This document shows, in pieces, positions 1-39,401 of a DNA stretch of 39,401 nucleotides. The notes under the pieces were generated by a model. It did no database searches. It saw nothing but the letters and a program-made list of their open reading frames with translations, and was not told the DNA's origin. The position numbers and the translations under genes are program-made. Origin of the DNA: Oscillospiraceae bacterium (lineage in GTDB: Bacteria; Bacillota; Clostridia; Oscillospirales; CAG-272); contig SVQT01000016.1 of the NCBI GenBank assembly GCA_015065215.1, positions 1 through 39,401 of the forward strand, in the 5' to 3' direction. Numbering within the stretch: position 1 is the stretch's first letter; each line of letters begins with the position of its first letter.

Positions 1-126
1 CGGTTCAAGCGCCAGTGCGCAAGATCCGGTGTCCTTGCCGAACTTCGCAAGAGAGAGCATTACGAAAAGCCCAGCGTAAAGCGTAAGAAGAAGTCCGAAG
101 CTGCACGCAAGCGTAAGTATAAATAA
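1..126 (+). CDS. rpsU: 30S ribosomal protein S21 (3' end only, truncated by window start)
   Basis: Frame 1 translates to [41 protein letters not shown], the typical S21 C-terminus; not in the ORF track because the start is outside the window. Confidence 0.93.
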
Positions 127-134
127 TCATTGCG

Positions 135-176
135 AAAACAGAGAGCCGCGGGTAAGCCCCGCGGCTCTCTGTTTTT
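135..176 (+). terminator. Rho-independent terminator after rpsU
   Basis: aaaacagagagccgcgg-gtaag-ccccgcggctctctgttttt stem-loop followed by T-run. Confidence 0.85.
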
Positions 177-404
177 CTGTGCGCTGACGCGAAAGAGGAA
201 TTTTTCAAATTTGTTGCTTTTTTTCGCAATGTATGCTACAATATATATGTATTTTGAAAAGGCGGGGATGTACCCGTCCCTTGGTACACCGATCGCTTTG
301 ACACAGCCTTTGCGGATAGTCTGGCGGGATGTACGGCGTTGCTACAAAAATGAAAAGAAAGCCCCCAAACGGTATAAAAAATCAAGAAAAAAAGGAGAAA
401 CAGC

Positions 405-1202
405 ATGGAATTCAGTATCAATCACCCCTTGCTCTTTGTGCTGGCAGGTATCATCGTGCTGATCGTGCTTGCCCAGTCTGTCTTTTTCCTGCTCCTTGCC
501 TGGCGCCGCGGCGTCAAGATGGGAATGGAGAAAAAGAAGCTGCGCCGCATTGCCGTGAGCGCCGCCGTGTTCACCATCGCCCCCGCCATCGCGATCATCA
601 TCAGTATCGCGACGCTTTCTAAGGATTTGGGGCTTCCGCTCCCTTGGCTGCGCCTGAGTGTGGTCGGCTCGCAATCCTATGAGACCATCGCGGCGCAGAA
701 CACCCTGAGCGCCATGGGCTCTAAATTGGGTGGCGGCACGGTTTTGAACGCCTCTGCCTTCGTGACCATCGCGCTGGTCATGACCATCAGCATTATGGTG
801 GGCATCTGGCTGGTGCCGGTGGTGGCCAAAAAGATGCAAAAGGGCATGATCACCATGGAAAAGCGGGATAAGAAATGGTCGGATATTTTCAATGCCTCTA
901 TGTTTATCGGCATGATCGCCGCCTTCCTTGGCTTTGTATTCTGCGATTTTGGCTCGATCTTCAAGGGCGAGACCTACGGCCTGACCCCTGTGCTGGTCAT
1001 GATCGTATCGGCACTGACCATGGTGCTGGCCGGCCTTTTGGTTCGCCTGACCAAATGGCGCTGGATCAATGACTACGCCTTGCCGGTCAGTCTTGTGGTG
1101 GGCATGGCAAGCGCCATTCCGATCACAGCTTGGCTGGGTGTTGAGCCCGCCGGGGAGGTTGCCGCCGAAACGGCACGCCTTCTCACAACTGTATTTTGCT
1201 GA
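405..1202 (+). CDS. DUF5058-like multi-pass membrane protein
   Basis: 265 aa, many hydrophobic helices; N-terminus MEFSINHPLLFVLAGIIVLIVLAQSVFFLLLAWRRG resembles the DUF5058 family; preceded by aaaaaaggagaaacagc RBS. Confidence 0.75.
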   Translation: MEFSINHPLLFVLAGIIVLIVLAQSVFFLLLAWRRGVKMGMEKKKLRRIAVSAAVFTIAPAIAIIISIATLSKDLGLPLPWLRLSVVGSQSYETIAAQNTLSAMGSKLGGGTVLNASAFVTIALVMTISIMVGIWLVPVVAKKMQKGMITMEKRDKKWSDIFNASMFIGMIAAFLGFVFCDFGSIFKGETYGLTPVLVMIVSALTMVLAGLLVRLTKWRWINDYALPVSLVVGMASAIPITAWLGVEPAGEVAAETARLLTTVFC

Positions 1203-1219
1203 AAAGGGGGGCAACGAAA

Positions 1220-1933
1220 ATGGATGAAAATCGCAATATAGAAACCGAAGCTGTTGTCGATACCGCGACCGAGGCAGGCGCCACTTATATGGACAAGGTG
1301 CATAAGTGGGGGCGTATCTGGAACCTTTCTATGGTACCGATCCTGTTCGCCTTCCCGATCATTATCGCTATTGTTTTTCAGGCCATCCCTGACTGGAAGG
1401 GCCTTGGCATGGGCCTTTTGGCCACCGCGCCGATGTACTGGGCGGTCGGCGTTGTAGAGACCTTTACCTATATCCCGATGCTTGGCGCGGGCGGCTCTTA
1501 CCTTTCCTTTGTGACCGGTAATATTTCCAATTTGAAGCTCCCCTGTGCGCTGGGCGCCTTGGATCAAGCCGGTGTGAAGGGCAGCTCAGAGGAGGGGGAG
1601 GTCATCTCCACCATCGCCATTGCCGTTTCCAGCATTGTCACCACCCTGATCATTATTTTGGGCGTGATCCTGCTGGTGCCGCTGACCCCCGTGCTGGAAA
1701 ATCCGGCGCTGGATCCCGCCTTTGCCCAGATCCTGCCTGCTCTGTTTGGCGGCCTTGGCGTGGTGTTCATCTCCCGGAACTGGAAGATCGCCATCGCGCC
1801 GATCGCGTTGATGCTGATTTTGTTCATCGCGATTCCCGCCTTGAATGAGGGCACTGTGGGTATTATGGTGCCGGTCAGCGTGATCTTTACGATGATTGTC
1901 AGCCGTATCATGTATAAAAAAGGTTTGCTTTGA
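1220..1933 (+). CDS. Hypothetical multi-pass membrane protein, partner of DUF5058 gene
   Basis: ORF track starts at 1196, but ATG at 1220 (MDENRNIETEAV...) is a better start behind aaggggggcaacga; several hydrophobic segments. Confidence 0.7.
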   Translation: MDENRNIETEAVVDTATEAGATYMDKVHKWGRIWNLSMVPILFAFPIIIAIVFQAIPDWKGLGMGLLATAPMYWAVGVVETFTYIPMLGAGGSYLSFVTGNISNLKLPCALGALDQAGVKGSSEEGEVISTIAIAVSSIVTTLIIILGVILLVPLTPVLENPALDPAFAQILPALFGGLGVVFISRNWKIAIAPIALMLILFIAIPALNEGTVGIMVPVSVIFTMIVSRIMYKKGLL

Positions 1934-1944
1934 GAGGTGAGGGA

Positions 1945-3396
1945 ATGCCTGAAGCGTTACTGTATATTTTGTATGGCTTAGCGGGGGTGTTGGCCCTGCT
2001 GATAGCGGTTGTCTTGGTGCGGACCTTTACCTTTCGCCCCAAGACCTCCAAAAAGGAGATCGACACAGCTCCCGTCTCCTTTGACGGCGATGCCGCCGTC
2101 TGCGCGTTGCAAAAGCTGTTGCAGTGCAAAACGATCTCCTATCACGACCAAAGCCTTGAGCAGGAGGCGGAGTTCCAAAAATTGATCGATCTGCTGCCTG
2201 AGCTGTACCCGGAGGTCTATCGGGCTTGCGAGCTGCAAGCCTTGCCCGACCGCGCCTTGCTTTTCCGCTGGGCGGGTAAAAAGCAGGGGGCTCCCGCGGT
2301 GATGATGTCGCACTATGACGTGGTACCGGTAGAGGAGAGCGCTTGGCAAAAGCCGCCCTTTTCCGGCATCATCGAGGATGGTGTTTTGTGGGGCAGAGGG
2401 GCTCTGGATACCAAGGTGACCATGAACGCGGTGCTTTTTGCCGCCAATCACATGATCAAAGAGGGTTATGTGCCGGAAAATGATATTTATTTCGCTTTTT
2501 CCGGCGGTGAGGAGATCAACGGCCCCGGCGCGTTGCATATCGTCAATTACTTCAAGGAGCGGGGCATTACCCCCGCTTTGGTGGTGGACGAGGGCGGCGG
2601 CGTGGTGGAAAAGGTTTTCCCCGGTGTGAAAAAGCCCTGCGCGTTGGTCGGTATCGCCGAAAAGGGGATGCTCAATCTGACGCTGTCGATGGAAAGCAAC
2701 GGCGGTCATGCCTCGGCACCAAAGCCCCATACCCCCATCGGGCATCTTTCCCGCGCGGTCTGCAAGGTAGAGGATCATCCCTTCCCGATGCATACCACAA
2801 AGCCGGTGAAGGAAATGTTCGATACGCTGGGGCGGCACTCCACCTTTTTGTTCCGTATGATTTTTGCCAATCTCTGGCTGTTTGGCTGGGTGTTAAAGCC
2901 GATCTGCGCCAAAGGCGGTGATCTCAACGCCCTGCTGCGCACCACAGTGGCCTTTACCCAAAGCGAGGGCAGCTCCGCGCCCAATGTCATCCCGCCCAAG
3001 GCGTCGGTAACAGCGAACCTGCGTCTCAATCCGGCCGATAGCGTGCAGGGGGCGGTGGATCGGATCAGCAAATTGATCGGGAACGAGCAGATCAAGCCGG
3101 TGGTGGGGTATCATGTAGAGCCCAGCCGCATTTCCCAGACCCATTGCGACGCCTGGGATAAGATTGTCTCGGCGGTTGGCGGTACCTGGCAGGGCAGTGT
3201 TGTTTCCCCCTATCTCATGATGCAATGCTCGGATAGCCGCCATTGGGGCGCGATTTCTGATCACGTTTACCGCTTTTCCGCCATGGACCTCACCGCCGAG
3301 GAGCGGCGCACCATCCACGGCCATGACGAGCGCATCCGGTTGGATTGTCTCAAGCGCTCGGTGGAGTTTTATATCCGCCTCATGCGGCAATGCTAA
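1945..3396 (+). CDS. M20 family metallopeptidase, carboxypeptidase S-like, with N-terminal membrane anchor
   Basis: MSHYDVVPV, WGRGALDTK and FSGGEEINGPGA motifs of M20 peptidases; hydrophobic N-terminus; start at 1945 chosen after gaggtgaggga. Confidence 0.88.
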   Translation: MPEALLYILYGLAGVLALLIAVVLVRTFTFRPKTSKKEIDTAPVSFDGDAAVCALQKLLQCKTISYHDQSLEQEAEFQKLIDLLPELYPEVYRACELQALPDRALLFRWAGKKQGAPAVMMSHYDVVPVEESAWQKPPFSGIIEDGVLWGRGALDTKVTMNAVLFAANHMIKEGYVPENDIYFAFSGGEEINGPGALHIVNYFKERGITPALVVDEGGGVVEKVFPGVKKPCALVGIAEKGMLNLTLSMESNGGHASAPKPHTPIGHLSRAVCKVEDHPFPMHTTKPVKEMFDTLGRHSTFLFRMIFANLWLFGWVLKPICAKGGDLNALLRTTVAFTQSEGSSAPNVIPPKASVTANLRLNPADSVQGAVDRISKLIGNEQIKPVVGYHVEPSRISQTHCDAWDKIVSAVGGTWQGSVVSPYLMMQCSDSRHWGAISDHVYRFSAMDLTAEERRTIHGHDERIRLDCLKRSVEFYIRLMRQC

Positions 3397-3422
3397 TTGA
3401 CAAAATTGGTTTTCGTTAGCAA

Positions 3423-3460
3423 CAAAGCACCCTGACGGCATTTGCCGTCAGGGTGCTTTG
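3423..3460. terminator. Bidirectional terminator between convergent M20 peptidase and hpf
   Basis: caaagcaccctgacggca-tt-tgccgtcagggtgctttg perfect stem. Confidence 0.8.
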
Positions 3461-3465
3461 AGATT

Positions 3466-3990
3466 TTATTCTTCCGCGATGATCAGGCCGTAATCGCCTG
3501 CCTTGCGGCGGTAGACCACGCAGGGCTCGTTTGTTTCGGCGTCACGGAAGACAAAGAACTGATGCTCCAGCAGGTTCATTTGCAAAATGGCTTCTTCTAC
3601 CGACATGGGCTTGATGGGGAAGGATTTGGTGCGGATTTTGAACTCGCCCTCTTCCTCCTCGTCTACATCATCGGGCAGGGGACTTTCAAAGGCACCGCTG
3701 CGCAAGCGCTTTTCCAGTCTGGTCTTGTTTTTACGGATCTGCCGCTCCAGCGACTCCATCGCTTCATCGATCGCGTTCTGAAAGCTCTCGGCACCCTCCT
3801 CACTGCGGAAGATGGTACCGCCGTAGTTGATGGTGATTTCTATATATTGCAGATCGTGCCTACAGCTGTAGACCACGATCGCCTCCGCGTCGTCGCCAAA
3901 GAAACGATCGAATTTGGCTAATTTCTTCTCGGTCAGATCCTTGAGGGATTGACGAACGGTCATTTGCTTTCCGCTAACAGTCATTTTCAT
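3466..3990 (-). CDS. hpf: Ribosome hibernation-promoting factor, long form
   Basis: MKMTVSGKQMTVRQSLKDLTEKKLAKFDRFF...EAIVVYSCRHDLQYIEITINYGG...; C-terminal EEAILQMNLLEHQFFVFRDAETNEPCVVYRRKAGDYGLI is the long-HPF tail. Start moved from 4044 to 3990. Confidence 0.93.
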   Translation of the reverse strand: MKMTVSGKQMTVRQSLKDLTEKKLAKFDRFFGDDAEAIVVYSCRHDLQYIEITINYGGTIFRSEEGAESFQNAIDEAMESLERQIRKNKTRLEKRLRSGAFESPLPDDVDEEEEGEFKIRTKSFPIKPMSVEEAILQMNLLEHQFFVFRDAETNEPCVVYRRKAGDYGLIIAEE

Positions 3991-4147
3991 AGCAATTCCG
4001 CCTTTCTGTAACCGTAGGGTGCCGCGGGGAAGCCAAGCGGACACCTCCTCGGGTTTACAATTTCATTATAGCACATCTTTTGTGAAAAATAAATAGGTTT
4101 TTCGAAAAAAAATGAAAAAAATTGTGAAAAATTTCTGTTTTTCTGTC

Positions 4148-4183
4148 AAAAAACGCTCTGCGTCGCGACGCAGAGCGTTTTTT
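4148..4183. terminator. Rho-independent terminator
   Basis: aaaaaacgctctgcgtc-gc-gacgcagagcgtttttt. Confidence 0.8.
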
Positions 4184-4187
4184 GAGA

Positions 4188-4997
4188 TCAAAGCTCCTTT
4201 GCCCACTTGATGGCCAGCTCCACCCAGCAAGCGCAGTGTGGGTTGAGCAGATTTTCACTGCCCTTGGCGGTCTGCTCGTTGCAAAGGGCAAGGCCGTGGG
4301 GGCCGTTGGGGAAGATGTGCAGCTCGAAGGGTACCTTGGCTGCGGTCATGGCCTCTGCCATGAGCAGGGCGTTTTGCACAGGTACGCAGTTGTCATTGAA
4401 GGTGTGCCAGATAAAGGCGGGGGGCGTGGTCTCGTTGACGTGCAGCTCCAGCGAGAAGCGGTTTTCCTCCTCCTTGGTGGGGGTCTTGGTGCCGCAGAGC
4501 CTGTGGATCGAGCCCTTGTGTGCCCACTCACCCGCGGTGATCACTGGGTAGCACAAAATCATGCCGTTGGGGCGGTTGATCCCCTCTGGCGCTCCCTTTT
4601 GTATATCGGCCAAAACGGGGCTGTTCCAAAGCACGCCGGCGCTGGCGGCAAGATGTCCGCCTGCTGAGAAGCCGCAGGTGAAAATGCGATCCGGGTCGAT
4701 ATGATACTCCGGCGCGTGCTCGCGCACGTGCTTGATAGCCAGGGCAACCTGTTTTAAGGGGGCGTAATCCTTGGCGCCCTCGCCAACGCTATAGCGCAGG
4801 ATAAAGGTGGCAAAGCCCGCGGCAAGGAACTGGGTGGCGATCGGCTCTGCCTCACGGTCAGAGAGCGCGCCGTAGCCGCCGCCGGGGCAAACGATGACGG
4901 CCTGCCGGGGGGTGAGCTTTAGCTCGGCGGTGTTAGAAACGCAAATAGGGGTCAGGGTGGCATCCTGATGGCCAAGGGCAATGGTTTGGTAGATCAT
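4188..4997 (-). CDS. Alpha/beta hydrolase (acetyl esterase / acyl hydrolase type)
   Basis: CPGGGYGALSDREAEPIA, GFSAGGHLAAS nucleophile elbow, DNCVPVQNAL, FPNGPHGLAL catalytic His region. Confidence 0.87.
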   Translation of the reverse strand: MIYQTIALGHQDATLTPICVSNTAELKLTPRQAVIVCPGGGYGALSDREAEPIATQFLAAGFATFILRYSVGEGAKDYAPLKQVALAIKHVREHAPEYHIDPDRIFTCGFSAGGHLAASAGVLWNSPVLADIQKGAPEGINRPNGMILCYPVITAGEWAHKGSIHRLCGTKTPTKEEENRFSLELHVNETTPPAFIWHTFNDNCVPVQNALLMAEAMTAAKVPFELHIFPNGPHGLALCNEQTAKGSENLLNPHCACWVELAIKWAKEL

Positions 4998-5009
4998 AGC
5001 GGTTACTCC

Positions 5010-6017
5010 TTATGCATTGTTTTTTACCGTGCGGCGTTGGATGAGCTTAGTGGGTAAGATGATTTGCTCTTTTTGGGTGGCGTTTTCCTCGATCTTGCTC
5101 CAGATCAGCTCCGCGGCGGCGGTCGCCATTGTTTTTTTGGAAACGCTGACTGAGGAGAGCGCGGGGGAAAAGGAAAAATCAGAGCAGATGTTGTCAAAGC
5201 CCACCACGGAAAGATCGTTGGGGACCGACTTGTTCATATCCTCTAATACGCGGATCGCCTCATAGGCCAGCAGATCACTGAAGGTGATCAGGCCGGTGAC
5301 CTCTGGGTGCGCCATGAAAAAGCGGTGCATCTGGGCGCGGTTGCTGCTGTCTGTTTTCACCGAAAGCGTGAGCAGCCGGCCTTCTGACAGAGGGAGCTTG
5401 CGCTCCGCGTGCGCGCGGCGTATGCCTTCAAGCCGTTCCTTTGCCGCCGAGATGCGGAGGTCGCCGTTAAAAAAGGCGAGATGGCGGTGCCCCGCGTCAA
5501 AGAGATGGCTGGCCGCCAGATAGCCGCCTAACGCGTCATCGCAGACCACATAATCGGCATCGGTGCCGTCCTGCCTTCTGCCGATCAGGCAAAAGGGGAC
5601 GCCGGTGCTTTTCAGATACGCGAGATTGTCTTCGTCCCCGGCAGCTGGGCAAAGAAGGATGCCATCCGCGTTTTGCGCCAATGCCGCATGAATGGCCTCA
5701 CGCTCAATGGCCGGATCCTCATCGGTATTGAGCACAAAGACGGTATAGGATTTTTGCCTGAAAAACGCCTCAATGCCCCGGAAAATAATAATGAAATTGG
5801 GGTTTGCCACATCCGGCAATATCAAGGCGATGGTGCGACTGCGCCCCGAGCGCAGTCCGCTGGCGGCAGTGTTGCGGATATAGCCCATTTCGGCGGCAAT
5901 TTTGCGGATCTCCGCGCGGGTGCCGGCGGCAATATCGGTCTTGCCGGAAAGGGCGTGTGACACCGTATTGATCGAATAACCGGTTCGTTGGGCAATGTCC
6001 TTTAGCGTAACCTTCAC
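5010..6017 (-). CDS. LacI family transcriptional regulator
   Basis: N-terminal MKVTLKDIAQRTGYSINTVSHALSGKTDIAAGTRAEI HTH, periplasmic-binding-like C-terminal domain; directly upstream of the hydrolase on the same strand. Confidence 0.93.
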   Translation of the reverse strand: MKVTLKDIAQRTGYSINTVSHALSGKTDIAAGTRAEIRKIAAEMGYIRNTAASGLRSGRSRTIALILPDVANPNFIIIFRGIEAFFRQKSYTVFVLNTDEDPAIEREAIHAALAQNADGILLCPAAGDEDNLAYLKSTGVPFCLIGRRQDGTDADYVVCDDALGGYLAASHLFDAGHRHLAFFNGDLRISAAKERLEGIRRAHAERKLPLSEGRLLTLSVKTDSSNRAQMHRFFMAHPEVTGLITFSDLLAYEAIRVLEDMNKSVPNDLSVVGFDNICSDFSFSPALSSVSVSKKTMATAAAELIWSKIEENATQKEQIILPTKLIQRRTVKNNA

Positions 6018-6096
6018 CAGCGCCGCCTCCCTCTTGGTTTGTTTTTTTCATTGTATCACATTTGATGCCGTTTGGCAAGATTTTTTTCTCCCCCTC

Positions 6097-6124
6097 TTGA
6101 CATTTGCGCCCAAGGTGCTATAAT
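6097..6124 (+). promoter_or_regulatory. Sigma70-type promoter of folT-folC
   Basis: TTGACA (6097-6102), 16 nt spacer, TATAAT (6119-6124). Confidence 0.75.
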
Positions 6125-6134
6125 GTATATATCT

Positions 6135-6240
6135 TGAAGAGTAAAAGCTGTGGCGTCAAGTGCCGACGGGACGGGGAGTTGCCGGTCGGACGAAGGGCAA
6201 AAAAGTTTGTTCCGCGGTCACCGCTTTGCATCCCGCTTCA
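6135..6240 (+). ncRNA. Tetrahydrofolate (THF) riboswitch, class I-like
   Basis: P1 tgaag/cttca pairing closes the element; internal core signatures gagta, gcgtcaagtg, cgggacggggagttg, cgaag, ccgcggtcaccg and gcatcccgct match the folT-type THF aptamer; located directly upstream of a folate ECF S-component. Confidence 0.88.
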
Positions 6241-6304
6241 TCCAAAGAATTGAGAGCGAACGCCTCCTTTTTTCGATGAAATTCGGGAAAGGGAGGTTTT
6301 TGAT

Positions 6305-8188
6305 ATGCAACATGAAGCAAAAGCGGCCGCTTGCCGCCCCGGTAAACGCGGTTTCACACACCAGCTGCGTCGCGACTTGACGGTTTTTGGCAATTTACGG
6401 GTCCTTTGCCTTGCGGCAATGCTGGCGGCAATGGGCGTGGTATTGGGGTATATTGCCAAATTGCTTTTTGGTACGGGGCCCCTGCGCATCACCTTTGAAA
6501 ATCTGCCGATCATATTCGGCGGTGTCACCTTCGGCCCCTTTATGGGGGCCGCCATCGCGCTGATTTCCGATCTTTGCAGCTGTCTTTTTTCGGGGCAGGG
6601 TCCCAACCCCTTGATTGCGGTTGGCTCCGCTTCTATTGGCTTGCTTTCCGGCTTTTTGGGGAATTACCTTTTCCGCCGCCGCCGCTTTTTTCCTTTGCTT
6701 TTGGTAGAGCTGCTGACCCACCTCGTTGGCTCGGTGACGGTAAAATCACTGGCACTGCATGCAATGGGCTATGCCTGGCCGCTCTTACTCCCCCGTATTC
6801 CGATCTATATCGGCATCGCCTGCTGTGAGGCGGCGCTGCTGCGTGTGCTGTTGCAAAGCCAGCATTTGATACAGTTGCTGGAGAAAGTTCATCCAAGCAA
6901 AAAGGAGCGCTTGACTATGACGTATGACGAGGCGATTGCCTATATCCATTCGGTCAGCTGGAAAGGGAGCCGGCCGGGGCTGACACGAATGACAGAGCTG
7001 CTTGGCAAATTGGGCAACCCGCAGGATAAGCTCCGTTTTATCCATGTGGCGGGTACCAACGGCAAGGGCTCCTTTTGCGCCATGACCGAGTCGATCCTGC
7101 GTGCCGCGGGCTATAAGACCGGACTGTTTGTTTCCCCCTATATCAAGGATTTCAATGAGCGCATCTGCGTTGCCGGTGCCCCCATTGGCAACGAGGACTT
7201 GGCAAGGGCAACCGCGATTGTGCGGCCGGTGGCGGACAGTATGGCGGATGCTCCCACTGAGTTTGAGCTGATCACCGCTATTGGCTTTGTGCATTTTCTC
7301 TCCTGCCAATGTGATATTGTCGTGCTGGAAACCGGCATGGGTGGTAGATTGGATTCGACCAATGTGATCAAAGCGCCGCTTTTTGCTGTCATTACCGGCA
7401 TCGCGATGGATCATATGTCCTTTCTCGGTGATACCGTAGAAAAAATCGCCGCCGAGAAGGCCGGCATCATCAAGCCCGGTGCCCCGGTGCTGTGGGGGGG
7501 CAGAGATGCCGCCGCCCGCCGGGTGATTGCCGATAGGGCCGCTGAAATGGGCTGTACGATGATTGCGACCGAAGATACCCCCCTGACGGTACGGGAAATG
7601 ACGCTTTCCGGTACGGTTGCCGACTATGGCGAGTGGCAGCAGGTGCGTCTGCCGTTGCTTGGCAGCTATCAACCGCGCAACCTTGCCAATGTATTGGCGG
7701 CAGTTCCCTTGATGCGCGGGGCAGGCCTTTCTGTTTCCGACGAGGCGGTGCGCGCGGGGCTTGCCACGGCGCGCTGGCCCGGCCGCTTTGAAAAGCTTTG
7801 TGAGAACCCGCTGATTTTTTCTGACGGTGCCCATAATCCCGAAGGGGTGGAGGCGGCGGTAGAGAGCATCAAGACCTATTTTCCCGGCGAGAAGGTGTTG
7901 CTTCTTTTAGGCGTGATGGCGGATAAGGACTATCGCGGCATGGTAGAGGCGCTGGCTCCTGTTGCCGCCGAGGCGTTCACTCTGACCCCCGATAATCCCC
8001 GTTCGCTTCCCGCCGCTGATTTCGCGAAGGCGTTTGCCGAGGGCGGCGTCCCCGCCACTGCCTTTGACACGGTTGAAGAAGCGGTCCGCACCGCGGTGGC
8101 AAGGGCCAAAGAAACCGGCAAACCGCTGATCTCGCTGGGCTCGCTTTATATGTATTGCGAAGTGACCAACGCCCTTGAAAAGCTCTGA
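6305..8188 (+). CDS. Fused folate ECF transporter S-component (FolT) - folylpolyglutamate/dihydrofolate synthase (FolC)
   Basis: Residues ~1-200 are a hydrophobic FolT-like S-component (LAAMGVVLGY, FGGVTFGPFMGAAIALISDLCSCLF); from MTYDEAIAYIHS onward a complete FolC (HVAGTNGKGS, LFVSPYI, ETGMGGRLDSTN, MDHMSFLGDT, DGAHNPEG). One uninterrupted 627-aa ORF. Confidence 0.9.
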   Translation: MQHEAKAAACRPGKRGFTHQLRRDLTVFGNLRVLCLAAMLAAMGVVLGYIAKLLFGTGPLRITFENLPIIFGGVTFGPFMGAAIALISDLCSCLFSGQGPNPLIAVGSASIGLLSGFLGNYLFRRRRFFPLLLVELLTHLVGSVTVKSLALHAMGYAWPLLLPRIPIYIGIACCEAALLRVLLQSQHLIQLLEKVHPSKKERLTMTYDEAIAYIHSVSWKGSRPGLTRMTELLGKLGNPQDKLRFIHVAGTNGKGSFCAMTESILRAAGYKTGLFVSPYIKDFNERICVAGAPIGNEDLARATAIVRPVADSMADAPTEFELITAIGFVHFLSCQCDIVVLETGMGGRLDSTNVIKAPLFAVITGIAMDHMSFLGDTVEKIAAEKAGIIKPGAPVLWGGRDAAARRVIADRAAEMGCTMIATEDTPLTVREMTLSGTVADYGEWQQVRLPLLGSYQPRNLANVLAAVPLMRGAGLSVSDEAVRAGLATARWPGRFEKLCENPLIFSDGAHNPEGVEAAVESIKTYFPGEKVLLLLGVMADKDYRGMVEALAPVAAEAFTLTPDNPRSLPAADFAKAFAEGGVPATAFDTVEEAVRTAVARAKETGKPLISLGSLYMYCEVTNALEKL

Positions 8189-8274
8189 TCCCCATTGGGG
8201 CAATCAAAACCAAATCTTTCCAAGGGGCTGATTCATGAGCGCCGAACAAAGAACACACGAAAAAGCATAAAATG

Positions 8275-8316
8275 AAGCCGCTTTGCCATCAAAAAAGTGA
8301 TGGCAAAGCGGCTTTT
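8275..8316. repeat. Hairpin element copy 1 (terminator-like) of a family recurring three times in the window
   Basis: aagccgctttgccatc-aaaaaagt-gatggcaaagcggctt perfect 16-bp stem with T-run. Confidence 0.9.
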
Positions 8317-8488
8317 TAACTATGCGTTTCACGCGTGGTTTTGATTTCGGATCAGCGGTTGACGACAAAGCAAAGCCCCCGTGCTATAATGGCAATGGGA
8401 GGGGGACTCCCAATAGAGCGCCCCGGGCGCGGAAAGGAGAGATGGCCACTGAACGTGTGCCAAAAAACAAGAAAAAGGAGGATTTTTT

Positions 8489-9271
8489 ATGCCACAAATT
8501 GTGTGCAACATTGCGCTGGATGTTGCGGTGAATAACATCGAGCAAATGCTGAGCGCAAAGCAGGGGGATACCCAAAACCGTTTGCTTTGCGTCACATTCA
8601 CCGATTGCGGAAAACCGCTGCCGATCGAAAAGGATGCGGTGGTTTTGCTGAATGTAAAAAGCGGGGAGGCGCGCGCTTCTTTTGAAGGGACAGTCACCAA
8701 GGAGGGGAAGGCACTTTTTGCTATTCCGGATTTTGTGCTTGTTAAGGCCGGCAGTGTGCAATGCGATGTCTCTGCCATCACTCCAAACGGCGGCCGACTG
8801 ACAACCGCCGCCTTTGGTATTTTGGTCGAGCCGGCCATCTGCCCCTCGGGAGAGGTGAGTAACGATGCCGCCGTTTCGGATCTCGCGGCCGATTTCATCG
8901 CCTCACAGCGGCTTTTGACACTGACCCCGCAGCCGCGCGAGACGGGCTATGTGATTGCCCCCGAGATTAATCACAAGTACTGCCTGGATCTGTCTGACAG
9001 CCGCTATGCCCCCGGTGGCGTATGGGCGAATTTCCGGCTGGAGCTGCCTGTGCCCACCAACGCCACAAAGGAGAATTGGATTTTGATCTATTGTCATGCT
9101 CCGATTACCGCCGAGGCGGGTGCTGTTTCGATTGATTTTGGCAGTGATTGCCTGTTTGCGGACGCGAGAGCGCCAATGGTTTCACTTTCTGATTTTGATA
9201 TTGTTTGTACCTATTCACGTGGGGCCGGTTGCTGGCAGGTCGGCGTGGTGCAATATGCTAAACAGGGGTAA
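8489..9271 (+). CDS. Phage baseplate upper protein (BppU N-terminal-like) homolog
   Basis: IALDVAVNNIEQMLSAKQGDTQNRLLCVTFTDCGKPLPIEKDAVVLLNVKSG resembles the N-terminal domain of BppU-family phage proteins; RBS aaaaaggagga. Confidence 0.55.
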   Translation: MPQIVCNIALDVAVNNIEQMLSAKQGDTQNRLLCVTFTDCGKPLPIEKDAVVLLNVKSGEARASFEGTVTKEGKALFAIPDFVLVKAGSVQCDVSAITPNGGRLTTAAFGILVEPAICPSGEVSNDAAVSDLAADFIASQRLLTLTPQPRETGYVIAPEINHKYCLDLSDSRYAPGGVWANFRLELPVPTNATKENWILIYCHAPITAEAGAVSIDFGSDCLFADARAPMVSLSDFDIVCTYSRGAGCWQVGVVQYAKQG

Positions 9272-9276
9272 ACGGT

Positions 9277-10482
9277 ATGAGTTTTTCTTTAAAACAGCAT
9301 AGCCTGCTGCGTGAAAGCCGCCGCCCGCTTGCCTATTCGGTATCCTTTCCGGATCCCACTGTGCTCACCGGTGTGAGAGAGGATATGGCGGTAGGCATGG
9401 TGGCCAATGTCGCCATTGGCGACAATGTGATTGTGCGCAACGATTTTGACAGAGTCCCTATTTTCCAGCGGCCGATTTTCAATGCGACCTGGGATGGCGG
9501 AAAGGGGCGTTGGGTGGATTTTGTCGCCCGCGGTGAGCCGGGCTTTACGTATCATCCATCCGACCCTTACCGTGAGGTAATCTATCGCTGTCAGCCCTTT
9601 TGGTATCAGATAGAGCTGCGGGAGGGAACCGGCCCTGCCAGGGTCTCTGTTTCGCCGTACCCCTTGGAGGGGTATACCTTGGCGCCAATGTTCCCCAATG
9701 AGCGGGACTATATCTACCGTCCTGTTTTTGAAATGAGCGTGGGGAAGGACAATTTGCCGCATTCCCGTTCCAACCAGTGGGCGTTTCGCGGCAAAGGCTT
9801 GAGCGAAATTATGCAGTATGTAGCCGCTTATGATCCCCGTGCCAGAGTTGAGAGCGTTTTTGACTGGTTCAGTGACGCGCTGCTGTTGCTGGTGGAGTTT
9901 GCCACATGGGATCTTGCCTCGTATATGAGAGGGAACTTCACGCGCGAGGTCACCACTGGCTTAGGGGTTACTCACACCATTGCAAGCTCGGGATGCCTCC
10001 TGGACGGCGCGCCCATTGTGTGGCGCGGCAAAGAGAACGCTTGGCAAAATGTTTGCTCCTTCCTTTGTGATATTTTAATCCAAAAGCATATCGCCGCGGA
10101 TGGCAGCTATACCACCACCATTTGCCACCTGCCAGATCTGAAATATTTTGACGGCACCATCAATGAGCATTATGTAGAGATCGCCCCTTATTTTTCCAAT
10201 ATTATCAGAGGTCAATTCCCAGTTGGCGGCTTTGATATGAAAAAAGGCGTTTTCTATCCTTCCAGCGGCATTACGGGGGATACGGCCATCAAATCCTATG
10301 CCTATATCCAAAGCCAGCTGGGCGAGGAGTTTCCCATTGTGGTTGGTGTTGGCGGCGGTACCAGTTCGCAAATGCTCCCAGCTGATGTGAACGGTTCGCC
10401 CTTCCATTGGGAGGCTGTGCAAAAAGAGCAGTCCAGAGAGCAAAATTTTGGCGCCAGACTGATTTTGGACGAGGCGCTGTAA
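9277..10482 (+). CDS. Phage tail/adhesin-like protein with putative C-type-lectin-like C-terminal region
   Basis: Downstream of the BppU-like gene with a 5-bp gap; DWFSDALLLLVEFATWDLASYMRG and terminal FGARLILDEAL resemble CLec-type phage tail adhesins. Confidence 0.5.
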   Translation: MSFSLKQHSLLRESRRPLAYSVSFPDPTVLTGVREDMAVGMVANVAIGDNVIVRNDFDRVPIFQRPIFNATWDGGKGRWVDFVARGEPGFTYHPSDPYREVIYRCQPFWYQIELREGTGPARVSVSPYPLEGYTLAPMFPNERDYIYRPVFEMSVGKDNLPHSRSNQWAFRGKGLSEIMQYVAAYDPRARVESVFDWFSDALLLLVEFATWDLASYMRGNFTREVTTGLGVTHTIASSGCLLDGAPIVWRGKENAWQNVCSFLCDILIQKHIAADGSYTTTICHLPDLKYFDGTINEHYVEIAPYFSNIIRGQFPVGGFDMKKGVFYPSSGITGDTAIKSYAYIQSQLGEEFPIVVGVGGGTSSQMLPADVNGSPFHWEAVQKEQSREQNFGARLILDEAL

Positions 10483-10501
10483 AAATACGAAGCGAGGCTG
10501 A

Positions 10502-10676
10502 GCACACCTGCCACGTGGCAGGTGTGCAGTGATATAAATCCCTTGCGGGATTGGCGATATTCCCTTTGAGAGCGATATTTGCCTATGACAAGCGATATGT
10601 GCTGTGGGGCGTAGGGGGGATTTATATCATATCGCAACCGAATGAAATGAGGTTGTATTGCATCGGGGCGCAAGCG
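10502..10676. repeat. Degenerate multi-hairpin palindromic intergenic element
   Basis: 26-bp perfect palindrome gcacacctgccacgtggcaggtgtgc (10502-10527), followed by 12-bp inverted repeat gatataaatccc (10531-10542)/gggatttatatc (10617-10628) enclosing three gcgatat repeats. Confidence 0.7.
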
Positions 10677-10856
10677 AAGATATAGCGCGTTTGCGGAGCA
10701 AACATATAAAGGGCATTTGTGACCACAAACGCAGTGCTTGTTCAAGTAAAGAGGACCGGAGAACGCAAAGGTTGTTATCCTTAACGGAAAAATAACCCGA
10801 AATCGAATAGGACTTGAAAAGGCTACCATTCCAACAATACGATATGAAATTATTTC

Positions 10857-10896
10857 AAAAGGAAGTGGATATGAGCCTTCACAACCACTTCCTTTT
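10857..10896 (+). terminator. Terminator-like hairpin at left edge of AT-rich island
   Basis: aaaaggaagtgg ... ccacttcctttt stem followed by T. Confidence 0.65.
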
Positions 10897-10930
10897 TAGA
10901 AAATGAATCTCGTTTAAATTAGGCCAAAAG

Positions 10931-10959
10931 TTGACTTTTTGTTTTGAAAATGGTATAAT
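10931..10959 (+). promoter_or_regulatory. Sigma70 promoter P1
   Basis: TTGACT - 17 nt - TATAAT. Confidence 0.7.
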
Positions 10960-11055
10960 AATTGTGAAAGAAAAGGAAAACTCTCGTTTGTTCGGTGTGA
11001 TTTTCATCAGTTGATAACAAAAACACATAAATTTAAAATATGTCTCTTTAAAGTC

Positions 11056-11084
11056 TTGATTTTTGGGAGAAAATATGTTATAAT
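11056..11084 (+). promoter_or_regulatory. Sigma70 promoter P2 of three-gene operon
   Basis: TTGATT - 17 nt - TATAAT, ~83 nt upstream of the 11167 ATG. Confidence 0.7.
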
Positions 11085-11166
11085 GTCTCATCTGTCGTGC
11101 GAAACAATATGTTACTTTCATCGTATACTAGTGTTGGCTAACAAAATGAAAAGAGGTTATGATTAA

Positions 11167-11382
11167 ATGAGAAAAACAACACAATCCCCCACAAAAGGAT
11201 TGACAATCCAAGAAACAGATAACTACAATGATGTAAATTTGGCTGCCTTGGATGCCCATATTGAACGGTCGCTTACTGGTACTGCGCGCCAAGTATATAC
11301 TTTAATCCAAGTTAATGCTCCGTGCAAAGTAACAGTTACCGAAAAAAGCCAAAAAAAGTTGGCGAAAGTTGTATTAAGCTAA
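11167..11382 (+). CDS. Hypothetical protein, 71 aa, first gene of AT-rich operon
   Basis: RBS-like aaaagagg upstream; two promoters in front; continues into downstream ORF with 4-nt gap. No family recognised. Confidence 0.6.
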   Translation: MRKTTQSPTKGLTIQETDNYNDVNLAALDAHIERSLTGTARQVYTLIQVNAPCKVTVTEKSQKKLAKVVLS

Positions 11383-11386
11383 TAAA

Positions 11387-12124
11387 ATGAGCAATCAGTT
11401 TGTCTTCCTAAGTCCTGTGTCAGTGTACGATGATAAGATTTTTACCCAAAAAAGGGCGACAGAATGGAAGCAACATATTCGAACGGCATATAATGTTATA
11501 TATCGTGGCTTGTTTGACAAGTTGGATAATTCAACAAAAGTTCGTTTTTTTGTGTGCAAATCTTTGGTAGATGAAGTTGTCGTTGATGCCATTATAGGCA
11601 TGCGAAAAATCATTGATAGTAGATATAATTCCATAGAAGATCCGAATTCTTTTAAGATTATTTCTTATTTGACTTATTGGTGGTTGAGGCACAAACCTGT
11701 AAGCATACATTACGGAAAAGACTTTTGCCTTGAGGACATAAAATTGAGCCCTACTCCCGAACTATCTGCAATGTCAGAGGAAAAGCGTGAGGAAGAAAGG
11801 CAAAAGGTCGTTTGGCAATTAAAACATATCAACGAGTTGATTGCGGTACAGATGTCTTTAACCTATATATTCGATTTTGAAAATCGCATATGTGACAATG
11901 CTTCTTGTAAAAGAGTGAAAAGGAAAGAAAAAGACAAATTCTGCTTTGAAACTTTCGATGAAATGCAGGAAGTTATAGTGAAAAAACTAACATATTACTT
12001 TTGTTATCGTACCGTAGCGCCCAAAATAATTGAGCATATTTTAGAAGGTTATACTTTTCATCCTGCTTGGGGATTAACTGGTTCACAATGGGCTAGTGCA
12101 AAAGTTGAAGGTGACGCACCGTGA
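11387..12124 (+). CDS. Hypothetical protein, 245 aa, unknown family
   Basis: AT-rich single ORF starting 4 nt after upstream stop; contains CDNASCKRVKRKEKDKFC cysteine cluster. No family recognised. Confidence 0.75.
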   Translation: MSNQFVFLSPVSVYDDKIFTQKRATEWKQHIRTAYNVIYRGLFDKLDNSTKVRFFVCKSLVDEVVVDAIIGMRKIIDSRYNSIEDPNSFKIISYLTYWWLRHKPVSIHYGKDFCLEDIKLSPTPELSAMSEEKREEERQKVVWQLKHINELIAVQMSLTYIFDFENRICDNASCKRVKRKEKDKFCFETFDEMQEVIVKKLTYYFCYRTVAPKIIEHILEGYTFHPAWGLTGSQWASAKVEGDAP

Positions 12125-12441
12125 GAGAAAAGAAAAATTTTGAATTGAGTTTTGTTGTAATCTTCTTTATTTTGGCAGGAATTGGATTATTAATCGCCCT
12201 CGCGTCTGCTATATTATTTTTGATTGGAAACGATTGTGCTGGCGCTGTTGGTATAGTATCAACAATTGTGTCTATCGTTTTAAGCGCAATATCAATGGCA
12301 TATACATATATTTCGGGAGTTCAGACTTTAACAACAATTAGAGATTTAAAAAGACAGAATGATGCCTTGGTAGAGGAAATTACCAACGAACGTAGCGAAG
12401 ACAACTACAATGAAATCAGCGAAGAGAATGCTTTTGGGTAA
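12121..12441 (+). CDS. Hypothetical small membrane protein (two predicted TM helices, cytosolic coiled tail)
   Basis: GTG start overlaps the upstream TGA stop (GTGA); hydrophobic segments FVVIFFILAGIGLLIALASAILFLI and GIVSTIVSIVLSAISMAYTYI, then a charged tail. Confidence 0.7.
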   Translation: MREKKNFELSFVVIFFILAGIGLLIALASAILFLIGNDCAGAVGIVSTIVSIVLSAISMAYTYISGVQTLTTIRDLKRQNDALVEEITNERSEDNYNEISEENAFG

Positions 12442-12447
12442 CACCAT

Positions 12448-12488
12448 AAAAAAGTCATTACGGAAGTGATTCTGTAATGACTTTTTTT
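12448..12488 (+). terminator. Rho-independent terminator of the three-gene operon
   Basis: aaaaaagtcattac-ggaagtgattct-gtaatgacttttttt. Confidence 0.85.
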
Positions 12489-12696
12489 GTTGAAGCTACA
12501 AGCGAAAAGCGGAAGGCAAAACGCCTTCCGCTTATACACCGACACAAATTCTCTGTTAAGCACAACAGAGCAAAGCTCTCTGTCCTTTTTTCTGTCCGTA
12601 GGCATTATTCAATCTTATGCCGCGCCGCCGCGGGCGCGCCGATTTGTCACAGATATGCCGCGAACGTTTTTTGCCGTGATGCGCTTGCGCCGGCGA

Positions 12697-14535
12697 TTAT
12701 TTTTGCTGCATGGCGCGTCTGAGGCGCATGGTCTCCTTCATGCGCAGTTCGGTATTCAAAATCTTTTTGCGCAGTCTGATCGACTTGGGTGTGACCTCGA
12801 TCAATTCATCGTCGGTGATGAACTCAATGGCCTCCTCCAGTGAGAAGATGACCGGCGGGGTCAGCAGCAGCTTTTCGTCGGCACCCTTCGAGCGGATGGC
12901 TGTCAGCTTCTTTTCATCGCAGGGATTGAGCGCAATATCGTCATTTTTGGGATTCTCGCCCACGATCATGCCCTCATAGACCTCGGTCTGGGGGCCGACA
13001 AACAGATTGCCGCGCTCCTGGCAGTGGAAGAGGCCGTAGCGTGTGGTAACACCGGCTTTAGAGGCCACCAACGCGCCGGTAAAGCGCATGGGGATCTCGC
13101 CGCGATAGGGCTGATAGCTGTCAAAAATGGTGTTGATCACACCCTCGCCGTGGGTGGCGGTCATAAACTCAGAGCGATAGCCAATCAGGCAGCGGGAGGG
13201 GATCAGATATTCAATACGGGTACGGTCACCGATCGGGTTCATTTCCAAAAGGTCACCCTTGCGCTGTCCCAGCTTTTCTACAACCGGGCCGACAAATTCC
13301 TGGGGAACATCCAGCAGTACCTTCTCAAAGGGCTCGCACTTGACGCCGTCAATATCACGGTAGAGCACGCGGGGGTTAGAGCAGCAAAGCTCATATCCCT
13401 CACGGCGCATATTTTCGATCAGGATCGAGAGATGCATTTCGCCGCGGCCCGCTACCTGGAACTCATCGGTGGTCTCGCCATCCGATACGCGCAGTGACAT
13501 ATCGCGTAAGGTTTCCCGGTAAAGCCGCTCACGGAGCTGGCGGGAGGTCACGAATTTGCCCTCCTTGCCGGCAAGCGGACTGGTGTTGACCGCAAAGGTC
13601 ATTTCCATGGTGGGCTCACTGACCTTAACGAATTCCAGCGGCTCCACGCAGGCGGTGGAGGTCACGGTATCGCCGATCGAAATATCGCCGGCGCCCGAGA
13701 AGCAGACAATATCGCCCATTTTGGCGCTCTCTACCGGTACGCGGACCAGCCCGTCAATCTGATAGATCGAAACGATCTTGGTCATTTTGGGGGCGGCGTC
13801 AGAGTGATAGTTGCAGATCATGGCGGTCTGATTTTGCTTTAGGGTGCCGCGCTCAATACGGCCGATGCCAATGCGGCCCACATAGTCGTTATAGTCGATC
13901 GAGGAGACCAGTAGCTGTAGCTCGCCGTTCTCGTCACCCACGGGGCAGGGGATATAGTCCAGAACGGTATCAAAAAGAGGGGTCAGATCCACACCCTCCT
14001 CGTCCGCTGAGCGGGTGGCGGTGCCGGCACGGCCGGAGCAGTAAAGCATGGGGCTGTCCAACTGCTCGTCGGTGGCGTTCAGATCCATCAAAAGCTCCAG
14101 AATTTCATCCTCCACCTGGCCAAGGCGGGCGTCAGGCTTGTCGATCTTGTTGATGACCACAATGACACGGTGGTTCAGCTCTAGGGCACGCTGTAGGACA
14201 AAGCGGGTCTGGGGCATGGGTCCCTCGGCCGCGTCTACCAGCAAAATAACACCGTTGACCATTTTGAGGATGCGTTCTACCTCGCCGCCAAAGTCTGCGT
14301 GGCCGGGGGTATCGATGATGTTGATCTTCACATCCTTATAGTGCACGGCGGTGTTCTTGGCCAGAATGGTAATGCCGCGCTCCTTTTCAATGTCGCCCGA
14401 GTCCATCACGCGGGTTACCGTTTCCTGGTTTTCACGGTAGATGCCGCCTTGCTTTAGCATTTGGTCTACCAGCGTGGTCTTGCCGTGGTCAACGTGGGCG
14501 ATGATTGCCACATTGCGCAGATCCTCTCTCAACAT
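12697..14535 (-). CDS. typA: Translational GTPase TypA/BipA
   Basis: NVAIIAHVDHGKTTLVD, DTPGHADFGGEVER, NKIDKPDAR; full-length 612 aa with TypA C-terminal region. Confidence 0.97.
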   Translation of the reverse strand: MLREDLRNVAIIAHVDHGKTTLVDQMLKQGGIYRENQETVTRVMDSGDIEKERGITILAKNTAVHYKDVKINIIDTPGHADFGGEVERILKMVNGVILLVDAAEGPMPQTRFVLQRALELNHRVIVVINKIDKPDARLGQVEDEILELLMDLNATDEQLDSPMLYCSGRAGTATRSADEEGVDLTPLFDTVLDYIPCPVGDENGELQLLVSSIDYNDYVGRIGIGRIERGTLKQNQTAMICNYHSDAAPKMTKIVSIYQIDGLVRVPVESAKMGDIVCFSGAGDISIGDTVTSTACVEPLEFVKVSEPTMEMTFAVNTSPLAGKEGKFVTSRQLRERLYRETLRDMSLRVSDGETTDEFQVAGRGEMHLSILIENMRREGYELCCSNPRVLYRDIDGVKCEPFEKVLLDVPQEFVGPVVEKLGQRKGDLLEMNPIGDRTRIEYLIPSRCLIGYRSEFMTATHGEGVINTIFDSYQPYRGEIPMRFTGALVASKAGVTTRYGLFHCQERGNLFVGPQTEVYEGMIVGENPKNDDIALNPCDEKKLTAIRSKGADEKLLLTPPVIFSLEEAIEFITDDELIEVTPKSIRLRKKILNTELRMKETMRLRRAMQQK

Positions 14536-14666
14536 ACTGCTTTACCTCACAATTTACAAATTTCTTCAAACAAACATATATTATATCACTTTTTTGCGTT
14601 TTTGCCAATAGGGAGAGCGACAATTTTTTTGAAAAACAAGATTTTTTTGTTGTTGTAATTGACGGG

Positions 14667-14708
14667 AAAAAGGCACCCGCGGCAATTGCTTGCCGCGGGT
14701 GCCTTTTT
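14667..14708. terminator. Rho-independent terminator
   Basis: aaaaaggcacccgcggcaa-ttgc-ttgccgcgggtgccttttt. Confidence 0.8.
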
Positions 14709-14814
14709 GCTTGTAGCCTTTAGGGCAGATCAACCGGCACTTGAAGTGGCGGTTGTGCTTTTTAAAAGAGATCGTGATCGGCGGCACCCTGTCAAAGCGG
14801 GCCCGCCCTGGCGG

Positions 14815-14970
14815 TTATGTGTCGGTTGGCTCCTTCTTTTTGCGTGGGCAACGCTTTTGCTGCTCTTTGTCACGCAGGATGCGGGCAAGATTTTTGGTGG
14901 CCAGCTTTAGCTCCACGGCGCTTTTGTCGGGGTTGGGGGTGATTTTTTTGGTGGGCTGCTTGCGGTTCAT
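14815..14970 (-). CDS. Small basic protein, 51 aa, hypothetical (absent from the supplied ORF track)
   Basis: Reverse strand: MNRKQPTKKITPNPDKSAVELKLATKNLARILRDKEQQKRCPRKKKEPTDT*; strong SD ggagg 8-9 nt upstream (ccacggaggaagcaaaaaATG). Confidence 0.6.
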   Translation of the reverse strand: MNRKQPTKKITPNPDKSAVELKLATKNLARILRDKEQQKRCPRKKKEPTDT

Positions 14971-15130
14971 TTTTTGCTTCCTCCGTGGATTTGATACATG
15001 CCTATTATACCCTTAAAAAAGGCAACCGTCAACGGGTTCGGCAAAAAGTTACAAAACATTCGCAAATCTTACAATCTGGCCGAAGTGTAAGAAAACGCCA
15101 ATTTCTTTGCCAATTTCTTTTGATTGGCGA

Positions 15131-15159
15131 TTGACAAAAAAAGCGTTTTATGGTATAAT
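15131..15159 (+). promoter_or_regulatory. Sigma70 promoter of the glycyl radical enzyme operon
   Basis: TTGACA - 17 nt - TATAAT, consensus hexamers and spacing. Confidence 0.85.
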
Positions 15160-15173
15160 GGCATTATCGTTAA

Positions 15174-15201
15174 TGTGCGATCGAAACATATGGTTCGCAC
15201 A
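15174..15201 (+). promoter_or_regulatory. Putative operator downstream of the -10 box
   Basis: Inverted repeat tgtgcga ... tcgcaca with inner cgaa/ttcg. Confidence 0.5.
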
Positions 15202-15214
15202 GAAAGGAAACGCA

Positions 15215-17188
15215 ATGAACGAAAAACTGTATTCCTTTATTTTGAACAAAAAACATAGGGCCTTCCGTCACGAGGTTGACCGGGATTTTGCCACCGCCTT
15301 TTCCGCCGCGGGAACCCCGTATGCCGAGCGGATCACGGCCCGGTTTGAAGAGCTGATGGCGGCACAGGAGCCCCATATTTTGGAAGGGGAGCAGATCGTG
15401 CTGCTTCGCACCACCGCAAAGACCCCCGATGTGCTGACCGAGGCGGAGTGGGAGGCTTATCGTGCCGAGCACGGCTATGTGCATGAGCTGGGATATACCT
15501 CTAATCTTTGCGGTGACTATGCCGGTATCATTGCCGCCGGTCTGGATGCGATCCGTGAAACCGCGGATGCCTATGGCAAGCGTGAGATCGACGCTATCTT
15601 TGCCCTTTGTGACCGTTACATTGCCGAGGCGGAACACCTGGGGCGGCATGATGTTGTGGAGGTGCTGCGGCAGATTCCTCACAAGGGTGCCAGGACCTTG
15701 CGTGAGGCGTTGCAGTTTTTCCGCATTCTGCATTTCTCGCTTTGGCTGGAGGGGTGCTATCACAATACGGTAGGTCGTTTTGACCAGTACATGTACCCCT
15801 ATTTTGCGGGGGATCTTGCCACGGGGCGCCTCTCTGAGGCCGAAGCGGAGGCTTTGGTGGAGGATTTCTTCCTTTCCTTTAACAAGGATAGCGACCTTTA
15901 CCCCGGTGTACAGCAGGGTGACAACGGCCAGAGCATGGTGCTGGGCGGCTGTAACGCCGCGGGGGAGGACTGCTTCAACGCGCTGTCCGCCATTTGCCTG
16001 CGTGCCAGCAAAAAGCTTTTGATGATCGACCCCAAGATCAATTTGCGTGTATCGAAAAAGACCCCCATCGAGGTCTATCGCCTGGGCAGCGAGCTGACCA
16101 AGGCCGGCCTTGGCTTTCCCCAGTACAGCAACGACGATGTGGTGATCCCCGCCCTGAAGGCGATGGGTTATGCCCACGAGGATGCCTGTGACTATGTGGT
16201 TGCCGCTTGTTGGGAGTTCATTATTCCCAAATACGGCTATGAAATTGTCAATGCCGGCGCGCTCAATTTCCCGGCTGTGGTCAGCAAGGTAATTGAGGAA
16301 AAGCTGCCCAACGCTATGAGTTTTGAGGGCTTTATGGAAGATGTGGATGCCGCCGTGAAGCGTGAGGCCACCGCTATGACCGCCATGAAATCGGCGGCGC
16401 CCTTCCTGCCCTCCCCCTTGATGGATCTGCTGATTACCGAGCGCCGTTACCGCAACTTCGGCTTCCACGGTACCGGTATCGCCTCCGCGGCGGATGCGTT
16501 GGCGGCGGTGAACACCCATGTTTTTGAGAAAAAGGATGTTACGGTCGAAAGACTGCTGGCCGGTCTTGCGAGTGACTTTGCCACCGACCCCGATTTGCTC
16601 CGCTTGCTTCGCTATGAATCCCCCAAAATGGGCTGCGATAACGATGCGGTTGACAGCCTGGCTGTCCGCCTATTGGATGACTATGCTGACGGCCTTGCCG
16701 GGCACAAAAACGCGTACGGCGGCATCTACCGCGCCGGTACCGGCACCGCCATGTATTATCTGTGGCACGCCGCTGAGGTGGGCGCCACCGCAGACGGACG
16801 CCGCCGCGGAGAGCCCTTCGGCACCAATTTCTCCCCCAATCTGTTCGCCAAGATCGACGGCCCGACCTCGGTGGTCCGCTCCTTTACCAAGCCGCACACC
16901 GATAGGGTGTGCAACGGCGGTCCGCTGACGCTGGAGTTTGCCGCCTCGATGTTCAAAGCGCCTGACAGCATTGATAAGCTGGCCGAGCTGGTACGCTTCT
17001 TCGTGCGCAAGGGCGGACATCAGCTACAGCTCAACGCCGTGAATGCCGACAAGATGAGGGCGGCGCAAATGCACCCAGAGCAGTACGCCCAATTGGTGGT
17101 GCGCATCTGGGGCTGGAGCGCGTATTTCGTGGAGCTGGATAAAGAGTATCAGGATCACGTCATCGCCCGTCAGGAATATACCGTTTGA
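15215..17188 (+). CDS. Glycyl radical enzyme (pyruvate formate-lyase-like superfamily, non-PFL type)
   Basis: C-terminal VVRIWGWSAYFVELDKEYQDHVIARQEYTV contains the glycyl radical motif; AACWEF is the candidate catalytic Cys with Glu at +2; next gene is a GRE activase. Start moved from 15107 to 15215 (agaaaggaaacgcaATG). Confidence 0.92.
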   Translation: MNEKLYSFILNKKHRAFRHEVDRDFATAFSAAGTPYAERITARFEELMAAQEPHILEGEQIVLLRTTAKTPDVLTEAEWEAYRAEHGYVHELGYTSNLCGDYAGIIAAGLDAIRETADAYGKREIDAIFALCDRYIAEAEHLGRHDVVEVLRQIPHKGARTLREALQFFRILHFSLWLEGCYHNTVGRFDQYMYPYFAGDLATGRLSEAEAEALVEDFFLSFNKDSDLYPGVQQGDNGQSMVLGGCNAAGEDCFNALSAICLRASKKLLMIDPKINLRVSKKTPIEVYRLGSELTKAGLGFPQYSNDDVVIPALKAMGYAHEDACDYVVAACWEFIIPKYGYEIVNAGALNFPAVVSKVIEEKLPNAMSFEGFMEDVDAAVKREATAMTAMKSAAPFLPSPLMDLLITERRYRNFGFHGTGIASAADALAAVNTHVFEKKDVTVERLLAGLASDFATDPDLLRLLRYESPKMGCDNDAVDSLAVRLLDDYADGLAGHKNAYGGIYRAGTGTAMYYLWHAAEVGATADGRRRGEPFGTNFSPNLFAKIDGPTSVVRSFTKPHTDRVCNGGPLTLEFAASMFKAPDSIDKLAELVRFFVRKGGHQLQLNAVNADKMRAAQMHPEQYAQLVVRIWGWSAYFVELDKEYQDHVIARQEYTV

Positions 17189-17197
17189 TCAAAAAGT

Positions 17198-18028
17198 ATG
17201 CTAACGGGTCATATTTTCGACATCAAAGAGTTCTCGGTCAATGATGGTCCCGGCGTGCGCACCACTGTTTTTTTCAAGGGGTGTCCCTTGCGTTGCGTGT
17301 GGTGCCACAATCCTGAGGGGCTGGAGCCCGGCAGAGGCGTGTTGGTTCGCCAACGGGGCTGTCTGCAATGCGGCAGATGCCGGCAAGGCTGTGATCATCC
17401 GGATTGCAGGGGGCTTGAACGCTGTCTGCATGCCTGCCCGGCGGGACTGGTAGAGGAAATTGGCAAGGTGTGGGAGGTTGACGCCTTGGCCAAGCGCCTT
17501 TTGCGGGATGCGGATCTGTTTGAAAGCGCCGGCGGCGGTATAACGCTTTCCGGCGGGGAACCGCTGATGCAACACGCCTTTGCCGCCGCGCTTTTGCGAA
17601 AGCTGCCGGTGCACAAGGCCATCGAGACCTCCGGTTTTGCCAGCGCTGAGGTGTTTGACAAAATCATTGGTCTTGTGGACTACGTGATGATGGATATAAA
17701 ATTGGCCGATGGAGAAGCCCATCGCCGCTATACCGGCGCGGATAACCGCCCGATCTTAGAGAATTTTAAGCGCTTGCGCCAAAGCGGCAAGCCTTATCTT
17801 GTCCGTGTGCCGCTGATTCCCGGCATTACCGATACTGAGAAAAATTTGCGGGAAATCGCTACCATTGTGGGGGATTCGCCGGTAGAACTGCTCCCGTATA
17901 ACCGCATGGCGGGGGCAAAATACCCCTTGGTGGGGAAGACCTTCACCGATATGATAAAACAAGGCCAAAACAGCGAGATCGACCTTTCGCTGTTTCAAAA
18001 CGCTACGCTGCGCAGTGACGCGCATTAA
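17198..18028 (+). CDS. Glycyl radical enzyme activating enzyme (radical SAM)
   Basis: FFKGCPLRCVWCHNPE (CxxxCxxC), ferredoxin-like Cys cluster CLQCGRC...CDHPDC...CLHACP, GGGITLSGGEPLMQ. Confidence 0.95.
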   Translation: MLTGHIFDIKEFSVNDGPGVRTTVFFKGCPLRCVWCHNPEGLEPGRGVLVRQRGCLQCGRCRQGCDHPDCRGLERCLHACPAGLVEEIGKVWEVDALAKRLLRDADLFESAGGGITLSGGEPLMQHAFAAALLRKLPVHKAIETSGFASAEVFDKIIGLVDYVMMDIKLADGEAHRRYTGADNRPILENFKRLRQSGKPYLVRVPLIPGITDTEKNLREIATIVGDSPVELLPYNRMAGAKYPLVGKTFTDMIKQGQNSEIDLSLFQNATLRSDAH

Positions 18029-18037
18029 GGAGGAGCT

Positions 18038-18718
18038 ATGAAAAAAGCAGTCATTTTTGATTTTAATGGCACTTTGTTTGCGGATTCCGACAAGCACCGT
18101 GAGGGCTGGAAACGCTTTTTGGCCAAGTACGGCTTGGACGTGGACGACGAGGAGCTGCGCACCCATTATCTGGGGCGTACGAATCCTTATATTCTCAAGC
18201 GCGTATTCGGCGAGGACCTTTCGCTCGAGTTGATCGCAGAGCGCACGCTGGAGAAGGAGGCCACCTACCGTCAATGCTGCATGGAGGATCCCGCCAGCTT
18301 CCACCTGATCGCGGGCGCTACTGCCTTTTTGGACTATCTGAAGGCGAGCGGCGTGGATTTCACCATCGCCACCGGCTCGGAATACTCCAACGTGGATTTC
18401 TATTTTGACAAGTTTGAGCTGGGCCGCTGGTTTGACCGCTCCCGCGTGGTACTGGATGACGGTAGCTTTCCCGGCAAGCCCGCCCCCGACGGCTATCTGC
18501 GTGCCGCCAAGGTGCTGGGGCGCGATCCTGCCGATTGCGTCGTGTTTGAGGATTCCATCTCCGGCGTGCGCGCCGCCCACGCGGCCGGCATCGGCAAGAC
18601 CGTTGCCATTACCACCGAGGTCAGCGCCGAGCGGCTCATGTCCTATCCGGGCGTGGTGATCGCCGAGCCGGATTTTACCAACATGATCGAGATTTTTGAG
18701 GGGGTTCTTTCCCAATGA
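18038..18718 (+). CDS. HAD family hydrolase (beta-phosphoglucomutase/phosphatase-like) with DFNGT motif I
   Basis: AVIFDFNGTLF, GSEYSNVDFYFDKF, GKPAPDGYLRAAKVLG, VFEDSISGVRAAHAAGI. Confidence 0.9.
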   Translation: MKKAVIFDFNGTLFADSDKHREGWKRFLAKYGLDVDDEELRTHYLGRTNPYILKRVFGEDLSLELIAERTLEKEATYRQCCMEDPASFHLIAGATAFLDYLKASGVDFTIATGSEYSNVDFYFDKFELGRWFDRSRVVLDDGSFPGKPAPDGYLRAAKVLGRDPADCVVFEDSISGVRAAHAAGIGKTVAITTEVSAERLMSYPGVVIAEPDFTNMIEIFEGVLSQ

Positions 18719-20754
18719 TCCTGCAAAGCATCAACGTAGCGGTAAAAACCGCGGACGGTAACGAATTTTCGTTACATAAGGGCAAGGGCGGCGGCTATTC
18801 CTGCCGCTGGGCCGAGGCCAATGTGGGCTATACCGCGCTGGACGGTGGCTATGTGCTGTGGGCAAATGCCGGGCTGAAAAAGGAGACCGCGCGCTTTGAC
18901 GCGCAGGATGCGATCACGCTGCGCTTTGCGCAAGGGAACGTCCCTTACCTTGCTTACTATATGCGCTGCTCCTATTGGTGCCGCCCCGCCTTTGGCGTGG
19001 ATCTGACGGCGGTGCCGAAGCGCACGCAAGCGCTTCTTTATAAGGAGGGAAGCACCTGGCGCGTGCTCTGGTCGCTTTGCGGCGATGTGTTCAACTGCAC
19101 CTTGCAGGGCGGCGAGCAGGGGCTGGAGGCGAAGATCGCCCCCTGGTCGGATGGCGAGGCTGTACTGGAGAAAATGCCTGTTTTACTGCATTTTTCCGGC
19201 AAAGAGCCCCACACGGTATTGGAAAAGACAGCAAAAGCCGCCGCAAAGCTGCTGAACGGCAGAGTGACTACGGTCTATGAAAAGCCATTCCCTGAACTGT
19301 TTGAATACCTGGGCTGGTGCTCCTGGGATGCTATGCGCGTTCACATCAGCGAGCAGGGCTTGTTGGTTAAGGTGGCAGAGCTCAAGGAAAAGGGCATCCC
19401 TGTGCGCTGGTGCATTCTGGACGATATGTGGGCCCACGTGAAGGGCATCAAGGGCTTGCCCGAGGAGATGACGACACACGATATGGTCAAGATCATGCAC
19501 CAGAGCACCCTGCACGCGCTGGAGGCCGATCCCGACCGTTTTCCAAACGGCCTTGCGGGCGCCATCGAAAAGCTGCATAACGAGGGATTGCGGGTGGGCG
19601 TGTGGTATCCCACCACCGGCTACTGGAAGGGCGTTGACCCCGAGGGACCTCTTGCCGCCGAGCTTGCCGACATTCTGGAAATGCTCCCCAACGAAAACCT
19701 TCTGGTAAAGCCTAACGCCGAGGCGGCGAACCGCTTTCACAATGCGATACAGGATATGCTAAAGGATGCGGGCGCCGACTTCGTCAAGGTGGATAATCAG
19801 ACCCATTATAAGAACAAATACAGCCCCGTACATCCGGTGGGTGTTGTGGCAAAGGCGGTTCAGAATGCCATCGAGGATGTGACCGAGGCGCATTTCGGTA
19901 ACGCGCTGATCAACTGCATGGGTATGGGCAACGAAAGCATGTGGAACCGCCGCAAAAGTGCCGTTTCCCGTTGCTCGGGTGACTTTCAGCCCGAGAACCG
20001 TGAATGGTTTGCCAAGCACATCCAGCAATGCGCCTACAATTCCTTGTTCCAAGGTCAGTTCCATTACAGCGACTGGGATATGTGGTGGACCGATGACGAG
20101 CAGGCCCTGAAAAACAGTGTCTGCCGCGCCGTTTCCGGCGGACCCATTTATGTAAGTGATAAGATCGGACGCTCCCGCCCTGAGGCGCTAAAGCCGCTGT
20201 GCTTTGCCGACGGCCGGATCCTGCGTGCCGACGGGCAGGCCACCCCGATTGCGCGTTGCCTGCTGGAAAACCCCACCGTCTCTCACGCGCCGCTCTTTAT
20301 TTTCAATAAGGCCAACGGCTGTGGCGTGGTGGCGGCCTTTAATATTCACGCCGAGAACCAAGCGCAGGAAGGGTGGCTGTCACCTGCCGACTTAAAGCTA
20401 CCGGCGGGCCGCTATCTGGTACGTGAGCAGCTGCGTGGCGAGACCCGCGTGCTGGAAAAGGGAGAAACGCTTTCGGTGTCTCTTGCCGATAACGACGCTT
20501 TCGCGTTGTATATCTTCTATTCGCTCAAGGGGAATGTTACCCCTCTTGGCCGTGTGGATAAATTCATTTCCCCCAAGGCCTTGCTCGGTCGCAATGCCAA
20601 GGGTGTCAAGCTCTATGAGGGCGGCCCCGTGGCCTTTGTCGGTGTGGATTTCATCGCCACCAACAAGCGTGAGCGCGTAGAAGGCGAAAAAATGGGTAAT
20701 ATAACGGTTTTCGCACTGGAAAAGGATGAGACCGCAATCCGTTATTTGCAGTAA
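18715..20754 (+). CDS. GH36/Sip1-related alpha-galactosidase (raffinose synthase-like)
   Basis: YLGWCSWDAM, CILDDMW, GVWYPTTGYW, ADFVKVDNQ (nucleophile region), HYSDWDMWW (acid/base region); overlaps HAD stop by 4 nt. Confidence 0.87.
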   Translation: MILQSINVAVKTADGNEFSLHKGKGGGYSCRWAEANVGYTALDGGYVLWANAGLKKETARFDAQDAITLRFAQGNVPYLAYYMRCSYWCRPAFGVDLTAVPKRTQALLYKEGSTWRVLWSLCGDVFNCTLQGGEQGLEAKIAPWSDGEAVLEKMPVLLHFSGKEPHTVLEKTAKAAAKLLNGRVTTVYEKPFPELFEYLGWCSWDAMRVHISEQGLLVKVAELKEKGIPVRWCILDDMWAHVKGIKGLPEEMTTHDMVKIMHQSTLHALEADPDRFPNGLAGAIEKLHNEGLRVGVWYPTTGYWKGVDPEGPLAAELADILEMLPNENLLVKPNAEAANRFHNAIQDMLKDAGADFVKVDNQTHYKNKYSPVHPVGVVAKAVQNAIEDVTEAHFGNALINCMGMGNESMWNRRKSAVSRCSGDFQPENREWFAKHIQQCAYNSLFQGQFHYSDWDMWWTDDEQALKNSVCRAVSGGPIYVSDKIGRSRPEALKPLCFADGRILRADGQATPIARCLLENPTVSHAPLFIFNKANGCGVVAAFNIHAENQAQEGWLSPADLKLPAGRYLVREQLRGETRVLEKGETLSVSLADNDAFALYIFYSLKGNVTPLGRVDKFISPKALLGRNAKGVKLYEGGPVAFVGVDFIATNKRERVEGEKMGNITVFALEKDETAIRYLQ

Positions 20755-20796
20755 AATCAATACCGTTTCGGTACTATTTTAAAGGAGAGTGTAAAG

Positions 20797-22317
20797 ATGA
20801 AAAAACTGTACGCGATGCTCCCCGAGGAGCTTGGCACCATCAATCCCGATATTTACGGGCATTTTTCCGAGCATATCGGCGGCGTGTTCTACGACGGCCT
20901 GTGGGTCGGTGAAGACTCTGATGTCCCCAACATCAAGGGCTTTCGTAAGGATGCCATTGAAAAGCTGCGCGCCATCAACATTCCGGTGCTCCGTTGGCCG
21001 GGCGGTTGCTTTGCCGAGGTCTACAACTGGCGCGACGGCATCGGCCCCCGCGATCAGCGCCCCGTGCGCCACAACTGGTGGGATTATGAGGACGGCCGCT
21101 TGGAGAGCAATCAGGTGGGTACGCACGAATTCATTGACCTGTGCCGTCTGATCGGCGCCGAGCCTTATTTTGCCGCCAATATCACCTCGATGACCCCGAT
21201 GGACATTCGCGACTGGATGGATTACTGCAACTCTCCCCGCGGTACCACGACTCTCGCGCTGGAGCGTGAAAAGAACGGCTCGCCCGAGCCCTTCAACGTC
21301 AAGTACTGGGGCGTTGGCAACGAGACCTGGGGTGGCGGCGGTGAGATGACCCCCGAGGTCTACGCGCACGAGTACCGCAAGTACGCCGCCGTGCTCTATA
21401 ACCTGACCCGCTTTATGGGCGGTGAGCTGTTCGTATCCGGTGCCAACGGTATGGACGGCGATGATTGGACCAAGCGTTGCCTTGGTGAGCTGCGCAAGGT
21501 ACATTACAGTAAGATGGCGGGCTATACTCTCCACTACTACTGCGGCGGCATGGAGTGCCGTGGCTTTAACAGCGATGAGTGGTACGAGCAAATGCGCCGT
21601 GCCGACAAGATGCAGCAGGTCATTGACAAGGCCTGGGGCTTTATCGTGGGCTACGGCATGCAGGCAGAGGCGAAGCTCGTTATCGACGAGTGGGGCGCCT
21701 GGCACAGACGCGGCAGGCCCTCGCAGGGCGGTAGCGGCCCCTCGAACGGTATGAATCTGTACGAGCAGCAGTGTACCATGCGTGACGCGCTGGTTGTGGG
21801 CTGGAACCTGAATATGTTCAATAACAACTGCGATAAGATCCGTATGACCAACGTGGCACAGCTGATGAATAACATCCAGAGCCTGTTCCTGGCCGGTGGC
21901 GAGCATTGCATTACCACCCCCGCCTATCATGTGTTTGATATGTTCAAGGGGCACATGGGTGGCACCGCGATCCGCACCGCCATTGACAATCCCTCCATTA
22001 CCTACAAGTCCCCCAAGGACGGCCAGAACAAGGAGGTCAAGCAGTTCACCACCTCTGCCAGCGTCAAGGACGGCGTGATGACCCTGACGTTGACCAACGC
22101 AAGCCTGAAAAAGGACGAGACCATCAGCCTGGAGATCGTTGGTGGCAAGGCCGCGGGTGATGCTAAGGTAACGGTGCTCCACGCCGAGAACCCCGACACG
22201 GTCAATACCTTTGAAGAGCCTGACAAGGTTGTGCCCGCCGCGGCTGTGGAAATGCCCCTGCGCTACATCAAGGTGCCCCGTGCCAGCGTGGTGACCGTTG
22301 AGGTGAAACTGGCATAA
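20797..22317 (+). CDS. Alpha-L-arabinofuranosidase, GH51
   Basis: YGHFSEHIGGVFYDGLWVG, RWPGGCFAEVYNWRDGIGPRDQRP, YWGVGNETWG (acid/base), KLVIDEWGAWH (nucleophile). Confidence 0.94.
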   Translation: MKKLYAMLPEELGTINPDIYGHFSEHIGGVFYDGLWVGEDSDVPNIKGFRKDAIEKLRAINIPVLRWPGGCFAEVYNWRDGIGPRDQRPVRHNWWDYEDGRLESNQVGTHEFIDLCRLIGAEPYFAANITSMTPMDIRDWMDYCNSPRGTTTLALEREKNGSPEPFNVKYWGVGNETWGGGGEMTPEVYAHEYRKYAAVLYNLTRFMGGELFVSGANGMDGDDWTKRCLGELRKVHYSKMAGYTLHYYCGGMECRGFNSDEWYEQMRRADKMQQVIDKAWGFIVGYGMQAEAKLVIDEWGAWHRRGRPSQGGSGPSNGMNLYEQQCTMRDALVVGWNLNMFNNNCDKIRMTNVAQLMNNIQSLFLAGGEHCITTPAYHVFDMFKGHMGGTAIRTAIDNPSITYKSPKDGQNKEVKQFTTSASVKDGVMTLTLTNASLKKDETISLEIVGGKAAGDAKVTVLHAENPDTVNTFEEPDKVVPAAAVEMPLRYIKVPRASVVTVEVKLA

Positions 22318-22349
22318 CGGTATCGAAAAACGCATGTTTTTTGCCACAA

Positions 22350-22387
22350 AAAAGCCGACAGCCATGCATGGCTGTCGGTCTTTTTTT
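22350..22387. terminator. Terminator at end of GRE/GH operon
   Basis: aaaagccgacagccat-gc-atggctgtcggtcttttttt. Confidence 0.8.
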
Positions 22388-22583
22388 AATCTTTCCGTTC
22401 GAAAATGTAGTCCAATGTTACACCGTAGTGGTCTGCCAGCTTCAGCAAATGCTCCAAGGGGATGTTTTGATAACCCCGCTCATATCGGGAGTATACTGTT
22501 TGCTTGATGCCCAGCAGATTGGCAATATCTGTTTGTGTCAGGTCGTGATCCTCGCGTAGATCTCGTAATCTCCTTAAATACAT
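22386..22583 (-). CDS. XRE-family HTH regulator (65 aa)
   Basis: MYLRRLRDLREDHDLTQTDIANLLGIKQTVYSRYERGYQNIPLEHLLKLADHYGVTLDYIFERKD; start moved to 22583 with ggagaaaaaaagATG. Confidence 0.9.
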   Translation of the reverse strand: MYLRRLRDLREDHDLTQTDIANLLGIKQTVYSRYERGYQNIPLEHLLKLADHYGVTLDYIFERKD

Positions 22584-22614
22584 CTTTTTTTCTCCGTAGT
22601 ACATAGTGGTACTA

Positions 22615-22643
22615 TTGACAATACCATAAAAATGTGATAAAAT
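22615..22643 (+). promoter_or_regulatory. Promoter of the rightward HTH gene
   Basis: TTGACA - 17 nt - TAAAAT. Confidence 0.7.
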
Positions 22644-22687
22644 CACATATTAGTACCAAAGAGTGCTAAAAGGAGGTGGAAAAGCTT

Positions 22688-22903
22688 ATGGACGAGGAAA
22701 TCCGCTTGTTTTGCCGAAATGTTAAGTTGTTGCGTGAACGGTATGATTTAACATTAGCAGAGATGGCAGAGAGGTTGGGCGTTTCTGAAAAAGAGGTGAT
22801 GATGCTTGAACAAGGTGTGATACCCGAGGAAACGACCGTTGAAATCGTTATGCGGATCGATAAATGCTTCGGTATTTCTCCCAAGGCACAATTCGAGCCT
22901 TGA
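22688..22903 (+). CDS. Small HTH (XRE-like) protein, 71 aa
   Basis: MDEEIRLFCRNVKLLRERYDLTLAEMAERLGVSEKEVMMLEQGVIPEETTVEIVMRIDKCFGISPKAQFEP; SD aaaggaggtgg. Confidence 0.8.
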   Translation: MDEEIRLFCRNVKLLRERYDLTLAEMAERLGVSEKEVMMLEQGVIPEETTVEIVMRIDKCFGISPKAQFEP

Positions 22904-22920
22904 GGAGAAGATAGCGCATC

Positions 22921-22950
22921 AAAAGGCTCTGCGGGCACGCAGAGCCTTTT
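22921..22950. terminator. Bidirectional terminator
   Basis: aaaaggctctgcg-ggca-cgcagagcctttt. Confidence 0.75.
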
Positions 22951-22957
22951 GAATGTT

Positions 22958-23746
22958 TTAAAACTCCAGCTCCATACCGTCCTTTGCCACGATCATGCCA
23001 AGCTCGGTGAGCAGGCCGTAATCACCCTTTTTCAAAGCGTCGTAGGGCGGAACACCGATATGATCGGCGATCAGGGTCGCATCTCTGGGGAGTACGCCGT
23101 TTTCGCGCATGGCGGTGAGCAGCAAACGCAGCATGGGGATGGTGTTGTGCTCGGCGATGCGGAAGTTACCGGGCAGCTCGCCAACGGTGGCCTCTAAGAT
23201 CATCGCGGTGAAGACAATGCGCTTTCTGTAGAGGTACTGCCAGGTCTCACAGCGGAACCAACCACCGTCACAGCCGTAGAACAGTACCTGCTCGCTCTTT
23301 TCGAAAATGTAATGCACGGGCTGCTCGTCGGGGCCTGCCACGTGGTTGGCGGGGAGCGCGGTCACCTTCATGCCGGCGGCCTCAAAGATCTGCATATTCT
23401 TGACGGTGCAAAGATTGATCCTTGCAGCCTCCTCGTCAGTCAGGCGCAGATAAGGGACGGCGCTCTCGTGGCACCAGAAATTGATCTTTTGCGTTGCCGC
23501 GTCGGCATACTGCATCAGGGTCGCCTTGCAGTAGTGGTCGCCGTGGGTGTGGGACAGAAAAATGTCGGTCACGGCAGCGGTGTCAACGCCCAACTCAGTG
23601 GCGTAGTCAAAGGATTGGAGCGCCACATCCACCAGCACGGTGCCCTCCAGCAGCAGAGAGGAGCAGCGGCGCTGACCGGGCTTGATCTCAGCATTGGGGG
23701 TTTTGATGGCACCGGCGGCACCGGTTCCGAGAAATAAAAGCTTCAT
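22958..23746 (-). CDS. MBL fold metallo-hydrolase (PhnP/RNase Z-like)
   Basis: MKLLFLGTGAAGAIKTPNAEIKPGQRRCSSLLLEG, FLSHTHGDHYCK, LIADHIGVPPYDAL. Confidence 0.87.
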   Translation of the reverse strand: MKLLFLGTGAAGAIKTPNAEIKPGQRRCSSLLLEGTVLVDVALQSFDYATELGVDTAAVTDIFLSHTHGDHYCKATLMQYADAATQKINFWCHESAVPYLRLTDEEAARINLCTVKNMQIFEAAGMKVTALPANHVAGPDEQPVHYIFEKSEQVLFYGCDGGWFRCETWQYLYRKRIVFTAMILEATVGELPGNFRIAEHNTIPMLRLLLTAMRENGVLPRDATLIADHIGVPPYDALKKGDYGLLTELGMIVAKDGMELEF

Positions 23747-23870
23747 GTTTTCGCCTCCTTAATAGGTTCTACCTGCATTATAGCATAACAAAAAATGAAA
23801 ATCAATCATTATTCTTGCTTTTTAGGTAAAAGCATGCTACAATGATTTTATCAACCGAAAGGAGTTAAGC

Positions 23871-24674
23871 ATGGATATTCAACAATATATGAAGCTTGAG
23901 GGCGAGCGGCCTTTGGATAGCATTGCGCAAAACGGCGGATTTTGCGGTATCTTTCGCAAAATTGCCTGCATTGGAGACAGCCTTTCCTCAGGTGAGTTTC
24001 AATCCTATGAAAACGATACGCACGGTTATCACGATTTCTATGACTACTCTTGGGGGCAGTACATGGCAAGAGACACGGGATCTACCGTTTACAACTTTTC
24101 AAAGGGCGGCATGACTGCTAAGGAATACGATCGGTTTGCGCGCGATAAGGGCTTTTTTGATGATCAATATAAGAGCCAGGCTTACATCATTGCGCTGGGT
24201 GTAAACGACGTTTCCCGTGTACTGAAGGGGGAGCTGGAGTTTGGCGAATTGTCTGATGTGGATCTCACCGATTATGCCAAAAATCGTGGCACGTTTGTGG
24301 GCTATTATGCCAAAATCATTGCCAAATACCAAGCCATTCAGCCCAAAGCCAAGTTCTTTTTGGTCACTGCGCCCCGTGATGGCAGTGAGAGCGAGCGGCA
24401 GACCTATTATGACAAGCACGCCGAAGTTTTGCGCGGATTGGCGGAAATGTTCCCCAACTGCTATGTGATCGACCTGCGTCAATATGCCCCGGTGTATGAC
24501 GCGGAATTCAAAAGGAATTTCTTTCTCTCCGGCCATATGAACGCCGCCGGCTATCGCCTGACCGCCTTGATGATCGAGAGCTATATTGACTATTTGATCC
24601 GCCACAATCCGGAGGATTTTACTCAGGTCAGCTTCATCGGTACCCCCTACCACAACGCCAACGCCAAGTGGTAA
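23871..24674 (+). CDS. SGNH/GDSL hydrolase
   Basis: KIACIGDSLSSGEF (GDS), NFSKGGMTA, ALGVNDVSRV (GxND), LSGHMNAAGYRLTA (catalytic His region). Confidence 0.87.
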   Translation: MDIQQYMKLEGERPLDSIAQNGGFCGIFRKIACIGDSLSSGEFQSYENDTHGYHDFYDYSWGQYMARDTGSTVYNFSKGGMTAKEYDRFARDKGFFDDQYKSQAYIIALGVNDVSRVLKGELEFGELSDVDLTDYAKNRGTFVGYYAKIIAKYQAIQPKAKFFLVTAPRDGSESERQTYYDKHAEVLRGLAEMFPNCYVIDLRQYAPVYDAEFKRNFFLSGHMNAAGYRLTALMIESYIDYLIRHNPEDFTQVSFIGTPYHNANAKW

Positions 24675-24696
24675 GACGGGAGCGGTTCAAACACCC

Positions 24697-24743
24697 AAAA
24701 AGAGGCTGTCCCAAACGCTTTGCGTTTGGGACAGCCTCTTTTT
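24697..24743. terminator. Bidirectional terminator between convergent genes
   Basis: aaaaagaggctgtcccaaacgc-ttt-gcgtttgggacagcctcttttt, 22-bp stem. Confidence 0.88.
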
Positions 24744-24752
24744 GATAGCGCG

Positions 24753-26213
24753 TCAAAGGCTATTCTGATTTTTGTCCTTGATGTAGGCCAGCAGCTCGTC
24801 CGGGAAGTTGACGGTCATGCCGTCGGCACCGGCATCAAAGACAGCCTTCATATGATCGCGGTTCACCCCCCAGGCGCGGACGTTAAAGCCGGCGGCGTGC
24901 CATTCACGCACACGCTCGGCGGTTATCAGGTCGGCTGGCGGACAGAGCTCGTCGCCGCCGATGGCCGCCAATGCCGCAAGGGTATCGTCGGTTACCTCCT
25001 TGACCAGCCAGCCCACACGGAATTCGGGCGCAAGCTGCTTGAACGCCTTGATGTCATCGAAGCGGAAGGAGGTTACAAAGGTTTTTTTGCGCATGTCAAA
25101 GCGTCGCAGGAGTGCGGCTACATCCGCCCCGATCTCCTGTTGCTTGAGCTCGATGGCAAAGGAGATGTCGCGGTGGGCGAAATGCGTGAGAAAATCCTCA
25201 AAGGCCACAATCTTATCGGTGAGGCCGTTTTTGCTTACATGCAGTTCTTGTAGCTCCGCGAAGGTCATCTCCTCCACAGGGGTATCAAGCCCCTCGCCGC
25301 ACATCCTGGCGGGGGTGGCGTCGTGATGGAGGATCAGCACGCCATCCTTGGTGCGGCGCACATCGGTCTCAATGCCGTTCGCCCCCATAAAAATGCCGGT
25401 GTAAAAGGCAAGCATGGTGTTTTCAGGGGCATATTCACTGGCGCCCCGGTGAGCGTAAGTTACAAAGTGCTCGCGGTTTTCTGCCGCCAGATGCTTCCAC
25501 AGCTTTGGTTCCAATGTGTCCAGAAAGCGCAGCCAGATGCCGTTGCTTTCATCCACAAAAGGATTGACGGCAGGATTTTCTTTGAGTAATGCGGCATTTT
25601 CTCGGGTGTGATTTTGCCCCGCGTGGTTGCCCACAAACAGATCCACATGCTCCTTTTTCAGCTGTTCGATCGAGGTAAGAAAGTGTTTTCGCATCGAAAA
25701 AGGCACGTCGTATTTTTGCAGGTAGTGGCGCATGAGCTGAGGTGTCCCCGCGCCGCCGAACATGCCGCAGCGCAGTCGCTTACCCTTTTCCTCTACATAA
25801 AAGAAGAAGGAATAGGTGCCCTCGGTATGCCCGGGGGTATGCTTGCAAAGGACCTCGGTCTCCCCCAGCTTTACCGTCATGCCGTCGGTGTAGTAGACGT
25901 CGGGGGTAAAGCCCTTGATGTATTTGACGTCTTCTCTGGCAAGGTAGGTCTTGGCGCCGGTCAGTGCCACCAGCTTGGCGGTGGCGTCGGTGTGATCGTA
26001 ATGACCGTGGGAGTGCAGAATGATCTTGACCTCCCGGATGTCAAAGCCAAGCTCGGCTACCGCGTCTAAAATCGTTTCGTAATTATCCTCATAGCCGGTG
26101 TCGATCAGCATCAGGCCCGCGGTTGTGACAAGCAAATGGCAGGAGGCCTTTTGCGTTCCTACAAAGTAAAGGTTGCCCGCCATGCGAAAGGGCGCGATGT
26201 CTGATAGTGCCAT
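24753..26213 (-). CDS. Two-domain protein: metallo-beta-lactamase fold hydrolase fused to glycerophosphodiester phosphodiesterase (GDPD)
   Basis: N-terminal ILHSHGHYDHTD and HTPGHTEGTYSF (MBL); C-terminal YAHRGASEYAPENTMLAFYTGIFMGANGIETDVRRTKDGVLILHHDATPARM (GDPD). Confidence 0.92.
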   Translation of the reverse strand: MALSDIAPFRMAGNLYFVGTQKASCHLLVTTAGLMLIDTGYEDNYETILDAVAELGFDIREVKIILHSHGHYDHTDATAKLVALTGAKTYLAREDVKYIKGFTPDVYYTDGMTVKLGETEVLCKHTPGHTEGTYSFFFYVEEKGKRLRCGMFGGAGTPQLMRHYLQKYDVPFSMRKHFLTSIEQLKKEHVDLFVGNHAGQNHTRENAALLKENPAVNPFVDESNGIWLRFLDTLEPKLWKHLAAENREHFVTYAHRGASEYAPENTMLAFYTGIFMGANGIETDVRRTKDGVLILHHDATPARMCGEGLDTPVEEMTFAELQELHVSKNGLTDKIVAFEDFLTHFAHRDISFAIELKQQEIGADVAALLRRFDMRKKTFVTSFRFDDIKAFKQLAPEFRVGWLVKEVTDDTLAALAAIGGDELCPPADLITAERVREWHAAGFNVRAWGVNRDHMKAVFDAGADGMTVNFPDELLAYIKDKNQNSL

Positions 26214-26331
26214 TTTTGCTCTCCTTTTGTTGAAAAATGAAAAATAACGGTTTCGAAATTAAAATATTTTTTGCTAAAATTAGAAAATCGGCTCGGTTTT
26301 TTGGAAATGCGCTTTTCTTGGTACCGCGCCG

Positions 26332-28335
26332 TCAAATGTCCGCGTCTTTGATATACTGGCTGCCGTGCTCGGCGATAAAGACCTTGCGTTCGGCAAGATT
26401 GTCACCCATGAGCACGTCAAACATATATTCTGTACGCTCCACGTCGGCGGGCTCTACAGAAATCAAGCGTCTGGTGGCCGGGTTCATGGTGGTCTGCCAC
26501 ATCATCTCAGGCTCGTTTTCGCCAAGACCCTTTGAGCGTTGCAGGGTGTATTTCTTGCCTTCCAGCTTTTTCAGGATCTCCGCTTTCTCAAACTCGTCAT
26601 AAGCGAAAAAGGTTTCGTCCTTGGTGGTGATCTCAAACAGCGGCGATTCGGCGATGAAAACCTTTTTTTCTCTGAGCAGGGTGGGCAGCAGACGGTAAAA
26701 CAGGGTCAGGAGCAGGGTTCTGATCTGAAAGCCATCCTCGTCCGCGTCGGTACAAATGATGATTTTAGACCAACGGAGCTGGCTCAGATCAAATTGATTC
26801 ATGTCCGCCTTGACCTTGGTTTTGCCGTCTATTTCCACGCCGCACCCGATCACGCGAAGCAGATCGGTGATGATTTCGCTTTTGAAAATGCGCTCGTAGG
26901 AGGCCTTGACACAGTTCAGCGTCTTACCGCGAACCGGAATGATCGCCTGGAATTCGGCAGAGCGCCCCTGTTTACAGGAGGACAAAGCGGAATCGCCCTC
27001 CACGATATACAGCTCACGGACATCCGGGTCCTTTGAGCGGCAGCTGACAAATTTTTCCACACGGTTGGCAATGTCAATGCTGCCGGTCAGCTTCTTTTTG
27101 ATATTCAGGCGGGTGGTTTCCGCGTTTTCACGGCTGCGCTTGTTGATCAGTACCTGATTGCAGAAGGTCTCCGCCTCGGTGGGATGCTCGGTGAAATAGA
27201 TCTGCAGGTTTTCACGGATAAATTTGTTGAGCGCGTCGTAGATAAAGGTGTTGGTGATCGACTTTTTGGTTTGGTTCTCGTAAGAGGTCATGGTCGAAAA
27301 GCTGTTGATCACCAAAAGCAAGCAGTCGGCCACATCCTGAAAGGTGATTTTATCCTCCTTTTTGGTGTATTTGCCGGCGTTTTTCAGATAGCTGTCAACG
27401 GCAAATACAAAAGCGGATTTTACAGCCTTATCAGGGGAGCCGCCATGCTCCAGATAGCTGGAGTTGTGGTAGTATTCAAGGCGGGGCTCTGTGTTGGTGA
27501 CACAGAAGGAAACGTCCGCCTTTAGCTTATAGTCATCCTTGTCGGCACGGTCACGGCCAACGGTTTCCAGATGCCACAGCACAGGCTCGATGGCCTGGGT
27601 GCCCTTGGCACACTCTACCACATAGTCGGCGATGCCGTTTTGATAGATGAAGTTTTCCTCCGTGAAGCTGCCGTTTTCCTGCTCCAGGCGCAATATGAAA
27701 TTGATCCCCGGATTGACCACCGCCTGACGGTGCATGGTGGCGCGGAAATTCTCGTGGGGGATTTTAATATCGGTAAAGACCTCAATATCCGGTCTCCAAT
27801 GAATGACAGTGCCGGTGCGGCGCTCTTTTTTCTCTAAAGGGCGGCTCTCCAGCTCGGTTTTGGGCTCACCCTTGGCAAAGGAAATGGTATGAACCTGGTT
27901 GCCGTCATAGGAGGAAACGTGCATGAATTCAGAGGAGTATTGGGTAGCGCAGGCGCCAAGACCGTTGAGGCCCAGCGAATATTCATAGGCGCCGCCGCCC
28001 TTGTTGTTGTCATATTTGCCGCCGGCATAGAGCTCACAGTAAATGAGATCCCAGTTCCAACGCTTCTCCTTTTCGTTATATCCCAGCGGTACACCTCTGC
28101 CGCGGTCGTCAACCTGAATAGAGTAGTCACGGTAAGCGGTAACGGTGATCACATTACCGTGCCCCTCACGTGCCTCATCCACCGAGTTGGAAAGTATTTC
28201 AAAAAAGGAATGCTCACAGCCCTCCAGACCGTCCGAGCCGAAGATAACGCCCGGGCGCTTGCGCACACGGTCGGCACCCTTTAGCGCGGTGATGCTGGCG
28301 TTGCCGTATGATTTGGATGAATTTTTTGCAGCCAT
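26332..28335 (-). CDS. Type IIA DNA topoisomerase B subunit (GyrB/ParE-like)
   Basis: VRKRPGVIFGSDGLEGCEHSFFEILSNSVDEA (GHKL ATPase), LGLNGLGACATQ, YIVEGDSALSSCKQGR (Toprim), ICTDADEDGFQIRTLLL. Confidence 0.93.
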   Translation of the reverse strand: MAAKNSSKSYGNASITALKGADRVRKRPGVIFGSDGLEGCEHSFFEILSNSVDEAREGHGNVITVTAYRDYSIQVDDRGRGVPLGYNEKEKRWNWDLIYCELYAGGKYDNNKGGGAYEYSLGLNGLGACATQYSSEFMHVSSYDGNQVHTISFAKGEPKTELESRPLEKKERRTGTVIHWRPDIEVFTDIKIPHENFRATMHRQAVVNPGINFILRLEQENGSFTEENFIYQNGIADYVVECAKGTQAIEPVLWHLETVGRDRADKDDYKLKADVSFCVTNTEPRLEYYHNSSYLEHGGSPDKAVKSAFVFAVDSYLKNAGKYTKKEDKITFQDVADCLLLVINSFSTMTSYENQTKKSITNTFIYDALNKFIRENLQIYFTEHPTEAETFCNQVLINKRSRENAETTRLNIKKKLTGSIDIANRVEKFVSCRSKDPDVRELYIVEGDSALSSCKQGRSAEFQAIIPVRGKTLNCVKASYERIFKSEIITDLLRVIGCGVEIDGKTKVKADMNQFDLSQLRWSKIIICTDADEDGFQIRTLLLTLFYRLLPTLLREKKVFIAESPLFEITTKDETFFAYDEFEKAEILKKLEGKKYTLQRSKGLGENEPEMMWQTTMNPATRRLISVEPADVERTEYMFDVLMGDNLAERKVFIAEHGSQYIKDADI

Positions 28336-28524
28336 CCATAGGCCTCCTTATCGTCTATTTTGTGTCTTACTATCAGTTTATTATACCATATCTTGTGGAT
28401 TTTGTAAAGTGGAGCGGTCATTTTTTTGAATAAAAAGCAAAAAAATTACGATAATGCTTGCACCAAAGGGAAAGAAGCGGTATAATATAATATGGATAAT
28501 CTTGTGCCCAAACGAGGTGTCCGC

Positions 28525-29844
28525 ATGAAAAACGACTATCAAGACAGAAGCGTTGCAGTGCTTGGCTTTGGCCGTTCCGGCAGGGCGGCAACCGATTTTT
28601 TGCTTCAAAAAGGGGCAAAGGTCACCGTCTATACCGAAAGCGAGCCGGACCCTGCCCAGGCGTCTAAAGCGGCAGCAAACGGCGCGGCGTTTCGCGTCGG
28701 TCGCTTTCCGGAAGTGTTTTTGCAGGAGCTGCTGGTGCGCTCGCCGATCCTGCGCCCCGATCTGCCGCCCATTGTGGCATCCTTGCGCCGCGGCGCTGTG
28801 CTGACCTCTGAGACCGAGCTGTTTTTTGCCCATAGCAAAGCGCGGATCATTGGTGTGACCGGCAGTGATGGCAAAACCACCACGTCAAATCTGATCGCCC
28901 TGCTTTTGCGTGGGGCAGGGCATTCTGTTTATTTGGGGGGCAATAACGGCACGCCGCTTTTGCCTGTGGCGGAAAGGATGCGATCCACCGACTTTGCGGT
29001 GGTGGAATTGTCCAGCTTTCAGCTCATGACCTTGCGAAAATCCCCCCTCATCGGGGTGATCACCAATATCACGCCCAATCATCTGAATTGGCACCGTGAT
29101 ATGGGGGAATATATTACTGCAAAGCGCAAAATAGCCGGGGACGGTATGCGTTTTCTGGCTTATAACAGCGACTGCCCCACCACGGCACAGGCAATCCGGC
29201 AGCTATCGGTACCCACGGTAGCATTTGCCGTGCGAGGGGAAAATATGATGTTAACCGAAGGCGGCAAAACCGATACCGTTTTGGCACCAAAGCGGTTTTC
29301 CTTGCCCGGGCGGCACAATTTGGAAAATTTAGCCGCCGCCTATGCCGCCGCGCGGCCGTTTGTCACCCTGGACGACATGGATCGGGCGGTGGCGGATTTT
29401 CATGGCGTGCCGCATCGCTTGCAGTATGTGGATACCGTTGGCGGTGTGCGGTTTTATAATAGCTCGATTGATACCACCCCCACACGCACGGCCGCCGCGC
29501 TGGCGGCGCTGGGCGGCCGTCCGATCGTGATCGCGGGCGGGAGGGGAAAGGGTGTTTCCTTTGCTCCGTTGGCAGAGGTGATGGCAAGCCGCGCCAGCGC
29601 GGTCTGCCTTTACGGAGAAGCGGCCGAGGAAATGGCCGCGGCCATGGGGGCGCATGTGGTGACCCATCGCTTTCAAGCCTTTGAGGCCGCCTTTTACGCC
29701 GCGGCGAAAATGGCCAACAGGGGTGAGACGGTCCTGCTGTCACCCGCTTGCACCGCCTTTGATCAATTCCGGGATTTTGAACACCGTGGCCGGGTGTTTT
29801 GCGATCTGGTGCGCCAACTAAAGAAAGAGACAATGCCGTCTTGA
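28525..29844 (+). CDS. murD: UDP-N-acetylmuramoyl-L-alanine--D-glutamate ligase
   Basis: AVLGFGRSGRAATDFLLQKGA, VTGSDGKTTTSNLI, VVELSSFQLM, ITNITPNHLNWH, FYNSSIDTTPTRTAAAL; start moved to 28525. Confidence 0.93.
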   Translation: MKNDYQDRSVAVLGFGRSGRAATDFLLQKGAKVTVYTESEPDPAQASKAAANGAAFRVGRFPEVFLQELLVRSPILRPDLPPIVASLRRGAVLTSETELFFAHSKARIIGVTGSDGKTTTSNLIALLLRGAGHSVYLGGNNGTPLLPVAERMRSTDFAVVELSSFQLMTLRKSPLIGVITNITPNHLNWHRDMGEYITAKRKIAGDGMRFLAYNSDCPTTAQAIRQLSVPTVAFAVRGENMMLTEGGKTDTVLAPKRFSLPGRHNLENLAAAYAAARPFVTLDDMDRAVADFHGVPHRLQYVDTVGGVRFYNSSIDTTPTRTAAALAALGGRPIVIAGGRGKGVSFAPLAEVMASRASAVCLYGEAAEEMAAAMGAHVVTHRFQAFEAAFYAAAKMANRGETVLLSPACTAFDQFRDFEHRGRVFCDLVRQLKKETMPS

Positions 29845-29878
29845 CGGCTTCGTTGTTACAAAGAAAGGAAGATACGGT

Positions 29879-30919
29879 TTGGAACTTCGTGAACTGATCC
29901 CCGCCATGGCGGGGCTGATGAGCATCACCGGGTACGAGACCTATGATGCCGAAAAGCTAACTGCGATGACGCAGGGGTTTGATGAGGCACTGACCGACGC
30001 TGTGGGCAATCGGATTTTCATCCGCCGTTGCGGGCGGCAGAACGCCCCCAAGATTTTGATTGATACCCACTTTGACGAAATCGGCCTGTATGTGTCTGAT
30101 ATTCGGGAGGGGGGCTTTCTCAAGGTGGTGCCGATCGGCGGCCTTGACGGGCGGACCCTGCCCTCTGCCGACGTGAAAATTTACGGCAAGCAGGTGTTGG
30201 AAGGCGTGATCGCCTCTACGCCCCCCCATTTAAAGGAAAGGGACACCAAAGAGGAGGTGAGCCCGGCGGAGGAGCTGCTGATTGATACCGGTTATCCCAC
30301 GCAGGAGCTAAAAGAGCTGGTGCGTGTTGGCACGCCGGTGGGCTTTGCCCCCCGGTATCAGTGGCTGCAAAACGACCGTCTGATCGGCAAGGGACTGGAT
30401 AACAAGGCGTGCTGCGCCATCGCGGCCCACGCCCTGCGTGAAATTCCGGCACAGGCGCTGGCGGGAGATGTTTATCTGGTTTTTGCGGTGCATGAGGAGA
30501 CTGACCCCGTGGGCGGCACCGCGGTAGGCGGCTTTGCCATCGAGCCGGATTACGCGATGGTGATAGACGTGAATATCGCTCACGCGCCGGGCAGTAAGGA
30601 GAGCCAGACAGTGGAAATGGGCAAGGGCCCCTCGCTTTGCCGCAGCGCGATAACCGATCGCGCGCTGACCAAGATGACCGAGGCGCTTTGCGCCGAAAAG
30701 GAGATCCCGTGGCAGCGCTGCGTGGATGCCACCTCTACCGGAACCGATACCGTTGCGCTGCATTTGGTTGGAAAAGGGATTCCCGTGGTTGATGTGGGCT
30801 TGCCGCTTCGCGCCATGCACACCTATGTGGAAATGCTGGATATGCGGGATGCGGAGGACTTGGCGCGATTGGTACAAGCCTTTGTGTGTGACAAAAAGAT
30901 CGGGGAGGTGTTTGCGTGA
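29879..30919 (+). CDS. M42 family metallopeptidase (1 of 3), TTG start
   Basis: LIDTHFDEIGLYV, GKGLDNKACCAIAAHAL, VHEETDPVGGTAVGGFAIEPDYAMVIDV; SD aagaaaggaag before TTG. Confidence 0.9.
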   Translation: MELRELIPAMAGLMSITGYETYDAEKLTAMTQGFDEALTDAVGNRIFIRRCGRQNAPKILIDTHFDEIGLYVSDIREGGFLKVVPIGGLDGRTLPSADVKIYGKQVLEGVIASTPPHLKERDTKEEVSPAEELLIDTGYPTQELKELVRVGTPVGFAPRYQWLQNDRLIGKGLDNKACCAIAAHALREIPAQALAGDVYLVFAVHEETDPVGGTAVGGFAIEPDYAMVIDVNIAHAPGSKESQTVEMGKGPSLCRSAITDRALTKMTEALCAEKEIPWQRCVDATSTGTDTVALHLVGKGIPVVDVGLPLRAMHTYVEMLDMRDAEDLARLVQAFVCDKKIGEVFA

Positions 30920-31974
30920 AAAGCGGCGTTGAGCTGATCGAAAAATTGGCGCTTTGCTTTGGCCCCTGCGCTTGTGAGGGGGAAGTGGAGCAGGCCATCC
31001 GTGAGGAGCTGGCACAGAGCCGTGCCACGCTTTCCACCGACCGCATGGGCAACCTGACCGCGCATCTGGCGGGGCCGGAGGGGGCCCCCCGCATCATGCT
31101 GTCCGCTCATATGGACGAGGTCGGCTTTATGATCACCTATATTGAAAAAGAAGGCTTTCTCCGGTTTGATACGGTGGGGGGCATTGACCGCGCGGTGATC
31201 TCGGGCAGAGCGGTTCTGCTGGGCGACGAGACAAAGCGGATCCCCGGCGTGATCGCGGCCAAGGGCATCCACCAACAAACCGCGAAAGAGCGCAAGGCGC
31301 TCCCCGAGCTGAGCGATCTTTATATTGATATTGGCACCAAAAGCAGAGAGGAAACCGAAAAAGTGCTGGAACGGGGTGACTTTGGCGTGTTTGACACTCG
31401 CTTTGCCCGCTTTGGCAAGGAGGGCGCTTATATCAAATGCAAGGCGCTGGACGATCGCCTGGGCTGTGCTGTTTTGATCGAGGTCTTGCGCGCGGTGGAG
31501 GAGAAGGCGTTGCCGCTGGATCTCTGGTTTTGCTTTACGGTGCGTGAGGAGATTGGCAAATCCGGTGCCGGCGTGACCGCCAATCGACTCCAACCGGACT
31601 TTGGCATTATTGTAGAGACCACCGCCATTGCCGATGTGGCAGACGTAGAGCCCGCCCGCCGGGTAGCGACAGTGGGGGAGGGCGGCGTGCTTTCGCTGCT
31701 TGACCGTTCTACCGTTTATGATCGGGCGCTCATCGACTTTGCCCTGGAAACGGGTGCGAAATACGCAGTTCCGGTACAGGTCAAGCGCTATGTTTCGGGC
31801 GGTAATGACGCGGCCCACGTTCAGCGAAGCGGCGCGGGTGTGCGCTGTATGGCGCTTTCCGCCGCCACCCGCTATCTCCATGCACCGGTTTCGGTGGCTG
31901 CCGTGCGGGATTATGAAAATATGATCGGTTTGCTGACCCATATGCTGACCGACTGGAAAGAGGAACTCAAATGA
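30916..31974 (+). CDS. M42 family metallopeptidase (2 of 3)
   Basis: MLSAHMDEVGFMITYIEKEGFLRF, KALDDRLGCAVLIEVL, TVREEIGKSGAGV; overlaps the neighbouring gene ends by 4 nt. Confidence 0.93.
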   Translation: MKSGVELIEKLALCFGPCACEGEVEQAIREELAQSRATLSTDRMGNLTAHLAGPEGAPRIMLSAHMDEVGFMITYIEKEGFLRFDTVGGIDRAVISGRAVLLGDETKRIPGVIAAKGIHQQTAKERKALPELSDLYIDIGTKSREETEKVLERGDFGVFDTRFARFGKEGAYIKCKALDDRLGCAVLIEVLRAVEEKALPLDLWFCFTVREEIGKSGAGVTANRLQPDFGIIVETTAIADVADVEPARRVATVGEGGVLSLLDRSTVYDRALIDFALETGAKYAVPVQVKRYVSGGNDAAHVQRSGAGVRCMALSAATRYLHAPVSVAAVRDYENMIGLLTHMLTDWKEELK

Positions 31975-32972
31975 TACGAACCCTAAAGAAAATGCTGCCC
32001 GCGACCCCATCTGTTTCGGGGCGAGAGGGCGGCGCGCGAGAGATCATTGCCGGTGTGATGCGCCCTTTGTGTGACGAGGTGCGCGCCGACCCCATGGGCA
32101 ATCTCATCTGCCTGAAAAAGGGCAGTGCCGCCAGCCCCCGTAAGGTGATGCTTTGCGCGCATATGGATGAGATCGGCTTTATTGTGAATTTTATTGAAGA
32201 GAATGGCTACCTGCGCGTGGCCCCCATCGGCGGCATTTCTTATACTGCCGCCGCCTTTACCGAGGTCGTGTTTGAAACAGGCGTGAGGGGCGTGCTGGTG
32301 CCCGAGGCCGATCTGCCCGCCAAGGAGGCGCCCAAGGCGGAGAAATGCTATGTGGATATTGGCGCTACCTCCCGCCGCGAGGCGGAGCGCCGCGTGAAAA
32401 TTGGCGATTGCTGCGCCCTGACCTCCCGCTTGACACGGCTGAACGCCAACCGTGTGGCAGGCCGCCCCTTGGACGACCGCGTCGGCTGTGCTTGCCTTAT
32501 CCAGATCGCCAAGGCGCTTACCGCGCCTGCCGATGATATTTACTATGTCTTCTCGGTGCAGGAGGAGGTGGGCTGCCGCGGCGCCAAAACCGCCGCCTTT
32601 GCCATTGGTGCCGATCTGGCGCTGGTCTATGATGTGACCGGCACCGGGGATGAGCAGGGCAGTAAGCCGATGGCGGTGAAGCTGGGCGAGGGGGTTGCCG
32701 TTAAGATCAAGGACCGTTCGGTGATCTGTGACCGCGCGCTGGTGGACGAGCTGTTGGATCTGGCAAAAGCCAACAAAATCCCCGCGCAATGCGAGATCCT
32801 GACCTATGGCGGTACCGATACCTCCGCCATTCAAATGACCGGCTTTGGTTGCCGCGCGGGTGCCCTTTCGATTCCCACCCGCTATATTCACTCGGGTGTA
32901 GAGATGATCGACCTGCGTGACGCGCAAAACGCGGTGCGGCTGACGGTGGCATATTTGGGAGGTAGCAAATGA
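31971..32972 (+). CDS. M42 family metallopeptidase (3 of 3)
   Basis: LCAHMDEIGFIVNFIEENGYLRV, PLDDRVGCACLIQIAKAL, SVQEEVGCRGAKTAAFAIGADLALVYDVT. Confidence 0.93.
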   Translation: MIRTLKKMLPATPSVSGREGGAREIIAGVMRPLCDEVRADPMGNLICLKKGSAASPRKVMLCAHMDEIGFIVNFIEENGYLRVAPIGGISYTAAAFTEVVFETGVRGVLVPEADLPAKEAPKAEKCYVDIGATSRREAERRVKIGDCCALTSRLTRLNANRVAGRPLDDRVGCACLIQIAKALTAPADDIYYVFSVQEEVGCRGAKTAAFAIGADLALVYDVTGTGDEQGSKPMAVKLGEGVAVKIKDRSVICDRALVDELLDLAKANKIPAQCEILTYGGTDTSAIQMTGFGCRAGALSIPTRYIHSGVEMIDLRDAQNAVRLTVAYLGGSK

Positions 32973-34234
32973 TCGCTTTTTCTAAAGAATTACTGGCGCT
33001 GGCCGATCGGGCGGAGGCGGCCCTTGCCAATGAGTTTGCCCGTATCGCGAGCGTTTCGCAGGAAAATACCGCCCGCGTGATGGCCGCCTTTGCCGAGCAT
33101 CGCGTAGACGCCGCTTGCTTTGCTCCTACCACCGGTTACGGCTACGATGACCGCGGCAGAGTGGTATTGGATCGGATTTTTGCCGACGTGATGGGTGCCG
33201 AGGCCGCGTTTGTCCGCCATAGCATCGTCAATGGCACCCACGCGCTGACCATCGGCCTGTTTGGCCTGCTGCGCACCGGCGACATGTTGCTGTCGCTGAC
33301 CGGTAAGCCTTATGATACGCTCGAGGAGGTCATCGGCATTTCCGGCACGCCGGGCAACGGCTCGCTGGCCGATTACGGCGTTGACTACCGGGGCGTTGAG
33401 ATGCTTGACGGCAAGCGCATTGATTATGAGGCGGTGGGTAACATTCTGCGCTCTCCGGACGGTGAGCGCGTAAAGGTCTGCTTTATTCAACGCTCCAAGG
33501 GCTATCTCAACCGCAAGACCCTGACAGTGGACGAGATCGGGGAGGCGGTGCGCTTTGTCAAAGCCATCCGCCCTGAGGTCTTTGTGGTGGTCGACAACTG
33601 CTATGGCGAATTTACCGAAACCAAAGAGCCCCCCGCGGTGGGCGCGGATCTGGCCATTGGCTCGCTGATCAAAAATCCGGGCGGCGGCATGGCCGAGACC
33701 GGCGGCTATCTGGCCGGCACTGCCAAAGCGGTGGAGCTTTGCTCCTATCGCCTCACTTGCCCGGGCATCGGCTTGGAGGTGGGCGCTACATTGGGGCAGA
33801 ACAAGCACATTTTCCGTGGCCTTTTCTATGCCCCGCATACCGTGGCTGAGGCGCTTAAAACCGCGCATTTCGCCGCTTACATCTTTCAGGCCCTCGGCTA
33901 CACCGTAGAGCCCGCCCCCGAGGGGCCGCGTTCGGATATTATTCAAACAGTGATTACCGGGTCGGCCGAGGGGCTGTGCGCCTTCTGCCGCGGCATTCAG
34001 GCCGGCTCCCCGGTGGATGCCTATGTAACCCCCGAGCCCTGGGCCATGCCCGGCTATCGGGATCAGGTGATCATGGCGGCCGGTACCTTTGTGCAGGGCG
34101 CCTCGATCGAGCTGTCAGCCGACGGGCCGCTACGCCCCCCCTATACCGCCTTTTTTCAGGGCGGCCTGACCTTTGAAAGCGGTCGGATCGGTGTGCTGTC
34201 CGCCGCCGCGGAAATGTTGCGTTGCTTAAACTAA
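32969..34234 (+). CDS. Methionine gamma-lyase family protein (aluminium-resistance-protein family, PLP-dependent)
   Basis: TTGYGYDDRGRVVLDRIFADVMGAEAAFVRHSIVNGTHAL, VDNCYGEFTE, GSLIKNPGGGMAETGGYLAG (PLP lysine region). Confidence 0.92.
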   Translation: MIAFSKELLALADRAEAALANEFARIASVSQENTARVMAAFAEHRVDAACFAPTTGYGYDDRGRVVLDRIFADVMGAEAAFVRHSIVNGTHALTIGLFGLLRTGDMLLSLTGKPYDTLEEVIGISGTPGNGSLADYGVDYRGVEMLDGKRIDYEAVGNILRSPDGERVKVCFIQRSKGYLNRKTLTVDEIGEAVRFVKAIRPEVFVVVDNCYGEFTETKEPPAVGADLAIGSLIKNPGGGMAETGGYLAGTAKAVELCSYRLTCPGIGLEVGATLGQNKHIFRGLFYAPHTVAEALKTAHFAAYIFQALGYTVEPAPEGPRSDIIQTVITGSAEGLCAFCRGIQAGSPVDAYVTPEPWAMPGYRDQVIMAAGTFVQGASIELSADGPLRPPYTAFFQGGLTFESGRIGVLSAAAEMLRCLN

Positions 34235-34250
34235 GAAAGAGGGAAGAAAA

Positions 34251-34793
34251 ATGAAAAAGATTTTTGTCAAGGTAACTTTAACGCTGCTGGTGCTACTGAT
34301 GGTCTGTGCGGCGGTTTCCTGTAAACGGGATGACCCGACGCCTGACGGTATGCAGAATGTTTCTGCCGCGAACAGCGATGCGTTCTATCATCTCTACGTG
34401 CCGGAAAACTGGATTTCTCAGACTTCTGCCGGCATTTCCGGTGCCCGTGTTTCCAACACCGATACCTCTAACGTCACGGTGACGATGTATTTTCCGGATG
34501 TGGAAATGACCCCTGCCGAGTACTGGGAAAACCGTTGCGCGCCCTCCTATGGCAAGGTCCTCTCTGAGCTGGAGGTGATCGCGGAAAGCTGTATCGACAC
34601 CAAGCTTGGCGGTCTGGATGCCAGACAGTATGTGTTCAAGGGCTTGCTGGACGGTGTCAGCTATCAGTTCTTGCAGATCATTGTTGTCAAGGGCAATGTG
34701 CTCTATACCCTGACCTATACCGCAACCGCTGAAAATTATGACAAGCATCTGGAAACGGTGGAAAGCATCCGTTCCAACTTTACTTTCGCGTAA
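34251..34793 (+). CDS. Hypothetical lipoprotein, PsbP/DcrB-like fold possible
   Basis: Lipobox-type signal LLVLLMVCAAVSCKRDD; FYHLYVPENWIS... and ESIRSNFTF at the end, typical of PsbP/DcrB-like lipoproteins. Confidence 0.7.
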   Translation: MKKIFVKVTLTLLVLLMVCAAVSCKRDDPTPDGMQNVSAANSDAFYHLYVPENWISQTSAGISGARVSNTDTSNVTVTMYFPDVEMTPAEYWENRCAPSYGKVLSELEVIAESCIDTKLGGLDARQYVFKGLLDGVSYQFLQIIVVKGNVLYTLTYTATAENYDKHLETVESIRSNFTFA

Positions 34794-34796
34794 GAG

Positions 34797-35957
34797 ATGA
34801 ATATTTATTTAGATAACAGCGCGACCACCGCGCTTTGTACCGAGGCCAAGGCGGCAATGACGGCGGCGATGGAGGTGTTTGGCAACCCCTCCTCGCTTCA
34901 TGAGGTGGGGCAGAAAAGCGCCGCTTTGCTGCGGGAGTCCAGAGAAGCTGTGGCAATGGCGCTTGGTGAACGCTATATAAAGGAAGGTCAATTGATCTTT
35001 ACCGGCTCGGGCACCGAGGCAACTGTCCTTGCCCTGCTTGGCACGGCGCACGCCAAAGAGCGCCGTGAGGCAAAAACAATTTTAACCACCGATTCTGAGC
35101 ACCCGTCTGTAGAAAACAACCTGCGCCTTTTGGAAAAAGAGGGCTTTCGGGTCATCCGCGTCCCCACCCGTGGGGGGGCTTTGGATATGGATGGTGTCCT
35201 TGCCCATTGCGATAAGCAGCTGTTCATGGTCTCGATGATGCTGGTCAATAACGAGACCGGCGCCCGGTATCCGGTCGAACAGGTTTTTGCCGCCGCCAAG
35301 CGCGCGAACCCCGACTGCATCTGTCATTGCGATGCGGTGCAGGGCTTTCTCAAGGTGCCGATGACAGTGAAAAATCTCGGCGCCGATCTCATCACCGTCA
35401 GCGCCCATAAAATTCACGGCCCCAAAGGCGTCGGCGCCCTTTATATCGCCCCCCACATCCTGAAAAAACGTGCCATTTCCCCGATTTTGGCAGGGGGTGG
35501 ACAGGAGTTTGGCCTTCGTTCCGGTACCGAAAATATCATCGGCATCGCCGGCTTTGCCGCCGCCGCGAAAGCGGGTCATCAGAGGGTGGGGCAGGATGTC
35601 GCGCGCATGGCATCGCTTTCACAAGCGTTGATTGACGGTCTTGCCGGCAGTGAGATCCGGGTCAATCTCCCCCCAAAGCGGGCGCCGCATATTGTCAATA
35701 TCACCCTGCCGCAGATCAAAAGCGAGACCATGCTCCACTTCCTTTCGGGCAAGGGGATCTCGGTCTCCAGCGGCTCGGCCTGCTCCTCTCACGCCAAAAA
35801 TCCCAGCGGCACACTGCTGGCCTTTGGCCTTGCCGCCGCCCAGGCGGATTGCTCGCTTCGCGTGAGCTTCTGCCCGACCAACACCGAGGCGGATGCAGAG
35901 GCGTTGCTCGCGGCACTTGACGAGGGGTGTAAAAATCTTATTCGCGTTCGCAGATAG
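34797..35957 (+). CDS. Cysteine desulfurase (IscS/NifS-like)
   Basis: MNIYLDNSATTALCTEAKAAM, GNPSSLHEVGQKS, HCDAVQGFLKVP, VSAHKIHGPKGVGALYI, SVSSGSACSSHAKNPSGTLLAFG. Confidence 0.95.
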   Translation: MNIYLDNSATTALCTEAKAAMTAAMEVFGNPSSLHEVGQKSAALLRESREAVAMALGERYIKEGQLIFTGSGTEATVLALLGTAHAKERREAKTILTTDSEHPSVENNLRLLEKEGFRVIRVPTRGGALDMDGVLAHCDKQLFMVSMMLVNNETGARYPVEQVFAAAKRANPDCICHCDAVQGFLKVPMTVKNLGADLITVSAHKIHGPKGVGALYIAPHILKKRAISPILAGGGQEFGLRSGTENIIGIAGFAAAAKAGHQRVGQDVARMASLSQALIDGLAGSEIRVNLPPKRAPHIVNITLPQIKSETMLHFLSGKGISVSSGSACSSHAKNPSGTLLAFGLAAAQADCSLRVSFCPTNTEADAEALLAALDEGCKNLIRVRR

Positions 35958-36013
35958 ATCATGACCGCCGCTTGAAGTGGTGTAAAAATGAAATTTGATA
36001 AAAATTTCCACCT

Positions 36014-36057
36014 AAAAGCCGCCTTGCCATCAAAAAAGTGATGGCAAGGCGGCTTTT
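36014..36057. repeat. Hairpin element copy 2 (compensated variant)
   Basis: aaaagccgccttgccatc-aaaaaagt-gatggcaaggcggctttt; 18-bp stem. Confidence 0.9.
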
Positions 36058-36113
36058 AAATGAAATACCCCCGCGGGGGATATTTTTCTGTCCCGGTAAA
36101 TGATCGTTTGCAC

Positions 36114-36142
36114 TCATATCTTCTCTTGCTGGCTCATAGAAT
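36114..36142 (+). promoter_or_regulatory. Putative sigma-E-type sporulation promoter of spoIVA
   Basis: TCATATC - 14 nt - CATAGAAT, close to the SigE -35/-10 pattern, upstream of a SigE-regulon gene. Confidence 0.6.
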
Positions 36143-36176
36143 GTAGCGATACCGACAGAAAGCGGAGGAGAAAGAT

Positions 36177-37655
36177 ATGGCAGAACATTCGATCTACCGG
36201 GATATTGCCGAGCGGACCGGTGGCGACATTTATATCGGCGTGGTGGGACCCGTCCGTAGCGGTAAATCCACCTTTATCACACGCTTCATGCAGGAGCTGG
36301 TGCTCCCCAATATGGAGGAGAGCGCCGCCAAGGAACGGGCCAGAGATGAAATGCCCCAAAGCGCCGCGGGGAAAACCGTGATGACGACCGAGCCCAAATT
36401 CGTACCCGATGAGGGGGTATCGCTGACCTTAGAGGGCGGTATTGCCATGCGGGTGAAAATGATCGACTGTGTGGGCTACATGATTCCCGAGGCCATGGGC
36501 GGCGAGGAGAATGGCGAGGTCAGATTGGTACATACCCCGTGGTCAGAGGAGCCGATGCCATTTCCGCAAGCGGCCGAGTACGGCACGCGAAAGGTGATCG
36601 GCGAGCACGCCACCATCGGCATGCTGGTCACCTCTGACGGCACGGTCGGCGAGATACCGCGCGCCTCTTACATCGAGGCGGAGGAGCGGATAGTCAGTGA
36701 GCTTTCCGCCATGGGAAAGCCCTTTGCCGTGGTGCTCAATTCCGCCGATCCCACCAAGCCGGAGGCGGTGGCGCTTGCCGCGGAATTAGAGGAAAAATAT
36801 CGGGTGCCTGTCGCGTTGGTCAGCTGTCTGTCGCTGGGCGCTGAGGACATCCGGGGCATTTTGGCGATGATATTAGGCGAGTTCCCGGTCACCGCCGTCG
36901 GACTGCGTATGCCCGCTTGGTCAAAGGCGCTGGAAGAGGGCCATGCGGTGCGCAGAGCGATCACCGAGGACATCTGCCGCCTTGCGGGGCAGGTGGATCG
37001 GATGGGGAGCGTTGGCGGCATTTTTGAAAAGCTTGCCGAAAATCCTTACATCGAAAAGGTAGAAATCGGCGAAATGGATATGGGCACCGGTCGTGTTTGC
37101 CTGAGCCTTTCGCTAACGCCGGCCCTTTACTACGATGTGCTGTCTGAGCTTGCCGGCGAAGAGATCCGCGAGGATGAAACGCTGTTCCGCTTGGTGCGGG
37201 AATTTGCCGAGATCCGCCGTAAATACGCGCGGGTTGAGGAAGCCTTGGAAAGCGCCGACGAGAAGGGCTACGGTATCGTGATGCCGGAGGTGGACGACCT
37301 GCGTTTGGAAAAACCGACCATCGTCAAGCAATCCGGCGGCTATGGCGTGCGGCTTTCGGCGGCGGCGCAGTCGCTGCATATGATCCGTGCCGATATTCGC
37401 ACCGAGCTGAACCCGATTGTGGGCACCGAGCAGCAATCCGAGGAGTTTGTGCGCAATATTCTGGCCGAATTTGAAAGCGATCCCAAAAAGCTTTGGGCCT
37501 CCAATATGTTTGGCAAGAGCCTTTATGAAATGGTCAATGAGGGTCTGCACCAAAAGCTGGAGCATATGCCGGAGGATGCCCGCAAGAAAATGGCCGAAAC
37601 CTTAGAGCGGATTATTAACGAGGGGTCGAACGGTCTCATCTGCATCTTACTCTGA
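36177..37655 (+). CDS. spoIVA: Stage IV sporulation protein A
   Basis: IYRDIAERTGGDIYIGVVGPVRSGKSTFITRFMQELVLPN, DCVGYMIPEAMGG, HTPWSEEPMPFPQAAEYGTRKVI, C-terminal GSNGLICILL. Confidence 0.97.
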   Translation: MAEHSIYRDIAERTGGDIYIGVVGPVRSGKSTFITRFMQELVLPNMEESAAKERARDEMPQSAAGKTVMTTEPKFVPDEGVSLTLEGGIAMRVKMIDCVGYMIPEAMGGEENGEVRLVHTPWSEEPMPFPQAAEYGTRKVIGEHATIGMLVTSDGTVGEIPRASYIEAEERIVSELSAMGKPFAVVLNSADPTKPEAVALAAELEEKYRVPVALVSCLSLGAEDIRGILAMILGEFPVTAVGLRMPAWSKALEEGHAVRRAITEDICRLAGQVDRMGSVGGIFEKLAENPYIEKVEIGEMDMGTGRVCLSLSLTPALYYDVLSELAGEEIREDETLFRLVREFAEIRRKYARVEEALESADEKGYGIVMPEVDDLRLEKPTIVKQSGGYGVRLSAAAQSLHMIRADIRTELNPIVGTEQQSEEFVRNILAEFESDPKKLWASNMFGKSLYEMVNEGLHQKLEHMPEDARKKMAETLERIINEGSNGLICILL

Positions 37656-37703
37656 TTCGCACAAAAAGCGGCGCATAGCGGTGTTGCTTCCTCGAAAGCG
37701 GCT

Positions 37704-37724
37704 CGACATAGACAAACTATGTCG
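37704..37724. repeat. Short hairpin in repeat-rich intergenic region
   Basis: cgacatag-acaaa-ctatgtcg, with wider imperfect pairing gaaagcggc...gccttgctttc. Confidence 0.6.
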
Positions 37725-37874
37725 TCGCCTTGCTTTCATCGTCGCGCCTTGCTCTGCTTGCTTTTTGAGCGAATGGGAATGGTATCAAAGCGGCGCCCTG
37801 TTGTGTTGTTCCTCGCCTCAGCCCTCGACTATCGCTGCACCTCGCAAAACTTCGACTACGGGCTTCGCCCTCCG

Positions 37875-38119
37875 CTCAGGATGACACGTAGCCTGTAGGG
37901 GCGACCATTGGTCGTCCGCGCCTCTCAGGATGACACGTAGCTTGTAGGGGCGACCATTGGTCGTCCGCGCCTCTCAGGATGACACGTAGCCTGTAGGGGC
38001 GACCATTGGTCGTCCGCACCTCTCAGGATGACACGCAGCCTGTAGGGGCGACCATTGGTCGTCCGCACCTCTCAGGATGACACGTAGCTTGTAGGGGCGA
38101 CCATTGGTCGTCCGCACCT
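37875..38119. repeat. Tandem repeat array: 5 units x 49 bp
   Basis: Unit ctcaggatgacacgtagcctgtaggggcgaccattggtcgtccgcgcct begins at 37875, 37924, 37973, 38022 and 38071; only a few substitutions between copies. Confidence 0.96.
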
Positions 38120-38195
38120 CGCCCGTTCGCCACGCCTCCGCCTTTGGCTTCACCCTGCGATCCTGCCCTATCAACCAAACGAAAAAGAATAGAAC

Positions 38196-38235
38196 AAGCC
38201 GCTTTGCCATCAAAAAAGTGATGGCAAAGCGGCTT
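38196..38235. repeat. Hairpin element copy 3
   Basis: aagccgctttgccatc-aaaaaagt-gatggcaaagcggctt; identical to copy 1 over stem and loop. Confidence 0.9.
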
Positions 38236-38369
38236 TTCGGTAGAAATTCTATCGAATTCTATTTTTTATGTGTGTTTTTTAGTTGCGCCCTCGGCACTCG
38301 ACGTATATGATACGCCTATCGTACCGAGATCACATCTTCTGCATCTCATGACGCAGCCCCTTTTCCTCT

Positions 38370-39230
38370 TTACAAAAGCTCCGCGATCAGATCTGAAAGT
38401 GCCACAAACTGCGCCACGTCCAGCCGTTCGCCGCGGATGTCGGGGCGGTGGCCCGCCTTGGAGACCACCGCCACGCACTGCTCCTTGGAAAGGGCGGGGA
38501 AGCCGGCGGAAAGGGCGTTGGGCAGGGTCTTGCGCCGCTGCTCAAAGGCGGCTTTCACGGTGCGGCGGAAGATCTCCGGGTCTTTGGGTTGATAGGGCTT
38601 TTGCTCGTGGAGCTTGATCCGTACCACGGCTGAGCTCACCGAGGGGGGCGGTATAAAATTGCCCGCCGAAACGGTGAAAAGCCGTTCAGCCGTGCCGTAA
38701 TAGTTCAGCATAGCGGTGATGGCGCCGTAAGCACCGCTGCCGGCCTTGGCGGTGAGCCGGTCGGCCACCTCGGATTGGATCATGATGGTGATATAGCGGA
38801 AGGGAAGCTCGCTTTCCAGTAGCTTCATGAGGATCGGGGTGGTGATATAATAGGGCAGATTGGCGCAGACTGAGACGCTGCCCGCCTCAAAATAAGGGGT
38901 CAGCAGGGCAGGGAGGTCAGCCTTCATCACATCCTCGTTGACCACCGTCACGTTATCAAACTCGTCAAGCGTATAGGAAAGGGCGGGGATCAGGCCGCGG
39001 TCGATCTCCAGCGCCAGCACCCTGCTGTACCTGGCGCAAAGCTCACGGGTCAGGGTCCCGATGCCGGGGCCGATCTCTAAAATGCTGTCAGCGGCGGTGT
39101 CAGAGGCGCTGTCGGCAATATCCGAAACGATCATCGGATTGGTCAGAAAATTCTGCCCAAACTCCTTGCGAAAGCGAAGTCCAAAGGCCTCCATAATGTT
39201 TTTTACCGTTCTGATGTCACAAAGGTTCAT
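38370..39230 (-). CDS. rsmA: 16S rRNA (adenine(1518)-N(6)/adenine(1519)-N(6))-dimethyltransferase
   Basis: FRKEFGQNFLTNPMIVSDIAD, ILEIGPGIGTLTRELC, VCANLPYYITTPILMKLLE, FIPPPSVSSAVVRIKL, VKAAFEQRRKTLPNAL. Confidence 0.95.
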   Translation of the reverse strand: MNLCDIRTVKNIMEAFGLRFRKEFGQNFLTNPMIVSDIADSASDTAADSILEIGPGIGTLTRELCARYSRVLALEIDRGLIPALSYTLDEFDNVTVVNEDVMKADLPALLTPYFEAGSVSVCANLPYYITTPILMKLLESELPFRYITIMIQSEVADRLTAKAGSGAYGAITAMLNYYGTAERLFTVSAGNFIPPPSVSSAVVRIKLHEQKPYQPKDPEIFRRTVKAAFEQRRKTLPNALSAGFPALSKEQCVAVVSKAGHRPDIRGERLDVAQFVALSDLIAELL

Positions 39231-39270
39231 GCTGATCTCCTAAACGAAAGTAAAATGCGCGTTTGACCCA

Positions 39271-39304
39271 AAAACCGCACCCTGCCATGGCAAGGTGCGG
39301 TTTT
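39271..39304. terminator. Terminator downstream of tRNA-Val
   Basis: aaaaccgcacc ... ggtgcggtttt between tRNA and rsmA on the minus strand. Confidence 0.75.
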
Positions 39305-39310
39305 ACGTTT

Positions 39311-39387
39311 TGGTGGGGACAGTTGGGATCGAACCAATGACCTCATGCATGTCAAGCATGCGCTCTAACCAGATGAGCTATGCCCCC
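39311..39387 (-). tRNA. tRNA-Val (GAC), CCA encoded
   Basis: Reverse strand GGGGGCA-TA-GCTCATCTGGTTAGAGC-G-CATGC-TTGACAT-GCATG-AGGTC-ATTGG-TTCGATC-CCAAC-TGTCCCC-A-CCA; anticodon GAC; all arms fold, with one A-C mismatch at the base of the T arm. Confidence 0.92.
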
Positions 39388-39401
39388 ATATCGGCAACGG
39401 A

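Follow-up and report, generated by a model that had tools for sequence, protein, structure and literature searches.

The window analysed here is a 39,401-nucleotide stretch of DNA (positions 1 to 39,401 of contig SVQT01000016.1, assembly GCA_015065215.1) from an Oscillospiraceae bacterium, and positions 15215 to 22317 of it hold an intact five-gene operon. All five open reading frames lie on the + strand with no broken frames and are separated, in gene order, by 9, 9, −4 and 42 nt. The first gene (15215..17188) encodes a glycyl radical enzyme (GRE) of 657 aa from an uncharacterised subfamily (marked by ACWE and WGWS), and is followed by the gene for a GRE-activating radical SAM enzyme (17198..18028; PF04055), whose score of 262 bits against TIGR02494 is above the cut-off of 174. 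Downstream lie genes for a HAD-superfamily phosphatase-like protein (18038..18718; PF00702), which is beta-PGM-like with a best NCBIfam match, TIGR02009, below cut-off; for a Raffinose_syn/Sip1 GH36-like glycosidase (18715..20754; PF05691, 169 bits; 7exf, E 2.5e-41), which when aligned with 7exf retains the candidate catalytic Asp of VKVD and of RxSxD; and for a GH51 alpha-L-arabinofuranosidase (20797..22317; PF06964; 2vrk, E 3.7e-104), which contains the catalytic Glu motifs GNE and IDEWG. A sigma-70 promoter, called by consensus match, is found at 15131..15159 (+ strand; TTGACA-N17-TATAAT, 12 of 12 positions matching, with TG ahead of the −10 element), and a strong intrinsic terminator with an 11-bp stem and a T run is found at 22354..22379 (+ strand; folding z = −6.4). 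The compact co-directional cluster with its single promoter and terminator, as described in the initial annotation of this DNA, is thus present with every frame intact.

The product of the first gene has a PF02901 barrel, a C-terminal PF01228 glycyl radical domain and an adjacent radical SAM activase, as expected of the GRE superfamily. An AlphaFold2 model built from a 20-member family alignment (pLDDT 91.1, pTM 0.91) shows a confident GRE fold, the nearest folds being B12-independent glycerol dehydratase (1r8w; the top match, TM about 0.87), PflD, CutC and propanediol dehydratase (5i2g, 9rco). By sequence, the closest PDB chains are PflD, which is the nearest, and glycerol dehydratase. Both motifs quoted in the initial annotation are present. 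In particular, AACWEFIIP contains C332-W333-E334 (16208..16216, + strand), the Cys predicted to form the thiyl and the Glu predicted to act as general acid/base, which line up with C-V-E in both PflD and glycerol dehydratase, and RIWGWSAYF (17102..17128, + strand; PF01228) contains the predicted glycyl radical G633, aligned to the corresponding Gly of PflD, YbiW and PflB. ACWE is found in 109 of 109 family members, and G633 is kept in 107 of the 109 (the other two have a gap and an Asp). PflB shares the superfamily fold and the radical Gly with this GRE but has CCVS in place of ACWE and matches with an E-value of only 1.4e-13. Because, in alignments, CWE matches the catalytic Cys and Glu of eliminase GREs and PflB carries CCVS at the same place, the enzyme is, by its sequence, an eliminase-type GRE and not a pyruvate formate-lyase (PFL), which bears out what had been proposed from the Cys-x-Glu motif. 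From alignment and fold we infer that C332 and E334 lie at the radical site.

The GRE had also been singled out as short. It is indeed about 100–150 aa shorter than PflD and YbiW, but the difference from PflD stems mainly from internal deletions (~75 aa within residues 65–164 and ~18 aa within 346–412). Truncation at the N-terminus was rejected as the cause, as this end is kept and R65 still aligns with PflD R73. A loop spanning N223–S240 (NKDSDLYPGVQQGDNGQS; 15881..15934, + strand) is invariant or nearly so in the 109 members and different in other GREs. Residues 228–238 of this loop form the sole segment of the model with a pLDDT below 50 and may act as a lid that becomes ordered upon substrate binding.

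Several lines of evidence delimit a separate family around this GRE. When the collection was scanned with it, ~50 relatives were recovered at 36–86% identity, after which identity fell to ~30%. Profile scores over hundreds of genomes were bimodal, with full-length members at ~800–1113 bits and other GREs at 418 bits or below. In a tree of 132 rows, the 106 family rows formed a single clade (support 100) on a long stem, and PflD, YbiW, HypD, propanediol dehydratase and PflB all fell outside it. (Note that a few rows represent the same genome from two releases.) Not one characterised reference lies among the ~105 proteins of this clade. Moreover, the window's GRE scored 288 bits against the broad PFL2 subfamily model of NCBIfam (cut-off 678), and at most 242 bits against the full-length equivalog models for CutC, HypD, HpsG, HpfG, HPAD, IAD and PFL (cut-offs at least 994). 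HypD, CutC, IslA and HpsG/HpfG are, like this GRE, CxE members of the superfamily; their genomic contexts differ from those described below, and the GRE falls far under the cut-offs of those that have NCBIfam models. By NCBIfam scores and by the tree, then, no characterised isofunctional family absorbs it.

The family carries a clear signature. Among 109 members, N97, D225, D227, G235, D236, G238, D272, K274, N276, A331, C332, W333, E334, N346, N414, R506, G510, Y515 and E574 are invariant, as are W632 and W634 save for one gapped row each. Most of these positions are rare or absent in 26 other aligned GREs, and about 15 are invariant in the family and different elsewhere. Members occur in Clostridia, Bacteroidales, Thermoguttaceae (Planctomycetota), Treponema, Bacilli and Gastranaerophilales, and the family is common to many gut bacteria that ferment plant fibre. 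Among sampled genomes, ~40 of the 196 that belong to the window's taxonomic family had it, as did ~20 of the 391 from its class, and cultured isolates that carry it include Diplocloster, Ructibacterium and Clostridium transplantifaecale. Searches of the open-access literature found no description of the family. As a subfamily it appears to be new; as a kind it is known, since GRE eliminases, including sugar-type ones, have been described.

The family differs from the diol and glycerol dehydratases in the substrate pocket, although the catalytic Cys and Glu are common to them. The pocket residues of glycerol dehydratase, which we take to be H164, Y339, D447 and Y640, correspond in sequence alignments to N97, G238, N346 and G510 of the family, respectively. 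All four are therefore replaced, and the replacements are invariant. PflD has Gly at the position of Y339, and YbiW has Ser at that of Y640; the combination of G238 with G510, like N97, W333 and W632/W634, sets the family apart from both. The substitution of two tyrosines by glycines suggests that the pocket is larger than that of glycerol dehydratase and accepts a larger substrate, and the presence of both glycines suggests that it is larger still than the pockets of PflD and YbiW. Note that the position of H164 is His in nearly all other aligned GREs; Asn97, together with the Trp beside the catalytic Cys and the Trp residues at the radical loop, could point to a chemistry other than the one favoured below.

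The genes surrounding relatives of the GRE point towards sugars. Across 112 contexts the activase adjoined the GRE in ~85, and regulators of the LacI (21) and AraC (29) types were frequent, the latter being called by eye from the C-terminal sequence. Also present were CUT2-type sugar ABC ATPases (10), XylE-like permeases (7) and FGGY kinases (6). CUT2-type monosaccharide ABC importers share an operon with the GRE at four loci (L028, L040, L056 and L057), and the binding proteins at two of these (L028 and L056) resemble RbsB and the allose- and xylose-binding proteins, with scores far under the cut-offs. The XylE-like sugar porters lie beside the GRE at seven Bacteroidales loci. Glycosidases of the GH51, GH43, GH127, GH31 and GH3 families occur in relatives' operons, and many relatives consist of a stand-alone activase–GRE pair next to an AraC regulator. 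Neither phosphotransferase system (PTS) genes beside any annotated family member nor microcompartment genes near family GREs were seen. The initial annotation had taken the genes of the window's operon as guides to the substrate. Sugar-related company does recur in relatives, but GH36 and GH51 do not define it: the Sip1/GH36-like gene, although the commonest linked glycosidase, is found in 17 of 112 contexts, GH51 or a GH51-like gene in 13 and the HAD gene in only 4. We consequently rejected HAD and GH51 as core partners, and the earlier reading, which named the enzyme class and the sugar setting correctly but drew the circle of partners too narrowly, is partly supported. Sip1 was present more often where a genome carries the GRE (19 of 40) than where it does not (22 of 156; p 2e-5), among genomes that share ancestry and are not phylogenetically independent. 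Because neighbouring genes vary so widely among loci, no single sugar is indicated; the thread common to these contexts is free sugars derived from plant polysaccharides.

The GRE probably dehydroxylates a sugar or sugar alcohol, or opens one of its C–O bonds, by radical chemistry. The full proposal that we favour, and consider reasonably likely, is an eliminase-type GRE that acts on a free, monosaccharide-sized sugar or polyol and yields a deoxy carbonyl sugar. The activase would install the radical on G633, from which, by homology, it would move to C332. The C332 thiyl would then abstract a hydrogen atom from a carbinol carbon of the substrate, and E334 would assist departure of the neighbouring C–O bond to leave the deoxy carbonyl sugar. 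Plant hemicellulose or galactoside side chains would be the source of the substrate, which in the window would be released by the Sip1/GH36-like protein and the GH51 enzyme. The monosaccharide ABC importers, XylE-like permeases, LacI and AraC regulators and varied glycosidases make a free sugar or polyol a more likely substrate than a sugar phosphate.

The closest precedents are PflD (8yjo, 8id0; E. coli/Streptococcus) and YbiW (8yjn, 8id7), which resemble the GRE in fold, in having CxE and the radical Gly, and in having a dedicated activase, and whose substrates are of the sugar type. A sugar-phosphate or anhydrosugar-phosphate C–O lyase of their kind, acting on an intracellular phosphorylated sugar, would accord with the anhydrosugar phosphates named in the titles of entries 8id0 (PflD) and 8id7 (YbiW), with the rank of PflD as nearest PDB chain, and with the HAD sugar phosphatase gene next to the GRE in the window, as ybiV adjoins ybiW in E. 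coli. We regard such an activity as unlikely for the family, given that its ABC and MFS importers are expected to bring in unphosphorylated sugars, PTS genes were not seen beside annotated members, HAD is confined to 4 loci, identity is only 28% to PflD and 25% to YbiW, and the pocket residues differ. It is somewhat less probable that the GRE makes a 2-deoxypentose by dehydrating a pentitol or pentose; an FGGY kinase resembling xylulokinase would then phosphorylate this product, and DeoC would cleave it to glyceraldehyde-3-phosphate and acetaldehyde. Although DeoC (above cut-off), a XylB-like FGGY kinase, a Zn-ADH and an SGL lactonase occur at the GRE locus in Diplocloster (L039, L040) and Ructibacterium (L208/L222), the Ructibacterium cluster also carries two other GREs, and DeoC showed no enrichment with the GRE (29 of 40 genomes against 116 of 156; p 0.84). 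Nor was DeoC found in several near-complete genomes with the GRE or in the window's own genome, which at 84.6% completeness makes for a weak absence. A general role in this pathway was rejected on these grounds, and the pathway would be lineage-specific at most.

Direct cleavage of a disaccharide or anhydro sugar by a radical glycoside or ether lyase, in which hydrogen abstraction beside the anomeric carbon expels the aglycone, would suit the apparently enlarged pocket and the constant company of glycosidases. Ring C–O cleavage by YbiW and PflD, enzymes reportedly treated in a study of anhydroglycolysis, also speaks for such a lyase and is indicated by the titles of their PDB entries; monosaccharide-type importers and stand-alone activase–GRE operons, however, do not point to an oligosaccharide, and we consider such a lyase improbable. 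Least probable is a PFL, a C–N or C–S lyase or a decarboxylase GRE: the generic PFL-family annotation would fit, but ACWE where PflB has CCVS, the equivalog scores given above and the sugar-related contexts all argue against it.

Many abundant gut GREs are without known function (2024 review, PMC11574389), and the family described here is well delimited. The radical sugar chemistry that the initial annotation called undescribed is less unprecedented than implied, because anhydrosugar phosphates accompany PflD in 8id0 and YbiW in 8id7, and these enzymes are an existing precedent for sugar-type GRE chemistry. We suggest, tentatively, that the family may carry out an undescribed radical reaction, either dehydration to a deoxy sugar or radical C–O cleavage, whose substrate would be a glycoside or an unbound sugar or polyol. 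If true, it would give fermentation an entry route that skips the usual isomerase and kinase steps. The constant sugar context narrows the search for substrates, so that the idea of a new radical reaction on sugars can be put to a direct test. Replacement of L-arabinose isomerase by the GRE was rejected, since across the window's taxonomic family AraA turns up more often, rather than less, where the GRE is present (9 of 40 genomes, compared with 11 of 156 lacking it; p 0.008). The window's own genome yielded no AraA, a weak absence at the completeness given above; XylA and FGGY kinases are carried by that genome.

The genome to which the window belongs encodes further glycyl radical enzymes (GREs). 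A second member of the family (the uncharacterised sugar-linked clade of the window GRE) lies on another contig, C49 (7795-10686 of the compared locus); it shares 49% identity, falls in a different subclade and has its own activase immediately upstream, and its surroundings are housekeeping-like genes rather than glycosidases. In addition, contig C27 carries three more divergent GREs (2733-4736, 4822-7023 and 9195-11630 of the compared locus) in tandem with two activases (1895-2797 and 8026-8916), together with AraC-like regulators and one large protein without annotation. SACCSFDLD is present in one of these three GREs and GCYE in the other two, and neither of the two that were scanned matched any curated GRE family.

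Ructibacterium gallinarum likewise has three GREs, of differing lineages, in a single cluster (contig C13, loci L208 and L222), with genes for DeoC, GH43, Zn-ADH, xylulokinase (which scores above cut-off), SGL lactonase, Sip1, and GH36-like and GH2-like proteins. The two GREs from outside the family had no match among curated families. Note that in E. coli K-12 (4616000-4622000) deoC immediately adjoins the gene for YjjI, a GRE known as an uncharacterised DUF3029 protein, an adjacency that echoes the GRE-DeoC linkage of two gut genera, Diplocloster and Ructibacterium.

The family member of one rumen MAG (locus L038, 8504-10504) has VWDWS instead of VWGWS, which places Asp at the position of the radical glycine; either this GRE is inactive or the sequence contains an error here. 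On a plasmid of Hymenobacter, an air isolate, a GRE-like protein is divided between two overlapping ORFs (locus L218, 3710-6168) that adjoin a Dyp-type peroxidase gene.

Several large proteins (~480-970 aa) are encoded next to, or co-operonic with, family GREs (loci L036, L041, L047, L164 and L183). These had no match in Pfam and are possibly unrecognised glycoside hydrolases. Finally, a single ORF on the minus strand of the window (24753-26213) fuses a metallo-beta-lactamase-like domain to a glycerophosphodiester phosphodiesterase domain.
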